From: Cellulomonas sp. JZ18
GTDB taxonomy: Bacteria; Actinomycetota; Actinomycetes; Actinomycetales; Cellulomonadaceae
Reading direction: 5' to 3'
Assembly (NCBI RefSeq): GCF_009720485.1
Contig: NZ_CP045245.1
Coordinates: 1,302,001-1,366,000, forward strand
Length of the DNA: 64,000 nucleotides
Below the pieces are notes generated by a model. It made no database searches and was not told the DNA's origin. It saw only the letters and a list, made by a program, of their open reading frames with translations. The position numbers were made by a program, and so were the translations under genes. Each line of letters begins with the position of its first letter. Within the stretch, counting starts at the first letter, position 1. Positions 1 through 64,000 of this stretch are shown piece after piece.

Positions 1-1042
1 CGAGGGGCAGACCGGGGAACCCGAACACGAAGTGCTGGGTGCCGTCGAGCGCGACCGGGCCCGAGTCGAGCATCGAGCTGGTGGTGGAGTAGAGCGTCAG
101 CCCCAGGGGCGTCGTGATGGCGACGCCGATCTCCGCCGCCTCGACCCGGGTCTCGGCACGGGTCTCCATGGCGACGAGAAGGGTGCCGCCGGGCTCGATC
201 GTCGGGTGCTGCTCGTCGCCCTCCGGCGTGCGCAGCGAGATGCCCGTGAAGACGGCCTTCGGGGTGCCGGCCCCGCCCGCGCTGCGTGCGGACTCCTCCT
301 GCCGGTGCGCCTCGAAGTCCGCGCGGAGCTTCTTCAGCCCCTCCCGCGCGCTGCCGTCGGCGACGACCTGCCCCTGCTCGAGCACCACCGCGCGGTCGCA
401 GAACTCCGCCACCTGGTCCAGGCCGTGCGTCACGAGCACGATCGTGCGGCCCTCGCTCTGGAACGTGCGGATGCGCTCGAGGCACTTGCGCTGGAACGGC
501 TCGTCGCCGACCGCGAGCACCTCGTCGACGAGCAGGATGTCCGGGTCCACGTGGACGGCCACGGCGAACGCGAGCCGCACGTACATGCCCGACGAGTAGA
601 ACTTCACTTGCGTGTCGATGAACTGCTCGATGCCCGAGAAGTCGACGATCGCGTCGAAGTAGCGGTCGATCTCCGAGCGCGACAGGCCGAGGATCGACGC
701 GTTGATGTAGACGTTCTCGCGGCCGGTGAGGTCGGGGTGGAAGCCCGCGCCCAGCTCGAGCAGAGCCGCGAGCCGGCCGCGCACCTGGACGGACCCGCGG
801 TCGGGCAGCAGGATCCCGCTGACCATCTTCAACAGCGTGCTCTTGCCGGAGCCGTTCGGGCCGATCAGCCCGACGGTGGCGCCCGAGTGGATCTCGAGGT
901 CCACGTCCCGCAGGGCCCAGAAGTCTTCCTTGTAGGTGTTCGACCGCTGGCGGTTGACCACGCGCTCCTTGAGCGACTTGTCCTTGCGGATGACGAAGCG
1001 CTTCGAGACGTTGTCGACGCGGACGACGACGGGCCTGCTCAT
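1..1042 (-). CDS. Polysaccharide ABC exporter ATP-binding subunit (Wzt/TagH type), C-terminus cut by window edge
   Basis: This is the cytoplasmic ATPase that should power export of a lipid-linked polysaccharide or teichoic-acid-type polymer through the permease just upstream. Visible: Walker A GPNGSGKS at about residues 61-68, an ABC signature region (YSSGMYVRLAFA), and a Walker B/D-loop stretch LLVDEVLAVGD. After about residue 260 a further domain begins, as in the Wzt/TagH group, whose C-terminal extension binds the polymer end. The ATG (1042-1040) shares one base with the permease stop (TGATG), so the two are translationally coupled. The 3' end runs off the window, so the C-terminal domain is incomplete. 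The family call is firm; the exported polymer is inferred from the locus. Confidence 0.93.
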   Translation of the reverse strand, partial: MSRPVVVRVDNVSKRFVIRKDKSLKERVVNRQRSNTYKEDFWALRDVDLEIHSGATVGLIGPNGSGKSTLLKMVSGILLPDRGSVQVRGRLAALLELGAGFHPDLTGRENVYINASILGLSRSEIDRYFDAIVDFSGIEQFIDTQVKFYSSGMYVRLAFAVAVHVDPDILLVDEVLAVGDEPFQRKCLERIRTFQSEGRTIVLVTHGLDQVAEFCDRAVVLEQGQVVADGSAREGLKKLRADFEAHRQEESARSAGGAGTPKAVFTGISLRTPEGDEQHPTIEPGGTLLVAMETRAETRVEAAEIGVAITTPLGLTLYSTTSSMLDSGPVALDGTQHFVFGFPGLPL

Positions 1043-1944
1043 CACAGCTCCTGAGCGAAGTTGCCCTGGAGGCGGGCGAAGGCGCGCTGCCCGACCCAGA
1101 GCAGGACGAGACCCACGGCGAGCACCACACCAAGGCGCGCAGTGAGGTCGGGGGGCACGGGCTGGCCGTCGCCGGCCACCCAGAACGTCTGCTGGAAGCC
1201 GAGCACCGCCAGGGTGATCGGGTTGGTGAGGTACAACTGCTCGACCAGCGGGCCGACGTTGTCCTGCACGAGGCGCCAGGGGTACACGATGGGCGACGCC
1301 CAGAACAGGAGCGTGAGGGCCACCTCGACCAGGTACTGCACGTCCCGCAGGTAGACGTTGGCGGCGGACAGCAGCAGCCCGAGGGCCGTGCTGAACGTCA
1401 GCAGCACCGCCACGGACAGGGGCAGGTACATCCAGCGGGTGCCGCCGGGTACCTGCTGCGCGACGACGGTGGCGCCGAGCAGGATCACGAGCTGCACGAG
1501 GAAGTTGAACCCCGCCGAGCCGACGGCCGCGAGGGGAAACACCTCGCGCGGGACGTAGACCTTCTTGATGAGCCCGGCGTTCTGCACGACGGACACCGTC
1601 GAGGAGCTCAGCACCTCCGAGAAGAGCGTCCAGGCGGTGATGCCGCAGTAGATGAAGATCGCGAACTGCGGCGTGCCGCGTGCCGCACCGAGGAACTGGC
1701 CGAGCGCGACGTAGTAGACGAGCAGCATCGTCAGGGGACGCACCAGGCTCCAGACGAACCCGAGGGTGCTGTCCTTGTACCGGGACTTCAGCTCGCGGCG
1801 CACCAGGTGCGACAGCAGCTCGCGGTGCCGGACGATGTCGCGCAGCGACGCGACCGTGCCGCGGAAGAAGCCCTGACGCGTCCCGGAGTCGCGGAACGGG
1901 AGCGCGGACAGCTCCTGAGCGCGGACATCGGCAGGCGTGGTCAT
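1042..1944 (-). CDS. ABC-2 type polysaccharide exporter permease (Wzm/TagG type)
   Basis: A 300-residue integral membrane protein of the ABC-2 family that forms the channel for polysaccharide export with the ATPase it overlaps. After a charged N-terminus containing the amphipathic region typical of these permeases (SHLVRRELKSRYKDSTLGF, about residues 45-63), six hydrophobic segments follow. The phrase LGFVWSLVRPLTMLLVY marks the first. Length matches Wzm/TagG permeases (about 260-300). It is the first gene of a two-gene unit read leftwards; a strong hairpin separates it from the repeat-protein gene upstream. Substrate is not shown by the sequence; the surrounding glycosyltransferases make a surface glycan the likely cargo. 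Confidence 0.92.
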   Translation of the reverse strand: MTTPADVRAQELSALPFRDSGTRQGFFRGTVASLRDIVRHRELLSHLVRRELKSRYKDSTLGFVWSLVRPLTMLLVYYVALGQFLGAARGTPQFAIFIYCGITAWTLFSEVLSSSTVSVVQNAGLIKKVYVPREVFPLAAVGSAGFNFLVQLVILLGATVVAQQVPGGTRWMYLPLSVAVLLTFSTALGLLLSAANVYLRDVQYLVEVALTLLFWASPIVYPWRLVQDNVGPLVEQLYLTNPITLAVLGFQQTFWVAGDGQPVPPDLTARLGVVLAVGLVLLWVGQRAFARLQGNFAQEL

Positions 1945-2017
1945 GGGACCTCTCGGGGGTCGGGGCGGGTGGACCGGGGGACCGGCCAGAGAAGGCTACC
2001 CGCCGTCGGGTCCTGGT

Positions 2018-2053
2018 CCGGCCGGTCCGCGAGGGTCGTCGCGGACCGGCCGG
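2018..2053 (-). terminator. Perfect hairpin after the repeat-protein gene
   Basis: A 14-bp perfect inverted repeat (2018-2031 against 2040-2053) with an 8-base loop sits 11 bases beyond the stop of the gene ending at 2064. There is no T-tract, as is usual for actinobacterial terminators. It would separate that gene from the ABC exporter pair downstream. Confidence 0.6.
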
Positions 2054-2063
2054 GGGACGCGCG

Positions 2064-3320
2064 TCAGGACGTGACGACGTCCCGGCAGCCGAGCAGCGTG
2101 TGCGGTCCCGCACCGGTGTTGATGGCGTACACGCACACGCTGTGCCGACCCGGTGCCACCGTCCGCGAGTGCCCGAAGCCGCGCGTGGCGGTGGTTCCGT
2201 ACGCGGCCGCGACGTCGGCACGCACGAGGTCGGCCCGCAGCGCGGTGCCCACCCCGTCGACGTAGACGTGCACGTCGGTGGGGTCGCTCGTGTCGGGGTC
2301 CCAGGTCCAGCCCGAGACGTCGATGCGGTCGCCCGTCGCCTGGACCTGCTCGAGGGAGCCCACGGGGGTGCGTCCGGGGTCGGTCGGCGGGACCTCGACG
2401 TCGCGGCACCCCAGCAGCGTGTGCGCGCCAGGTCCGGTGTTGATCGCGTAGACGCACACGGTGTGCCGCCCCGGGGCCGCGGTGCGGGCCTGCCCGAAGC
2501 CCCGCGTCGCCGTCGTCCCGTAGGCGGCGGCGACGTCACCACGCGTGAGGTCGGCCCGTGCCACCGTCCCGACGCCGTCGACGTAGACGTGCACGTCGGT
2601 GGGGTCGCTCGTGTCGGGGTCCCAGGTCCAGCCCGAGACGTCGATGCGGGTGCCGGTCACCTCGACCGACTCGAGGGCACCCACAGGGCTGAGGCCGCGA
2701 TCGGGCACGCGGACCTCGACGTCTCGGCAGCCGAGGAGGGTGTGCGGTCCCGCACCCGTGTTGATGGCGTAGACGCAGACGGTGTGCCGACCGGGGCCGA
2801 CCGTGCGCGAGTGCGCGAACCCGCGCGTGGCCGTCGTCCCGTACGCGGCCGCGACGTCGGCGCGGGGCAGCTCGGCGCGCGTGGCGGTGCCGGCGCCGGC
2901 GACGTACACGTGCACGTCCGTCGGGTCGCTCGTGTCGGGGTCCCAGGTCCAGCCCGAGACGTCGATACGCGTGCCGGTCACCTGGACGGACTCCAGCGCG
3001 CCGACCGGGCTGAGCCCGCGGTCGGGTGCCACCGCGTCGACGTCGCGGCACCCCAGGAGCGTGTTGGCGCCGCCGCCCACGCCGATCGCGTACACGCAGA
3101 CCGTGTGCCGGCCCGGGGTGACGGTGCGCGAGTGCGCGAACCCGCGGGTGGGCGTCGTGCCGTACGCGGCCGCGACGTCCGCGCGCGGGAGGTCGGCCCG
3201 GGCCGCGGTGCCCACCCCGTCGACGTAGACGTGCACGTCGGTGGGGTCGCTCGTGTCGGGGTCCCAGGTCCAGCCCGAGACGTCGATGCGCGTGCCGGTC
3301 ACGTGGACGGACTCGAGGGC
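2064..3320 (-). repeat. Four tandem 321-bp coding repeats
   Basis: The last four domain repeats of the secreted protein recur at the DNA level with an exact 321-bp (107-codon) period. The same motif beginning gtgcacgtc is found at 2268, 2589, 2910 and 3231. Stretches of more than 60 bases are unchanged or nearly so between units. The first repeat (upstream of 3320) is clearly more divergent and offset by 309 bases. This looks like recent expansion or gene conversion, and it is a likely site for assembly collapse or slippage. Confidence 0.85.
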
Positions 3321-4478
3321 TCCGCGCGGGGCCTGGTCGACGACCGTCACCTGCGTGCAGCCGAGCAGCGAGAACGGCGCGCGGGAGACGCCCATCGAGT
3401 AGACGCACACCGAGCGCACGCCGGGCGCCGCCGGGACGGTCGCGCGGAAGCCGTGCCGGTCGCCCATGCCGAAGGCGGCGGCGATGTCGGGCCGCACCTG
3501 GTCGGCCACGACCCGCGTCCCGACACCGTCGACGTACACGTGGACCTCGTTGCTCGTCGAGGTCGCGGGGTCCAGTGCCCACCCGGAGACGGTGACGGAC
3601 GAGCCGGTCGTCGTGACGGACTCGACCCGGCCGGTCGGGTCGCCGGCGTCGGGCCGGCCGAACCAGTCCGTGTAGTAGGACCAGAAGTTGCGGTTGCCGT
3701 ACGACGAGCACGCGTCGCCCGTGCCGTAGCCGGCGGCGAGGGCCGCGGCGTTGGGCTGGTACGGCGTGTAGTTGTAGAGGCTCGCCGTCGCCTGGTTCGC
3801 GATGAACACGGGTGCCGAGCCGCAGGCCGCGTTCGGGTGGAAGCGCACGTTGACCGTCACGCCCGGCCGGTGGGCGTACCGGGTGGGGTTGAGGGCGTAG
3901 CTGTTGAACTGCCAGGCGGCCTGGTACACCTGGTTGAAGAAGCCGTAGTACCGCGCGTCGCACGCCGCGGTGTCGGGGCAGCCGAAGCCCATGGCGGACC
4001 GGTAGCGCGTCGCCGTGAGGGACGAGCCGCTCGCGGTGACGAGCCCCTGCTCCTTCTGGAGCGTCACCAGGAGCACCCGCGGGCTGATGGAGCAGGCCAC
4101 GGCCACCTTCGTGATGATCTGGGCGGCGGTCTCGCCCGCCGCCCCCTGGTAGGCGCCGCGGCAGCGGTCGTCGGCGGGGCGCGAGGTCGTGTCGAACCGC
4201 GCGTGCCGCAGGCAGGGGGTGCCGTCCGGTCCGGGCACGCACGACGGTGCCCGTGCGTCGAGGAACGCCTGCACCTGCGCGGCGGTCATGGCCCCGGCGT
4301 CGGTGAACGCGCGGTCGGTGATGATCAGTCCCGGGTCGAAGCGCGACAGGTCCGCGGCCCTCGCCTCGGTGGACGGCACCGTGACGAGCGCCAGCAGCGC
4401 GAGGACGGCGAGGACGGTGCTGGTGCCGCGGCGCAGGACCGTCGGGGGACGGCGGGACGGCGTGGTGCTGACGGTCAC
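2064..4478 (-). CDS. Secreted protein with five C-terminal repeats of about 107 residues
   Basis: An 804-residue exported protein. Residues 1 to about 41 form a signal peptide: arginines, a Leu/Val/Ala-rich core, then EARAAD. Residues about 45-280 form an N-terminal domain seen in actinobacterial secreted proteins, with several cysteines and aromatic-rich motifs (YGFFNQVYQAAWQFNSYAL); its function is not known to me. From about residue 284, five repeats follow, each built as GALESV..SGWTWDPDTSD..VHVYVDG..DVAAAYG...VCVYAINTG...LLGC. Each carries a conserved Cys pair that could form a disulfide outside the cell. Repeats 2-5 are nearly identical. The GTG start overlaps the stop of the upstream lipoprotein gene (GTGA). 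The same repeat ends the amidase encoded divergently nearby, so a shared wall- or glycan-binding role is inferred. Confidence 0.85.
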   Translation of the reverse strand: MTVSTTPSRRPPTVLRRGTSTVLAVLALLALVTVPSTEARAADLSRFDPGLIITDRAFTDAGAMTAAQVQAFLDARAPSCVPGPDGTPCLRHARFDTTSRPADDRCRGAYQGAAGETAAQIITKVAVACSISPRVLLVTLQKEQGLVTASGSSLTATRYRSAMGFGCPDTAACDARYYGFFNQVYQAAWQFNSYALNPTRYAHRPGVTVNVRFHPNAACGSAPVFIANQATASLYNYTPYQPNAAALAAGYGTGDACSSYGNRNFWSYYTDWFGRPDAGDPTGRVESVTTTGSSVTVSGWALDPATSTSNEVHVYVDGVGTRVVADQVRPDIAAAFGMGDRHGFRATVPAAPGVRSVCVYSMGVSRAPFSLLGCTQVTVVDQAPRGALESVHVTGTRIDVSGWTWDPDTSDPTDVHVYVDGVGTAARADLPRADVAAAYGTTPTRGFAHSRTVTPGRHTVCVYAIGVGGGANTLLGCRDVDAVAPDRGLSPVGALESVQVTGTRIDVSGWTWDPDTSDPTDVHVYVAGAGTATRAELPRADVAAAYGTTATRGFAHSRTVGPGRHTVCVYAINTGAGPHTLLGCRDVEVRVPDRGLSPVGALESVEVTGTRIDVSGWTWDPDTSDPTDVHVYVDGVGTVARADLTRGDVAAAYGTTATRGFGQARTAAPGRHTVCVYAINTGPGAHTLLGCRDVEVPPTDPGRTPVGSLEQVQATGDRIDVSGWTWDPDTSDPTDVHVYVDGVGTALRADLVRADVAAAYGTTATRGFGHSRTVAPGRHSVCVYAINTGAGPHTLLGCRDVVTS

Positions 4479-5059
4479 GGGATCTCCATCGGCGTCAGGC
4501 GGGCCTCGCCTGAGGTGGTCGGGGACACGTAACGGACCGAGCCCGTCCAGGTGCCCGGTGCGAGACGGTCACGCGCGACCGACATGAGCCCGCAGCTGGT
4601 CGTCGACGCGTCGGCGAGCGCGGGCTGGGAGGTGCGCGCGGACGCGCCCCCGGGGCCCTCGAGCGTGAGGGTGCACTCGCCGCCCTGCTCGACGACCGAC
4701 ACGTACGCGCTGACCTCGACCGCGGCGGTGCCGGGCTGCCACTGCGCGGAGGTGACCACGACCTCAGCCGTACCGGGCGCCGCCGGGGGCACGGCGCCGG
4801 GGTCGGCCGGGACCGGCTGGTCCGGAGCCGTCGGGGCAGCGCCGGGCGCGGGGACGTCGGCGGTCGCGGACGGCGTGGCCGTCACGGTGGGGGCGGACGT
4901 GCGCGACGCGGTCGCGGACGGCGAGGGCCGCTGGGCGGTGCCGTCGACGCAGCCCACGAGCACCAGGACGACGGCGACGGCCGGGACTGCGGCGCGCCAC
5001 CCGCGCGGAGGACGGGCGTGTCGCGACGACGTCGCGACACGCGGGCTGTTGACCTGCAC
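4475..5059 (-). CDS. Putative lipoprotein of unknown function
   Basis: The predicted product starts with an Arg-rich segment, a hydrophobic run (VAVVLVLVGC) and a lipobox whose Cys is residue 37. It should therefore be a lipid-anchored surface protein of about 157 residues after processing. A Thr/Ser/Pro/Ala-rich linker follows, then a beta-rich domain of about 90 residues with two cysteines (GECTLTLEGPGG, TSCGLMSV), resembling a small Ig-like extracellular fold. I chose the GTG at 5059 because GGAGG lies 4 bases upstream; an in-frame ATG at 5107 would add 16 residues before the signal. It overlaps the repeat-protein start by 4 bases, so the two are probably one operon. The specific function is unrecognised. 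Confidence 0.75.
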   Translation of the reverse strand: MQVNSPRVATSSRHARPPRGWRAAVPAVAVVLVLVGCVDGTAQRPSPSATASRTSAPTVTATPSATADVPAPGAAPTAPDQPVPADPGAVPPAAPGTAEVVVTSAQWQPGTAAVEVSAYVSVVEQGGECTLTLEGPGGASARTSQPALADASTTSCGLMSVARDRLAPGTWTGSVRYVSPTTSGEARLTPMEIP

Positions 5060-5149
5060 CTGGCCTCCGATCGTCCAGCACTGACGCGTGTCATGATCAC
5101 ATGTCATCGCGTGCGCGCCGTTGCGCCACGTCCGGGGGGACCAACGGGA

Positions 5150-5740
5150 GTGAACGTGCGAGCTGTCGTCCTGCTCGTCGCGGCGTCCGTCGCGCTGGGG
5201 TCCGTCCCCGGCGCGACCACCGCGGCCGGACCTGACCCTGCAGCCGTCCCGGGCGGCGCTCTCGCCCCCGCCGGCACTGCGCCGTCGCGTACTGCGCCCG
5301 GGCCCGCCACCCGGCCGGTCCTCGAGGAGGTGCCGCTCGCGGGCGTCGACCCGGCCGCGCTGCCGGACCTGCCGGACGAGGCGGCCGCACTCGTCGCCGA
5401 GGAGGCGGTGGTCCCGGTGGTGCCGTCGTCGGTGCCGCAGGGCGGGCACCCGGCCACCGACCCCGCGCCCGGCGACACGGGGCGAGCCCCGGCCGAGGGC
5501 GGCGCGGCCGGTACGCCGGACGAGGCGCCGGACGAGGGGACGGGGGTGCGGGCCGCGGACGAGCCGGCGGCCGCCGACGCCCTGGCCGCGGCCGCGTCGA
5601 CGGCGGACGACGCGGCCGAGATCGAGACGGAGAACGCGGCGGAGAACGAGATCGAGGGCGCCGCGGGGCCGGTGAGCAGCCCGCGGCGCCGGCCACGGCC
5701 GCCCGCAGCGCCGCTCCGGTGCCCACGCCCGACGTCCTGA
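5150..5740 (+). CDS. Signal-peptide part of the PGRP-type amidase, separated by a frameshift
   Basis: The GTG at 5150 opens a reading frame with a clean signal peptide (VRAVVLLVAASVALGSV..AAG) and a long Ala/Pro/Glu-rich linker, but no catalytic domain. The frame runs into stop 5740. The amidase domain continues in the next frame. Adding one G to the GGGG run at 5665-5668 joins them smoothly (the linker then reads GAGEQPAAPATAARSAAPVPTP), giving one secreted protein spanning 5150-8241. I read this as one gene broken by a sequencing-type indel. The alternative is that the amidase is now unexported. It is divergent from the lipoprotein gene, with a gap of about 90 bases for both promoters. Confidence 0.7.
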   Translation: MNVRAVVLLVAASVALGSVPGATTAAGPDPAAVPGGALAPAGTAPSRTAPGPATRPVLEEVPLAGVDPAALPDLPDEAAALVAEEAVVPVVPSSVPQGGHPATDPAPGDTGRAPAEGGAAGTPDEAPDEGTGVRAADEPAAADALAAAASTADDAAEIETENAAENEIEGAAGPVSSPRRRPRPPAAPLRCPRPTS

Positions 5741-8241
5741 CCGACGAGATGGACACGCGCGAGTTCAGCGTTCTCGGCTTCACGTGGGACCCGGGGCCGA
5801 CCGACGTGACGGTCGCCTTCCGGGTCCGCGAGGCGGGGGAGTGGTCCGACTGGCAGCCGGTCGGCGGCGGTGACGTCGTGCCCGACGCGGACTCGCTCGA
5901 CGCCGCGCGCAGCACGCGCGCGGGCACCGACCCGGTGGTCACCACGGGCGCCGACGGGCTGCAGGTCTACGCGGACTCGCCGACCGGCGCCGTGACCGGC
6001 CTGCGTGCGGTGCTCGTCGACCCGGGCGTGCTCCCGCAGGACTCCGCGGACGCCGTCGCCGCCGCCACCGTCGCGGTGCCGGGCCAGCCGGCGATCGTGG
6101 AGCGCGCGGGGTGGGGCGCCGACGAGTCGCTGCGGCCCTGCCAGCCCGACTACTCGCCCGCGATGCGGGCGGTCGTCGTGCACCACACCGCCTCCGCCAA
6201 CGGCTACTCCGCCGACGCCGTGCCCGGCATCATCCGCGGCTTCTACGCCTACCACGTGCAGAGCCGGGGCTGGTGCGACATCGGCTACAACGTCCTCGTC
6301 GACCGGTTCGGGCGCGTCTTCGAGGGACGCGCGGGCGGTCTGACCTCGACCGTGGTGGGGGTGCACACCGGCGGCTTCAACAGCCGCACCGTCGGGGTCG
6401 CGGCGATCGGGGACTACGGGTCGACGGGCGTGCCGGGCGCGCTGCTCGACGGCCTCGTGTCGGTCATCTCCTGGAAGGCGGCGATCCACAACATCCCCGG
6501 CGACCAGCAGGTGACGCTGGTGTCCGGGGGCGGTGACACCAAGTTCCCCGCGGGCACGCCGGTGTCGTTCCACACGATCTTCGGCCACCGCGACGCGCAG
6601 TACACGTCGTGCCCCGGGCAGAACCTGTACGACCTGCTGCCCACGATCCGCGCCCGCGTCGCGGCGGCCGCGAACGCCGCCGTCGCCGCGACGCCGGTGG
6701 GCAACTGGGAGCAGCTCGACACGACCCCCTCGTCGCTGACGGTCTCGGGGTGGGCGCTCGCCCGGGGAGACACCTCCCCGCTCTCGGTCGTCGTGCGGGT
6801 CGACGGACGGCCCACGACGATCACGGCCGACCAGGACCGTCCGGACATCGGTGCCGCCTACCCGGGTTCCGGCAGCAGGCACGGGTTCGCGCTCACGCTG
6901 CCCCAGACGCCGGGGCGCCACGTCGTCTGCGTGGAGGTCGTCCGGCCCGGCGGCGTCGGCGTGGTCGCGCTCGGCTGCCGCACGGCGGACGTCGTCAACC
7001 GCGCCCCGCTGGGCGCGGTCGACGTGCTGCGCCTGCAGGGCAGGACGCTGCAGGTGTCCGGCTGGACGTTCGATCCCGACACGCGCGAGTCCACCAGCGT
7101 CCACGTCTACGTGGGCGCACGGGGTGCCGTCGTACCCGCGGACCGCTCGCGTCCGGACGTGGGCGCCGCCTACCGGCGCGGCGACCGGCACGGGTTCGAG
7201 TACACGACGACCGTGCCTGAGGGCAGGCACACCGTGTGCGTCTACGGCATCGACTCCGCGGGCGGCCCGCCGACGGTGCTGCGCTGCACGGACGTGCAGG
7301 TCGGGGCTTCGCCGGTCGGCGCCCTGGAGGCCGTGACGCTGCAGGGCACCACCCTGCGGGCGAGCGGGTGGGCGTTCGACCCCGACGACGACGGCCCCGG
7401 CACCGTGCACCTCTACGTCGACGGCCGGGGCACCGCGCTCACGGCGGACGTGGAGCGCCGGGACGTCGGCACCGCCTACGGACGCGACCCGCGCGTCGGG
7501 TTCACCGCGACCAGCACGGTCGGGGCCGGCCGGCACGAGGTGTGCGCGTGGGCGATCGACTCGGGCGGCGCGCCGCCCGTGGCGCTCGGGTGCCGCACGG
7601 TCGAGGTGCGCGACGCCGCGCCCGTCGGGGTGCTCGAGTCGGTGAACGTCTCGGGTCGGTCCGTGGTCGTGCAGGGCTGGGCGTTCGACCCGGACTCGGC
7701 AGGCCCGACCAGCGTGCACGTCTACGTCGGCGCGACCGGGGTCGCCGTCGCGGCGGACCTGCAGCGCACCGACGTGGGGACGGCGTACGCGCGTGACCCG
7801 CGCACCGGCTTCACCGCGACCGGCGCGCTGCAGGTCGGCGCGAACTCGGTGTGCGCGTACGCGATCAACACCGGTGGTGCACCGCACGCGCTGCTCGGGT
7901 GCCGCGAGGTGGTCCTGCGGGACGCGCCGCCGGTGGGTGCGCTCGAGCGCGTCGAGTGGGTGGAGCGCTCCGGCGGCGCGGTCGACGTGTGGGGCTGGGC
8001 GTTCGACCCCGACCTCCCGGGTCCGACCGACGTCCACGTCTACGTGAACGGCCGCGGTATCGCACGGGCTGCGACGTGGGAGCGGACCGACGTGGGTCGC
8101 GCCTACGGGCGCGACCCGCGCGTGGGCTTCTACGTGGCGGTCCCGGTGGCCCGGCGCGAGCCGCAGGAGGTCTGCGTCTACGCCATCAACGGCTGGGGTG
8201 CGCCGCACACGTCGCTCGGCTGCCGCGTGGTGGTCGGGTGA
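5719..8241 (+). CDS. PGRP-family N-acetylmuramoyl-L-alanine amidase with five C-terminal repeats
   Basis: Predicted to cleave the amide bond between MurNAc and the stem peptide of peptidoglycan. The domain from about residue 127 to 320 contains RAGWGADES, the Zn-ligand region VVVHHTASANGY (about residue 153), and later FGHRDAQYTSCPG with the second His and the Cys ligand. Five repeats of about 103 residues follow, each with SGW.FDPD, VHVYV, D(V/I)G.AY, and a VC.YAI...GC cysteine pair. These are the same domains as in the secreted protein at 2064-4478, though more diverged. The ORF lacks an export signal in its own frame; the missing signal peptide lies upstream at 5150 in another frame. The stop overlaps the next GTG (GTGA), coupling it to a glycosyltransferase. 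Confidence 0.88.
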   Translation: MPTPDVLTDEMDTREFSVLGFTWDPGPTDVTVAFRVREAGEWSDWQPVGGGDVVPDADSLDAARSTRAGTDPVVTTGADGLQVYADSPTGAVTGLRAVLVDPGVLPQDSADAVAAATVAVPGQPAIVERAGWGADESLRPCQPDYSPAMRAVVVHHTASANGYSADAVPGIIRGFYAYHVQSRGWCDIGYNVLVDRFGRVFEGRAGGLTSTVVGVHTGGFNSRTVGVAAIGDYGSTGVPGALLDGLVSVISWKAAIHNIPGDQQVTLVSGGGDTKFPAGTPVSFHTIFGHRDAQYTSCPGQNLYDLLPTIRARVAAAANAAVAATPVGNWEQLDTTPSSLTVSGWALARGDTSPLSVVVRVDGRPTTITADQDRPDIGAAYPGSGSRHGFALTLPQTPGRHVVCVEVVRPGGVGVVALGCRTADVVNRAPLGAVDVLRLQGRTLQVSGWTFDPDTRESTSVHVYVGARGAVVPADRSRPDVGAAYRRGDRHGFEYTTTVPEGRHTVCVYGIDSAGGPPTVLRCTDVQVGASPVGALEAVTLQGTTLRASGWAFDPDDDGPGTVHLYVDGRGTALTADVERRDVGTAYGRDPRVGFTATSTVGAGRHEVCAWAIDSGGAPPVALGCRTVEVRDAAPVGVLESVNVSGRSVVVQGWAFDPDSAGPTSVHVYVGATGVAVAADLQRTDVGTAYARDPRTGFTATGALQVGANSVCAYAINTGGAPHALLGCREVVLRDAPPVGALERVEWVERSGGAVDVWGWAFDPDLPGPTDVHVYVNGRGIARAATWERTDVGRAYGRDPRVGFYVAVPVARREPQEVCVYAINGWGAPHTSLGCRVVVG

Positions 8242-9395
8242 CGGACCCGGTGGAGCAGCGGGGCGCGCCGTCCCTGGCGGCCACCGCGCCGCTCGCGGTC
8301 GCCCTCACCGTCGAGCAGTGCTGGCAGCCGGTCCCGGGCGGTTCCGGGACGTACATCGCCGAGCTGGCGCGTGCGCTGCGCGGCGTGCCCGACGTCGCGC
8401 CGGTCGGCCTCGCGGCACGGCACGACGCGGCAGACGTCCCGGCCGTCCCGCCGGGCCTGCCCGTGCGGCACGCCACGCTGCCGCGCGCGCTGCTGTACGA
8501 GGCGTGGAACCGGACGCGGCGGCCGCGGGCCGAGGCCACCGTCGACGTGGAGGTCGTGCACGCCACGACGTGGGCGGTGCCCGGTACCCGCCGGCCCCTC
8601 GTGGTGACCGTGCACGACCTCGCCTTCCTCCGCGAGCCGGCGCACTTCACGCGGCGCGGCAACGCCTTCTTCCGGCGTGCTCTGCGCGTGGTGCGCGACG
8701 AGGCCGCGCGCGTGGTCGTGCCGTCCCGCGTGACGGCGGACGAGTGCGTCGCGGAGGGCATCGAGGAGTCGCGGCTGGTGGTCGTCCCGCACGGGGTGCG
8801 CGCCGCCGTCGTCGACGGCGAGGCGCGTGCCGCATGGCGGGCGGGGACGGGCGTCACCGGGCCCTACGTGCTGTGGTGCGGCACGCTCGAGCCGCGCAAG
8901 AACGTGCCCGCCCTGGTGCACGCCTTCGCGCGGGCCCGGGCCGCCGGCGAGCTCGCCGACCGCACGCTCGTACTGGTGGGTCCCGCGGGCTGGGGCACGG
9001 CGGGTGCGGAGGTCGAACGTGCCCTGGCGTCGCTGCCGCCGGGAGCGGTGCGGCTGCTGGGACGGCTCGGGGACGCAGACCTGCAGGTCGCGTACGCCGA
9101 GGCCGAGGCGTTCGCCTTCCCGTCCCTGCGCGAGGGGTTCGGGATGCCCGTGCTCGAGGCGATGGCTCACGGGGTCCCCGTCGTCACGTCCCGTGCCAGC
9201 GCCATGGCCGAGGTCGCCGGCGGTCTCGCCGAGCTCGTCGAGCCGACGGACGTCGACGCCCTCGCGGCCGGGCTCGTGCGCGCGTGCGCGACCCCTGCGC
9301 CCGTGCGCGAGCGCATCCGCGCCCACGCGGCCGCGTGCACCTGGGAGGCGAGCGCGCAGGCGCACGCCGCCGTCTACCGGTCCGTCAGGCCCTGA
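8238..9395 (+). CDS. Glycosyltransferase family 4
   Basis: A GT-B fold retaining glycosyltransferase of about 385 residues. The N-terminal half has the glycine-rich acceptor region (PVPGGSGTYIAELARAL). The C-terminal half has LEPRKNVPALVHAF and the nucleotide-sugar binding E-x7-E motif in SLREGFGMPVLEAMAHGVPVV. It should act in the cytoplasm on a lipid-linked glycan intermediate. The GTG start overlaps the amidase stop by 4 bases. Its 3' end overlaps the convergent GT2 gene by 11 bases, so antisense interference is possible. It shares the PRKN..ALV region with the GT4 genes at 10446-11536 and 18360-19496, suggesting paralogues. Donor and acceptor sugars are not predictable. Confidence 0.9.
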   Translation: MTDPVEQRGAPSLAATAPLAVALTVEQCWQPVPGGSGTYIAELARALRGVPDVAPVGLAARHDAADVPAVPPGLPVRHATLPRALLYEAWNRTRRPRAEATVDVEVVHATTWAVPGTRRPLVVTVHDLAFLREPAHFTRRGNAFFRRALRVVRDEAARVVVPSRVTADECVAEGIEESRLVVVPHGVRAAVVDGEARAAWRAGTGVTGPYVLWCGTLEPRKNVPALVHAFARARAAGELADRTLVLVGPAGWGTAGAEVERALASLPPGAVRLLGRLGDADLQVAYAEAEAFAFPSLREGFGMPVLEAMAHGVPVVTSRASAMAEVAGGLAELVEPTDVDALAAGLVRACATPAPVRERIRAHAAACTWEASAQAHAAVYRSVRP

Positions 9396-10449
9396 GCCCG
9401 CCGCTCGGCGCGGGCGGTACGAGCAGGCGCTCGACCTCCGCCCGCGTCACGCGCGCCCGCCGGCCGATCGTCCGCCGGCGCGCGAGCATCGCCGGTAGCA
9501 GGCGCACGTACGACGCGAGGACGCGCAGGCGGACGCGGACCTCCCCTCGGGACCCGTGCCGGCGCAGCGCGACCGACGCGGTCGTGACGACGAACCGCAG
9601 CACGGCCGCCACGGCGCGGCGCGCGGTCGCGTCCTTGGTGAGCAGCAGCAGGCGGTTGCGCCAGTCGTGGAACCGGAACAGGTCGCTGCCCTCCCGCGTG
9701 GACGCCGCGTGCTCGTGGTGCAGCACGGCGTCCTGCGCGTACTCGACCCGGTAGCCGGCCAGGCGCAGCCGCCAGGACAGGTCGGAGTCCTCGTAGTAGA
9801 GGAAGAAGTCCTCGTCGAACAGTCCGACGTCGCGCAGCGCGTCCGTCCGCAGCGCCACGCCCGCCCCGCAGAACCCGAACACCTCACGTGGCGGGTGGTG
9901 GCCGTCGGCACGCGCGAGCCACCCCCGGTCCACCCCGTAGCCGTCGGTGCGCAGCACGTTGCCGGTCGAGTTCACCAGCAGCACGTCGCCGGCCGGGTCG
10001 GCCACCCAGCGCCCGTCGGGACCCACGACTGCGCTCTCCCCGTCGGCGGCCGGGCGGAAGCGGTCGGCGAGCAGGACGCGGCCGGTGACGGCGGCGACCT
10101 CGGGCGCCGCCGCCCGCAGGTGCCCGACGAGCCGCGCGACGAACGTGGGCTCCGGCACGGCGTCGTTGTTGAGCAGCACGACGACGGGGGAGTCGACCGC
10201 TCGCAGCGCGAGGTTGTTGCCGCCGGCGAAGCCGCGGTTGACGTCGGAGACGACGACCTGCACCTCGGGGTGCGCGGCGTGCACGGCCTCCGCCGTCCCG
10301 TCGCGGGAGTCGTTGTCGACGACGACGACGTGCATGCGCAGGCCGTCCAGCTCCTGCCGCGCCAGGCCCTCGAGGCACCGCAGGACGAGAGCGCGCGCGC
10401 GCCAGGTGACGACGACCACCGTGACGTCGGCGGTCGCGACGCCGTTCAC
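9385..10449 (-). CDS. Glycosyltransferase family 2 (rhamnosyltransferase-like)
   Basis: An inverting GT-A enzyme of about 354 residues. The N-terminus VTVVVVTWRARALVLRCLEG leads to VVDNDSRDGT (nucleotide binding), GFAGGNNLAL, and the DxD-type site LLNNDAVPE. Later VGLFDEDFFLYYEDSDLSWR carries the predicted catalytic-base region of WbbL-like rhamnosyl/galactofuranosyl transferases. Basic segments near the C-terminus (RRRTIGRRARV) suggest membrane association. GTG 10449 overlaps the stop of the upstream GT4 (GTGA), so the two form a unit. Given rmlA/C/D in the same locus, dTDP-rhamnose is a reasonable donor, but this is inference. Confidence 0.9.
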   Translation of the reverse strand: MNGVATADVTVVVVTWRARALVLRCLEGLARQELDGLRMHVVVVDNDSRDGTAEAVHAAHPEVQVVVSDVNRGFAGGNNLALRAVDSPVVVLLNNDAVPEPTFVARLVGHLRAAAPEVAAVTGRVLLADRFRPAADGESAVVGPDGRWVADPAGDVLLVNSTGNVLRTDGYGVDRGWLARADGHHPPREVFGFCGAGVALRTDALRDVGLFDEDFFLYYEDSDLSWRLRLAGYRVEYAQDAVLHHEHAASTREGSDLFRFHDWRNRLLLLTKDATARRAVAAVLRFVVTTASVALRRHGSRGEVRVRLRVLASYVRLLPAMLARRRTIGRRARVTRAEVERLLVPPAPSGGLRA

Positions 10450-11536
10450 GCGGCCGCCCGGACGTACGCCTCGACCGTGCGGTCCGCCGTCGCCGCCCAG
10501 GTGAAGCGGCCGGCCCACGTGCGGCGCGCGCTCCGGGCGGCCTCGTCGTCCGGGGCCGCCAGCACGTTCAGCAGTCCCTGCGCCAGGGCGTCCACGTCGC
10601 GCGGGTCCGCCAGCACCGCGTGACCGCCCGCGACCTCGCGCAGCGCCGGGACGTCCGCGGCGAGGACGGGCCTGCCCGCGGCGAGCGCCTCGAGGACCGG
10701 CAAGCCGAACCCCTCGTCGAGCGACGGCAGGGCGAGCGCGCGGGCGCCGGCGACGAGGTCGTGCAGCTCCCGGTCCTCCAGCCACCCGGTCGGTACGACG
10801 TGCGGGACGTCGTCGGGCGGGGCGCCGCGCCCGGCGGGCCCCGCGAGCACGAGCGAGAGGCCCGCCACCTGCGCGGCCCGGAAGGCGGCGAGCAGGCGCG
10901 GCAGGTTCTTGCGGGGACCGAGCGCGCCGACGAACAGCACGTAGTCGCCCGGGATCCCGTGCGCGCGGCACCAGTCCGCGGTGGGTGGTGCGGCCCGCGA
11001 CCAGGCGGGGTCCACCCCAGGGGAGTGGCGGTGGTGCGGCCGGCGTCGAGGCCGTAGTGCGCCCGCACCTGCGCGGCGACGTGCTCCGAGGGCGTCAGCA
11101 CGTGGGCACCCCGGTCGAGGGCCCGCGGCACGAGCCGGCGGTAGGCGAGGTCGGCGGGCGCCACCGTGTCGGCGTGGTGGACGTACGTCAGGTCGTGCAC
11201 CGTGACCACCTCCGCCGCGCGTCGGGCGGGCGGCGAGACGAAGTTGGTCCCGTGGAAGACGTCCGTGCGCCCGACGAGGGCCTCCACGGGCGGGAACGCG
11301 GCGGTGCCCCACGCGCTGCGCAGGGCGCGGGCCGGCGCCGGCGGGCCGACCTGACGCACGCCCGGGGGCAGGTCCGTGAGGCGGTGGCCGCGCATCGTCC
11401 AGGTCGACACCCGCAGGTCCGCGTCGAGGCCCGCGCGCCGTGCCGCGGAGGGGAGCTCGGCGAGCAGGTGGGCGGCGTACCGGCCGATGCCGGTGCGGGG
11501 CCCGAGCAGGGGCGTGGCGTCCAGGGTGATCCGCAC
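10446..11536 (-). CDS. Glycosyltransferase family 4, split by an apparent single-base frameshift
   Basis: The N-terminal half (RITLDATPLLGPRTGIGRYAAHLL, HGTNFV, VVTVHDLTYVHH) lies in one frame. The C-terminal half (VDPAWSRAAPPTADW, FVGALGPRKNLPRLLAAF, SLDEGFGLPVLEALAAGRPVL) lies in another. The break is at the CCCC run 11015-11018 (GGGG on the coding strand). One extra G gives TPLGVDPAW and a complete GT-B protein of about 363 residues, the normal family length. As written, translation would stop early. I treat it as an intact gene with a sequence error. The GTG at 11536 starts the protein; the stop overlaps the GT2 start (GTGA). A sugar transferase of the surface-glycan pathway; substrate unknown. 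Confidence 0.82.
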
Positions 11537-11670
11537 GCCGCGATGATCCCACGGCGGCGCGGACCGCCTGTCCCGGCCGGGGGTGCACGTGGTCCGACTA
11601 GACTCGCGCGTCGGCGTCCCGGTGCCGGCAGGTCGAGGGACCTCCTCGGGGCGGCCAGGACGGAGGACCG

Positions 11671-14169
11671 GTGAGCCGATCGCCCAAGCAGGAGCCCGCG
11701 GTGCGCCCCGGCGTCGTCTCGGTGGTGGTCGTGAACTACCGCGGCGCGGACGACACCATCGCCTGCGTGCGCGGCCTCGGCGAGCTCGACTGGCCCGCGG
11801 ACCGCCTCGAGGTGATCGTGGTGGAGAACGCGTCGGGGGACGACTCGGCCGAGCGGATCCGGGCGGCCTGCCCGGACGTGCTCCTCGTCGAGGCGGGCTC
11901 GAACACCGGTTTCGCGGGCGGCTGCAACCTCGGCGTCGCGCACGCGAGCGGCGAGTACGTCGCGTTCCTCAACAACGACGCGCGTCCCCATCCCGCGTGG
12001 GTGTCCGCCGCGGTCGCCGTGCTCGAGACCGAGCCCGACGTCGGCGCCGTCGCCAGCAAGGTCCTGGACTGGGAGGGCGAGCGGATCGACTACGTCGACG
12101 GGTCGCTCACCTGGTTCGGCATGGGGTACAAGCGCGAGGTCGAGGACGTCGACGACGGGTCGCACGACCGGCCGCGGGACGTGCTGTTCGGCACGGGGGC
12201 CGCCATGTTCGTGCGTGCGGCGCTGTACCGCGAGGTCGGCGGGTTCGACGAGCGGTTCTTCATGTTCTACGAGGACGTGGACCTGGGCTGGCGCCTCAAC
12301 CTGCTCGGCCACCGGGTGCGGTTCGTCCCCGGCTCCCTGGCGTACCACAAGCACCACGCGACGATGGACAAGTTCGGCAGCTACCGCGAGAGCTACCTGC
12401 TCGAGCGCAACGCGCTGATGTCGCTGTACAAGAACCTCGACGACGCCTCGCTGGCGCGTGCCCTGCCCGCCGCGATGGCGCTGTCGGTGCGCCGCTCGGT
12501 GGCGCGCACGGGCACGGACGCGACGGTGCTGGACCTGCAGCGCAGCCCCGGCGGCGAGGACGAGGACACCCTGACCCTGCCGAAGATGGCGCTGACGGGT
12601 CCCTTCGCGATCGACTACCTCGTCGAGCAGATGCCCGGCCTCGCCGCCACCCGCGCGGAGCTGCAGACCCGCCGGCGCCGCACCGACCGCGAGCTGTTCC
12701 CGCTGTTCCGCCGCGCGCTCGAGCCGGCGTACCCGCACCCGGCGTACGTGCGCGGTCACGACGCGCTCGTCGAGGCGTTCGGCATCGCCGGGCACTTCGT
12801 GTCGCGCCTGCGGGTGCTGGTCGTGACGGGGGAGCCGCTCACCGAGCGCATCGCCGGCCCGGCCATCCGGGCCTGGGAGATCGCCGCCGCGCTGTCGGCG
12901 GACCACGAGGTGCGGCTCGTGTCGTCGCGCGGCGCGGAGGTGAGCGACCCGCGCTTCTCGGTCGAGCACGTCCGGCCCAAGGAGCTGCGGCAGGTCACGG
13001 ACTGGGCCGACGTCATCGTCTTCCAGGGCTTCCTGCTCGACGGGGCGCGCTGGCTGCACCGCAGCAAGCAGATCCTGGTCGCCGACGTCTACGACCCGAT
13101 GCACCTCGAGCAGCTGGAGCAGGCGCGCGACCTCGGGCCCGAGGGGCGCCGCGCGCAGGTGCGCGCGGTCACGCAGGTGCTCAACGACCAGCTGCGGCGC
13201 GCGGACTTCCTGCTCTGCGCGTCCGAGAAGCAGCGCGACTTCTGGCTCGGCCAGCTCGCCGGCGTCGGGCGGGTGAACCCCGCGGTGTACGACGAGGACG
13301 CGTCGCTCGACAACCTCATCTCGATCGTGCCGTTCGGCATCCCCGACGAGCCGCCCGTGCAGCGACGCCACGCCATCAAGGGCACGGTGCCCGGCATCGG
13401 TCCGGACGACAAGGTCATCCTCTGGGGCGGCGGCATCTACAACTGGTTCGACCCCCTCACGCTCGTGCGTGCAGTCGCGCGCCTCGCGCAGTCCCGCCCC
13501 GAGGTGCGCCTGTTCTTCCTCGGGACGAAGCACCCGAACCCCGGCGTGCCGGAGATGCAGGTCGCGTACGAGACGCGACGTCTGGCGGACGAGCTCGGCC
13601 TGACCGACCGGGTCGTGTTCTTCAACGACGGCTGGGTGCCCTATGCCGAGCGCGCGGACTACCTGCTGGACGCCGACGTCGGCGTGTCCACGCACTACCA
13701 GCACGTGGAGACCGCCTACAGCTTCCGGACCCGGATCCTCGACTACCTCTGGGCGGGCCTGCCCGTCGTGGCCACCGACGGTGACGCGTTCGGCGAGCTG
13801 GTCCGCGAGCGCGGGCTCGGCGTCGCCGTGCCGTCGGAGGACGTCGACGCGCTGGTCGCCGCGCTCGACCGGATGCTCTTCGACGAGCCGGCCCGGGACG
13901 CCGCCCGTTCCGCGGTCGCGGCGATCGCGCCCGAGTTCGCCTGGTCGCGGACGCTCGCGCCGCTCGTCGAGTTCTGCCGGTCGCCGCGCCGGGCGGCCGA
14001 CCTCGCGGCGGAGCTCGGCGAGCCCGAGCCCGAGTCGAGCGTCCCGCCGCCGCCGTGGGGCGGTGTGCGGGGTGACATCGCCCTGCTCCGGCAGTACCTG
14101 GAGGACGGCGGCGTGGCCGAGGTCGTGCGCCGCGCGTCGGGCCGCGTGCGCCGGGTCGTCGGGCGCTGA
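11671..14169 (+). CDS. Bifunctional glycosyltransferase: GT2 domain fused to GT4 domain
   Basis: An 832-residue protein with two transferase modules. Residues about 10-300 are GT2: VVSVVVVNYRGADDTI, NTGFAGGCNLG, the FLNNDARPH site and GGFDERFFMFYEDVDLGWR. Residues about 385-780 are GT4-like: LVVTGEPLTERIAGPAIRAWE, LWGGGIYNWFDPL, and TRILDYLWAGLPVVATDGD near the usual donor-binding region, although the canonical E-x7-E is degenerate. A short tail follows. The GTG is preceded by GGAGG with 4 bases between. Such a fusion would let two successive sugars be added by one polypeptide. Linkages are not predictable. Confidence 0.88.
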   Translation: MSRSPKQEPAVRPGVVSVVVVNYRGADDTIACVRGLGELDWPADRLEVIVVENASGDDSAERIRAACPDVLLVEAGSNTGFAGGCNLGVAHASGEYVAFLNNDARPHPAWVSAAVAVLETEPDVGAVASKVLDWEGERIDYVDGSLTWFGMGYKREVEDVDDGSHDRPRDVLFGTGAAMFVRAALYREVGGFDERFFMFYEDVDLGWRLNLLGHRVRFVPGSLAYHKHHATMDKFGSYRESYLLERNALMSLYKNLDDASLARALPAAMALSVRRSVARTGTDATVLDLQRSPGGEDEDTLTLPKMALTGPFAIDYLVEQMPGLAATRAELQTRRRRTDRELFPLFRRALEPAYPHPAYVRGHDALVEAFGIAGHFVSRLRVLVVTGEPLTERIAGPAIRAWEIAAALSADHEVRLVSSRGAEVSDPRFSVEHVRPKELRQVTDWADVIVFQGFLLDGARWLHRSKQILVADVYDPMHLEQLEQARDLGPEGRRAQVRAVTQVLNDQLRRADFLLCASEKQRDFWLGQLAGVGRVNPAVYDEDASLDNLISIVPFGIPDEPPVQRRHAIKGTVPGIGPDDKVILWGGGIYNWFDPLTLVRAVARLAQSRPEVRLFFLGTKHPNPGVPEMQVAYETRRLADELGLTDRVVFFNDGWVPYAERADYLLDADVGVSTHYQHVETAYSFRTRILDYLWAGLPVVATDGDAFGELVRERGLGVAVPSEDVDALVAALDRMLFDEPARDAARSAVAAIAPEFAWSRTLAPLVEFCRSPRRAADLAAELGEPEPESSVPPPPWGGVRGDIALLRQYLEDGGVAEVVRRASGRVRRVVGR

Positions 14170-14278
14170 CGCCGGGCGGGGCGGCCGCGCACCGGCGCCT
14201 ATGCTGGGCCGCGGCCGCCGCGGCCCCTCGTGCGTGCCCGGCGCCACCACCACGACCCCGAGCGGAGAACAGCGTCCC

Positions 14279-15355
14279 GTGATCATCTTCGTCTACGGCA
14301 CCACGGCCGAGGCCATCAAGCTCGCCCCGGTCGTCTCGCGGCTGCGTGAGCGCGGTGTGCCGGTCGAGCAGTGGCTCACCTACCAGCACACCGAGGCCCT
14401 CGACGCCACGATGGGCACGCTGGGCCTGGGACGTGCGGACGTCGTGGTGGCCCGCGGTCGGCGCGGGGCGCCCCTGAAGACGCCGGTGGACATGGTGGTG
14501 TGGCTGCTGTCGGTGGCCGGGTGGACGGTGCGCAACGCCCTGCGCCAGCGCCGGCGGCTGGACCGGCGGCGCGACGTCGTGGTCGTGCACGGCGACACGG
14601 TCACGAGCGTCGTCGGGGCCCTCCTCGCGCGCTGCGTGGGCCTGCGCAGCGCGCACGTCGAGGCCGGGCTGCGTTCGGGCGACTGGCGGCACCCGTTCCC
14701 GGAGGAGCTGGACCGGCGCATCGTCGGCCGCCTCGCGAGCGTGCACTACGCGCCGTCGGAGGAGGCCTGCGCCAACCTGCGGGGGCGCAGCGGGGTCGTG
14801 CACACCCACGGCAACACGGTCATGGACGCGGCTCTCGACAGCACGGGTGCGGTCGCGCACGACGGGGCCCCGTACGGCGTCGTGCTGCTCCACCGGTTCG
14901 AGTTCATCTCCGACCCGGCGCGCGTGCGCGACACGCTGCGCCTGCTCGCCGAGCACGCGGACGTCCCGCTCAAGGTGCTCGTGGACGCGTACGCCCGCGA
15001 CGCCATCGTCGCGGCGATCGACGAGCTGGGTGCGGGGGACCGGCTCCTCGTGCAGCCCAAGCTCTCGCACGGCGACTTCATCCAGACCCTGCGCGACGCC
15101 GCCCTGGTCGTGACCGACTCGGGCGGCGTGCAGGAGGAGGCCGCGCTGTACGGCGTGCCGACGCTCGTGCACCGCATGGCGACCGAGCGCTCCGAGGGAC
15201 TCGGCGCCAATGCGCTGCTGTCCTACTGGAAGCCCGAGGTTGTCCGTGACTTCCTCACGGGCTACCGCACGTACCGGGTGGACGTCCCGCCGCCCGCGGT
15301 GTCGCCGTCGCAGGTGGTGGTCGACGACCTGCTGGCCCGCGGCTACGGGCGCTGA
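14279..15355 (+). CDS. UDP-N-acetylglucosamine 2-epimerase family protein (WecB/WbpI-like)
   Basis: About 358 residues, the usual length of non-hydrolysing UDP-GlcNAc 2-epimerases, which interconvert the C2 configuration of UDP-HexNAc sugars. Visible family features: VYGTTAEAIKLAPV at the N-terminus, VVVHGDTVTSVVGALLA, SAHVEAGLRSGDWRHPFPEE, and VVTDSGGVQEEA in the UDP-binding half. With the DegT, Gfo/Idh and N-acetyltransferase genes near 24-26 kb it could act as the WbpI-type epimerase of a UDP-diacetamido uronic acid pathway; plain ManNAc synthesis is the alternative. The start is GTG. A -10-like TATGCT lies about 70 bases upstream. Confidence 0.9.
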   Translation: MIIFVYGTTAEAIKLAPVVSRLRERGVPVEQWLTYQHTEALDATMGTLGLGRADVVVARGRRGAPLKTPVDMVVWLLSVAGWTVRNALRQRRRLDRRRDVVVVHGDTVTSVVGALLARCVGLRSAHVEAGLRSGDWRHPFPEELDRRIVGRLASVHYAPSEEACANLRGRSGVVHTHGNTVMDAALDSTGAVAHDGAPYGVVLLHRFEFISDPARVRDTLRLLAEHADVPLKVLVDAYARDAIVAAIDELGAGDRLLVQPKLSHGDFIQTLRDAALVVTDSGGVQEEAALYGVPTLVHRMATERSEGLGANALLSYWKPEVVRDFLTGYRTYRVDVPPPAVSPSQVVVDDLLARGYGR

Positions 15356-15382
15356 CGCCGGAGCAGGTCGCGACGTCCGGAC

Positions 15383-15862
15383 CTACGCGCGCGGCCGGCG
15401 CTCGCCCTCGCCGGAGTCGACGACCTCGGCCGTCGGCTCCGGCACGACCGGACGGGCGCCGGTGTCCGCCGCGGCAGGGGCGCGGGGGGCGTCCTGAGCG
15501 GTGGCACCGAGGTCCGAGACCGTGGCCCGCTCGCGCTCCATGTCGAGGCGCAGCAGCGCGACCTCCTCCGCGAGGGTCCGCGTCTCCTCCTCGAGGCCCG
15601 AGACCTCCACGCTGAGCTGGATGCAGACGAACAGCAGCACGATCAGCGACGCGGACACGAGCAGGTTGATCGGCGTCTGGATCCCTACGAGGCGGGTCAG
15701 GCCGAGCACGAGGTCGGGGAACGCGGCCAGGACGGCGACGACCGTGCCGACGAGGATCCAGATGAAGGCGTACTTCTCCCGCACGCGCCGCGAGCGCAGC
15801 AGCACGACGAGGAAGAGGACGACCGCGACCGACGCCGTGATCGCGAAGGGGTACCCGCTCAT
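15383..15862 (-). CDS. DUF2304 membrane protein
   Basis: A small membrane protein of 159 residues. It has three hydrophobic segments (ITASVAVVLFLVVLL, FIWILVGTVVAVLAAF, LLVSASLIVLLFVCIQL) and then a coiled-coil-like charged helix (GLEEETRTLAEEVALLRLDMERE, split here by meaning only) and an acidic/Pro-rich tail. DUF2304 proteins are commonly encoded beside a GT2 dolichyl-phosphate-mannose-synthase-like enzyme, as here, where the ATG overlaps the stop of that gene (ATGA). A role as membrane partner or helper of that transferase is inferred; biochemical function is not established to my knowledge. Confidence 0.82.
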   Translation of the reverse strand: MSGYPFAITASVAVVLFLVVLLRSRRVREKYAFIWILVGTVVAVLAAFPDLVLGLTRLVGIQTPINLLVSASLIVLLFVCIQLSVEVSGLEEETRTLAEEVALLRLDMERERATVSDLGATAQDAPRAPAAADTGARPVVPEPTAEVVDSGEGERRPRA

Positions 15863-16602
15863 GACTCGTCCTTCGGGAGGCGGGCCGCCATCGGCCGCGT
15901 GACGGCGACGAGCAGCGCGAGCGCCGCCCGTCCGAGGAAGACGGCCGCGCGCAGGGGGCTCTGCGACGGTGTCCCGGCGGAGCGCACGCGCATGCGCACG
16001 CCGACCTGCCGGATGGTCAGGCCCGCGCGGCTCGCGATGACGAGCGATTCGACCGTGTCCCCGAGGTACTCCGCGGGGTAGTCGGCGGCGAAGAGCTCGA
16101 TGGCCCGGCGGTCGCTGGCGCGGAAGCCGGACGTGGTGTCCGTCAGACGCACGCGCGCGATGCGGGAGATGACGAACGAGAGCATTGACATGGCCCACCG
16201 GCGCGGTCCGCGGGCACGGTAGTCGCCCTCGCCGGCGAACCGGGCGCCGACCGCGACGTTCGCCCCCTCGTCGAGCAGCCCGACGACGCGCGCGATGTCC
16301 GCGGGGTCGTGCTGACCGTCCGCATCCACCTGCACGGCCCGGCGGTACCCCTGGCGCAGCGCGAACCGGTAGCCCGCGCGCATCGCGCCGCCCACGCCGA
16401 GGTTCAGCGGCAGGTCGAGCAGCATCGCCCTGCCGGACCGGCGCACGACCTCCGCGGTCCGGTCGGTCGACCCGTCGTTGACGACCAGGACGTCGGCGTC
16501 GGGCACGGCCGTGGCCAGCTCCTCCAGGACCCGGGGGAGCGACTCCTCCTCGTTCCACGCGGGGACGATGACGAGCAGACTGCCGGGCGCGTCCTGTTCC
16601 AC
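15859..16602 (-). CDS. Glycosyltransferase family 2, dolichyl/polyprenyl-phosphate sugar synthase-like
   Basis: A GT-A enzyme of about 247 residues that should transfer a sugar from a nucleotide donor to a polyprenyl phosphate. The N-terminus reads LLVIVPAWNEEESLPRVL, then VVNDGSTDRT, LGVGGAMRAGY, and the metal-binding QVDADGQHDPADI. The middle has TDTTSGFRASDRRA, and a C-terminal hydrophobic stretch may anchor it. The GTG at 16602 is chosen because TATCCT ends 8 bases before it, fitting a leaderless transcript. A GTG at 16623 would add 7 residues but would lie upstream of that element. It is coupled to the DUF2304 gene by a 4-base overlap. Confidence 0.88.
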   Translation of the reverse strand: MEQDAPGSLLVIVPAWNEEESLPRVLEELATAVPDADVLVVNDGSTDRTAEVVRRSGRAMLLDLPLNLGVGGAMRAGYRFALRQGYRRAVQVDADGQHDPADIARVVGLLDEGANVAVGARFAGEGDYRARGPRRWAMSMLSFVISRIARVRLTDTTSGFRASDRRAIELFAADYPAEYLGDTVESLVIASRAGLTIRQVGVRMRVRSAGTPSQSPLRAAVFLGRAALALLVAVTRPMAARLPKDES

Positions 16603-16721
16603 GACGGGCAAGGATAGCCGCACGACCGGGCCCGGCCCCGCCCGCGGCCTCGCCCCCGCGTGCCCGGACGCGGCCGCGTCGGCCTACGGGGGGTGGGGAC
16701 GGTGCTTGGTAGGGTCGCCGC

Positions 16722-18308
16722 GTGAAGTCGCCCGTCGTGCTGCCCTCCGGCGGACCCGTGTCGCGTGCGGCGGGCGTCGTCGGCCTCGCCGCCCTCCTCG
16801 TCGCGCTGCTGGGGTGGGCCCTGGCGTCCCCGGTCGGGGCGACGCCGGACGAGGACTACCACCTGGCGAGCATCTGGTGCGGCCAGGGCGAGCGCGACGG
16901 CCTGTGCGAGGCCGGGGACGGGGAGACGTCCCGCGAGGTGCAGCAGCGGCTGCTGTCGTCGCCCTGCTACGCGTTCGAGCCGGCCGAGAGCGCGGCCTGC
17001 CAGGGCCCGGTCATGACGGAGGACACCGAGCTCGTGGACAGCGAGCGCGGCAACTTCGTCGGGGCGTACCCGCCCGTCTTCTACTTCGTCATGAGCATCT
17101 TCGTCGGCGACGAGGTCGCGGACTCCGTGCTGGTCATGCGCGCCGTCAACGCCCTGCTCGTCGTGCTGCTCGTGGCCGCGGTGTGGCTCGCGTCGCCGCC
17201 GGGCCTGCGTGGCGGGCTCGTGGGCGGCGCGGTCGTGACGGCCGTGCCGCTCGGCATGTTCCTGCTCCCGTCGGTCAACCCGTCGAGCTGGGCACTGCTC
17301 TCGGCGATGACGCTGCCCGTCGCGGTGCTCGGCTACATCACGACCGCCGACCGGCGCCGCCGGTGGGTGCTGGGCGTGCTCGCGGCGGTCGCGCTGGGCG
17401 TGGGCGCCGGCGCCCGCGCCGACGCGGCCCTCTACGGCGCCCTGGCCATCGGTCTCGCGGGCATCGCGACGCTCCGCCCGGGGTGGGCACACGTGCGCAG
17501 GCTGGTCTACCCGGCCCTCCTCGGGGTCGTCGCGATCCTGCTGTTCTTCTCCGCCGGTCAGTCGGAATCGGTGAGCGCCGGCGGCGGTCCCACCTCGATG
17601 TCCTTGCCGGCGTTCGTCCGCCTCATGGGCGACGTGCCGTCGCTGTGGACCGGCGCGCTCGGTAGCTGGGGCCTCGGCTGGCTCGACACCTACATGCCCG
17701 CCGTGGTGTGGGTGGCGGCGTGGAGCGTCCTGGTGGGCACCGTCTTCGCCGCGCTGGCGGGCGCCGACCTGCGCCGGCTGGCCGCCCTGCTGGTGGGCGG
17801 CGTCGCGGTGTGGGTGGTGCCGACGTACATGCAGTACCTGTCCGGCTACCCCGTCGGGGCGGCGATCCAGCCCCGCTACGTGCTGCCGATCATCGTCGTG
17901 CTCGCCGTCGTCGCGCTGTCGCGCACCCAGGGACCGGCCGTGCGCTGGTCGGGCGGTCAGTGGGCCCTGGTCGTGCTGGCGCTGGGAGTCGCGCACGCTG
18001 TCGCCCTGCACACCAACGTGCGCCGGTACGTGACCGGTGCCGACGTGGTGGACCCCGACCTCGACGCCGGCGCCGAGTGGTGGTGGCCCGGGCTGCCCCT
18101 CGGTCCCACCGCGCTCTGGGTCGTCGCGTCGGCGGCGTTCGTCGTGGCCGTCGGGCTGCTGACGCTCTCCCTCGTGGGGCCGCGCGACGCGGCCTTCCCC
18201 GAGGTGCGGCCCACGCCCGCGGACCCGGGCCACGACGTGCCCGAGGTCGAGCGGACCGACGCGGCCGGCGTGCCCCCGGAGCCGAGCACGGTGCAGCGCG
18301 CGCACTGA
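16722..18308 (+). CDS. DUF2142 family polytopic membrane protein
   Basis: A 528-residue membrane protein. The signal-anchor region (AAGVVGLAALLVALLGWALA) is followed by PVGATPDEDYHL, a motif typical of DUF2142/GT-C-like proteins with an acidic pair in the first extracytoplasmic loop. About ten further hydrophobic helices and a Pro-rich cytoplasmic tail of roughly 45 residues follow. GT-C proteins use polyprenyl-phosphate sugars on the outer face of the membrane. The adjacent dolichyl-phosphate-synthase-like GT2 on the opposite strand would be a fitting supplier, so a role in decorating the exported glycan is inferred. TAGGGT ends 6 bases before the GTG, suggesting a leaderless mRNA. Confidence 0.82.
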   Translation: MKSPVVLPSGGPVSRAAGVVGLAALLVALLGWALASPVGATPDEDYHLASIWCGQGERDGLCEAGDGETSREVQQRLLSSPCYAFEPAESAACQGPVMTEDTELVDSERGNFVGAYPPVFYFVMSIFVGDEVADSVLVMRAVNALLVVLLVAAVWLASPPGLRGGLVGGAVVTAVPLGMFLLPSVNPSSWALLSAMTLPVAVLGYITTADRRRRWVLGVLAAVALGVGAGARADAALYGALAIGLAGIATLRPGWAHVRRLVYPALLGVVAILLFFSAGQSESVSAGGGPTSMSLPAFVRLMGDVPSLWTGALGSWGLGWLDTYMPAVVWVAAWSVLVGTVFAALAGADLRRLAALLVGGVAVWVVPTYMQYLSGYPVGAAIQPRYVLPIIVVLAVVALSRTQGPAVRWSGGQWALVVLALGVAHAVALHTNVRRYVTGADVVDPDLDAGAEWWWPGLPLGPTALWVVASAAFVVAVGLLTLSLVGPRDAAFPEVRPTPADPGHDVPEVERTDAAGVPPEPSTVQRAH

Positions 18309-18359
18309 GCCCGGCGGAGGCCGCACGGGGGGCCGTCCGGGTCCACCTAGGATGCCGGG

Positions 18360-19496
18360 GTGCGCCTGCTGCTCGACGCGACCGCCGTCCCCGCCGACCT
18401 CGGGGGGGTCGGCCGCTACGTCGACGCGCTGGTGCCCGCCCTCGTCGACGAGGGTGTCGACCTCGTCGTCGTCTGCCAGGCGGCGGTGGCGGAGCGGCTG
18501 AGTGCGGGCGCCCCGGGCGCCGAGGTCGTCGCGGCCCCCGCAGCGGTGGCCCGTCGCCCCGCGCGGCTCGCCTGGGAGCAGTCGGGCCTGCCCGCGCTCG
18601 CGCGGCGGACCCGTGCCGACGTGCTGCACAGCCCGCACTACACGCTGCCGCTCGCGGCGAGCGTCCCCGTGGTGGTCACGCTGCACGACGCGACGTTCTT
18701 CAGCCACCCGGAGCTCCACTCGCCGGTCAAGGCCCGCTTCTTCCGCGCGGCGACGCGGGTCGCCGTGGCACGCGCCGCGACACTCGTCGTGCCGTCCCGG
18801 GCGACGCGCGACGAGGTGCTGCGGTACGCCGGGGGAACGCCCGAGCGCTTCCACGTGGCGCACCACGGCGTGGACACCTCGCGCTTCCACCCCGTCGACG
18901 CCGCCGAGCGGGCACGCGTGGCGCGGGCTCTCGGCCTCGAGGGCCGCGCGTACGTCGCCTTCCTCGGCACGCTCGAGCCGCGCAAGAACACGCCCGCCCT
19001 CGTGCGGGGGTGGGTCGAGGCCGTCCGGGGCACCCCGGACCCGCCCGCGCTCGTGCTCGCGGGTGGCGCCGGCTGGGACACGGAGATCGGGCCCACCCTC
19101 GCGGCGGTGCCGGCAGGGCTCACCGCACTGCGTCCCGGCTACCTGCCCCTCGACGACCTCGCGGGGTTCCTGTCGGGCGCTGCCGTGGTCGCCTACCCGA
19201 GCCTCGGGGAGGGCTTCGGTCTGCCGGTGCTCGAGGCCATGGCGTGCGGTGCGACCGTGCTCACCACCCGCGAGCTCTCGCTGCCGGAGGTTGGCGGTGA
19301 CGCGGTGGCGTACACGGACGTGGACGACGCCGCCATCGCGCGTGCCCTGCGCGCGCTGCTGGACCGGCCGGACGAGCGTGCCCGGCTCGCCGCGGCCGCC
19401 CGGGCGCGGGCTGACGCGTTCACGTGGGCGGCCTCGGCGCAGGCGCACGTGCGGGCGTACGAGGACGCCCTGGGCGGCACGCGGCGAGGCGCCTGA
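18360..19496 (+). CDS. Glycosyltransferase family 4
   Basis: A 378-residue GT-B transferase. RLLLDATAVPADLGGVGRYV is the N-terminal acceptor-side loop. VTLHDATFF, HHGVDTSRF, FLGTLEPRKNTPALVRGW and SLGEGFGLPVLEAMACGATVL follow in the family order, with the E-x7-E donor motif intact. TAGGAT ends 6 bases before the GTG, so a leaderless transcript starting at this gene is likely. It therefore need not depend on the DUF2142 gene upstream. It is convergent with rmlC, 39 bases apart. Sugar specificity is unknown. Confidence 0.9.
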   Translation: MRLLLDATAVPADLGGVGRYVDALVPALVDEGVDLVVVCQAAVAERLSAGAPGAEVVAAPAAVARRPARLAWEQSGLPALARRTRADVLHSPHYTLPLAASVPVVVTLHDATFFSHPELHSPVKARFFRAATRVAVARAATLVVPSRATRDEVLRYAGGTPERFHVAHHGVDTSRFHPVDAAERARVARALGLEGRAYVAFLGTLEPRKNTPALVRGWVEAVRGTPDPPALVLAGGAGWDTEIGPTLAAVPAGLTALRPGYLPLDDLAGFLSGAAVVAYPSLGEGFGLPVLEAMACGATVLTTRELSLPEVGGDAVAYTDVDDAAIARALRALLDRPDERARLAAAARARADAFTWAASAQAHVRAYEDALGGTRRGA

Positions 19497-19535
19497 CGCG
19501 CGGACGCGGGCGTCGGCAGGCCGCGCAGGCGAGCG

Positions 19536-20162
19536 TCAGCGGGCCGCCCGCCGCAGCCCTTCCACGTGGTCGGCCACCGCGGCGGCCTGCGGCAGCAGGC
19601 CTGACGCGAGCGCCTCGGCGAGCGTCGGTGCCGCCTCGTCCTTTGCCGACAGCTGGACGTGCAGCGGCGAGCCGTCCCGCGCGGTCGTCGGCCACGCGAT
19701 GCCGATCTCCTCGTCGAGCGGGTGCACGCCGTGCTCCCGGCCGGGCGCGTACGGCGTGGAGCACAGGTAGAGCACGGTCGAGTCGTCCTCGAGGGACAGG
19801 AAGGCGTGCCCGAGGCCCTCGGACAGGTAGATGGCGCGCCGGTCCACGTCGTCGAGCAGCACCGAGTCCCACGTGCCGAACGTGGGGGATCCGACGCGCA
19901 GGTCGACCACGACGTCGAGCACGGCGCCGCGCGCGCAGGTCACGTACTTCGCCTGCCCGGGCGGGACGTCCGCGAAGTGGATCCCGCGCAGCACACCGGC
20001 GGCGGAGACCGAGCAGTTCGCCTGCGCGAGGGTGAGCGGGTGGCCGGTGGCGGCGGCGAAGGGCGCGCCCTGGAAGTACTCCAGGAAGACGCCGCGCGGG
20101 TCACCGTGCTGCTGCGGGGTGATCTCCCAGGCGCCGGGAACGGCGAGCTCACGGTAGGTCAT
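19536..20162 (-). CDS. rmlC: dTDP-4-dehydrorhamnose 3,5-epimerase
   Basis: Third enzyme of dTDP-L-rhamnose synthesis, epimerising dTDP-4-keto-6-deoxyglucose at C3 and C5. The 208-residue protein shows the cupin core: GDPRGVFLEYF, VLRGIHFADVPPGQAKYV (with the catalytic-type His), VLDVVVDLRVGSPTFG, LSEGLGHAFLSLEDDSTVLYL. The later segment STPYAPGREHGVHPLDEEIGIAWP matches the family C-terminal half. It is divergent from rmlD, with 83 bases between the starts, and rmlA lies 7 kb away. The dehydratase rmlB is absent from the window. Name confidence is high; a sugar other than rhamnose cannot be excluded because related epimerases look similar. Confidence 0.9.
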   Translation of the reverse strand: MTYRELAVPGAWEITPQQHGDPRGVFLEYFQGAPFAAATGHPLTLAQANCSVSAAGVLRGIHFADVPPGQAKYVTCARGAVLDVVVDLRVGSPTFGTWDSVLLDDVDRRAIYLSEGLGHAFLSLEDDSTVLYLCSTPYAPGREHGVHPLDEEIGIAWPTTARDGSPLHVQLSAKDEAAPTLAEALASGLLPQAAAVADHVEGLRRAAR

Positions 20163-20245
20163 CGTCTCCCTCTCGACGTGTGCGTGCGTCCGCCACCCTA
20201 CCGAGCGCCTACCCTGGCCCTGGTCGTCGAGAGCGGGGAGTGGAC

Positions 20246-21091
20246 GTGCGCTGGCTTGTCGTGGGTGCCGCGGGGATGCTCGGGCAGGACGTGGTCGCGC
20301 GTCTGCACGAGCTCGGCGAGGACGTCCGGGGCGTCACGCGGGACGACGTCGACGTGACGGTCCCGGCGGCCGTCGACGCCGTCGTGCGGGACGTGGACGT
20401 CGTGGTCAACTGCACCGCGTACACCGCGGTGGACGCGGCGGAGACCGACGAGTCCACCGCGTTCGCGGTGAACGCCGTCGGGCCCGCCCTGCTGGCCCGG
20501 GCGGCCGCCCGGGCCGGAGCCCGCCTGGTGCACCCCTCGACCGACTACGTCTTCGACGGGACGGCGACCGCGCCGTACGACGAGGCCCATCCGCCCGCGC
20601 CGCGCTCCGCGTACGGGCGGACGAAGGCCGCGGGGGAGTGGGCGGTGCGCGCGCACTGCGCCGACCACCTCGTCGTCCGGGTCGCCTGGCTGTACGGCGC
20701 GCACGGCTCGTGCTTCCCGCGCACCATCGCCCGTGCCGCCGCCGAGCGCGGGTCGCTGGACGTCGTGGCCGACCAGGTGGGCCAGCCGACGTGGACCGTC
20801 GACGTCGCGGACCTCGTGCACCGGCTGGTGCGCGCCGGTGCGCCGTCGGGCACCTACCACGGCACGTCGGCCGGCAGCACCTCGTGGTTCGAGTTCGCCC
20901 GCGCGGTCGTCGAGGCGGCCGGCATGGACCCCTCCCTCGTGCAGCCGACGACGAGCGAGGCGTACGTCCGGCCGGCGCCGCGCCCTGCCTACTCGGTGCT
21001 CGGGCACGACGCGCTCGGCGCCGCGGGCGTCACCCCGATCGGCGACTGGCGGGAGCGCTGGCGGGCGGCCGCTCCCGCGGTGCTCGCCTGA
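20246..21091 (+). CDS. rmlD: dTDP-4-dehydrorhamnose reductase
   Basis: Last enzyme of dTDP-L-rhamnose synthesis, reducing the 4-keto group with NAD(P)H. About 281 residues with Rossmann motif VVGAAGMLGQD at the start, VVNCTAYTAVDAAE, HPSTDYVFDG, and the YxxxK site YGRTKAAGE. PAPRPAYSVL near the C-terminus is also typical. I chose the GTG at 20246 because GGGGAG lies 5 bases upstream and the protein then begins VRWLVVGAAG; a GTG at 20240 is too close to that site. Divergent from rmlC. With RmlA and RmlC it leaves only RmlB missing from the pathway. Confidence 0.9.
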   Translation: MRWLVVGAAGMLGQDVVARLHELGEDVRGVTRDDVDVTVPAAVDAVVRDVDVVVNCTAYTAVDAAETDESTAFAVNAVGPALLARAAARAGARLVHPSTDYVFDGTATAPYDEAHPPAPRSAYGRTKAAGEWAVRAHCADHLVVRVAWLYGAHGSCFPRTIARAAAERGSLDVVADQVGQPTWTVDVADLVHRLVRAGAPSGTYHGTSAGSTSWFEFARAVVEAAGMDPSLVQPTTSEAYVRPAPRPAYSVLGHDALGAAGVTPIGDWRERWRAAAPAVLA

Positions 21092-21213
21092 GCCGCCGGT
21101 AGACTCCCGGGCCGCGAAGGGCGGCCGCCGCCTCCCACCGGTCGCACCGCACCCCTCCCACCGCCGCCCGCGCAGCGCGCACCGCCGTGCGCCCCAGCCA
21201 GGAGAGATTTCCG

Positions 21214-22290
21214 ATGGAACCCACCTCCGCCATCCCGGACCTGTCCGTCGTCATCCCCGCCTACAACTCGGGGCCGTGGCTGGAGACGACCCTCGACGCG
21301 CTGCGCACGGCGCTCGAGGCGACGTCCTGGTCCGCCGAGGTCGTGGTCGTCGACGACGGGTCGACGGACGGGTCCCCGCAGCTCCTGCGCGGCCTGGCCC
21401 CGCGTTACCCCTACGACCTGCGCGTGGTGGAGCAGGCCAACCAGGGCGTGTTCGTCGCCGTGTGGACCGGCCTCGAGCAGGCTCGCTCGCAGCACGTGCT
21501 GATCCTGAACTCGCGCCTCCTGCTCGACCCGACGGCCCTGCGCCACCTCGAGGAGCAGGACGCCCTCGCGAGCGGGCAGGCGTGGAACGGGCACGTCGTC
21601 ACCGACCCGGCGACCCCCCTCGTCGGCGTCTTCTGGGATGTGCCGACGCACGTGTTCTGGGGCGACTACCTCGGCGACCCGCGCCCGACGGAGATCACGC
21701 CGGAGAACTTCGACCGGGTCCCGAAGGGCACCGGCTGCTTCCTGGTGCCGCGCGACCTCATGGTCGAGGCGTACCGCGCGTGCTGGCCCGACCAGGGCAC
21801 CCGGTACACCTCCGACGACACGAAGCTCCTGCGGCACATCGCGTCCCGGCGGCCGATCCGCCTCGAGCCCGGCTTCTCGGCGACGTACCGGCCGCGGACG
21901 ACGGTCCGCAAGTTCCTGGCGCACGCCGCCGGTCGCGGCACGATGTTCGTCGACAGCTACGCGGGGACGTCGCACGCGCGCAACGCAGCGCTCGTCGGGC
22001 TCGTCCTCGCACCGCCGGTCGCCGCCGTGGGTCTCGCCGGGGCGGCCCTCTCGGGCCGGTGGGGCGTCGTGGCCGCGCTCCTGGGGGTCGGGGCCGCCGG
22101 GCTGGCGGCGCCGGCCGTCCTCGCGGCACGGCACCGCGCCAGCCGTCGCGCGATCGCCTCGTACCTGACGTACGTGCTGCCGTTCGGCGTCGTGTTCTGG
22201 CGCGGCCTCCTGCGCGGCGTGGTGCTGCACCGCACGGCGTTCGGACGCCTGCGCACGGCCGCCGACGCGGCCGTCGGCGAGGTGGCGTGA
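21214..22290 (+). CDS. Glycosyltransferase family 2 with C-terminal membrane segments; DxD site altered
   Basis: The N-terminal half is GT2: LSVVIPAYNSGPWLETTL, VVVDDGSTDGSPQLL and EQANQGVFVAVWTG. Where family members show an Asp-rich metal site, this protein has LILNSRLLLDP. The lack of an evident DxD is unusual and may mean altered metal use or loss of activity. The C-terminal third has two or three hydrophobic helices (LVLAPPVAAVGLAGAALSG, ALLGVGAAGLAAPAVLA) and an amphipathic end, so it is membrane-bound. The ATG has GGAGAG 7 bases upstream. It is followed after 40 bases by the flippase gene, consistent with co-transcription. Confidence 0.84.
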   Translation: MEPTSAIPDLSVVIPAYNSGPWLETTLDALRTALEATSWSAEVVVVDDGSTDGSPQLLRGLAPRYPYDLRVVEQANQGVFVAVWTGLEQARSQHVLILNSRLLLDPTALRHLEEQDALASGQAWNGHVVTDPATPLVGVFWDVPTHVFWGDYLGDPRPTEITPENFDRVPKGTGCFLVPRDLMVEAYRACWPDQGTRYTSDDTKLLRHIASRRPIRLEPGFSATYRPRTTVRKFLAHAAGRGTMFVDSYAGTSHARNAALVGLVLAPPVAAVGLAGAALSGRWGVVAALLGVGAAGLAAPAVLAARHRASRRAIASYLTYVLPFGVVFWRGLLRGVVLHRTAFGRLRTAADAAVGEVA

Positions 22291-22330
22291 CGCCGTCCCC
22301 GGCCCGGGCCGCGCGCGCCGGGTCCACGCG

Positions 22331-23662
22331 GTGACCGGCCCGGCGCCCGCACCGGGCGGGTGGCGCGCGCGCGGTGCCGCCCTGGTCGGCGCGCACGGGC
22401 GCGCGCTGGCCGGGCTCGGGGTCGTCACCGTCGTGGGGGTCGTCGCGACGGCGGGGTTCCAGCTGGTCGTCATCCGCGGGCTGGGACCCGTCGAGTACGG
22501 CCTGTTCGCCTCGCTGCTCGCGTTCCTCAACGTCGCCTCCATCGGCAGTGGCGCACTGCGCAACTCCGTCGCGGTGGACACGGCCGCGTCCCGGGCCGCG
22601 GGGAGCACCGCGGGGACGCCGGCGAGGCGGCTGCTGGACGGGTCGGCGGTCGAGGCGCTGGTGCTCGGGCTGGTGTGCACGGTCGCGGGCGTCGTCGCCG
22701 CGCCGTACCTCACGGCGTCGCTCGACACGACGGTCGTCCCCGTGCTGGTGGTCGCCGCCGCGGCCCTGCCGTACTTCGTCTTCTCCCGCTCGCAGGGCCT
22801 GCTGCAGGGGGCGGGGGACTCGCGGGCGGTGGTGCTCTGGTCGACCGCGGCGCAGGTCGCGCAGTTCCTGCTCAGCGCGCTCGTGGTCCGGTTGGGCGGC
22901 GGCGCGCTCGGCGTCCTCCTGGTCTTCCTGGGCGTCGGCGTCGTGGGTGCCCTCGGCGCCTCGGCGCAGGCGCGCGTCCGGCGGCTCGTCTCCGGGGCGC
23001 GGCCGTTCTCGGCCGACGCGCTCGTCGTCATCGCGCTGACGATCGCCTTCGCGTGGCTCACGAGCGTCGACGTCGTCCTCGTGCGGTCGGGCGCCCTCGA
23101 GGCCGACGCAGGCGCCTACGCGGCCGCCGCGGTCCTGGTGAAGACGACCCTCATCGTCCCGACGACGCTCTCGCTGTACCTGCTGCCCCGCTTCGTCTCG
23201 GCGCGTGACGACACGGCGTCGGTGCGCCTGGGGGTGAACCTCAGCCTCGCGCTCGCCCTGGTCACGGGCCTCGCGGTGTGGGTCGTGGTGACGGTCGCCG
23301 GCGGGCTCGTCGTGCGGGTCTTCGGCGGGGGCTACGAGCAGGCGACGGCGGTCCTGCCGGCGCTGGCGCTGGCGTGGGTGCCGTGGGCGATGGCGCAGAG
23401 CCTGCTGATCCGGCTCACGGCGGCGGCGTCCCGGTGGTCGCTGGTGGTCCTTGTGCTGGTCGCGGCAGCGCAGTGGGTGCTGGGGCGCCTGGTCCTGCCG
23501 GACGTCGACGCCTTCGTCGTGGTGAACGCGGGCGTGGGGGCCGTGGCCCTCGGGTGCATGTTCGTCGTGCACCTGCGCCTCGTGCGGCAGGCCGGCCGCA
23601 CGGTGCAGGCCCCCACCGACCCGGCGGGCGGTCCGGGCGCCACCCCGGGGGTGCCCCTATGA
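22331..23662 (+). CDS. Wzx-type polysaccharide flippase (oligosaccharide-lipid translocase)
   Basis: A 443-residue MOP-superfamily membrane protein with about 12 hydrophobic helices, the expected length for Wzx flippases that move undecaprenyl-linked repeat units across the membrane. The first helices read GVVTVVGVVATAGFQLVVIRGLGPVEYGLFASLLAF; the segment GLGPVEYGLF is a characteristic Wzx element. The stretch VLVKTTLIVPTTLSLYLLPRF is another usual landmark. It lies downstream of a GT2 and upstream of the sugar-biosynthesis genes. The locus also has an ABC exporter at its left end, so two export routes are present or two glycans are made here. Confidence 0.86.
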   Translation: MTGPAPAPGGWRARGAALVGAHGRALAGLGVVTVVGVVATAGFQLVVIRGLGPVEYGLFASLLAFLNVASIGSGALRNSVAVDTAASRAAGSTAGTPARRLLDGSAVEALVLGLVCTVAGVVAAPYLTASLDTTVVPVLVVAAAALPYFVFSRSQGLLQGAGDSRAVVLWSTAAQVAQFLLSALVVRLGGGALGVLLVFLGVGVVGALGASAQARVRRLVSGARPFSADALVVIALTIAFAWLTSVDVVLVRSGALEADAGAYAAAAVLVKTTLIVPTTLSLYLLPRFVSARDDTASVRLGVNLSLALALVTGLAVWVVVTVAGGLVVRVFGGGYEQATAVLPALALAWVPWAMAQSLLIRLTAAASRWSLVVLVLVAAAQWVLGRLVLPDVDAFVVVNAGVGAVALGCMFVVHLRLVRQAGRTVQAPTDPAGGPGATPGVPL

Positions 23663-23855
23663 TTCCCCGGGGCGCGGCCGACGACGCGCGTCCACGGCGC
23701 GGACGGGCGCACCGGTCCCGGCCGGGCCGACCCGGCCGGAGCTCGTGGACGGCGCGAGGTACTTGGTCCCGCTCCGTGCCGGCAGGGCTCGGGCATCCTG
23801 AGCGCGGCCCCGCGAGCGGCCGGCACCGGACCGCGCCGCCGACCCGAGGAGGAAC

Positions 23856-24473
23856 GTGAACGTCCGCATCGCCGACTCGGCCGACGTCGACCCCACCGCC
23901 ACCATCGGCGCCGGATCGTCGGTCTGGCACCTCGCCCAGGTCCGTGACGGCGCCGCGCTCGGTGAGCAGTGCGTGGTCGGGCGCGGCGCCTACATCGGCA
24001 GCGGCGTGCGCGTCGGCGACCGCTGCAAGATTCAGAACTACGCGCTCGTGTACGAGCCGGCGGTCCTCGAGGACGGCGTCTTCGTGGGTCCGTCCGTCGT
24101 GTTCACCAACGACACGTTCCCCCGGGCGGTCAACCCGGACGGGTCGCTGAAGAGCGCGGCCGACTGGGAGGCCACGGGGGTGACCGTGCGCACGGGCGCC
24201 TCGATCGGGGCGCGCGCCGTGTGCGTCGCGCCGGTGGTCGTCGGTCGGTGGGCCACGGTCGCCGCCGGTGCCGTCGTGACGCGTGACGTCCCCGACCACG
24301 CGCTGGTGGTCGGCGTGCCGGCCCGCCGGGTCGGCTGGGTGGGCCGGGCGGGCGTGCCGCTCGAGCCCGCCGAGGGCGGGCGGTGGCGGTGCCCGTCGAC
24401 GGGAGAGAGCTACGAGGAGACCGAGGCTGGGCTCGCGCTCGTCGAGCGGTCCGAGGAGGAAGAGCAGGCATGA
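23856..24473 (+). CDS. Left-handed beta-helix N-acetyltransferase (WbpD/WlbB-like)
   Basis: About 205 residues of hexapeptide-repeat protein: ADVDPTATIGAGSSVWHLAQV, GRGAYIGSGVRVGDRCKIQNYALVYEPAVLEDGVFVGPSVVFTND (broken here by the usual loops), TVRTGASIGARAVCVAPVVVG, and VVTRDVPDHALVVGVPARRVGWVG. This pattern matches acetyl-CoA-dependent acetylation of the 3-amino group on UDP-2-acetamido-3-amino-2,3-dideoxy-glucuronate. The order acetyltransferase, DegT aminotransferase, Gfo/Idh dehydrogenase, each overlapping the next, supports that pathway. SD GGAGG sits just before the GTG. The upstream 193 bases hold no recognisable gene. Confidence 0.87.
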   Translation: MNVRIADSADVDPTATIGAGSSVWHLAQVRDGAALGEQCVVGRGAYIGSGVRVGDRCKIQNYALVYEPAVLEDGVFVGPSVVFTNDTFPRAVNPDGSLKSAADWEATGVTVRTGASIGARAVCVAPVVVGRWATVAAGAVVTRDVPDHALVVGVPARRVGWVGRAGVPLEPAEGGRWRCPSTGESYEETEAGLALVERSEEEEQA

Positions 24474-25561
24474 GCACGAATGTGATCCCCGCCGCCAAGC
24501 CCCTGATCGGGGACGAGGAGCGGGCTGCCGTCGACCGGGTCATGCGGACCGGGGTCATCGCCCAGGGCCCGGAGGTCGCGGCGTTCGAGCGCGAGTTCGC
24601 GGACCACCTCGTCGAGGGCCGGTCCTGCGTGGCGGTGAGCTCGGGCACCACGGGTCTGCACCTGGGCCTGCTCGCGGCGGGCATCGGCCCGGGCGACGAG
24701 GTCATCGTCCCGTCGTTCACGTTCGCGGCGACGGCCAACTCGGTCGCGCTGACGGGCGCCACGCCGGTGTTCGCCGACATCGACCCCGCGACGTACTGCC
24801 TCGACCCGGCATCCGTGGCGTCGGTCATCACCGAGCGCACGGCCGCGATCATGCCGGTGCACCTGTACGGTCACCCCGCGGACATGACGGCGCTCGGCGC
24901 GCTCGCGCAGGAGCACGGCCTGCAGCTCTTCGAGGACGCCGCCCAGGCGCACGGCGCCCGGTGGCAGGGGCACCGCGTCGGCACGTTCGGTACGTTCGCG
25001 ATGTTCAGCCTCTACCCGACGAAGAACATGACGTCGGGCGAGGGCGGCATGGTCTCGTGCGCGACGCCCGAGGTCGTCCGCTCGGTGCAGCTGCTGCGCA
25101 ACCAGGGCATGGAGCGCCGCTACGAGAACGAGGTCGTCGGCTTCAACGCCCGTATGACCGACATCCACGCGGCGATCGGCCGTGTGCAGCTCGGCAAGCT
25201 CGACGCGTGGACGCGCACGCGCCAGGAGAACGCCCGGTACCTGTCCGAGCGCCTCGAGGGCGTCGGCGTGCCGGTCGTCGCGGACGGCGCCGAGCACGTG
25301 TGGCACCAGTACACGATCCGCGTCGAGGACGACCGCGACGGGTTCGCGGCGGCCCTGCTGTCCGAGCACGGCGTGGGCTCGGGCGTCTACTACCCGATCC
25401 CCAACCACGAGCTGCCGTCGTTCGGCCTCACGCTGGACCTCCCGGCCACGCGTCAGGCGTGCGACCAGGTTCTGTCGCTGCCGGTGCACCCGGCGCTGAC
25501 CGAGGCCGACCTCGACCGCGTCGTCGAGGCCGTCAACGCGACCGCAAAGGCGGGCGCCTGA
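24470..25561 (+). CDS. DegT/DnrJ/EryC1 (WbpE-like) PLP-dependent sugar aminotransferase
   Basis: A 363-residue fold-type I aminotransferase that converts a 3-keto (or 4-keto) nucleotide sugar to the amino sugar using glutamate and PLP. Visible: SSGTTGLHLGLLAAGIGPGDEVIVPSFTF in the phosphate-binding part, EDAAQAHGA with the Asp contacting the PLP ring (about residue 156), and the Schiff-base lysine in YPTKNMTSGEGG (Lys185). Overlap ATGA with the acetyltransferase and TGATG with the next dehydrogenase show a tight operon. Between WbpB- and WbpD-like partners, a UDP-3-keto-GlcNAcA substrate is the best guess. Confidence 0.9.
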   Translation: MSTNVIPAAKPLIGDEERAAVDRVMRTGVIAQGPEVAAFEREFADHLVEGRSCVAVSSGTTGLHLGLLAAGIGPGDEVIVPSFTFAATANSVALTGATPVFADIDPATYCLDPASVASVITERTAAIMPVHLYGHPADMTALGALAQEHGLQLFEDAAQAHGARWQGHRVGTFGTFAMFSLYPTKNMTSGEGGMVSCATPEVVRSVQLLRNQGMERRYENEVVGFNARMTDIHAAIGRVQLGKLDAWTRTRQENARYLSERLEGVGVPVVADGAEHVWHQYTIRVEDDRDGFAAALLSEHGVGSGVYYPIPNHELPSFGLTLDLPATRQACDQVLSLPVHPALTEADLDRVVEAVNATAKAGA

Positions 25562-26547
25562 TGGCCGGGCTGCGCGCCGGGCTGCTCGGCCTCGGCATGA
25601 TGGGTCGCCACCACGCGCGCGTGCTGCGCTCGCTCGAGGGCGTCACGCTCGCCGCCGTGGCGGACCCGGGCGGCGACCCGCACGGTGTCGCCGCGGGCCT
25701 GCCCGTGGGCGACTCGGTGCAGTCGCTGGTCGACGCCGGCGTGGACTACGCCGTCGTGGCGGCGCCGACCGCGTACCACGAGGAGGTGGCGCTCGCGCTG
25801 GCCGAGGCGGGCGTGCACGTGCTCATCGAGAAGCCCCTGGCGCCGTCGACGGAGGCCGCGGACCGGATCGTCGAGGCGTTCGCCCAGCGCGGCCTCGTCG
25901 GTGCCGTCGGGCACATCGAGCGGTACAACCCGGCGCTGCAGAGCCTGCGGGCGCGGCTCGAGAACGGCGACCTCGGCGACGTGTACCAGGTGGCGACGCG
26001 CCGCCAGGGCCCGTTCCCGTCGCGGATCGCCGACGTGGGCGTGGTCAAGGACCTCGCGACGCACGACATCGACCTGACCGCGTGGATCACGCAGTCGCCC
26101 TATACCAGCGTCACAGCGCACGTCGCGCACAAGAGCGGACGGACGCACGAGGACCTCGTGGCCGTCGTCGGCACGTTGGGCGGCGGCGTCGTCACGAGCC
26201 ACCTGGTCAACTGGCTCTCCCCGTTCAAGGAGCGCACGACCGTCGTCTCCGGCGAGCGAGGCTCGTTCATCGCCGACACGCTGACGGCCGACCTCACGTA
26301 CCACGCCAACGGGACCGTGGAGACGACGTGGGAGTCCCTGGCGGGCTTCCGCGGCGTCAGCGAGGGCGACACCGTGCGGTTCGCGCTGGGCAAGCGCGAG
26401 CCGCTGCTGCTCGAGCACGAGGCGTTCCGCGACGCCGTCCTCGGCGTGCGCAACGACGTCGTGACGCTCGCGGAGGGTGCGACGACCGTGCGCGTCGCCG
26501 AGGCCGTGCTCAGCTCGGCGGCCGCGGGGCAGACCGTCGCGCTCTGA
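25561..26547 (+). CDS. Gfo/Idh/MocA family NAD(P)-dependent sugar dehydrogenase (WbpB-like)
   Basis: A 328-residue oxidoreductase: Rossmann motif GLLGLGMMGRHHARVL at the N-terminus, VAAPTAYHEEVALALAEAGV, and EKPLA with the conserved Lys (residue 91). The C-terminal half contains GHIERYNPALQSLR and DLATHDIDL, in which His/Asp are typical catalytic residues. In the WbpB pathway this enzyme oxidises C3 of UDP-GlcNAcA so that the aminotransferase can act. The ATG overlaps the DegT stop by one base. It ends the operon; a strong hairpin lies 28 bases downstream. Confidence 0.88.
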   Translation: MAGLRAGLLGLGMMGRHHARVLRSLEGVTLAAVADPGGDPHGVAAGLPVGDSVQSLVDAGVDYAVVAAPTAYHEEVALALAEAGVHVLIEKPLAPSTEAADRIVEAFAQRGLVGAVGHIERYNPALQSLRARLENGDLGDVYQVATRRQGPFPSRIADVGVVKDLATHDIDLTAWITQSPYTSVTAHVAHKSGRTHEDLVAVVGTLGGGVVTSHLVNWLSPFKERTTVVSGERGSFIADTLTADLTYHANGTVETTWESLAGFRGVSEGDTVRFALGKREPLLLEHEAFRDAVLGVRNDVVTLAEGATTVRVAEAVLSSAAAGQTVAL

Positions 26548-26575
26548 CGCGACCACCCGACGCCACCACGCCCGT

Positions 26576-26612
26576 CCTCTCGCCCGGCCGGTACGGCCGG
26601 CCGGGCGAGAGG
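26576..26612. terminator. Strong bidirectional terminator hairpin
   Basis: A 16-bp perfect inverted repeat (26576-26591 against 26597-26612, 5-base loop) between two convergent genes, ending at 26547 (+) and 26629 (-). It is the most stable hairpin seen in the left half and suits termination from both sides; no T-tract is present. Confidence 0.75.
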
Positions 26613-26628
26613 CACGCGGGCGGGGCCG

Positions 26629-27498
26629 TCAGCGCTCCTGCTCGAGCAGCCCCAGCAGGTACGCGCCGTACCCGGACTTCACGAGGCGCTCGGCGCGCTC
26701 GCGCAGCTCGTCGTCCGACAGGAAGCCCCGGCGCCACGCGACCTCCTCCGGCGCGCCGACCTTGAGGCCCTGGCGGTGCTCGATCGTCCGGACGAAGTCC
26801 GAGGCCTCGAGCAGCGAGTCGAACGTGCCGGTGTCGAGCCACGCCGTGCCGCGGGGGAGCACCTCGACCTGCAGGCGGCCCTGCTCGAGGTAGGCCCGGT
26901 TCACGTCGGTGATCTCGTACTCGCCGCGCGGCGAGGGCTCCAGGTCGCGCGCGATGGCGACGACGTCGTTGTCGTAGAAGTACAGGCCGGGCACCGCGTA
27001 GCTGCTCTTGGGCTGTGCCGGCTTCTCCTCGAGCGAGAGCGCGCGCCCGGCGGCGTCGAACTCCACGACGCCGTACGCGGTCGGGTCCGCGACCCGGTAG
27101 GCGAACACGGCGCCGCCGTCGATGTCCTCGAACCGCTGCAGGCGGCTGCCGAGCCCGGGCCCGTAGAAGATGTTGTCGCCGAGCACGAGCGCCGCGGAGT
27201 CGTTCCCCACGAAGTCGGCGCCGAGGACGAACGCCTGCGCGAGCCCGTTCGGCTGCTCCTGCACCGTGTAGGTGATGGAGATGCCGAACTGCGAGCCGTC
27301 GCCGAGCAGGCGGCGGAACTGGTCCGCGTCGTGCGGCGTCGTGATCACCAGGACGTCCCGGATGCCCGCGAGGATCAGCGTCGAGAGCGGGTAGTAGATC
27401 ATCGGCTTGTCGTAGACGGGGACCAGCTGCTTGCTCACGCCGAGGGTGATGGGGTGCAGCCGGGTGCCCGAGCCGCCGGCCAGGATGATTCCGCGCAT
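26629..27498 (-). CDS. rmlA: Glucose-1-phosphate thymidylyltransferase
   Basis: First enzyme of dTDP-L-rhamnose synthesis, joining glucose-1-phosphate and dTTP to dTDP-glucose. The 289-residue protein, the short RmlA form, begins [17 protein letters not shown] with the nucleotidyltransferase signature, then [63 protein letters not shown] and [21 protein letters not shown] ends 8 bases upstream of the ATG, consistent with a leaderless or very short leader. It stands alone here; rmlC and rmlD are 7 kb upstream, and rmlB is not in the window. Confidence 0.94.
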
Positions 27499-27577
27499 GG
27501 GTCGCCATTCTGGCCCATCCGGGCGCCCGGCGCGGCCGTGCGCCGAGCGGGAAGGGCGGGGGAGGGGGGCGCCGGGG

Positions 27578-28315
27578 TCAGTCGGCGGCGGTGACCCGCT
27601 CCGTCTCGCGCACGCGCGCGAGTGCGGCGTCGTCGAGCGCGGCCCCGTCCACCAGGACGAGCGAGCCGCCGACGGCCCACGTGCCGAGCGCGGCGAGGGC
27701 GAGCCCGACCGCGTCGTCGCCGCGCGCGTCGCGCAGCACGCGGGCGCCCGCGGACGGCGCGTCGGCGAGCGCGGCCGCCGTCAGCCCGGCGTGCGGCACG
27801 ACGTCCGCTCCGCCGGCCACCGCCGGTGCCTGCGGGTCGGCCGGGGGCAGCCAGCCGAGCGCGTCGGGGTAGGTCATGACGGCGGCGGCGGCGTCGACCG
27901 CGCCGCGGGGGAGCGTGCCGGGCCACGACCGGGCGAGGGCGGCGAGCGTGACCGCGACGACAGTGCCGCTGTGCGCGTCGGGGCGGTCGGTGACGACGAC
28001 GTCGACGGCGTGCCCGTCCTGCGGCGCGCCCGACCTCTCCGCCCGCACGACGCACGCGCCCGCACGCCATGCCGCGGTCGCCCACGTCAGCGCGCGCCAG
28101 TGCGCGGGCAGGTCGAGCAGCACGCGCGTCCCCGGCTGCACGTCGAGCTCCTCGACGAGCAGGTTGGTGGTCTTCACGACCCAGTTGACGAGTACCGCGC
28201 CCGACAGCTCGACGCGCTCGTGGTCCGGCCCGTACCACGTCACGCGCGGGCGACCGGGGTCGCGGACGAGCCCGTGGAGGACGGCGGCGACGTCGGTGGG
28301 GCGCGTGGTCGTCAT
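27578..28315 (-). CDS. TIGR03089 family protein (truncated AMP-ligase-like)
   Basis: A 245-residue actinobacterial protein of the TIGR03089 group. The N-terminal part ([24 protein letters not shown] region followed by [14 protein letters not shown] and [25 protein letters not shown]) resembles the start of acyl-CoA/AMP-forming ligases. The usual AMP-binding core and C-terminal lid are missing, so catalytic activity is doubtful. I start at ATG 28315: TAGCCT lies 7 bases before it. This gene is often near rhamnose or mannose activation genes in actinobacteria, as here beside rmlA. Function unknown. Confidence 0.8.
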
Positions 28316-28432
28316 GGACCTCAGGCTAGGTCGCGGGCGTGCCGCGGGTCGCCTCGTGGGTCGTGTGCGGGACGCCACGCCGCGCACACCGAACTTTCAC
28401 CCGGACAACTCGGGCATCTAGCACGGCTCCGG

Positions 28433-28461
28433 TTGACGACCGGGAACGACACGCGTGTAAT
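28433..28461 (+). promoter_or_regulatory. Near-consensus housekeeping promoter upstream of whiB
   Basis: TTGACG (28433-28438), 17 bases, then TGTAAT (28456-28461). This is the best primary-sigma promoter match I see in the window. Transcription would start near 28468, giving a leader of about 105 bases before the whiB ATG. The surrounding 257-base gap between divergent genes holds no other gene. Confidence 0.7.
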
Positions 28462-28572
28462 TCCTGAGAACTGCTTCATCGAGCGCGATCGTCGCGGCCT
28501 CCGCGCCGCACGGCCGGCGTCGACCGGACCAGCCAGCACGAGGACATCAGCATCACTCCCGCGGAGGCACGC

Positions 28573-28899
28573 ATGTGGCACCTGCTCGACGACGAGGGAC
28601 TGCCCGACGACGTCGCCACCCCCGTCACCGCACCGACCGGCAACGTGCTGTCCCTGTTCGGCACGCCCGAGGACGACGGGCCCATGGGGTGGCAGGAGCG
28701 CGCGCTCTGCGCCCAGACCGACCCCGAGGCGTTCTTCCCCGAGAAGGGCGGCTCGACCCGTGAGGCCAAGAAGGTGTGCGCGTCCTGCGACGTGCGCGCC
28801 GAGTGCCTCGAGTACGCGCTCGCCAACGACGAGCGCTTCGGGATCTGGGGCGGCCTGTCCGAGCGCGAGCGCCGCAAGCTCAAGCGGCGCGTCGTCTGA
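28573..28899 (+). CDS. whiB: WhiB-family iron-sulfur transcription factor (WhiB/WhiB2-like)
   Basis: A 108-residue Wbl protein. Four cysteines that bind a [4Fe-4S] cluster are at about residues 46, 69, 72 and 78 (CAQTDPEAFFPEKGG, VCASCDVRAEC). GIWGGLSERERRKLKRR provides the turn and basic DNA-binding tail. The PEAFFPEKGGSTREAK stretch and length fit the WhiB2/WhmD subgroup linked to cell division and septation. It is transcribed from the clear promoter at 28433-28461 with an SD-like GGAGG (28562-28566). The proximity to mannose and surface-glycan genes matches its usual position in actinobacteria. Subgroup assignment is from memory of the family. Confidence 0.92.
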   Translation: MWHLLDDEGLPDDVATPVTAPTGNVLSLFGTPEDDGPMGWQERALCAQTDPEAFFPEKGGSTREAKKVCASCDVRAECLEYALANDERFGIWGGLSERERRKLKRRVV

Positions 28900-28983
28900 C
28901 GCCACGTCGACCCCGTCCGGGTCCCGCCACGCCGGGTGTCGCTGCCGGCCGGGGCGCGGGGGCGACGGCATGATGACGCGAGC

Positions 28984-31900
28984 ATGACTGACACGCTGTC
29001 CCCCGTGGACGTCCCCACGACCGCGGCCGTACCGGTGACGACACCCGTGACGGCCGTCGTGGTGACCCACGGGCGCACCGGCTACCTGCGCACGACGCTG
29101 CGAGCGCTCGCGGCGCAGACACGCCGGCCGTTCCGCGTGCTGGTCGTCGACGTCGCCGAGCACGCCGACGGGGACGGGCCCGCGCTCGGCGCCCTGCTCG
29201 AGGACGCCTTCGCCACGACCCCCGCGCCCGTGCCGCGCCTGTCGACGGTCGCGGCGCCGCGCGCCCGCTCGTTCGGCGAGGCCGTGTCCGCCGGGCTCGC
29301 GACGCTCGCGGACGCGCTCGACGAGCGGCCGACGCCGTGGCTCTGGCTGCTGCACGACGACAGCGCCCCCGCGCCCGCCGCGCTCGCGCAGCTGGTGAAG
29401 ACCGTCGGGCACGCCCCCTCGGTCGCCGTCGCCGGCTGCAAGCAGCGCACGTGGACCGAGCCCGAGCGGCTGCTCGAGGTCGGCCTGCGCACGACCCGGT
29501 CGGGCCGGCGCGTGACGGACGTCGAGCAGAACGAGCTCGACCAGGGTCAGCACGACGGGCGGACCGACGTGCTCGGCGTCGGCCTCGCCGGTGCGCTCGT
29601 GCGCCGCGACGTGTGGGACGCCCTCGGTGGTACCGACCCCGCCCTCGGCCCGTTCGGGGACGGGCTCGACCTCTCGCGCCGGGCACGCCTCGCCGGGCAC
29701 CGCGTCGTGGTCGTGCCCACCGCCGTGGTCCGCCACGCCCAGGCGGCGTACCACGGCCTGCGTCCCGTCCGCGGGTCCGGGCCGGGCGACGGGGCCGCGG
29801 CGCCGGGCGGCGACGCCCGTGAGGTCGACCTCGACGGCGACGGCGAGCCCGACGGCGCCGACCCGAACCGCTCGTTCGCGGCACGCCGCCGTGCGCTGCT
29901 GCACTCGCGCCTCGTCGGCTGCCCGCTGCCCCTGCTGCCCCTCGTGGTGCTCATGGCGCTCGCCGCCGGTGCGCTGCGCGCGCTCGGCCAGCTCGCGGTC
30001 AAGCAGCCCGGGCTCGCGGTCGCGGAGGTGCGCGTCGCGCTCGCCGCGGTGCTGCGCCCGGCGGCGGTGGTGCGCGCGCGCCGCCGTGCCCGCGCGTCGC
30101 GCGTGCTGCCGCGGCGCACGCTGCGGCCGCTGCAGGCGACCTGGCGCGACGTCTGGCGCCAGGCGCGCGACCGCCGCCTCGCGCGGCGCGAGGCCCGCCG
30201 GGTCGTCCGGGCGCCCAGCGAGCTCGAGCTGCGCGAGCTGGCCGCGCTGGCGTCCCGCCGGCGGGTGACGCTCGCGGTGGTCACGGGCGCGCTGCTGCTC
30301 GTCACCGCGGTCGCGCTCGGGGGCCTCGTCGGGCCCGTCCTGTCCGGTGCGCAGCTCGTGGGGCCGGCGCTCGCGCGTGCGACCACCGGCGTCGCCGACG
30401 CCTGGTGGGCGGCCACGTCGGGCTGGGTGGCCGGCGGTCTGGGCGCGCCGGGTCCGGCCGACCCGCTGCTGCTCGCGCTCCTGCCGCTCGCCGCCGTGCT
30501 CGACGGCGACCTCGGCGCCGCCGTCGCGGTCGTCGTGCTCGGCGGCGTCCTCCTGTCCGGGCTCGGCGCCTGGGCCGCCGCCGGGGCCGCGACCCGCTCG
30601 ACGGGCGTGCGCGCCTGGGCCGCCGTCACGTGGGCGGCCGCGCCGGCGCTGCTGCTCGCCGTCGGGGACGGGCGGGTCGGCGCCGTCCTGGCGCACGCCG
30701 CGCTGCCGTGGGTCGCGCTCGGTCTCGCACGCGCGGTCGGCGTGCAGCGGGTCGACCAGGTGCTCTCGGGCCTGGCCACGGTCCGCCGCGACCTCGACGA
30801 GCCGGAGGTGCGCGACGTCGAGGACGGTCCCGCCGCGCAGCCGCCGGTGACGGGGCCGCCCGCCGCGGTGCCGGTCACCCCGGAGCCGGTCCTGGCCGAC
30901 GAGAGCGACGTCGTGACCCCCGTGCGGGGCGTCCCGGCGCTGCCGCAGCCGCGTTCCGCACCGTCCGGGGCCGTCCCGGCCGTGGCGGCCGGGGGCGCGC
31001 CCCGCCTCACCGCGCCCGTGTCGGCAGCCGAGGTGGCTCCCGCCGACGCCCCGGCCGCGGCACCGGCAGCCGCGTCGACCGCGACGGAGTCCTCGGACGG
31101 CACGGACCGTCCGGGCGTCCTCGTCGGTGCGCCCGACCCGACCGGGTCGGTGACCGCGGCCGCCGGTGCGGCGCTCGCGCTCGCGCTCGTGGTCGCCGGT
31201 GCGCCCGTCCTGCTCGTGCCGGCGCTGCTCGTGCTCGTGCTCGTGGCCGTCGTCGTGCCGCGCCGGCGCGGACGCGTCCTGCTGGTGGCCGTGCCGGGAC
31301 TCGTGCTCCTCGCCCCGCTGCTCGTGGAGGCGGTCCGGCGCGGGCCCGCCGGCGTCCGCCTGCTGCTCGCCGAACCGGGCCCGGCCGTGGCCGTGGCGCC
31401 CGGTGACGCCGTCGCCCGCCTGCTGGGGCTGCCCGCCGACGCGACCGCGCTCGTCCCCGCCGCGCTCCCGGACGCCCTCGTGCCGTTCTGGCCGTTCCTG
31501 GGCGGCGCCGTGCTCGTCGCGCTCGCCCTGCTCGCGCTGTGGCGCGGCCGTCCGGTCGCGCGCGGCGTGCGCACGTGCTGGGCCGTCGCCGCGTGCGGTC
31601 TCGGTACCGCGACCGCGGTCGCGGCGCTGCCCGCGTCCGTCGGGCCCGAGGCCGTCGCGCCGGCGTGGACCGGACCGGCGGTCTCGCTCGCCGCGCTCGG
31701 GCTGCTGGGGGCCGCGGTGCTGGGCGCCGACCGTCTGCCGGAGCGGCTCGCGCGACACGCGTTCGGCTGGCGGCAGCCCGTGGTGGGCCTGCTCACCGCC
31801 GTGGCCGTCGTCGCCGCGCTCGCCGCGCCGGTGTCGTGGGCGTGGGCCGCGCGCACGCAGGACGCGGTGGCCCTGCGGGCGTCGGCGGCGCCCGTCGTGC

Positions 31901-32718
31901 CGGTCGTCGGGCAGCAGGGTGCGACGTCCCCGGCCGCGTCGCGCGTCCTGGCGCTGTCGCTGCTGCCCGGCGACGCCGCGGCCGGCACCGTCGCCTGGAG
32001 CCTGCTGCGCGCCGACGGCGAGCAGCTCGTCGACGTCGCCGCCGCGGTGGCGACCCGCCGCGCGGAGGGTGGGCTCGTGCACCCGGCGGCGGCCGCCACG
32101 GACGCCGCGGCCGAGGAGGTCGCGGCGGTGGCAGCCCGGCTCGCGGGTGGCACGGCCGACGACGTGGCCCCCGCGCTCGCCGCGCTGGGTGTGGCCGACG
32201 TGCTCGTCCCCGCGCCGCTCGGCGACGACCCGCGCGAGCGCGCCGCACGGGCGCGTCTGGTCGGGGCGCTGGACGCGACCGCGGGGCTCGAGCGCGTGAC
32301 CCACGACGGCACGGGCACCCTGTGGCGCGTCCGCCCGGCCTCCGGCGACGTCGTCGCCGCATGGGCCCGGCTCGTGCCCGCCGGGGCGGACGTGTCGGCG
32401 CCGGGGACGAGCGCGAGCGCCGTCGCCGCCCGGGGCCGGACCGTCGCGACCGTCGTCCCGCCCGGGGACGAGGACCGGGTCCTCGTCCTCGCCGAGCGGG
32501 CGGACCCGGGCTGGCAGGCGTGGCTCGACGGGCGGCCGCTCGACCGGGCGGACGCCGGGTGGCGCCAGGCGTTCCGCGTCGGCGCCGACGGCGGGCGCCT
32601 CGAGGTGCGCTACGTCGCGCCGGCGCGCGGGGCGTGGCTCGCCGCGCTGGGCGCGACGACCCTGGTGACGGTGCTGCTGGCGCTGCCCCTGCGGCGGCGA
32701 CGGGGGGTGCGGACGTGA
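28984..32718 (+). CDS. Very large glycosyltransferase family 2 / polytopic membrane protein
   Basis: A 1244-residue protein. Residues about 15-300 are a GT2 domain: TAVVVTHGRTGYLRTTLRAL, then LWLLHDDSAPAPAALAQLV at the metal site and LGPFGDGLDLSRRARLAGH. From about residue 310 there are many hydrophobic helices, interrupted by a long Ala/Pro-rich disordered stretch (about residues 620-720). The protein ends in an extracytoplasmic-looking domain (about 970-1210), last helix LGATTLVTVLLALPL and basic tail. This architecture suggests synthesis and handling of a cell-envelope glycan at the membrane. The ATG at 28984 is preferred over an upstream in-frame GTG. It is coupled to the DUF5719 gene (GTGA). 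Confidence 0.85.
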   Translation: MTDTLSPVDVPTTAAVPVTTPVTAVVVTHGRTGYLRTTLRALAAQTRRPFRVLVVDVAEHADGDGPALGALLEDAFATTPAPVPRLSTVAAPRARSFGEAVSAGLATLADALDERPTPWLWLLHDDSAPAPAALAQLVKTVGHAPSVAVAGCKQRTWTEPERLLEVGLRTTRSGRRVTDVEQNELDQGQHDGRTDVLGVGLAGALVRRDVWDALGGTDPALGPFGDGLDLSRRARLAGHRVVVVPTAVVRHAQAAYHGLRPVRGSGPGDGAAAPGGDAREVDLDGDGEPDGADPNRSFAARRRALLHSRLVGCPLPLLPLVVLMALAAGALRALGQLAVKQPGLAVAEVRVALAAVLRPAAVVRARRRARASRVLPRRTLRPLQATWRDVWRQARDRRLARREARRVVRAPSELELRELAALASRRRVTLAVVTGALLLVTAVALGGLVGPVLSGAQLVGPALARATTGVADAWWAATSGWVAGGLGAPGPADPLLLALLPLAAVLDGDLGAAVAVVVLGGVLLSGLGAWAAAGAATRSTGVRAWAAVTWAAAPALLLAVGDGRVGAVLAHAALPWVALGLARAVGVQRVDQVLSGLATVRRDLDEPEVRDVEDGPAAQPPVTGPPAAVPVTPEPVLADESDVVTPVRGVPALPQPRSAPSGAVPAVAAGGAPRLTAPVSAAEVAPADAPAAAPAAASTATESSDGTDRPGVLVGAPDPTGSVTAAAGAALALALVVAGAPVLLVPALLVLVLVAVVVPRRRGRVLLVAVPGLVLLAPLLVEAVRRGPAGVRLLLAEPGPAVAVAPGDAVARLLGLPADATALVPAALPDALVPFWPFLGGAVLVALALLALWRGRPVARGVRTCWAVAACGLGTATAVAALPASVGPEAVAPAWTGPAVSLAALGLLGAAVLGADRLPERLARHAFGWRQPVVGLLTAVAVVAALAAPVSWAWAARTQDAVALRASAAPVVPVVGQQGATSPAASRVLALSLLPGDAAAGTVAWSLLRADGEQLVDVAAAVATRRAEGGLVHPAAAATDAAAEEVAAVAARLAGGTADDVAPALAALGVADVLVPAPLGDDPRERAARARLVGALDATAGLERVTHDGTGTLWRVRPASGDVVAAWARLVPAGADVSAPGTSASAVAARGRTVATVVPPGDEDRVLVLAERADPGWQAWLDGRPLDRADAGWRQAFRVGADGGRLEVRYVAPARGAWLAALGATTLVTVLLALPLRRRRGVRT

Positions 32719-34316
32719 CGACGGACGGTACGGCGGCGGTCGCCGCGACCGGGAGCGGACCGCAGCCGGAGGCCACCCGGCCGGCCCGGCGGGGACGCGC
32801 GGCGCGCGTCGTCGGCGGCCTGGCGGTGCTGACCCTCGCGGCGGGTGCCGTCGCGGCGGGTGCGCAGCTGGGCGCGGCGGACGAGGTGCCGGTGGGCGCC
32901 GTCGAGGTGCAGGCACCGCCGGCGCCCACGACGCTCGGGTGCGTCGGCACGCTGCAGCCGCCCGACGAGCGCCGGCGCGGCGACGCCGCCTTCGACCCCT
33001 CGCCGGTCGCGCCGGTCACCGCGCTCGACGCCGTCGTGCCGACCGGTCCCGGGGCGGGTGCCCTGACCGTCCTCGGCGGGACGGGCGGCGAGGTCGAGCG
33101 CGCCGGCGCCGGTGGCGCTTCGCTGCGCGTCGAGGACGTCGAGGCCCCGCTGGTCGTGCGTGCCGCCCCGGCGGACGAGGCGCCCGTGGTCGCCGCCGCC
33201 ACGACCTCCCTGGTGACCGCCGGTGACCTGCGCGGGCTGTCGGCCGCGTCGTGCGTCGCGCCCGGCGTCGACGACTGGCTCGTGGGCGGTGCGACGACGG
33301 TCGGCTCCTCCGCCGTCCTCGTGCTGAGCAACCCCGGCCTGACGACCGCCGAGGTGACCGCCGAGGTCTGGGGGCCGAACGGGCCCGTCGAGTCCGCGGC
33401 GGCCCGCCACGTCGTCGCCCCGGGGGCGACCCAGACGGTGGACCTCGGCGGGGCGGCGGCCGAGCAGCGCGCCCTCGTCGTGCACGTCACGACGACGGGC
33501 GGGCAGGTGGTCGCGCACCTGCAGGCCTCGGTCGTCGAGGGCTTCACGCCGGCGGGCACGGACCTGGTAGTGCCGGGTGCCGCGCCGGCGACCCGTCAGG
33601 TCGTGCCGGGCGTCGTCGTCGAGGAGTCCCAGGTGGGCGCCGAGGTCGGTCCCGCACTGCGGCTCCTCGCGCCCGGCGACGAGGCCACGACCGCGCGTGT
33701 GACGCTGCTGGGGGCCGACGGACCCGTCGAGCCGGCGGGCGTCGAGGAGGTCGAGCTCGCGGCCGGGACCGTGGTCGACGTGCCGCTGTCCGGCCTGGCC
33801 GCGGGTGCCTGGACCGTCGTCGTGGACGCGTCCGCGCCGGTGGTCGCCGCGGCCGTGGTCACCCGCACGGGCACCGCCGGCGAGCTCGACGACCGGCCGC
33901 GGGTCGAGCGCGCCTGGTCCGCGGCGTCGGCGGCGGCCCGCCACGGCGTCGTGGCGCTGCCGCGGGAGGCGGCGGCGCGGCTGGTCGTGGGCGCCGTCGC
34001 CGAGGGTGACGACGCGACGGCCACGGGGGAGGGGCGTGCACGGCTGCGCGTCCTCGACGAGGACGGCGGTGTCCTGTCGGAGCACGACGTGACGGTCGAC
34101 GCGGGCACGACGGGTTCGTGGCCCGTCGCCGACCTCGCGGAGGGCGCCGCGGGCCTGGAGCTCGAGGTGCTGCCCGGCGCCCGGGTGGACTGGGCGGTCG
34201 AGCTGGAGGTCCTGCAGGAGGACGGCGCGCTGGTGTCGGTGCTCGCACCGGTGCCGGTCGTGGACGGCGACGGCGCCCTGCGGGTGCGCGAGGACGGGCG
34301 CGCGACCCGCGGCTGA
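32715..34316 (+). CDS. DUF5719-type membrane-anchored extracytoplasmic protein
   Basis: A 533-residue protein with an N-terminal Arg-rich segment and a single hydrophobic helix (ARVVGGLAVLTLAAGAVAAGA). A beta-rich extracytoplasmic region follows, made of repeated short blocks such as VLVLSNPGLTTAEVTAEVWG, VVAHLQASVVEGFTPAGTD and AGAWTVVVDASAPVVAAAVV. This is the pattern of DUF5719 proteins that accompany large GT2/membrane proteins in actinobacteria. The GTG start shares GTGA with the upstream stop, so it is almost certainly a partner of that protein. Two cysteines in the N-terminal part (GCVG, SCVAPG) may pair. Role unknown; an envelope-glycan accessory is inferred. Confidence 0.82.
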   Translation: MTTDGTAAVAATGSGPQPEATRPARRGRAARVVGGLAVLTLAAGAVAAGAQLGAADEVPVGAVEVQAPPAPTTLGCVGTLQPPDERRRGDAAFDPSPVAPVTALDAVVPTGPGAGALTVLGGTGGEVERAGAGGASLRVEDVEAPLVVRAAPADEAPVVAAATTSLVTAGDLRGLSAASCVAPGVDDWLVGGATTVGSSAVLVLSNPGLTTAEVTAEVWGPNGPVESAAARHVVAPGATQTVDLGGAAAEQRALVVHVTTTGGQVVAHLQASVVEGFTPAGTDLVVPGAAPATRQVVPGVVVEESQVGAEVGPALRLLAPGDEATTARVTLLGADGPVEPAGVEEVELAAGTVVDVPLSGLAAGAWTVVVDASAPVVAAAVVTRTGTAGELDDRPRVERAWSAASAAARHGVVALPREAAARLVVGAVAEGDDATATGEGRARLRVLDEDGGVLSEHDVTVDAGTTGSWPVADLAEGAAGLELEVLPGARVDWAVELEVLQEDGALVSVLAPVPVVDGDGALRVREDGRATRG

Positions 34317-34348
34317 CGTGCCGGCCGGGACGGCAGCCGCGCGTGCGC

Positions 34349-34404
34349 GGTCGTCAGTGCCCGGTCGTCAGCGCGCGCTCGTCAGTGCCCGGTCGTCAGT
34401 GCCC
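34349..34404. repeat. Four tandem 14-bp repeats between convergent genes
   Basis: Units at 34349-34362, 34363-34376, 34377-34390 and 34391-34404 follow the pattern ggtcgtcagtgccc, with units 1 and 4 identical and units 2 and 3 slightly changed. The last unit contains the stop codon of the minus-strand glycosyltransferase, so copy-number change would alter the end of that gene. No recognised protein-binding motif. Confidence 0.8.
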
Positions 34405-35304
34405 GGAGCCGCCCACGGGTGCCGGGCGCGCCGCCGACCGCAGCTGCACCCGCTCACGCGTCGCGAGACCGGCGCCGATCGCGAGGCGCAGGGGCGCCTG
34501 CCACCAGTGGTGGTACCGCCGGTGCAGGTACTGGCGCGCGCTCGCGTGGTGCGCACGGATCATCGGCGCCGGCCGCTCGCGCCACGACGTGCCGCCCACG
34601 TGGGTGACCCGCACGTCCGGCACGTACAGGTTCTCCCAGCCGGCGCGCCCCAGCCGCTCGCCGAGGTCGACGTCCTCGAAGAACATGAAGTACGACTCGT
34701 CGAAGCCGCCCACCTGCTCGAACGCCTCGCGCCGCAGCACCAGGCACGCGCCCGACAGCCAACCCGCCTCGCGCAGGTAGCCGCCCACCGACTCCTGCCG
34801 GGCGTGGTAGGCGCGCGTCCACGGGTTGCCGGGCCAGACGCGCGCGAACACGGCGTGCCCGGCGCCCTGGCGCAGCGACGGCAGGGCGCGCGCGGACGGG
34901 TACATCGTGCCGTCGGTGTTGAGCAGCATCGGGCCGAGCGAGCCCGCGCGCGGCTGCTCGTCGCCCGCGTCGAGGAGCTGGTCGAGCGACCCCGGCGTCC
35001 ACTCCAGGTCGGAGTTCGCCACGACCAGCCACGGCGTCGTCGCACCGCGCGCGCCCGCGTTCGCGCCGGCGCCGTAGCCGACGTTGGCGCCGGGGACGAC
35101 GAGCCGTCCGCCGAACTCGTCGACGACGGCCTGCGCGACCGCGTGGTCGGTGCCGTTGTCGACGACGACGAGCTCGACGGGCTGCCGTGAGGCGGTCGCG
35201 AGCGTGCGGGCGAACGTGCGCAGCTCGTCCCCGGGGTGGAACACGACGCACACGACGCGGACGCGGGGCGTGGCCGGCCCGGGGGAGGGAGAGGGGGTGC
35301 TCAT
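34396..35304 (-). CDS. Glycosyltransferase family 2 (WbbL-like rhamnosyltransferase)
   Basis: A 302-residue GT-A enzyme: VRVVCVVFHPGDELRTF, VVVDNGTDHAVAQAV, NVGYGAGANAGARG, the VVANSDLEWTPG metal site, and GGFDESYFMFFEDVDLGERL, all as in WbbL-type transferases that add rhamnose to a polyprenyl-linked acceptor. The C-terminus is basic and aromatic (RQYLHRRYHHWWQAPLRL), suited to membrane contact. TAGGCT ends 9 bases before the ATG. Position near whiB and manB resembles that of wbbL in Mycobacterium, where the product adds rhamnose to the arabinogalactan linker. Here the acceptor is unknown. Its stop lies inside a 14-bp tandem repeat. Confidence 0.88.
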   Translation of the reverse strand: MSTPSPSPGPATPRVRVVCVVFHPGDELRTFARTLATASRQPVELVVVDNGTDHAVAQAVVDEFGGRLVVPGANVGYGAGANAGARGATTPWLVVANSDLEWTPGSLDQLLDAGDEQPRAGSLGPMLLNTDGTMYPSARALPSLRQGAGHAVFARVWPGNPWTRAYHARQESVGGYLREAGWLSGACLVLRREAFEQVGGFDESYFMFFEDVDLGERLGRAGWENLYVPDVRVTHVGGTSWRERPAPMIRAHHASARQYLHRRYHHWWQAPLRLAIGAGLATRERVQLRSAARPAPVGGSGH

Positions 35305-35316
35305 CGACGACCCAGC

Positions 35317-35853
35317 CTAGTGGCCGTCGTCGTACCCCGGGTCCACGTCCTCCGGTGCGCGTCCGAGCAGGTGCGCGACCTGCTCGACGACGACGTCGCG
35401 CACGAGGTCCGGCAGGTCGGTGGCGTCGTGCGCCCGCGCCTCGACGGGCCGGCGGTAGACGACGATGCGGTGGGGGAGCCCGGCGTCGGCGGGGAAGTAC
35501 CGCCCGAGCGGCACGCCGCCGTGCTCCCAGGGCGCCGGGTCGGACGGAGGGACGTCCTCGACGGCGAACTCGACGCCGTCGAGCTGCCGCGCCCACCGGC
35601 GCTCGAGGTCCTCGACGGCGTCGAGCACGAGGTCGTCGAACCGCTCCGCGCGTGTGCGGTAGCCGGGGCTGGTCATCGGCAGCACGGGTCCCCGCAGGCC
35701 GCGGCCCCGGCGGTCGCGCCGGCGCCCTGCGCCGACGCGCGGGACGGGCGCGGGCACGGCCGCGCCCCGGCGGGCGGGCAGCGCGCGGTCGGCGCCGCCG
35801 GACGGTCCCGGCACGGGCCCGGTCGCGGGTCGGTGAGGGCCGGCGGGGCTCAT
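35317..35853 (-). CDS. Metallopeptidase-family protein (zinicin-like) with degenerate active-site motif
   Basis: About 178 residues. After a Pro/Arg-rich start comes RRDRRGRGLRGPVLP, then TRAERFDDLVLDAVEDLERRW, VEFAVEDVPP, GRYFPADAGLPHRIVVYRRPVE, and a helix reading DVVVEQVAHLLG. In most members this last helix carries the zinc motif HExxH(G); here the first His is Val and the Glu/His pattern is EQVAH, so zinc binding of the classic kind is doubtful. The gene is divergent from DUF3499, as in Mycobacterium (Rv3259/Rv3258c region). ATG 35853 keeps the conserved RGRGLRGP block. Confidence 0.8.
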   Translation of the reverse strand: MSPAGPHRPATGPVPGPSGGADRALPARRGAAVPAPVPRVGAGRRRDRRGRGLRGPVLPMTSPGYRTRAERFDDLVLDAVEDLERRWARQLDGVEFAVEDVPPSDPAPWEHGGVPLGRYFPADAGLPHRIVVYRRPVEARAHDATDLPDLVRDVVVEQVAHLLGRAPEDVDPGYDDGH

Positions 35854-35961
35854 CCGGCCACTGTACGACGGGGGACCGCAGCGGCGGCGCCGTGCACGAC
35901 ACGACGCCGCAGCGGCGCGGGCGCACCTGCTCGGCGCGCGCCGCGCGGTACCGTCTGCACC

Positions 35962-36344
35962 GTGAGATCCGTCCGGCAGTGCTCGCGCACGGCGTGCCCG
36001 CACGCTGCGGTCGCGACGCTCACCTACGTGTACGCCGACTCCACGGCCGTGCTGGGCCCGCTCGCGCAGCTCGCGGAGCCGCACTCGTACGACCTGTGCG
36101 TCGAGCACGCGGAGCGGCTGACCGCCCCCGCGGCTGGGAGGTCGTCCGGCTGCTCCCCGACCTGGAGGCCGCGGCGCCGAGCCACGACGACCTGCTCGCG
36201 CTGGCCGACGCCGTGCGCGAGGCCGGGCGGCGCCGGGCACCCGAGCCCGCCCAGCCCCTGGCGCCCGTGCCCGCACCGGCGCCGCCCGCCGCCGACGGCC
36301 GCCGCCGCGGGCACCTGCGCGTGGTGCCGGGCGACGCGCCGTGA
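35962..36344 (+). CDS. DUF3499 protein, split by an apparent single-base frameshift
   Basis: The start VRSVRQCSRTACPHAAVATL continues to LCVEHAERLTAP. At the CCCCC run 36125-36129 the frame is lost. Adding one C gives RLTAPRGWEVVRLLPDLE and a full 127-residue protein ending VVPGDAP. The Cys/His pattern (QCSRTACPHAA...YDLCVEHAERL) looks like a small zinc-binding module. DUF3499 proteins are conserved across actinobacteria next to manB, as here; function is not established. TACCGT ends 7 bases before the GTG, indicating a leaderless mRNA. Its stop overlaps the following zinc-ribbon ORF (GTGA). Confidence 0.8.
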
Positions 36345-36604
36345 CGGGCCGCGGCCGCTCGCGCGGCACGCCGGCCGACGAGCCCCTCGGCTCGGTCACG
36401 CGTCCGCTCGTCGACGACTCCTCGGTGGTGCCCGCGTGCCACCGCTGCGGGTCGGCGGGGCTCACGCGCGTGCGGCTGGCGCTGCCCGACGGCCGGCCCG
36501 CCGTGTTCGCCTCGTGCGGCGCGTGCGAGAGCCGGGCCTGGTACGTCGTCGGCGGCGACGGCACGCCCCTGGGGCCGGACGGAACCCCGCGCGACGCCGT
36601 CTGA
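36341..36604 (+). CDS. Small zinc-ribbon protein
   Basis: An 87-residue protein with two CxxC pairs, CHRCGSAGL at about residues 33-36 and CGACES about 25 residues later, the layout of a zinc ribbon of about 40 residues. It has no other recognisable domain. It sits between DUF3499 (4-base overlap) and manB (55 bases downstream), so it is probably co-transcribed with DUF3499. Role unknown; a nucleic-acid or protein-binding adaptor is possible but unproven. Confidence 0.72.
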   Translation: MTGRGRSRGTPADEPLGSVTRPLVDDSSVVPACHRCGSAGLTRVRLALPDGRPAVFASCGACESRAWYVVGGDGTPLGPDGTPRDAV

Positions 36605-36659
36605 CCCGCCCGGTCGCTAGGGTGGGGGACCGATCCCGCCACCCACCGAAGGACCCTCC

Positions 36660-38111
36660 GTGCCGACACCCGTCGACCTCTCCGCGCTCATCAAGGCCTA
36701 CGACGTCCGGGGCACCTACCCGGACCAGCTGGACGGGGACGTCGCCCGCGCGATCGGCGCGGCGTTCGCCGACGTCGTGGTCCTGCCCGAGGCGCCGGCG
36801 GGGACACGGCCGCGGGCCGTGGTCGGCAACGACATGCGCCCGTCCGGGCCGGAGCTCGTCCGCGCGTTCGCCGAGGGTCTGACGACGCGGGGCGTCGACG
36901 TGCTGCTCATCGGCCTGTGCTCGACCGACGGCCTCTACCACGCGTCGGGCTCGCTGGGCGTGCCCGGGGCGATGTTCACCGCCAGCCACAACCCGGCGCA
37001 GTACAACGGCATCAAGCTGTGCCGCGCGGGTGCCCGGCCGGTGGGCCAGGACTCCGGCCTCGTGGACGTGCGCGAGCTCGCCGGCCGGTACCTCGCCGAG
37101 GGCGTCCCCGCCGCGGCGGACGGGGGCGCCGTGGACGAGCAGGACATGCTCGGCGCGTACGCGCGGTTCCTGCGCGGTCTCGTCGACCTGTCGGGCGTCC
37201 GACCGCTCAAGGTCGTCGTCGACGCCGGCAACGGCATGGGCGGTCACACGGTGCCCGCGGTCCTCGGCACGGCGGCCGGCCTGCCCGCGCTGCCGCTCGA
37301 GGTCGTCCCGCTCTACTTCGAGCTCGACGGCACGTTCCCCAACCACGAGGCGAACCCGCTCGAGCCGGAGAACCTGCGCGACCTGCAGGCCGCGGTCGTC
37401 GCGCACGGCGCGGACCTGGGCCTGGCGTTCGACGGCGACGCCGACCGGTGCTTCGTGGTCGACGAGAACGGCGACGCCGTCAGCCCGTCGGCGATCACGG
37501 CGCTCGTCGGGCTGCGGGAGGTCGAGCGCGAGCGCGCGGCCGGGCGCACCCCGACGGTGATCCACAACCTCATTACCTCCCGCGTCGTGCCCGACCTGCT
37601 CGAGGCCGCCGGTGCGCGCACCGTGCGCACGCGTGTGGGGCACTCGTTCATCAAGGCGCAGATGGCCGAGCACGACGCGGTCTTCGGCGGTGAGCACAGC
37701 GCCCACTACTACTTCCGGGACTTCTTCTTCGCCGACACCGGCATGCTCGCGGCGATGCACGTGCTCGCGGCGCTCGGCGGCCAGCCGCACCCGCTGTCGG
37801 CGCTCGCGGACCAGTACCAGCCGTACGTCGCGAGCGGCGAGATCAACTCGCGCGTGGACGACGTCGCGGCGGCTCGCGCACGCGTCGTGGAGGCGTACGT
37901 GACGCAGCAGGGCGGCGGCCCGGTGGACGTCGACGAGCTGGACGGCCTGACCGTCTCGCACTGGGGCGGGCACCCGCAGTGGTGGTTCAACCTGCGCGCG
38001 TCCAACACGGAGCCGCTCCTGCGGCTCAACGTCGAGGCGGCGGACGAGGACATCATGGAGAAGGTGCGCGACGACGTGCTCGCGCTCGTCCGCGAGGAGG
38101 AGGTCCGGTGA
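36660..38111 (+). CDS. manB: Phosphomannomutase / phosphoglucomutase
   Basis: Interconverts mannose-6-phosphate and mannose-1-phosphate, feeding GDP-mannose for mannan, lipoglycan and glycoprotein synthesis. The 483-residue alpha-D-phosphohexomutase shows LIKAYDVRGTYPDQL at the start, the phosphoserine site TASHNPAQYNGIK (Ser109), VVDAGNGMGG, the metal-binding loop LAFDGDADRCFVVD, GGEHSAHYYFRDFFFAD for sugar binding, and RASNTEPLLRLNVEA for phosphate binding. GTG start with GAAGGA 6 bases upstream. Its stop overlaps the next GTG (GTGA). Sequence alone cannot separate mannose from glucose preference, but context favours ManB. Confidence 0.93.
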   Translation: MPTPVDLSALIKAYDVRGTYPDQLDGDVARAIGAAFADVVVLPEAPAGTRPRAVVGNDMRPSGPELVRAFAEGLTTRGVDVLLIGLCSTDGLYHASGSLGVPGAMFTASHNPAQYNGIKLCRAGARPVGQDSGLVDVRELAGRYLAEGVPAAADGGAVDEQDMLGAYARFLRGLVDLSGVRPLKVVVDAGNGMGGHTVPAVLGTAAGLPALPLEVVPLYFELDGTFPNHEANPLEPENLRDLQAAVVAHGADLGLAFDGDADRCFVVDENGDAVSPSAITALVGLREVERERAAGRTPTVIHNLITSRVVPDLLEAAGARTVRTRVGHSFIKAQMAEHDAVFGGEHSAHYYFRDFFFADTGMLAAMHVLAALGGQPHPLSALADQYQPYVASGEINSRVDDVAAARARVVEAYVTQQGGGPVDVDELDGLTVSHWGGHPQWWFNLRASNTEPLLRLNVEAADEDIMEKVRDDVLALVREEEVR

Positions 38112-38323
38112 GCGGGGACCGTCAGGACGAGGAGGCCGCGACCACGCTGGAGCCCTGGGCCCGGGCCCTGCTGCGCTGCCCCGTCACGGGCGCCGAGCTC
38201 GTCGACGGCACGGACGCGGACGGTCGGCCGGTCCTCGTGAGCCAGGACGCCGAGCGGCCGCTGGTCTACCCGGTGCGGGACGGGATCCCGGTGCTGCTCG
38301 CGGACGAGGCGCGCCCCGCCTGA
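38108..38323 (+). CDS. Trm112-like zinc-binding small protein
   Basis: A 71-residue protein: LEPWARALLRCPVTGAELVD, then VYPVRDGIPVLLADEARP, the Trm112p/UPF0434 pattern. In this family a compact beta domain acts as a partner or chaperone of methyltransferases. Only one Cys (RCPVTG) is seen, so a full zinc site is unlikely. Coupled to manB by a 4-base overlap, as in other actinobacteria. Specific partner unknown. Confidence 0.82.
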   Translation: MSGDRQDEEAATTLEPWARALLRCPVTGAELVDGTDADGRPVLVSQDAERPLVYPVRDGIPVLLADEARPA

Positions 38324-38348
38324 CCGGTACGCGTCGGCCGCCGTGCCC

Positions 38349-38373
38349 GGGCCGCCCCGGCCGGGGTCGGCCC
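38349..38373. terminator. Candidate hairpin between convergent genes
   Basis: GGGCCG (38349-38354) pairs with CGGCCC (38368-38373), and CCCC (38355-38358) with GGGG (38363-38366), with a bulged T and a GGCC loop. It lies in the 99-base gap between convergent genes ending at 38323 (+) and 38423 (-). No T-tract; moderate support. Confidence 0.4.
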
Positions 38374-38422
38374 GCTCGTCGACGCCGCGCGGTCGCCGGC
38401 CGACGCCCGCCGGGTGGACGGC

Positions 38423-39274
38423 TCAGGCCGCGGGGTCCGGCACGCCGTGGGGGAGCCGGCGCAGGAGCCGCGCCTCCTCCTCCACCCGGCGCACGCGCTC
38501 GAGCTCGACGTCCGTCTCCCGGCGCCGGCGCTCGGCGAGCACGGCCGCGAGGAAGGCCTCGGGGTGCGTGCCGGGCGGGGGCGGCGGGCTGACGTACGTC
38601 GCCAGCTCGGCCGACAGGCGCGTGCCGAGCTCGACGCGCGACGCCGGGTGCAGGCGGTCGGCGCGGGCGAGGAACTGGCGGACGGCGAGCGCGAGCCCGT
38701 CGGGCAGGCGCACGACGTCGGCGTGCGCAGCCCAGCCCGCCAGCGGCAGCGGCATCTCCACCGGCCGGCGCACGGGCGCGGGCGTGCGCACACGCGCGGC
38801 GTGCGTGCCCGCGAGGACGTCGCCGATGCGCTTGCCGGTCGGGTGGACCAGCGCGACGAGCAGCGCGACCGAGCCGAGCGTGCCCCACAGCTCGAGCACG
38901 CCCGTCAGCGCGCGCACGAACGCGTGCCGGAACGTGATCGGTCCGCCGTCGTCCCGCACGATGCGCACGCCCGCGATGAGCTTGCCGAGCGAGCGTCCGC
39001 GGCTGAGGGTCTCCACCGTCGTCGGCAGGACCAGCACGACGGCCACGAGGGACACGACCGACAGGATGCGTCCCGTGTGCTCGTCGAGGGGGAGCTGCAC
39101 CTGACCGAGCACGAAGTCGACGACGATCGCGGCCACGAGCAGCGCCAGCACGTCGAGCAGGGCCGCGAGCAGCCGGGACGCGACCGACGCGGGCCGCGTG
39201 TCGAGCCGCACGCCCTCGCCGATGACGACGCCGTCCGCCGGTCCGCCGTGCTGCCACCCCGTCACCGTGCTCAC
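38423..39274 (-). CDS. RDD-family membrane protein
   Basis: A 283-residue protein with the RDD membrane domain: VRLDTRPASVASRLLAALLD at the start (an Arg/Asp-bearing first helix), LSVVSLVAVVLVLPTTVETLS, then GRSLGKLIAGVRIV, the family hallmark, and LWGTLGSVALLVALVHPTGKRIGDVLAGT. After about residue 170 comes a cytoplasmic, Arg-rich alpha-helical tail (LAERRRRETDVELERVRRVEEE). The GTG start has TAGTCT 6 bases upstream, indicating a leaderless mRNA. Divergent from the SpoIIM-like gene, and part of the conserved RDD/SpoIIM/DUF58/MoxR neighbourhood. Transport function is often proposed but unproven. Confidence 0.85.
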   Translation of the reverse strand: MSTVTGWQHGGPADGVVIGEGVRLDTRPASVASRLLAALLDVLALLVAAIVVDFVLGQVQLPLDEHTGRILSVVSLVAVVLVLPTTVETLSRGRSLGKLIAGVRIVRDDGGPITFRHAFVRALTGVLELWGTLGSVALLVALVHPTGKRIGDVLAGTHAARVRTPAPVRRPVEMPLPLAGWAAHADVVRLPDGLALAVRQFLARADRLHPASRVELGTRLSAELATYVSPPPPPGTHPEAFLAAVLAERRRRETDVELERVRRVEEEARLLRRLPHGVPDPAA

Positions 39275-39321
39275 CTGGGCAGACTAGCCGTGACGCGCCG
39301 TGCGGATGGCAGGCTGTGCCC

Positions 39322-40311
39322 GTGGACCTCGACGCGTACACCCGGGCACGCACGCCGCTGTGGAGCCGGCTCGACGCGCTGGTGCGGGAGCGGCGTCTGG
39401 ACGGGGCGCAGACGGACGAGCTCGTGCGGCTCTACCAGTCGACCGCGACCGACCTGTCCGCCGTGCGCTCGGCGGCCCCGGACCCCGAGACGCTGTCCCG
39501 CCTGTCGCAGCTGCTGGGACGCGCGCGGGGGCGGCTCGCGGGCACGCACGCGCCGGCGTGGACGGACGTCGCGCGCTTCGTCGTCGTCGCCGTCCCGGCC
39601 GCGCTGTACCGGATCCGGTGGTGGACGGTCGCCGTCATGGCGGCCTTCCTCGTCGTGGGCGTCGCCACCGGCACCCTCGTCGCGCTGGACCCCGACGCGC
39701 GGGCGCTCATGGGGACGCCCGAGTCGCAGCGCCAGTACGTCGAGGAGCAGTTCGCCGAGTACTACGACCCGGGCGCCGGCTTCGCCACCATGGTGTGGAC
39801 CAACAACGCCTTCATCGCGGCGATCTGCGTGGGCACCGGGATCACCGGGGTGCTGCCCGTGTACGTGCTGGTGAACAACGCCGTGAACGTGGGCGCCGCG
39901 GGCGGGCTCATGGCCGCCCACGGCCGCCTGGACGTGTTCCTGCAGCTCATCTCCCCGCACGGCCTGCTCGAGCTCACGGCGATCTTCGTCGCCGGCGCGG
40001 CGGGGCTGCGGCTGTTCTGGACGCTGGTGGACCCCGGGCCGCGACCCCGCGGGCGCGCGCTCGCGCAGGAGGGGCGCGCCCTGTTCACCGTGGCGCTCGG
40101 CCTCGTGGGCGTGCTCGCGGTCTCCGGTCTGGTCGAGGGCTTCGTCACCGGGTCGGACCTGCCGTGGCCGGTCAAGGTCGCCGTCGGCGTCGTCGTGCTC
40201 GCCGCGTTCTGGGCATGGACGCTCGTGCCCGGCCGGCGCGCCGTCCTGGCCGGGGAGACCGGCGACCTCGCCGCCGACCGGGGCGGGTACGCCGTCGCGA
40301 CCGCGGGCTGA
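39322..40311 (+). CDS. Stage II sporulation protein M-like membrane protein
   Basis: About 329 residues of the SpoIIM/DUF95 type. A helical N-terminus ([20 protein letters not shown]...[19 protein letters not shown]) is followed by five or six hydrophobic helices with the characteristic [21 protein letters not shown] and [21 protein letters not shown]. In spore formers SpoIIM works in peptidoglycan remodelling with SpoIID/P; here no such partners are visible and the gene belongs to the MoxR-type cluster instead. GTG 39322 is preferred over 39316 because of better spacing to a GGCAGG element. Confidence 0.85.
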
Positions 40312-40339
40312 CCCGTACCGCCGCCCGCTGCCCGCCGCG

Positions 40340-40357
40340 CCCGGCACGTGTGCCGGG
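40340..40357. terminator. Weak hairpin candidate between convergent genes
   Basis: CCCGGCAC (40340-40347) and GTGCCGGG (40350-40357) form an 8-bp palindromic element with only two bases between the arms, in the 70-base gap between genes ending at 40311 (+) and 40382 (-). The tiny loop makes termination less certain; a binding site is an alternative. Confidence 0.35.
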
Positions 40358-40381
40358 GCGCCGGAGCCGGGCCCGGGCGGG

Positions 40382-41698
40382 TCAGAGGCGGCCCGCCGCC
40401 TTGAGCGCCAGGTACGTGTCCGCGAGGCGTGGTGCCAGGTCGTCCGGCAACGCCTCGACCACCTCGACACCGCGCTGGCGCAGGCGCGCGGCGACGGCGG
40501 CGCGCTCCAGGCCCGCCCGCTCCGCCGCGGCGGCGTCGAAGACCTCCTCCGCCGTGCCGCGCGCGGAGCGCAGGTCCTCGAGCTCCGGGTCGGCCACGGA
40601 CGCGAGCACGACGAGGTGCCGCCGGGTCAGCCGCCCGACGACCTCGAGCAGGCCCTGCTCGACGGCGGCCGGGTCGAGCGACGTCAGCAGCACGACGAGC
40701 GCGCGCCGGCTGAGCCGCGACCGCACCTGCGCCACGAGCCCCGGCCAGTCGGTCTCCACCAGCTCCGGCTGGATCCCGGTGAGGGCCTCCGCGAGGGCGG
40801 GCAGGACCCGGCTCTGGTGGGTGTCCACCGCGCGGGCGCGCACGCGGCGGTCGTACGCGAGCAGCTCGACGCGGTCGCCCGCGTGCGCGGCGAGCGCGCC
40901 GAGCAGCAGCGCGGCCTCGACGCTCGCCTCCAGTCGGGTCGCGTCGAGGATGCGCGCGGCGCTGGTCCGAGCGGTGTCGACGACGAGGAGCACGTGCCGG
41001 TCGCGCTCGGGCCGCCAGGTGCGGACCACGACCTCCTGGCGTCGCGCGGTCGCACGCCAGTCGATCGAGCGGACGTCGTCGCCGTCGACGTACTCGCGCA
41101 GCGAGTCGAACTCGGTGCCCGCGCCGCGCACCTGCACGGCCGCGCGCCCGTCGAGCTCGCGCAGCCGCGCGAGGCGGGAGGGCAGGTGGCGGCGGGACGC
41201 GAACTCGGGCAGCACGCGCAGGCGCGCGGGCACCGCGAGCGAGACCTGACGCCCGGCGAGCCCCAGCGGACCGACCGTGCGCAGGGTGACCCGGTCGGCG
41301 ACGAGGTCGCCGCGGCGGGTCGGCCGCAGCGGCGTGCGCACCGTGCGGGCCTCGCCGACCGGGACGTCGACCTGGTGCCGGGGCGTGCGCGCGCCGGTCG
41401 GCGCGTCACCGTCGGGCAGCGCCGACGGCGGCCACGCGTCGCGCACGAGACCGCGCAGCGTGCGCCCGCCCACGTTGCGCAGCGTGACGGCCGACGCCGT
41501 GGGCTGGCCGAGCCGCACCGAGCGCGGCACGTCGCGGGAGAGCGCGACGTCGCGCGGGGACGCCGCGAGTGCGACGTCGACGGCGCACAGCACCACGACG
41601 ACGAGGGCCCACGCGAGCACGGTGACGGGCGCCGGGAGCACCGCGACGGGCACGAGCCCGAGGAGGGCGACCAGGACGGCGCGGGACGTGATCGCCAC
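40382..41698 (-). CDS. DUF58 protein (MoxR-associated, VWA-like)
   Basis: A 438-residue protein. Two N-terminal hydrophobic helices ([33 protein letters not shown]) anchor it. The extended middle has beta-rich segments, then the DUF58 signature [29 protein letters not shown] at about residues 195-225. A VWA-like part follows with [15 protein letters not shown] and [18 protein letters not shown]58 proteins pair with MoxR AAA+ ATPases in chaperone-like assembly or activation of membrane complexes. Lies 3 bases after the MoxR stop; transcribed together. Confidence 0.88.
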
Positions 41699-41701
41699 GG
41701 C

Positions 41702-42736
41702 TCAGCGGGGGACGGGGACCGAGGCGAGCACCGTGTCGAGCACGGACTCGGTCGTGACGCCCTCGATCTCGGCCTCGGGACGCAGCTGCACGCGGTGCCG
41801 CAGGGTGGGGTGCGCGAGGGCCTGCACGTCGTCGGGCGTGACGTACCCGCGCCCGGACAGCCAGGCCCAGGCGCGCGAGGTCGCGAGCAGGGCCGTCGCC
41901 CCGCGGGGCGAGACGCCGAGCGCGAGCGAGGGCGACGTGCGCGTGCCGCGGCACACGTCGACGACGTAGCCGAGCACCTCCGGCGCGACCTGCACCTGCG
42001 CGACCTCGGCGCGGGCACGGCCGAGCTCGCCCGCGCCGGCGACGGCGCGCACGCCCGCCGCCGCCAGGTCCCGCGGGTCGAAGCCGGCGGCGTGCCGTGC
42101 GAGCACCTCGACCTCGTCCGCCCGCTCGGGCAGCGGGAGCGTCAGCTTGAGCAGGAAGCGGTCGAGCTGCGCCTCGGGCAGCGGGTAGGTGCCCTCGTAC
42201 TCGACCGGGTTCTGCGTCGCGACGACGACGAACGGGTCGGGCAGCGGCCGCGGCACGCCGTCGACCGAGACCTGCCGCTCCTCCATCGCCTCGAGCAGGG
42301 AGGCCTGCGTCTTCGGGGGCGTGCGGTTGATCTCGTCCGCGAGCAGCAGGTTCGTGAAGACGGGGCCCTCGCGGAACGAGAACTCCGCGGTGCGCGCGTC
42401 GTACACGAGCGACCCCGTGACGTCGCCCGGCATGAGGTCGGGCGTGAACTGCACGCGCTTGGTGCCGAGCGACAGCGCGCCGGACAGGCTCCGCACGAGC
42501 AGCGTCTTCGCGACGCCCGGCACCCCCTCGAGGAGGACGTGCCCCCGGCACAGGAGCGCGATGATCAGGCCCGTGACGGCGGCGTCCTGCCCGACGACGG
42601 CCTTGCCGACCTCGGTGCGGACGGCGGCGAGGGCGGCCCGCAGGTCGGCGGTCGGCGTCGGTGGGACGGGCCCCGGCTCGTGCGTCGCGACGGGCTGCGG
42701 CGCGGGCGCCGGCGGGAACGGCGTCTGGTCGGTCAC
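41702..42736 (-). CDS. MoxR-family AAA+ ATPase
   Basis: A 344-residue AAA+ ATPase. Walker A GVPGVAKT is at about residues 71-78, Walker B LLADEINR about 65 residues later, then [21 protein letters not shown], and the sensor region [27 protein letters not shown], all MoxR landmarks. It should use ATP to remodel or activate partners, with the neighbouring DUF58 as likely cofactor. The GTG overlaps the DUF4350 stop (GTGA). Pro-rich N-terminal 30 residues are disordered. Substrate unknown. Confidence 0.93.
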
Positions 42737-43943
42737 GGTCGGTGAACCTCGCTCTCCAGGTGGTGCAGGTCGTGGGCGAGCCGCAGCAGGCCCGCGTCGT
42801 CGGTGGGGGCGGTCCGTACAGCAGCTGCTCGACGTCGCGGCTCGCCCTGCCGGTGGCGCGTGCGAGGGCGTCCACGAGGGCCGGTGCGGGCGCCGAGCGG
42901 GGGAGCCCGAGGCGCTGCGCGGCGCGGGTCGCCGTGCCGGCGCGCAGCGCCGCCGCCGCGTGCCCGTGCGCGCGGCCGCGCCGGTAGAGCCGGCCACGGC
43001 CGCGCGTGGTCTCGGCTGCGCGGACGACCACGGGCAGCTGCTCGGCGACCACCGGCCCGAGCCGGCGACCGCGCCACAGGACGACCACGGCCAGCACGAG
43101 CAGGAGCCACAGGGCCACCGGACGCACCCACGGGACGAGGTCCGTGAGCGACGCGCCGGCGTCCTCGGGCGGCGCGGCCGTCCCGAGGTCGTCGTAGCTC
43201 GGCACGTACCACACGAGGTGCTCGTGGCGACCGAGCGCGCGCAGCGCGAGGGCGGCGTTCCCCTCCTGCGCGACGGCGTCGTTCGTCAGCGGCGTGAGGT
43301 CGGTCAGCGCGGTCACGCGCCGCCCGTCCTGCTCGAGCACGACGTACGCGCCCTCGGTGGCGGGTCCACCGGCGGGCGGGAAGCAGACCGTGGCCGTGCC
43401 GGACAGGTCCTCGACGGAGCCGCTGAGGGTGGCCGTGCCCGCGGCGAGCGCGTCCGGGTCGTCGCACGACGCGGTCCGGACGCCGCGTGCGGAGACGTCG
43501 CCGCCCGTCGCCAGGCCCGGTGCGACCGAGGACAGCGCCCACTCGGCGTCGACCAGGACGAGGTCGTTGTCGAGCGCCGCGACGCGGTCGACCTGCTCCG
43601 GCAGCAGGAGCGCGTCGCCCACCAGGAGGACCGTGCCGCCGCGTGCGGCGGCGGACTCCGCGTCGGCGGTCGTGCGCACGTAGCTGATCTCGACCCCGCG
43701 GCGCTCGAGCACGCGGGCGAGCGCGTGGGAGCCGGCCGCGCCGGTGTTGTCCGGTGCACCGGCGGTCGTGCTGGAGTGGGGCGCGGGCAGCAGGAGCACG
43801 AGGACCCCGAGCGCGACGACCGCCGCGACCGCGAGCCACGGTCGCAGCCGCCGCCAGCGGCCGGCCGTGCGCGTCCGCCCGGTCGTGCCGTCGCCGAGCA
43901 CCTCCCCGGGACGCAGCGCCGGGCCGGCGACGGGGGCGCTCAC
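42733..43943 (-). CDS. DUF4350 membrane protein, split by an apparent frameshift near its C-terminus
   Basis: The N-terminus has one helix ([19 protein letters not shown]), then an extracytoplasmic domain ([22 protein letters not shown], the DUF4350 start; [23 protein letters not shown]), a second helix ([24 protein letters not shown]) and a cytoplasmic tail. At the GGGGG run 42805-42809 (CCCCC on the coding strand) the frame is lost. Adding one base gives [20 protein letters not shown] and a stop at 42733 that overlaps the MoxR start. Restored length is about 403. As written, the last residues would be scrambled and the protein would run over the next gene. Cluster function is unknown. Confidence 0.82.
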
Positions 43944-44596
43944 GAGCCGCCGCCCGGTGCGGCGGCCGCGACGGCGTCGGTCCGGGCGGGACGTGCCGCA
44001 CGCACGGCGTCGTCGAGCGCGCGCATCGCGGCGTCGTCCTCGGCGCTCGCGCGGCGCTCGCCGTAGACGACGTCGTCGAAGCGGTCGCCGCCGCGGGCCA
44101 GGGCGTCGGCGACGTCCGGCAGCGTCCGTCCGGCGATCTGCGCGGCCTCGTGCGCGGTGCGGCCCGGGCGCTCGTCGAGCAGACCCCGCTCCTCGAGCCC
44201 GCGCACCACGGCACGGAAGCGCTCGGCGACCGCGGTCGAGTGGTCGCCCGCGCGGGCGGCCGCGTCGGCCGCCGCACGCAGCGCCGCGGCCGACCGGCGG
44301 TCGTCCCCCGCGAGGACCTCGCGTGCGACGCGCCGTCGTGCCAGGCGGCCCCGGACCGGCCCGGCGACCCAGAGCGCGAGGAGGACGACGGCGACCGCGA
44401 CGGCCACGACCACGAGGAGCGCGGCGCGCGGCGGGAGCCCGACGCCCTGCATCCCCGCGAGCTGCTCCAGCACCCAGGAGACGAAGCGGTCGAGGAGCGA
44501 CTCACCGCGGCTGTACGCGGGGTCGGCGAGCTCCTCCAGGACCCAGCGCCGGGCCGTCGGCGCGTCGGGCGTGACCGGGACGCCGAGGGGCGTCAC
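43940..44596 (-). CDS. DUF4129 membrane protein
   Basis: A 218-residue protein with an amphipathic start (ARRWVLEELADPAYSRGESLLDRFVSWVLEQL), one transmembrane helix (AALLVVVAVAVAVVLLALWVAG) and a cytoplasmic alpha-helical domain. That domain (RAAADAAARAGDHSTAVAERFRAVVRGLEERGLLDERPGRTAHEAA) is the DUF4129 signature. It overlaps the DUF4350 start by 4 bases and the upstream membrane protein stop by 4 bases. The set belongs to the conserved MoxR/DUF58 neighbourhood. Role unknown. Confidence 0.85.
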   Translation of the reverse strand: MTPLGVPVTPDAPTARRWVLEELADPAYSRGESLLDRFVSWVLEQLAGMQGVGLPPRAALLVVVAVAVAVVLLALWVAGPVRGRLARRRVAREVLAGDDRRSAAALRAAADAAARAGDHSTAVAERFRAVVRGLEERGLLDERPGRTAHEAAQIAGRTLPDVADALARGGDRFDDVVYGERRASAEDDAAMRALDDAVRAARPARTDAVAAAAPGGGS

Positions 44597-45861
44597 GGCT
44601 CGCTCGCCGCGCGCGCGAGCTCGAGGTCGAGCCCCTCACGACGCATCCGGACGTCGACGTACAGCAGCGCCACGACCGCGGCGAGGAACGAGGTCGAGAT
44701 CGTCATCCCGACGATCGTGCCCACGGCCGTGAGCACGATCGTCAGCGAGGTCGACCCGGTCATCCCCAGGACGACGCCCGAGAGGAGCGAGGCCGGGAAG
44801 ACGAACAGGGATCCGACGACCGCGACGAGCACGGACGCGAGCAGGTAGATGCCGAGGAGACGCCAGAAGCTGCCGCGCGTGAGGCGCCACGCGCGCGCCA
44901 CGGTCGCCCAGAACGGCTTGCCCTCGAGCATGAGCGCGGGCGGCACCAGCAGCGTGCGCACCGTGAGCCACGCGAACGCCGCCGCCAGCAGCAGGGCGCC
45001 GACGAGCACCACGGCGAACGCCGCGCCCTCCTGCTGCTGCGCGAACAGCAGCACCGACAGCCCGACCCACGCGGCGGCGAGCACGACCTGCGCGAGCAGC
45101 ACGAGCAGGGTGAAGCCGAGCACCCACCACACGCGCGGGGACCGCACCACCTCGCGCATGCTGACGCGACGTCCGAGCACGCTGCGGCTGACCGAGACGA
45201 TGAGCAGCCCGGTGAGCACGCTGGACACGGGCAGCAGCAGCGGGCCGCTCGCCGTGCCCGCCAGGCTGAGGGAGAACACCTCGCTCACCGCGGCGGCGTC
45301 GGTGGTGCCGTCCACGCCCACGAGGGCGTCGCCGAGCGCGCCGGCGAGCAGCCCGGCGACGTACAGCTGCAGGAGCGTCTGGAGCGCGACGGCGACCGTC
45401 ACGACCATGGCCGCGAGCCCGAACATGACCATCGGGTTCGCGCGCACGGCACGCACCGAGCCGTCGAGGATCTCGCCCAGCCCGAGCGGACGCAGGGGCA
45501 CGATGCCGGGCTGCAGGGGTGCGGGCCGCCACGCCGCCGCCCCGTACGGGGAGGGCGGCGCGGTCCCGGCCGCCGCGGGCGGCGTGCCCCATCCCGGGGG
45601 TGCGGCGGGTGCGCCCCACCCCGGTGGCGCGGCGGGCGCACCGTGGGCCGGGGCCGGCGGGACCGGGCCGGCGGGACCCGCGCCTGTGGGACCCGCGCCG
45701 GTGGGGGCCGCGCCGGAGGGGGCAGCGCCGGAGGGGGCAGCGCCGGTGGGGGCCGCAGCGGGCGATGCGCCGACGGGCGCCGCGCCCGGGCTCTCCGGGG
45801 GCCGGGCGGACGGGCTCACCCAGCCGGCGGGCGGCGGGCCGTCGTCCTGCGGGGAGGTCAT
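44593..45861 (-). CDS. Pro/Gly/Ala-rich multi-pass membrane protein
   Basis: A 422-residue protein. The first 115 residues are a disordered Pro/Gly/Ala tract with repeated GAAP/SGAAPTG units and two copies of a GWGAPAAPP-like block. Then RPLGLGEILDGSVRAVRANPMVMFGLAAMVV begins a run of about six membrane helices resembling the glycerophosphoryl-diester-phosphodiesterase membrane domain of uncharacterised actinobacterial proteins. VSMREVVRSPRVWWVLGFTLLVLL and LPFWATVARAWRLTRGSFWRLLG-like segments mark the loops. The ATG at 45861 is chosen because GGAG-type spacing is weak but the upstream frame lies antisense to mtrA. First gene of the cluster running left. Confidence 0.8.
   Translation of the reverse strand: MTSPQDDGPPPAGWVSPSARPPESPGAAPVGASPAAAPTGAAPSGAAPSGAAPTGAGPTGAGPAGPVPPAPAHGAPAAPPGWGAPAAPPGWGTPPAAAGTAPPSPYGAAAWRPAPLQPGIVPLRPLGLGEILDGSVRAVRANPMVMFGLAAMVVTVAVALQTLLQLYVAGLLAGALGDALVGVDGTTDAAAVSEVFSLSLAGTASGPLLLPVSSVLTGLLIVSVSRSVLGRRVSMREVVRSPRVWWVLGFTLLVLLAQVVLAAAWVGLSVLLFAQQQEGAAFAVVLVGALLLAAAFAWLTVRTLLVPPALMLEGKPFWATVARAWRLTRGSFWRLLGIYLLASVLVAVVGSLFVFPASLLSGVVLGMTGSTSLTIVLTAVGTIVGMTISTSFLAAVVALLYVDVRMRREGLDLELARAASEP
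45680..45754 (-). repeat. Five 15-bp coding repeats
   Basis: Units of pattern gcgccggtgggggcc repeat five times without gaps (45680, 45695, 45710, 45725, 45740), encoding a tandem AAPTG/AAPSG pattern in the disordered N-terminus of the membrane protein. Units at 45710 and 45725 are identical. Copy number may vary between strains. Confidence 0.8.
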
Positions 45862-46048
45862 GCTGTCCGGGCTCCTCGGTGCGGGTGCGGGTGCGCGCCC
45901 ATCGTGCCACGCGGCACCCGCACGACCGGGCAGGTCAGCGCCGCGGCTGTGCACGGCGGCTCCGAGGTGCCCCCGCACCGGGGACGTCACCCGGTCGCGC
46001 GCGCCGGGTGCACCCGGACGGCCGTCCGGCGATGAGAGAATCACGCCC

Positions 46049-46732
46049 ATGAGGGGACGCGTGCTCGTGGTCGACGACGACACCGCGCTGGCCGAGATGA
46101 TCGGCATCGTGCTGCGCTCGGAGGGTTTCGAGCCGGTGTTCTGCGAGGACGGCGACGAGGCCCTGGGGGTCTTCCGCCAGACCCAGCCGGACCTCGTGCT
46201 CCTCGACCTCATGCTGCCCGGCCGCGACGGCAACGAGGTCTGCCGCCAGATCCGCGCGGAGTCCGGCGTCCCGATCGTCATGCTCACGGCCAAGAGCGAC
46301 ACCGTGGACGTCGTGCTCGGCCTGGAGTCCGGCGCCGACGACTACATCTCCAAGCCGTTCAAGCCCAAGGAGCTCGTCGCACGCGTGCGCGCCCGGCTGC
46401 GCCGCAGCGACGAGCCCGCACCCGAGCACCTGACCATCGGCGACCTCACGATCGACGTCCCGGGGCACCGCGTCGAGCGCGCGGGCCGGCCGATCTCCCT
46501 CACGCCGCTCGAGTTCGACCTCCTCGTGGCGCTCGCGCGCAAGCCGTGGCAGGTCTTCACGCGCGAGGTGCTGCTGGAGAAGGTGTGGGGGTACCGGCAC
46601 GCCGCCGACACCCGGCTGGTCAACGTCCACGTGCAGCGCCTGCGCTCGAAGATCGAGACGGACCCGGAGCGGCCCGAGATCGTCGTGACGGTGCGCGGGG
46701 TCGGGTACAAGGCGGGCGTGCCGGGGACGTGA
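46049..46732 (+). CDS. mtrA: MtrA-type response regulator
   Basis: The 227-residue OmpR/PhoB-type regulator of the MtrAB system. The receiver shows VLVVDDDTALAEMI, the phosphoacceptor Asp in LVLLDLMLPGRDG, LTAKSDTVDVVLGLESGADDY, and KPFKPKELVARV. The winged-helix domain reads SLTPLEFDLLVALARKPWQVF..LLEKVWGY..ADTRLVNVHVQRLRSKIE. In actinobacteria MtrA controls cell division, wall metabolism and osmotic response genes. GAGAAT ends 7 bases before the ATG, fitting a leaderless transcript. mtrB follows after 10 bases. Confidence 0.96.
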   Translation: MRGRVLVVDDDTALAEMIGIVLRSEGFEPVFCEDGDEALGVFRQTQPDLVLLDLMLPGRDGNEVCRQIRAESGVPIVMLTAKSDTVDVVLGLESGADDYISKPFKPKELVARVRARLRRSDEPAPEHLTIGDLTIDVPGHRVERAGRPISLTPLEFDLLVALARKPWQVFTREVLLEKVWGYRHAADTRLVNVHVQRLRSKIETDPERPEIVVTVRGVGYKAGVPGT

Positions 46733-46742
46733 AGGCCGTGGC

Positions 46743-48497
46743 GTGGGCGGCATGAGGACCGTGCAGGGGGGCGGGCGGCTCGGCCGCCGGGTGCACCGCG
46801 TCACGCGCTGGTGGCGCTCGTCGCTGCAGGTGCGCGTCCTGACGTCGACGCTCGCGATCGGGCTCGTCGCGCTCGCGCTCCTCGGGGTCTACGTGGGCGA
46901 GCGGATCAGCGCGGGGCTGTTCGACGCGCGCCGCGAGCAGGTGCTCGCGGAGAGCGCCCGCAGCACCCAGCAGGCCCAGCAGGTGTTCACGTCGTCGACC
47001 GCCATCACACGCCCGGACGTGCAGCAGCTGCTGCGCGGCGTGACGCTCGCGCAGAGCGGGGGAGGCTCCTCGGAGCGGGACGTGTTCCTGCTGCGGGCAC
47101 CGGGGCAGCGCTCGGCCGTCGAGGTCGGTGCGACCGCGTCCGACCCCTCGCTCGTCGACCTCGTCGGCCGCGAGATCAAGGAGGCGACGGCGGCCGGCGG
47201 GCAGCAGTGGCAGTCCGTGGGGATCCCGGGCGAGGACGGGCGCGTCGTCCCCGGCATCCTCGTCGGCCAGGACGTCACCGTCCCCGTCGTCGGCCGGTAC
47301 CAGATGTTCTTCCTCTACAGCCTCGAGGCCGAGCAGGAGCGGCTGGACTTCCTGCTGCGCACCCTGGCGTTCGCCGCCGCGGCCCTCGTCGTCCTGCTCG
47401 GGTCGATGACGTGGCTCGTGACGCGACGCACCGTGCACCCCGTGCGCGCCGCGGCCCAGGTGGCCGAGCGCCTCGCCGACGGTGACCTGGCGGAGCGCAT
47501 GACCGTGCGCGGTGCGGACGAGATGGCACGCCTCGCCCGCTCGTTCAACGAGATGGCCGAGGGGCTGCAGGACCAGATCCGGCGCATGGAGGAGCTCTCG
47601 ACGCTGCAGCGCCGGTTCGTCTCCGACGTGTCCCACGAGCTGCGCACGCCGCTGACGACGATCCGCATGGCGGGCGAGGTCATCCACGCCGCGCGCGACG
47701 ACTTCGACCCCGCCGTCAAGCGGTCCGCCGAGCTGCTGGCCGCGCAGCTCGACCGGTTCGAGGACCTGCTCGCGGACCTGCTCGAGATCAGCCGGTTCGA
47801 CGCCGGCGCGGCCGTGCTCGACGCCGAGCGCCGGGACGTGCGCGACGTCGTGCTCCAGGCGGTCGAGCACACGGCGACGCTCGCGCAGCGGCGCGGGTCG
47901 TGGCTGAGCGTCCGCCTGCCGGAGGCGCCCGCCGACGCGGACCTGGACCCGCGCCGCGTCGAGCGCGTCCTGCGCAACCTGCTCGTCAACGCCGTGGAGC
48001 ACGCGGACGGCAGCGCCGTGGAGGTGGCCGTGGCCGCCGACGCGCGCGCGGTGGCCGTCACCGTCCGCGACCACGGCGTCGGCATGACACCCCAGGAGGC
48101 CGCGCACGTGTTCGACCGCTTCTGGCGCGCCGACCCGGCGCGCGCCCGCACGACCGGGGGCACCGGGCTCGGGCTGGCGATCTCGCTCGAGGACGCGCAC
48201 CTGCACGGCGGGCAGCTCGAGGCGTGGGGACGCCCGGGCCGTGGCGCGTGCTTCCGGCTCACGCTTCCCCGCCGCGCCGGCATCCGGCTGGACGGGTCCC
48301 CGCTGCCCCTCGTGCCCGAGGAGTCCCCGGAGCCCGCGGACACCGCACCGCGGCCGCGCACGGACCCGGCCGCCCTGCCCGAGCTGCCGCCGATGACCGG
48401 CGAGATCGCCGTCGTCGGGGACCTGCGCGACCCCGCGCGGGCCGACCTGCAGGGACAGGTGGAGCGGCTGCCCGCGCGACCGGGGGGTGCCGCGTGA
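46743..48497 (+). CDS. mtrB: MtrB-type sensor histidine kinase
   Basis: A 584-residue membrane kinase. A first helix (VRVLTSTLAIGLVALALLGVYVG) and a second (LLRTLAFAAAALVVLLGSMTWLV) flank an extracytoplasmic region of about 180 residues. HAMP follows (RTVHPVRAAAQVAERLADGDLAERMTVRG), then the H-box VSDVSHELRTPLTTIRM, N-box LRNLLVNAVEHAD, and DHGVGM / GGTGLGLAIS of the ATP lid. It phosphorylates MtrA. A Pro-rich tail of about 60 residues carries no known domain. I favour GTG 46743 (AAGG 7 bases upstream) over ATG 46752. Its stop overlaps the lpqB start. Confidence 0.95.
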   Translation: MGGMRTVQGGGRLGRRVHRVTRWWRSSLQVRVLTSTLAIGLVALALLGVYVGERISAGLFDARREQVLAESARSTQQAQQVFTSSTAITRPDVQQLLRGVTLAQSGGGSSERDVFLLRAPGQRSAVEVGATASDPSLVDLVGREIKEATAAGGQQWQSVGIPGEDGRVVPGILVGQDVTVPVVGRYQMFFLYSLEAEQERLDFLLRTLAFAAAALVVLLGSMTWLVTRRTVHPVRAAAQVAERLADGDLAERMTVRGADEMARLARSFNEMAEGLQDQIRRMEELSTLQRRFVSDVSHELRTPLTTIRMAGEVIHAARDDFDPAVKRSAELLAAQLDRFEDLLADLLEISRFDAGAAVLDAERRDVRDVVLQAVEHTATLAQRRGSWLSVRLPEAPADADLDPRRVERVLRNLLVNAVEHADGSAVEVAVAADARAVAVTVRDHGVGMTPQEAAHVFDRFWRADPARARTTGGTGLGLAISLEDAHLHGGQLEAWGRPGRGACFRLTLPRRAGIRLDGSPLPLVPEESPEPADTAPRPRTDPAALPELPPMTGEIAVVGDLRDPARADLQGQVERLPARPGGAA

Positions 48498-50155
48498 GCG
48501 CGCGCCGGCGGCTGCGCGCCGCCCTGACCGCCGTGGCCGTCGCCGCGCTCGCGGGCTGCGTCGCGCTGCCGACGTCGGGACCGGTCACCGCCGGTGACGG
48601 CGAGGTCCGCGAGCCCGAGGGCATCGTGGTGCTCGCCCAGGGACCGCAGGCGGACGCGGGGCCGGCGGAGATCGTCGAGGGGTTCCTGCTCGCGGGGGCG
48701 GCGGAGGTGACGGGCGACTTCGCGGTCGCCCGGGAGTTCCTGGTGGGGCAGGCGCGCGAGGAGTGGGACCCCACCGCGGGCGCGGTCGTCGCCACCACCC
48801 GGCAGTTCGAGGTGACGGGCGACGCGCAGGTCAACGTCGAGGTCTCCGTCGAGGGCAAGCTCGACCCGGGCGGGCGGTTCACGGAGACGTCCGCGGACGC
48901 GCGCGAGTCCCTGCGCTTCGAGCTGGTCGAGGACGCCGACGGGCACTGGCGCATCGCGCACGCGCCGGACGGGCTGCTGCTGACGCCCGCGAACCTGGAC
49001 CAGCAGTACCGGCCGGTCAAGCTGTGGTTCCTCACCCCGGACGCGGACATGCTCGTGCCCGAGGTCCGGTGGTTCTCGCAGCGCAGCCTGCAGACGGCGG
49101 TGGTCAAGGCGCTGCTGGCCGGACCCTCGCCCTGGCTGCGCGACTCGGTCCGGACCGCGGTGCCCGCGGGCGTCGAGCTGGAGCCGGAGGCCGTGCTGCT
49201 CGAGGGCGGGGTGGCCGAGGTGTCCCTCCAGCCCGCACAGGCGGTGCAGGAGGCGGACCGTGGCCTGCTGCTCGCCCAGCTCGAGGCGTCGCTGCGGCCG
49301 CTCGGGGTGGCGTCGGTGCAGGTCCGTGCGGGTGGTGTCGTCCTGCGCAGCGGCGCCCAGACGCTGCCCACGGCACCCCCGCGCGGCGAGCTCGAGGTCC
49401 TCACGGGCGGCCGGGTGGTCACGCTGACGGACGGCCAGGTGACGCCGGTCGAGGACCTCGCACCCGTCGACGGCGCGGCACCGCAGGCGCTCGCGCACGG
49501 CGCCGGCGGCGTGCACGTCGCGCTCGCCGACCCCGGCACCCTCGTCACCGTGGCGGCCCCGGGGCAGGTGCGGGAGGTGCTCGCCTCCGGGACGGCGCTC
49601 GCGGCGCCGTCGGTCGACCGGCACGGGTGGGTGTGGACCGCGCGGTCCCCGACGGCGGCACCGCTCGTGGCGGCGCGCCCGGGCGGGCCCGTCGTCGACG
49701 TCACGGGGGACTGGCTCGCGGGACGCACGGTCCAGGCGCTGCGGGTCTCGCCCGACGGCACCCGGGTCGCGGTGGTGTCGGCCGGGGCCGACGGCGTCAC
49801 GCTCGACGTCGCCGGGGTCGTGCGCGACGAGGCGGGTGCACCGCTGCGGCTGGGGCAGCAGCCCGTGCGGGTGGGCGCACAGGCCGTGCCGACCACGTCC
49901 GTGGTGTGGGTCGACGAGGTCACCCTCGCCGTCCTGGCCGAGGACGAGGCCGGGACGGTGCCGGTCCTCGTGCCGCTCTCGGCGAGCAGCTCGCCCCTGC
50001 CGGCCGTGGCCGGCGCGGTCGCCCTCGCCGCCGAGCGTGGCGACCGCACGCTGCACGTGGTCACCTCCGAGGGCGAGCTGCTCCGCTACGACGGGCGCAC
50101 GTGGGTGGCGGTGCCGGGCGTGGCGGGCGTGACGGGCGCGGCGTTCCCCGGCTGA
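48494..50155 (+). CDS. lpqB: Lipoprotein LpqB, MtrAB accessory
   Basis: A 553-residue lipoprotein with an Arg-rich signal and lipobox LAGC (Cys22). The N-terminal half contains the GerMN-like domain (TAVVKALLAGPSPWLRDSV..TAVPAGVELEP), and the C-terminal half a beta-propeller-like region (GTRVAVVSAGADGVTLDVAG, TSVVWVDEVTLAVLAEDE). In Mycobacterium LpqB interacts with MtrB outside the membrane and modulates its signalling. Four-base overlap with mtrB fixes the start. The 166 bases downstream hold no gene. Confidence 0.94.
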   Translation: MSARRRLRAALTAVAVAALAGCVALPTSGPVTAGDGEVREPEGIVVLAQGPQADAGPAEIVEGFLLAGAAEVTGDFAVAREFLVGQAREEWDPTAGAVVATTRQFEVTGDAQVNVEVSVEGKLDPGGRFTETSADARESLRFELVEDADGHWRIAHAPDGLLLTPANLDQQYRPVKLWFLTPDADMLVPEVRWFSQRSLQTAVVKALLAGPSPWLRDSVRTAVPAGVELEPEAVLLEGGVAEVSLQPAQAVQEADRGLLLAQLEASLRPLGVASVQVRAGGVVLRSGAQTLPTAPPRGELEVLTGGRVVTLTDGQVTPVEDLAPVDGAAPQALAHGAGGVHVALADPGTLVTVAAPGQVREVLASGTALAAPSVDRHGWVWTARSPTAAPLVAARPGGPVVDVTGDWLAGRTVQALRVSPDGTRVAVVSAGADGVTLDVAGVVRDEAGAPLRLGQQPVRVGAQAVPTTSVVWVDEVTLAVLAEDEAGTVPVLVPLSASSSPLPAVAGAVALAAERGDRTLHVVTSEGELLRYDGRTWVAVPGVAGVTGAAFPG

Positions 50156-50321
50156 GCCTGCCGTCCTCGCACCGACCCACCCTCAGCCCGGGCGGGACGG
50201 TGCCGGCTCCCGTGCGGCGGCGTCCGACCGCCTCGGCACCGCCTGTGCCCGCGAGGCTCGGGCACGTGCCGTCCGCCGACCGTCGCCCGCCGTCCGTCGC
50301 CCCCGTGCCCGCGCCGCGGGG

Positions 50322-51050
50322 GTGGTGGCGGTGGTGCGCGGCGCGCTCGCGGACCTGCTCGGTCTCGTCGTCCCCGTGGCGTGCGCCGGCTGCGGGCGTA
50401 AGGACGTGCCGTGGTGCGCCGCGTGCGCCGCGCTGCTGACGGGGCCGCCGGTGCGGTGCGAGCGCGCCGCCCCGCGGCTCGACCTGGTGGACCGCGTCCT
50501 GCTGCCCGCGTGGGCCCTGGCCCCGTACACCGGGCGCGTGCGTGCCGCGGTCGGCGCGTGGAAGGACGGCGGCCGGGCCGACCTCGACCGCGCCCTGCGG
50601 GCGGCGCTCGCCCGCGCCGCCCCGCACGTGGCCCGCGAGGCGGCGCTCGCCCGCAGCCCGGGACCGCCGCTGCTGGTCGTGCCCGTGCCCTCCACGGCGG
50701 CGGCCCGGCGACGGCGTGGCCGCGCGCCGGTGGAGGTGCTCGCGCACGGCGTCGCGGACGGTCTCGCCGGCGCCGGGTACCGCGCCGCGGCCGCGCCGGC
50801 GCTCGTCCGGGGCCGGGGTGCGGACCTTGCCGGGCTGGGCGCGCAGGCCCGCGTCGCCGCGCTCGACGGACGGGTCCGCGTGCGTCCCGGAGTCCGTGTC
50901 CACGACCGGCGCGTGCTGCTCGTGGACGACGTCCTGACCACCGGCGCGACGATCGCGGCGTGCGTCGACGTCCTGCGGCGACATCGCGCCGACGTCGTCG
51001 CGTGCTGCGTCCTCGCGGCGACACCGCCGCCCTCGGGTCGGCCTGCGTGA
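50322..51050 (+). CDS. comF: ComF-family phosphoribosyltransferase
   Basis: A 242-residue ComFC-like protein. The N-terminus has a zinc-ribbon with CAGC and CAAC pairs (VVPVACAGCGRKDVPWCAACAALL), then the PRTase core with [22 protein letters not shown], and the PRPP-binding motif VLLVDDVLTTGAT. In naturally competent bacteria ComF supports DNA uptake; in other lineages the role is unclear. Several in-frame GTGs exist near 50322-50331; I use the longest that keeps the typical length. Same gene order (lpqB-comF-hpf-secA) as Mycobacterium. Confidence 0.85.
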   Translation: MVAVVRGALADLLGLVVPVACAGCGRKDVPWCAACAALLTGPPVRCERAAPRLDLVDRVLLPAWALAPYTGRVRAAVGAWKDGGRADLDRALRAALARAAPHVAREAALARSPGPPLLVVPVPSTAAARRRRGRAPVEVLAHGVADGLAGAGYRAAAAPALVRGRGADLAGLGAQARVAALDGRVRVRPGVRVHDRRVLLVDDVLTTGATIAACVDVLRRHRADVVACCVLAATPPPSGRPA

Positions 51051-51115
51051 GCGGCCCGTGCACGCGGGGCGGGGAGGGGGGACCGACGTCCCGGGGTGCG
51101 GACGGACCGGCGAGG

Positions 51116-51137
51116 GGTACACCCGTCCGGGTGTACC
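51116..51137. promoter_or_regulatory. Perfect 9-bp inverted repeat upstream of hpf
   Basis: GGTACACCC (51116-51124), four bases, GGGTGTACC (51129-51137). It sits 66 bases after comF and about 200 bases before the hpf ATG, inside a 285-base intergenic gap. It could be a terminator for comF or a dimeric regulator's operator controlling hpf. The unusually A/T-containing arms favour an operator, but this is inference. Confidence 0.5.
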
Positions 51138-51335
51138 GAAGGGCCCGGGTGAAGTGCGGCACGAGGGCCGCGGGGGTTAGCGTGAGTGCCTGGGAACGAC
51201 GCCCCGCGCGTTCGTCCTCGCTGGTGGGACGCGCGCGGCGAGGAGGTGATGCCGCCCCCGGCCCCGCACGGGGTCGCAGACGCACGTCCCGCCCGGGCGG
51301 GTCCCACCCGCCCCTGACCTCCTCAGGAGGCCCCT

Positions 51336-52004
51336 ATGGAGATCGTGGTCGCCGGCCGGCACACCGAGGTGTCCCCGCGGTATCGCGCCCACCTCGAGAA
51401 CAAGCTCGCCAAGGTCGAGCAGCTGGCCCCGCGCGCCCAACGCGTCGACGTCATCGTGTCGCACGAGCCGAACCCCCGGCAGTCCGACAGCAGCGAGCGG
51501 GTCGAGATCACCGTCGTGGACAAGGGTCCGGTGATCCGTGCCGAGGCCTGCGCCGACGACGCGTACGCCGCCCTCGACCTCGCGCTCGGACGGCTGCAGG
51601 AGCGGCTGCGCCGGGCACGGGACCGGCGCAAGGCGCACCGCAACCACGCTCCGGTGGCGCCCGTCGAGGTGCTCCCGCCCGCCGAGGCGGGCGACACCGT
51701 CGGGGACGACGTCCCGACGCCGGCGGACGTGCCGGAGCCCGTGCCGGACCAGGACGGCGTCACCGAGACGATGCTCGGCGACTCCCCGGTCGTCATCCGG
51801 GAGAAGGTGCACCGCGCCGTCCCGATGACGGTGGACGACGCGCTCTACGAGATGGAGATGGTCGGCCACGACTTCTTCCTGTTCGTCGACGCCGAGACGG
51901 CCCAGCCGGCGGTCGCGTACCGCCGGCGCGGCTGGAGCTACGGCGTGATCAAGCTCGACACGGCCGTCCGGGACGCCGGGTCCGCGGAGCCGGTCGCGGG
52001 CTGA
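51336..52004 (+). CDS. hpf: Ribosome hibernation-promoting factor, long form
   Basis: A 222-residue protein with the HPF/RaiA N-terminal domain (EIVVAGRHTEVSPRYRAHLENKLAKVEQL, then RVEITVVDKGPVIRAEACADDAYAALDLALGRLQERLRRARDR) and an acidic linker. The C-terminal dimerisation domain reads VIREKVHRAVPMTVDDALYEMEMVGHDFFLFVD, with YRRRGWSYGVI. It binds the small subunit decoding region and drives 100S dimer formation at slow growth or stress. SD AGGAGG is 7 bases from the ATG. The long upstream gap with an inverted repeat suggests its own promoter. Confidence 0.95.
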   Translation: MEIVVAGRHTEVSPRYRAHLENKLAKVEQLAPRAQRVDVIVSHEPNPRQSDSSERVEITVVDKGPVIRAEACADDAYAALDLALGRLQERLRRARDRRKAHRNHAPVAPVEVLPPAEAGDTVGDDVPTPADVPEPVPDQDGVTETMLGDSPVVIREKVHRAVPMTVDDALYEMEMVGHDFFLFVDAETAQPAVAYRRRGWSYGVIKLDTAVRDAGSAEPVAG

Positions 52005-52125
52005 GGGTCGCGCCGCACGGCGGTGGACGCCGGGGCGGGGGCGGTGGCGCACAGGGCGCTCCGCCCCCGTCCGAGCGTCACGGGCCGGCCCGGGCGGTGT
52101 CGGAGGCGGGCGGCAGGATGGGCCC

Positions 52126-53454
52126 ATGAGCGACCTCACCGCCCGCACCGCCGCCGGCCGGGCCACGGCCCCCGTCCGCGAGGTGCTCACGGTCGCCGAG
52201 GTGCGCCGCGCCGCGCTGCGCGCGTCCGGGCTCGACCGGCCGCGCGCCGAGCGTGCCGTGCCGGCCGGGACGCGCGGGCTGCAGACGGTGGTCGACCGCC
52301 TCGGGCTGCTGCAGATCGACTCGGTGAACGTCCTCGCCCGGGCCCACCTCGTGCCCGTGTACTCGCGGGTCGGCCCGTGGGACGTCACGGCGCTCGACCG
52401 TGCCGCAGGGGCGCCGCCGCGGCGCCTGGTCGAGACGTGGGCGCACGAGGCGTCGTTCGTGCCGCCGGAGACGTTCCGGGACCTGTGGTTCAAGCACGAG
52501 CACCTGCGGTCCGAGAGCCGGCGCCGTGGGGTGCACATCCACGGCGTGCCGATCGACAGCGCACCGGAGGTGGCCGAGGTGCGCGCGCTCGTCGACGCGC
52601 ACGGGCCGGTGACCGCGCGGGAGGCGCACGCGCTGATGGGCGCGCGGCACGCCCGCCCCACGGACCACTGGGGCTGGAACTGGACGGTCGCGAAGCGTGC
52701 CCTCGAGTACCTGTTCGACGTCGGGGAGCTCACGTCGGCGGGTCGCAACGCCCAGTTCGAGCGCCGGTACGACCGCGCCGACCGCGTGCTGCCCCGGGCG
52801 GTGCGGGAACGACCCGCCGTCGACGAGGCGACCGCACGCCGGCGCCTCGTCGCCGTCGCGGCGCGTGCGCACGGCATCGCGACGGTGCGCACGCTCGCCG
52901 ACCACTGGCGCACGAACGTCGCGCGCACGCGGCAGGCGGTGGACGAGCTCGTCGAGGACGGCGTCCTCGTGCCGGTCGCGGTCGAGGGCTGGTCGGCCCC
53001 CGCCTTCCGGCACCGCGACGCCACGGTGCCGCGGCGTGCGACCGGACGGGCGCTGCTCAGCCCGTTCGACCCCCTCGTGTGGGAGCGGGCGCGCACGGAG
53101 GCCCTCTTCGGGCTGCGGTACCGGATCGAGATCTACGTGCCCGCGCCGCAGCGCGTGTGGGGCTACTACGTCCTGCCGTTCCTCCTGGGTGAGCGGCTGG
53201 CGGCGCTCGTCGACCTCAAGGCGGACCGCGCGTCGGGCGTGCTGCGGGTGGCGGCCGCGCACCACGCGCCCGGCGGAGCGGGCGGCACCGGCACCGGCGC
53301 CGACGGACGCAGCGTCGCCCGCGAGCTGGCGGCCGAGCTGCGGACGCTGGCCGCCTGGCTCGGGCTCGACGACGTGCACGCCGCGGAGGGTGCCGGCGAC
53401 CTCGTCCCCGAGCTCGTCGCCGCACTGGTGCAGGAGCCGTCGCCGCCGGGGTGA
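52126..53454 (+). CDS. Winged-helix DNA glycosylase of the HTH_42 / YcaQ (AlkX) group
   Basis: A 442-residue HTH_42 protein. [33 protein letters not shown] contains the catalytic motif Q-hydrophobic-D (LQID). That is the YcaQ/AlkX form rather than the QxQ form of AlkZ. AlkX-type enzymes excise bulky and cross-linked alkylated bases. Later landmarks: [78 protein letters not shown] -10-like CAGGAT ends 6 bases before the ATG. Gene lies between hpf and secA with no evident functional link to them. Confidence 0.86.
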
Positions 53455-53588
53455 GCGCGCACCGGGGCGACGGGACGCCCCACCGTGCGGCGCGGCTCGC
53501 CTACGATGGTCGGGCCCGGCCGAGCGGCCGGGACACGGACCGCCCCGGCGCTGCGCGCGGACGGGGCGCAGCACGTCGGGAGAGATGC

Positions 53589-56394
<2,806 letters not shown>

Positions 56395-56508
56395 CGGTCA
56401 CGGCGCCCGCCCGCCACCGTGCGCGGCGGGCGCCGTGCCGCCCGTCGGGCGCTCCGCCCCGGGTGCCGCCACGCCGCTCGGTGCGACGGTGACCCGCGGA
56501 CGGACGGG

Positions 56509-58063
56509 TCAGGCGACGATCGACCGGGTCACCGCCGACTGCTCCGTGAGCACGGCGCCGATGACCTCCTGGGTGCCGTTGATCCGCTCGACGACGTCGC
56601 GGATGCCGCTCAGCGCGGTGACGGCCGTGCCCACCTGCCGCTGCACCTCCGCCACCTTGTCACCGACCTCCGTCGTGGCGAGCGCGGTCGCGTTCGCGAG
56701 CTCCTTCACCTCGTGCGCCACGACGGCGAAGCCGCGTCCCGCCTCGCCGGCGCGCGCCGCCTCGATCGTCGCGTTGAGCGCGAGCAGGTGGGTCTGCGCG
56801 GCGATCGTGCCGATGGTCTGGACCACCTGGCCGATCTCCTCCCCGGACCGGCCCAGCCCCGCCACGTCCCGGTCGGCGGCGACGACGAGCCGCTGCCCCT
56901 CCGCCGCGACGGACGTCGCGGCCAGCACGTTGCGCTCGACCTCCTCGATCGAGGCGACCAGCTCGCGGCCGGCGGCACGCAGCCGGTCGGCGGCGGTGAA
57001 GCGGCCGAGCGCCTGGCCGACCAGGTAGGCGGCGTCCTGCAGCGCGCGGCGCCGGCCCGGGGTGAGGTCCAGGCGCTCGAGGACGAAGAAGTCCATCGTC
57101 CCGACGACGCGGCCGTCGACGAGGATGGGCAGGCACACGCCCGACTGCACCCCGGCGGCCCGCGCGGCAGGGGCGCGCACGCAGTCGGTGACGTCCGCGA
57201 GGTCCGGCACGAACACCAGCTCCCGGGCGAGCCACGCGCGGCCCGCGAGCCCGACCCCTGCGCGAACGTCGCCTCTCGAGTCACGCGCCGGAACGCCTCG
57301 CCGGCGTCGCCGGACTCCTGCACGAAGCGCAGCACCCCGTCGCCCTCGTCGACCAGCCAGTACGAGCCGTAGGCCCAGCCGAAGCCCGTGCGGATCGTGT
57401 CGAGCGCCCGCGCGAGGGCGTCCTGCGCGCTGACCGCCGACGTCACCGCGTGCAGCACGGCGGTGCTCGCAGCCGTCTCGCGCGCCGCCTCCGCCTGCCG
57501 GTCGGCGACGACGAGCCGCTCGAGCGCCTGCGAGGCGACCGCGCCGACCGCCTCGAGCACCGCCCGCCGCTCCGGTGAGAGCTCGAGGACCTCCGTCGTG
57601 AAGAAGTCCATGGTCCCGATGACGTCGCCCTCGACGAGCAGCGGCACGCACACGCCCGACCGGACCCCCGCCCGCTGCGCCGCGGGGGCGCGCACGCAGT
57701 CGGTGAGCTCACCCAGGTCGCTGACCGCCACGAGCTCGCGGGCGCGCCACGCGCGGCCGGCGAGCCCGGCCCCTCCGCGAACGTCGCCTGCCGCGTCACG
57801 TCCCGGAACTCCTCGCCGGCGTCGCCCGACTCGGCGACGAACCGGAGCACGCGCGCCTCGGTGTCGACGGTCCAGGCCGACCCGTACGCCCAGCCGAGCT
57901 GCTCGCGCACCACCGCGACCGCGGCCTCGAGGCCGGCGGTGACGTCCTCGACGTCCGTCAGGGCACGGACGAGGCGTGTCACCGCGTGCAGGTCGGCACG
58001 GGCGGCGGCGGTCTCGGCGGTCAGGCGGCGGACTTCGGACCGCAGGGCGGCGGAGCGGAGCAT
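56509..58063 (-). CDS. Soluble double-GAF methyl-accepting chemotaxis-type protein, split by two apparent frameshifts
   Basis: With one base restored at CCCC 57770-57773 and one at CCCC 57255-57258 this is a 518-residue protein without membrane helices. Residues about 30-190 and 205-365 are two similar sensor domains ([20 protein letters not shown] / [40 protein letters not shown] / [20 protein letters not shown]), which look like tandem GAF duplicates. From about 375 the methyl-accepting signalling hairpin appears: [40 protein letters not shown]. It would signal to CheA/CheW from the cytoplasm; ligand unknown. ATG 58063 has GAGGGA 7 bases upstream. Convergent with secA. Confidence 0.85.
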
Positions 58064-58309
58064 GGCGGGTTCCCTCGTCACGGTGGGGCACCGCCGACGC
58101 CGGCGGTGGCAGCGCTCCCGCGTGGCAGCGCGCGACCGTGCCCCCGCGGGTCGCCCTCGACGCGACCGCCGGGTGGCGGCGCGGCGACAGCATGCGGTCC
58201 GTGGCGCCCGCGCGCGCGGCGAGCGGACGCCCGTCCGGAGGTTCATCCGTGCGGCCCAGCGCGTGCACGTGCCGAACCGGACGGACGGGCGGGAATCGGG
58301 GGCCCGCAC
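58064..58309. other. Intergenic gap with no gene seen
   Basis: Together with the hairpin at 58310-58369 this forms a 300-base gap between two minus-strand genes. It contains the ribosome site of the GAF/MCP gene near 58071-58076 and presumably its promoter. I see no clear -35/-10 pair, small ORF with a ribosome site, or RNA gene. Confidence 0.6.
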
Positions 58310-58369
58310 GGGTGACGCCCTCACGGCTGTCGGCGGTGCACGAGACAGCCGACGACGCGGGCGTCACCC
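58310..58369 (-). terminator. Two-tier hairpin at the end of the Rv3235-like gene
   Basis: Outer arms of 11 bp (58310-58320 with 58359-58369) enclose inner arms of 8 bp (58324-58331 with 58344-58351) and a 12-base loop. The stop codon of the minus-strand gene (58364-58366) lies in the outer arm. It may terminate transcription before the GAF/MCP gene; the layered structure could also act on mRNA stability. Confidence 0.55.
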
Positions 58370-59017
58370 GATCTCGAGCGTCGTCACCCGCCACGCGGCC
58401 CGGTGCGCCTCCAGGCGGAGGGCGACCGCCCGGACCCGGGAGCCGTCGTCGACGACGAGGCACGCCTCCGCGGTCCGGTCGTCGAGCTGGCACACGCGCA
58501 CGCGGCGCACCCGGGCCCGCGCGGCGGCGGGACCGGCGGCGCGCCGCGTGAGGGCGGCCCGCTCCTGCACCGCGACGAGGACACCCGGCGTCAGCCACCG
58601 GGCGAGCTGGGCGGCCGGACGGCGGCCGAGCACGACCTCGACGCACGCGAGGCCGACGCCGTGCGCGAACCGGGTCGCGTCGACGTCCGGAGCGGGACCG
58701 GGCCCCTCGTCGGCCGACTCGACCACCAGAGCGCGGTCGCTGGCCACGAGGCGCACGCGCTCGGCCACCGGTGGCGGCGGGGTCAGCCGCGCCTCGGCGC
58801 GCGGGCCCGGCGCGACCGGGAGCGCGGGGACCAGGCGCAGACGCGGCGCCGCGGGCGGCCGCTCCGCCGCCCGACGGCCGCGCGTCGGGTGGGCGGCGGC
58901 GTGGCCGGCGGGCGCCGGTGCGACCGCTCCGCGCGGTCGGGTCGGCGCGGGGTGCAGCGCGCGCAGCGCCGCTTCGACCACGGTGGCGTCGGCCGTGTCC
59001 TCGAGCAGGGTGGTCAT
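58364..59017 (-). CDS. Rv3235-family protein
   Basis: A 217-residue actinobacterial protein of the Rv3235 type. A Pro/Ala/Arg-rich disordered N-terminal half is followed by a compact domain at about residues 105-215: VDATRFAHGVGLACVEVVLGRRPAAQLARWLTPGVL, RRVRVCQLDDRTAEACLVVDDGSRVRAVALRLEA, AWRVTTLEIG. Rv3235 homologues occur near secA in actinobacteria, as here. Function unknown. The ATG overlaps the LysM gene stop (ATGA), so the two are probably co-translated. Confidence 0.82.
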   Translation of the reverse strand: MTTLLEDTADATVVEAALRALHPAPTRPRGAVAPAPAGHAAAHPTRGRRAAERPPAAPRLRLVPALPVAPGPRAEARLTPPPPVAERVRLVASDRALVVESADEGPGPAPDVDATRFAHGVGLACVEVVLGRRPAAQLARWLTPGVLVAVQERAALTRRAAGPAAARARVRRVRVCQLDDRTAEACLVVDDGSRVRAVALRLEAHRAAWRVTTLEIG

Positions 59018-59984
59018 CGCGTGCTCCCGTCGACGTCGGCCGGCACGACGAGCACCTGACCGGGGTGGATGAGGTCGGGGTCGGGGCCCACCGTCGACGC
59101 GTTCGCCGCGTACCAGGCGGGCCAGGCGGCGGCGACGGCCGCGTCGGGTGCGTCGGGACCGAGGTGCCGTGCCGCGATCGACCAGAGGGTGTCGCCGGGT
59201 GCGACGACGACGGTGCGCGCCGCGGCGGGGTCCTCGCGCACCGACCCGGGGGGCGCGGAGGGTGCCGGTGCGGCGGACGCGGGCACCGTCGTGCCGGCGA
59301 CGGCGGTCGCCTCCGGCGCGACGCTCGCCGGTGCGTCGGCGGGGTGCGGCGAGCGTCCGTCGGACGCGGACGCCCCGGCCGGCGCGCCGGGTCCGGCCGT
59401 GGGGGTGGCGGCGGGTGCGGCGGGTGCGGCGGCGGGTGCGGACGGTCCGACGGGCGGCGCCGTCGCGTCCCCGCCGGTCGCCGGTGCGGGGGAGGCGGTG
59501 GGCGGCGCCGCGGGGGAGCCGACCCCGCCGTTCGCCGGTGCCGCGGGCAGCACGTCGGACGTGGGCGCCCATCCCAGGTCGAGGACCGGGGGCGCGTCCG
59601 TGACGCTCGCGTGCGCGGCGGTCGTCGCGCCCGCACCGACGGCGGCGGCGACCGCCAGGGCGAGGGTGCGTCGCACGAGGACCGGCGCCCACCGCCGCAC
59701 GGCGGCCTCCCCGACGCCCCACGTCCGCCCGCCGGCCCGGGCGACCACGCACGTGGCGGCGACGACGGCGGACGCCCCCACCCAGGCGGCGGCCAGCGCC
59801 CCCGCGGCGAGGACGGCGCACGCCACCGCGGCGTCCGGGCGCCACGGGGCGGCGGTGGCCACCGTGCCGAGCGTCCGCCCGACGAGGAGGGCGGCGGCCG
59901 CGAGCGCCAGCAGACCGCCAGGAGGAGCAGGGTCGCGGCGACGGCGCCGTGCAGGGGCGCGGCGGTTGGACGGGGACCGGTCAC
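59014..59984 (-). CDS. Membrane protein with extracytoplasmic C-terminal LysM domain, apparent frameshift
   Basis: The GTG at 59984 (GAGAGG 5 bases upstream) starts TGPRPTAAPLHGAVAATLLLLA. One base missing near 59911-59920 then breaks the frame; with it, GLLALAAAALLVGRTLGT follows and joins ATAAPWRPDAAVACAVLAAGALAAAWVG. Two or three helices are followed by a Pro/Ala/Thr-rich linker of about 140 residues. The LysM motif comes last: TVVVAPGDTLWSIAARHL..PDAAVAAAWPAWYAANASTVG..IHPGQVLVVP. LysM binds peptidoglycan. The protein thus appears tethered to the membrane with a wall-binding end. This shift is at a short run, so the error explanation is weaker than for the others. Confidence 0.75.
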
Positions 59985-60129
59985 GTGAGCCTCTCGATCA
60001 TGCAATTTGGTGTCGTTTGATGCAGGAAGAGTGCCTTAGGTGTAGACGTCGGCGTGCAATCTGTCCACAGATGTCCGATCCGTGGCCGCGCGGCCATCTC
60101 GCGCACAGCCCCCGCTACCGTCACGCCCC

Positions 60130-60654
60130 ATGCGGTGGGAGCGGCTGTTCGCCGACCTCGAGGGGCAGCTCGCGGCGGGGGCCGCAGCGCAGGGACGGTG
60201 GGACGTCGCCGACCTCGTCCGTGCCGAGCGAGCGCACGTGCGGCTCGCCGACCGTGCGCGCGCCGGCGCCGGGGCACGTGTCCGCGTCCTGCTGGCGGAC
60301 GCGGGGGAGCCCCTCGACGGGGAGCTGCTCGAGGCGGGTGACGACTGGGTGCTGCTCGCGCTGTCCGAGCGACGTCGTGCCCTGGTGCCGCTCTGCGCCG
60401 TGGACGTCGTCGCCGGGCTGCCGCACGCGGTCGCACCCCCGGCCGGTCACGTCGAGCGTGCGCTCGGCCTCGGGCACGCCCTGCGGGCGCTCGCGCGCGA
60501 CCGTGCGACCGTGCAGGTCCGCACCCGCGGAGGAGCGGTCACGGGGCGGCTGGAGCGCGTCGGCGCGGACCACGTCGACCTCACGCCCGACCAGCCCGCC
60601 GCGCGGACCGTCAGCGTGCCGTTCGCCGCTCTCTGCGCGGTGGTGTCCGCGTGA
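60130..60654 (+). CDS. Conserved hypothetical protein
   Basis: A 174-residue soluble protein: RWERLFADLEGQLAAGAAAQGRWDVADLVRAERAHVRLADR, then two beta-rich blocks (VRVLLADAGEPLDGELLEAGDDWVLLAL, ATVQVRTRGGAVTGRLERVGADHVDL). The two blocks resemble each other and suggest a duplicated small barrel, perhaps PRC- or SH3-like. I do not recognise a known function. TACCGT ends 8 bases before the ATG, indicating a leaderless mRNA. Divergent from the LysM operon and convergent with the BldC-like gene. Confidence 0.75.
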   Translation: MRWERLFADLEGQLAAGAAAQGRWDVADLVRAERAHVRLADRARAGAGARVRVLLADAGEPLDGELLEAGDDWVLLALSERRRALVPLCAVDVVAGLPHAVAPPAGHVERALGLGHALRALARDRATVQVRTRGGAVTGRLERVGADHVDLTPDQPAARTVSVPFAALCAVVSA

Positions 60655-60681
60655 GCACCGGGTCCGGCGCGGGGCGGGGCG

Positions 60682-60909
60682 TCAGCGCGCGGCGTCCCCC
60701 GGCGACGCGGTGTGCGCGTTGCGGGCCCGGGTCTGCTCGTACATCCGCTCGATGTACCTCTCCAGCTCGGTCGCCTCGACTCGCCACTGCAGCCGGCCGC
60801 CGATCTGGATGGCCGGCAGCTCGCCGGAGCGCACGAGCGCGTACGCCTGCGGGGCCGAGATGTTGAGGATCTCGGACACGTCGGCGAGCGTCAGGAAGCG
60901 CGGGGCCAT
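60682..60909 (-). CDS. bldC: BldC-like small MerR-type DNA-binding protein
   Basis: A 75-residue winged-helix protein: RFLTLADVSEILNISAPQAYALVRSGELPAIQIGGRLQWRVEATELERYIERMYEQTR. The pattern LTLADVSEILNIS..YALVRSGELPAIQIGG is the BldC/excisionase-type DNA-binding fold. In Streptomyces BldC binds DNA head-to-tail in filaments and controls development; here a housekeeping regulatory role is likely. CAGACT ends 6 bases before the ATG. The basic/His tail (RARNAHTASPGDAAR) is short. The BldC assignment within the family is moderately sure. Confidence 0.85.
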   Translation of the reverse strand: MAPRFLTLADVSEILNISAPQAYALVRSGELPAIQIGGRLQWRVEATELERYIERMYEQTRARNAHTASPGDAAR

Positions 60910-61085
60910 GGCGGCAGTCTGGCACGCACGCCCCGCACGACGGCGTCGTCCACAGGCCGCGCCGGCCGGCCCCCGGCGGTGCCGTCCGGTCCGCCACACT
61001 CGCCCTGCGCGTCGTCCGGTCGCGCCCGCCTGAGCCCGTCCCGCCGCACCGCGGCGGCACCGTCCCGAGGACCCCGGAGGACCCG

Positions 61086-61765
61086 ATGGAGACCCCCGTG
61101 CTCGACCTGCCCGCACCCGTGGCGGCGCGGCTGCGCCGTCCCGGCTGGCGCGACCCGCGCCTGCTCGTCGGCGTCGTGCTCGTCGCGGCGTCGGTGGCGC
61201 TGGGCAGCTGGGCGGTGGGCGCCGCCCAGCGGACCGTGCCCGTCTGGGTCGCCCGCGACGTGCTCGCCCCGGGCGACACGCTGCGTGCGTCCGACCTCGT
61301 GGTCGCGGACGTGCGGATCGGCGCAGCGGTGGACGGCTACCTGCGGGCCGACCGCGGGCTGCCGGACGACCGGGTCGTGCTGCGCACCGTCGGGGCAGGC
61401 GAGCTCGTGCCCCTGCGCGCCGTCGGTCGCGCCGACGCGCTGGAGGTCCGGCCGGTGCCGGTCCCGCTCGAGGGGCCGCGTCCCGCGACCTCGTGGCCGG
61501 TGCCTCCGTCGACGTCTGGTGGACGCCGCCGCAGGACGAGCGCGCCACGGGTGCGGACGACTCCGGCGCCGCGGACCGCGCACCCCGCCAGCTCGCGTCC
61601 GCCCTCACCGTGGCGGAGGTGAGCGGCCCCGACGGCGCCTTCGGCGCGGGCGGTGCGCGGACCGCGCACGTCCTCGTCCCGCTCGACGAGCTGCCCGCGG
61701 TCCTCGGCGCGCTCGCGGGCGACGGCGTCGTGGCCGTCGTCGCCGTGCCCGGCAGCGGGGGCTGA
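61086..61765 (+). CDS. SAF-domain protein (CpaB/RcpC-like), split by an apparent frameshift
   Basis: An anchored protein of about 226 residues: DPRLLVGVVLVAASVALGSWAVG is a membrane helix. The SAF domain (VPVWVARDVLAPGDTLRASDLVVADVRIG..LRTVGAGELVPLRAV) is the part found in pilus-assembly protein CpaB/RcpC and antifreeze-type folds. At GGGG 61472-61475 the frame breaks; adding a G gives PLEGAASRDLVAGASVDVWWTPPQD and continues to stop 61765. It lies one base from the CpaE-like gene, so the two should form a pair. No pilin or CpaF gene is visible, so a pilus role is uncertain. Confidence 0.8.
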
Positions 61766-61766
61766 C

Positions 61767-62998
61767 GTGGGCGTCGGTGTGCTCTGCGCGGTCCAGGGGG
61801 CCGCGGAGTCGGCGATCGTGCAGGCCGTGGAGGGGTCGGGGGGCCGGCTGTCGGTCACGCGACGCTGCGCGGACCTGACCGAGCTCCTCGCCGCCGCCGA
61901 GGCCGGCCTCGGGGGCTCGCGGTCGTCTCGGCGGACCTCGACCGGCTCGACCGTGAGGCCGTCGCCGAGCTGCACCGCTGCGGTGTGCGCGTGGTGGGCC
62001 TCGGCGACCCGACGCGCCCGTGGCTGGCCGAGCGCCTCGCCGCGCACGGGGCGGACGTCGTCGTCGAGGTCCCCGCGGACGCCGACGCCGTCGTCCGGGA
62101 GGCGCTCGGTGTGCTCGCCGGTGCGGCGCCGGCGCGCCCGGCGTCGGCGCCGGAGCCGGCTCCGGCCACCCGCCGCGGCGCGACCGTCGCGGTCTGGGGC
62201 CCCACCGGAGCACCCGGCCGCACGTTCGTCGCGGTCAACCTCGCCGCGGAGCTCGCCGCGCTCGAGCACGACGCCCTGCTCGTCGACGCGGACACCTACG
62301 GGGGCGTCGTCGCCCAGGTGCTCGGGGTCCTCGACGAGTCGCCCGGCCTGGCCGCCGCCGCCCGTGCCGCCGGCCAGGGCGCCCTGGACCTGCCGTCGCT
62401 GGCACGTCTCGCGCCGGTCGTGCTGCCCCGGCTCAGGCTGCTCACGGGCGTCGCGCGCGCCGACCGCTGGCCCGAGCTGCCCGCCTCGTCCACGCAGGAG
62501 GTGCTGCGGGTGGCGCGCGGCCTCGCGGACGTGACCGTCGTGGACACGGGGTTCTGCCTCGAGCAGGACGAGGTGCTGAGCTACGACACGCGTGCGCCTG
62601 CGCGGAACGCCGCGACCCTCACCGTGCTCGAGCAGGCCGACCTCGTGGTCGTCGTCGGGGCGGCCGACCCCGTGGGCGTCCAGCGCCTCGTGCGTGCGCT
62701 CGGCGAGCTCACGGACAGGGGTCTGGGCCTGCAGCGGACGGTCGTGGTCAACCGGCTGCGACCGACGGTGGCGGGAGCGCGGCCCGCGGACGCCGTGACG
62801 GCGGCGCTCGCCCGCTACGCCGGCGTGCACGACGTGGTCCTCGTGCCCGACGACCGCGCCGCCGCGGACGCCGCCCTGCTGGAGGGACGCGCCCTGCGCG
62901 AGATCGCGCCGGGCTCACCGGCGCGACGTGCGGTCGCGACGCTCGCAGCACGTGTGGCGTCGGAGCTCGCCGTGGAGGCGCGCGTCGCCGCCGTCTGA
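61767..62998 (+). CDS. CpaE/MinD-like P-loop protein, split by an apparent frameshift
   Basis: About 410 residues after adding one G to the GGGGG run at 61911-61915. An N-terminal response-regulator-like part (VGVLCAVQGAAESAIVQAVEG, then EAGLGGLAVVSADLDRLDREAVAELHRCGVRVVGL) precedes a ParA/MinD domain. Its P-loop region is VAVWGPTGAPGRTFVAVNLA, in which the usual Lys before Thr/Ser is Arg. DALLVDADTYGGVVAQVLG, DVTVVDTGF and LVVVVGAADPVGVQRLVRAL follow. This is the CpaE-type layout used in pilus or polar localisation. GTG 61767. The Arg substitution suggests altered ATP use. Function unproven. Confidence 0.82.
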
Positions 62999-63022
62999 CG
63001 CGTGGGACGGCACACTGGGCAC

Positions 63023-63481
63023 GTGCGCGTCTACCTGCCCGTGACCCTCGACGAGCTGCAGGACCCCTCTCCGGTCCTCCTCGCCCCCCGGCCCGCCCAC
63101 GCCGTCACGCCCGCTCTGCGCGCGGCGTGGACCGACGAGGACGAGGAGGGGTGGGAGTACGCGGCGCAGGCGAGCGCCGCGGACGACAGCCTCGCGCTGC
63201 TGGCCGCGCGGCCCGACGCCCCCCGGCTGCGTGTGGTCGTGGCGGCCGACGTGCCCGACGCGTGCGTGGCCGCGGCGTCCGACCCGGCGGTCCCGTCCGC
63301 CGTGGAGGTGGTGTGCGGGGTCGGGCTCGACCAGGTCGCGTCGGTGCACGTCGACGAGCCCGAGGCGGCGGCCGACGTCGCCTCCGCCGCCGCGGGGGAC
63401 GAGGCAGCGGTCGAGCGTCTGGAGGAGCGCGACCTGCTCTGGTACGACGTCACGGAGGTGCGGGACATCCCGCGCGGGTGA
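63023..63481 (+). CDS. Conserved actinobacterial protein (DUF6912-like)
   Basis: A 152-residue protein starting VRVYLPVTLDELQDPSPVLLAPRPAHAVTPALRAAW. It has acidic central segments (TDEDEEGWEYAAQASAADDSLALLAA) and ends VERLEERDLLWYDVTEVRDIP. The MRVYLP..L..L start and the length fit small conserved proteins annotated DUF6912; I recall the family but not a function. CACACT ends 6 bases before the GTG. No membrane segment. Lies downstream of the CpaE-like gene by 24 bases, with its own probable promoter. Confidence 0.75.
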   Translation: MRVYLPVTLDELQDPSPVLLAPRPAHAVTPALRAAWTDEDEEGWEYAAQASAADDSLALLAARPDAPRLRVVVAADVPDACVAAASDPAVPSAVEVVCGVGLDQVASVHVDEPEAAADVASAAAGDEAAVERLEERDLLWYDVTEVRDIPRG

Positions 63482-63675
63482 GGTCCGTCACGAACCGGCC
63501 GTACCGGCCCCGCAGAGACGGTGCCGGTTGGACCCGGCCCCCGTCGCTCGGGTAATGTTCACGGCCGGTGCGGCGCCCACGGGTGCGGCACCACGGAGCT
63601 GCGGACGCCACGGCGTGCGACCCGGACGCCGACCTCGTCGGCCGACGGCGGCGCATCGGTGCAGGTCACAGCCCC

Positions 63676-63747
63676 TGGGGTATGGTGTAATTGGCAGCAC
63701 GACTGATTCTGGTTCAGTTAGTCTAGGTTCGAGTCCTGGTACCCCAG
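63676..63747 (+). tRNA. tRNA-Gln (anticodon CTG)
   Basis: Cloverleaf of 72 bases: acceptor TGGGGTA pairs with TACCCCA, anticodon stem ACTGA/TCAGT with loop TTCTGGT and anticodon CTG, T-arm GGTTCGAGTCC. Discriminator is G and CCA is not encoded. The gap before it (63482-63675) holds no gene. Read by CAG codons, frequent in this genome. Confidence 0.95.
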
Positions 63748-63821
63748 CGCAACCCGCGGAGCGATCCGTGGGTGGCTCGGACACCCGTCGTACGCGGCGG
63801 ACCGGGCGCCTCGGCCGAGTT

Positions 63822-63850
63822 TTCGACTCGGACGGGAAGTCCGGTAGAGT
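63822..63850 (+). promoter_or_regulatory. Promoter for tRNA-Glu
   Basis: TTCGAC (63822-63827), 17 bases, TAGAGT (63845-63850). The -10 matches stable-RNA promoters of actinobacteria. Initiation near 63857 would place the tRNA about 30 bases downstream. A 6-bp hairpin CCGAGT/ACTCGG overlaps the -35 and may end the tRNA-Gln transcript. Confidence 0.65.
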
Positions 63851-63886
63851 GTCACCACGGCACACGGCCTACGGGTCGTGAGCAAG

Positions 63887-63959
63887 GCCCCCGTTGTGTA
63901 GCGGCCTAGCACGCCGCCCTCTCACGGCGGTAGCGCCGGTTCGAATCCGGTCGGGGGTA
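63887..63959 (+). tRNA. tRNA-Glu (anticodon CTC)
   Basis: 73-base cloverleaf: acceptor GCCCCCG pairs with CGGGGGT (one G-T wobble), anticodon stem CCGCC/GGCGG with loop CTCTCAC and anticodon CTC, T-arm CCGGTTCGAATCCGG. CCA not encoded. Preceded by a good promoter and followed after 5 bases by a strong hairpin. Confidence 0.95.
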
Positions 63960-63964
63960 CGTCC

Positions 63965-63996
63965 GAGGCCCGGTCACCATCAGGTGACCGGGCCTC
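63965..63996 (+). terminator. Terminator hairpin after tRNA-Glu
   Basis: A 14-bp perfect inverted repeat (63965-63978 against 63983-63996) with loop ATCA. It starts 6 bases after the tRNA and ends 4 bases before the window edge, so a following T-tract cannot be judged. Confidence 0.75.
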
Positions 63997-64000
63997 TGTC

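Follow-up and report, generated by a model that had tools for sequence, protein, structure and literature searches.

Two proteins of Cellulomonas sp. JZ18, encoded on opposite strands, end in five copies of the same repeat: a protein of 804 residues with a lysozyme-like head as predicted from its model (2064-4478, minus strand) and an amidase (frame 5719-8241, plus strand). All coordinates are positions within the window, the whole 64,000-nt stretch of contig NZ_CP045245.1 that we analysed. Repeat units were delimited by unit alignment. The pair and the space between comprise:

2064..4478, minus strand: exported protein of 804 residues, with signal peptide (by eye), lysozyme-like head and five repeat units
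2067..2363, minus strand: repeat unit A5 (C-terminal)
2376..2684, minus strand: repeat unit A4
2697..3005, minus strand: repeat unit A3
3018..3326, minus strand: repeat unit A2
3327..3635, minus strand: repeat unit A1 (divergent first unit)
3633..4358, minus strand: lysozyme-like head, residues 41-282, with the predicted catalytic Glu143 at 4050-4052
4475..5059, minus strand: lipoprotein gene, 194 residues (lipobox LVGC and start codon by eye)
5150..5670, plus strand: amidase signal peptide and low-complexity linker, in another frame than the amidase domain (frame plot; 3' edge approximate)
5719..8241, plus strand: amidase frame as first listed, 840 residues
6163..6621, plus strand: Amidase_2/PGRP catalytic domain (PF01510, 57.5 bits, cut-off 26)
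6697..7008, plus strand: repeat unit B1 (divergent first unit)
7009..7314, plus strand: repeat unit B2
7315..7623, plus strand: repeat unit B3 (also modelled)
7624..7932, plus strand: repeat unit B4
7933..8238, plus strand: repeat unit B5 (C-terminal)

A preliminary description had presented the two as neighbouring exported proteins sharing a five-fold repeat. The repeat is confirmed: units follow each other at 102-107 residues in both proteins, and units of one are 33-52% identical to those of the other, with alignment scores of 140-260 against a maximum of 14 among 400 shuffled pairs. The neighbourhood stands as far as the opposite strands go, but the space between the genes holds the lipoprotein gene. 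Units A2 to A5 are mutually 80-85% identical, and the divergent A1 and B1 show 47% identity. Across the ten window units 15 columns are invariant; of the motifs first listed, DPD is replaced by DPA in A1 and is missing from B1, which also lacks VHVYV. A search of the genome with a single unit returned ten matches (E <= 0.001), every one inside the two proteins. We also aligned 117 units, seven of the ten from the window and 110 from other loci retrieved with the repeat, hereafter named loci (404 units thinned to <55% identity). Gly18 is invariant in this alignment, Trp19, Asp22, Ala44, Arg48, Asp50, Gly62, Gly72, Cys77 and Cys93 are conserved in at least 90% of the units, and the cysteine pair is complete in 116 units, the remaining one having neither. 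Structure prediction of one unit, a check proposed at the outset, was done on B3 and gave a FnIII/Ig-like fold.

No hit of the repeat to Pfam, NCBIfam or PDB profiles exceeded a cut-off or reached an E value under 0.05. TIG scored 20.6 bits on the 804-residue protein, under its cut-off of 20.9, and among the 117 single units Pfam reported Big_7 in 14 (best E 0.0011, under cut-off) and TIG in four. With all profile scores under cut-off, we rejected membership of FnIII, Big_7 or TIG by sequence. CWB2 was absent from the Pfam matches of the window proteins up to E 1, and LGFP (PF08310) had no match in either protein or elsewhere in the genome. A wall-binding domain of phage lysins was also considered and rejected, as the repeat tail occurred in none of 50,697 phage records and none of its 18 pattern matches in viral contigs was confirmed. 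BFVD gave two matches at E <= 0.001 with uninformative names, and PHROG 37136 weakly matches 29 residues of the 804-residue protein (E 7.7e-5). In the open-licence literature we found no published account of the repeat or of the head family.

The head of the 804-residue protein spans about 240 residues and, as modelled, is a lysozyme-like superfamily fold. Glu143 is invariant and sits close to a helix end (helix 93-104 of the modelled fragment), and further polar residues are also invariant. In its predicted fold, and putatively in this Glu, the head resembles GH73 glucosaminidases and other lysozyme-like hydrolases, such as LytB and AtlE, but it lies outside PF01832 and has no profile-profile relation to it. 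PF01832 was absent from the families matched by 50 head rows up to E 0.1, hhalign against a PF01832-type set (121 rows, one branch of the family) gave a probability of 0.25%, and a second comparison likewise gave no relation; on sequence grounds we rejected a GH73 glucosaminidase. No Pfam or NCBIfam family exceeded its cut-off on the head, and Foldseek found no PDB match at E <= 0.001 for the head model or the repeat-unit model. The head was matched by 6816 of the 8000 candidates scored. Among the 120 relatives listed, UniRef names, where given, are mostly 'hypothetical protein', 'hemagglutinin' or LGFP-repeat protein. The partner of the amidase, first described as having a head of unknown function, now has a predicted lysozyme-like fold.

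The window amidase has the genome's sole PF01510 match. It shares with PGRP/Amidase_2 proteins this domain and its His, His and Cys, which do not vary among 30 rows and which we take to be zinc ligands, but neither Pfam nor NCBIfam has a family for its tail repeat. The claim that both proteins are exported holds for the 804-residue protein by its signal peptide. That of the amidase lies in another frame from 5150, and the frame from 5719 has none. The third-position GC signal indicates that the coding frame switches around 5650-5700, and in six relatives (L011, L013, L015, L107, L109, L126) a signal-like stretch and linker, identified by eye, are in the amidase's own frame. Hence, the window gene has an indel in the linker, either real or from sequencing.

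The repeat-bearing pair had been placed at the edge of a surface-glycan locus, and the window does hold such genes:

2..1045, minus strand: ABC transporter ATPase, cut by the window end (PF00005, 74.8 bits)
1042..1944, minus strand: ABC-2 permease of the polysaccharide-export type, Wzm-like (PF01061, 62.5 bits)
8238..9392, plus strand: glycosyltransferase gene (GT2/GT4 Pfam)
9388..10500, minus strand: glycosyltransferase gene (GT2/GT4 Pfam)
10449..11588, minus strand: glycosyltransferase gene (GT2/GT4 Pfam)
11671..14166, plus strand: glycosyltransferase gene (GT2/GT4 Pfam)
20180..21088, plus strand: RmlD-type dTDP-sugar reductase (PF04321, 309 bits)
26632..27498, minus strand: nucleotidyltransferase, read as RmlA-type (PF00483, 254.6 bits)

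The permease follows the 804-residue gene by about 120 bases on the same strand. Wzt_C (PF14524) scores 28.1 bits on the ATPase, under its cut-off of 30.4. The window also contains DegT and hexapeptide genes and a GT4 at 18360, and the two LCP genes found in the genome both lie 4 to 7 kb before it.

We compared the locus with two sets of relatives, the named loci and 95 loci fetched by the head alone (40 genomes of the window's family, then 15 and 40 further places). The last 40 places were picked because their open frames are long, which under-represents heads that lack a tail. The genomes G225, G268, G714 and G793 contribute two loci each, and L126 (head-retrieved) and L055 (named) are one locus present twice. 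Glycosyltransferases were first counted in 20-kb regions around the head; of the 40 genomes in the window's family that have the head, 20 served for this, picked for long contigs and including the window's own. The controls are 40 shifted regions of the same genomes, all from the window's own family. All glycosyltransferase queries come from this window, and distant genes may be missed. Seven queries (E <= 1e-6) served for the 20 regions, eight at the same threshold for another linkage count, and eight, including the GT4 at 18360, at E <= 1e-5 for the tail contrast, the 95-locus count and the control recount. We called a glycan signature when there were at least two glycosyltransferase segments, or a permease, or RmlA/RmlD.

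At least two glycosyltransferase segments were present in 12 of the 20 regions and in none of the 40 controls. Under one rule, the glycan signature occurred in 54 of the 95 head-retrieved loci and 0/40 controls; in the remaining 41 none was seen. Split by the kind of tail on the head, it was found in 19/21 loci with the present repeat (SGW), 14/16 with VYVV (n1), 2/2 with DUF4214, 13/31 with LGFP-like tails, which are thus often away from detected glycan genes, 2/6 with n2, 2/6 with n3, 0/4 with n4, 1/6 with no tail or a cut one, and 1/3 singletons. Among named loci, the signature accompanied the lysozyme-like head in 47 of 49 cases, a PGRP domain only in 6/6, and hence either hydrolase head in 53/55, against 7/21 with neither (Fisher p 1.6e-8). 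Both heads accompany polysaccharide loci, and the head goes with the locus more strictly than the tail. The co-occurrence of repeat and glycan locus, which we had been led to check, is thus far more frequent with a hydrolase head than without one. The raw contrast in the presence of at least two glycosyltransferase segments favoured SGW (13/16) over LGFP-like tails (6/19; Fisher p 0.006), but independent pairs on the head tree gave no support to a tail-specific link (six pairs, with means of 3.2 in favour and 1.1 opposed; median p 0.63). We therefore do not claim that the SGW tail itself tracks glycan genes; these pairs are few. Two candidate rules were dropped: LCP genes occur near 11 of 94 relatives (0/40 controls), too few for a constant neighbour, and among 63 loci with both head and permease the gap is below 500 bases in seven, the permease lying on the head's strand in 30.

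The stop of the lipoprotein gene overlaps the start of the 804-residue gene by 4 bases, and the longer frame around it (4478-5449) has no Pfam match up to E 1. Among the named loci 19 of 76 have a similar lipoprotein sequence, as do 21 of the 95 head-retrieved ones, counting the window's own; the 40 controls have none. In 39 of the 40 loci with it, the lipoprotein gene is 5' of the head on the same strand; in L069 it is behind the head gene. The product of this overlapping upstream gene is probably a partner on the membrane side.

Head relatives carry other, unrelated tails, including LGFP-like, DUF4214 and several unnamed kinds. We assigned SGW by match to the repeat HMM and the others by BLASTP clusters, checking the LGFP and DUF4214 names with Pfam in L220 and L115 only: both partners of L220 carry LGFP, and in L115 the tail on the head carries DUF4214. 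A quick tree of 102 heads shows at least 18 changes in the kind of tail. We left out of this tree L178, whose contig ends there and which is counted among the six loci with no tail or a cut one; one frame piece of L123 was dropped. Do the two enzymes of a locus carry the same tail? Since retrieval with the repeat biases agreement, named loci were not counted. A PGRP gene is also present in 14 of the 95 head-retrieved loci, 13 of them informative; L194 was left out because the contig ends within its amidase. Head and amidase share the kind of tail in 12 of the 13, with five kinds represented: eight SGW (own included) and one each of LGFP (L220), DUF4214-type (L115), VYVV (L122) and n4 (L196). 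They differ in L173 alone. A permutation test that ignores kinship gives p 1.5e-5, and two of the 12 matches are weak, L196 resting on 81 residues and the L185 amidase having one recognised unit. Some matched tails look homogenised between neighbours: the two tails are 93.5% identical over 201 residues in L115, 71% over 496 residues in L122 and 80% in L107. The latter is the exception among the 20 SGW pairs listed, named loci included, of which the other 19 are at 39-60% identity. The closest amidase tail is that of the partner in six of the 20 and another in 14. Recent gene conversion as sole cause of the matching is therefore unfit for most SGW pairs. The repeat also occurs on other heads, identified in six of 17 tested: Trypsin (two), reprolysin-like, GH16, 5'-nucleotidase and CAP.

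Related pairs mostly have matching tails and lie beside surface-polysaccharide genes, which suggests a common anchor in the cell wall, as first proposed. An anchor fits the tail matching and the mix of heads that bear the repeat, and the linkage to glycan loci recurs in relatives far above controls. The anchor might also recognise the polymer of its own locus, as the preliminary description surmised, but the repeat is found on trypsin-, reprolysin-, GH16- and nucleotidase-type heads too, and glycan genes accompany only seven of the 21 named loci that lack both hydrolase heads. We consider it rather probable that matched wall anchors hold two hydrolases where the polymer of the locus is exported or inserted. 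The lysozyme-like head is predicted to cut the glycan strands of peptidoglycan, the zinc amidase would cut the stem peptide off the glycan strand, and both would be held in the wall by a common array of five disulfide-bonded FnIII/Ig-like units. The pair would belong to a wall-glycopolymer locus with a Wzm/Wzt-type exporter, glycosyltransferases, dTDP-rhamnose-type genes and LCP ligase genes nearby, and the hydrolases would most likely open or remodel peptidoglycan at the site of polymer insertion. Within this scheme the repeats, the predicted folds, the conserved residues, the gene linkage and the tail matching come from our results; we infer catalysis by the head, the disulfides, attachment to the wall, its ligand and a part in inserting the polymer. 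We counted against the hydrolase-pair reading the repeat on unrelated heads, the 41 of 95 loci without a glycan signature, the many LGFP-tailed relatives away from such genes, the independent pairs that gave the SGW tail no support and the few LCP neighbours, and also the lack of a Foldseek match and of a PF01832 relation, the homogenised tails, the two weak tail matches, the permease not generally being next to the head gene and the amidase frameshift.

The tails might instead be structural spacers, or FnIII-like domains that adhere in a general way and have no specific ligand in the wall, matched by gene conversion of the repeat ends. FnIII/Ig-like domains commonly serve as spacers, so the predicted fold would suit this role, as would the repeat on unrelated heads and the 71-94% identity between neighbouring tails in L107, L115 and L122. 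Yet, the low identity of most SGW pairs, whose partner is mostly not the closest, implies that recent exchange does not explain most matched pairs, and matching spans families as different as LGFP, DUF4214 and SGW; we regard spacers as unlikely. A further, tentative possibility is that in actinobacteria SGW, LGFP, DUF4214-type and other tails are swappable polymer-recognition modules changing jointly on both enzymes as the wall glycopolymer of the locus changes. In that case, the type of tail should predict the type of wall glycopolymer of the locus.

Two alternatives concern the heads. Secreted lysins typically join wall-cutting heads to targeting modules, and the proteins could be lytic weapons against competitors, with repeats aimed at foreign walls. 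That many relatives are linked to polysaccharide genes of the producer itself, and that a lipoprotein gene is linked too, makes this very improbable; the absence of the tail from phage records and of confirmed matches in viral contigs adds to this for phage lysins only. Hardly more credible is a role of the lysozyme-like protein in adhesion or sugar binding without enzyme activity, as suggested by the name Hemagglutinin on several of the 120 relatives listed: we found no source for this name, and the predicted lysozyme-like fold keeps Glu143 and further polar residues invariant.

Returning to anchored hydrolases, what is new here are the lysozyme-like head family, a tail family without database entry, the recurrent overlapping lipoprotein gene and the matched tails. 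A head acting as wall hydrolase and a tail acting as exchangeable anchor would allow many actinobacterial surface proteins to be annotated, and with the matched tails one could test directly how Gram-positive cells steer peptidoglycan cutting to the site of polymer addition. The closest worked-out precedent that we know of is CWB2 of Clostridioides difficile, described as tandem repeats holding wall proteins, with the glycopolymer polysaccharide II as ligand and a locus proposed for it (PMC4973711). The window pair would resemble this system in its working, with tandem repeats on wall proteins and a glycopolymer locus, without being a member of it: by Pfam the window repeat is not of the CWB2 family, and here the link to the locus is tighter for hydrolase heads than for the repeat. 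On relatives of either head, and on both partners in L220, the LGFP repeat takes the C-terminal position that the SGW units have here, but its unit has 53 positions and the window proteins have no match to it. Finally, the C-terminal domain of EfAmi1, an Enterococcus faecium prophage amidase, is proposed by its authors to be a carbohydrate-binding module, a single domain of 139 residues predicted as an eight-stranded barrel (PMC10167349). It matches the repeat profile weakly (E 0.089 over 65 positions), and a RPDV..AYG....GF-type motif appears in its alignment with the repeat.

The lipoprotein gene beside the window's lysozyme-like gene overlaps the start of the latter by four bases. Among the named and head-retrieved loci, 39 of the 40 with a lipoprotein match carry the lipoprotein gene 5' of the lysozyme-like gene. 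The catalytic domain of the window's amidase is out of frame with its signal peptide and linker; in the amidases of relatives that we looked at, all three lie in one frame. Either the frame switch is a sequencing indel, or the gene product is unexported in Cellulomonas sp. JZ18. An ABC exporter separates the lysozyme-like gene and the amidase gene from two LCP-family genes, the only ones found in the whole genome.

Window 4475-5059, minus strand: lipoprotein gene, Cys-containing C-terminal domain
Window 5150-5719: amidase frame switch, signal peptide and linker versus catalytic domain
G000:C1:1295416-1297586 (own genome): two LCP-family genes, between 4 and 7 kb ahead of the window's start

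Relatives of the lysozyme-like head include an additional tail family of VYVV-type repeats (class n1, 16 heads), 14 of whose loci have a glycan signature (at least two GT segments, a permease, or RmlA/RmlD near the head). One such tail (L122) had no match in Pfam. Five other relatives (L192, L193, L199, L200, L201) are tailless, ending 18-35 residues past the head, and none has at least two GT segments nearby.

L122:8190-9710: VYVV-type tail on a relative of the head
L123:8874-11252 (genome G414): lysozyme-like gene broken across two frames
L082:5322-10519 (Ruminococcus MAG): two neighbouring repeat proteins

Judging by record titles, the Ruminococcus pair is the clearest non-actinobacterial case among the named loci. 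Read by eye, it has a related repeat in three copies set apart from one another, and its ends are dockerin-like; one of the proteins is headed by GH25.
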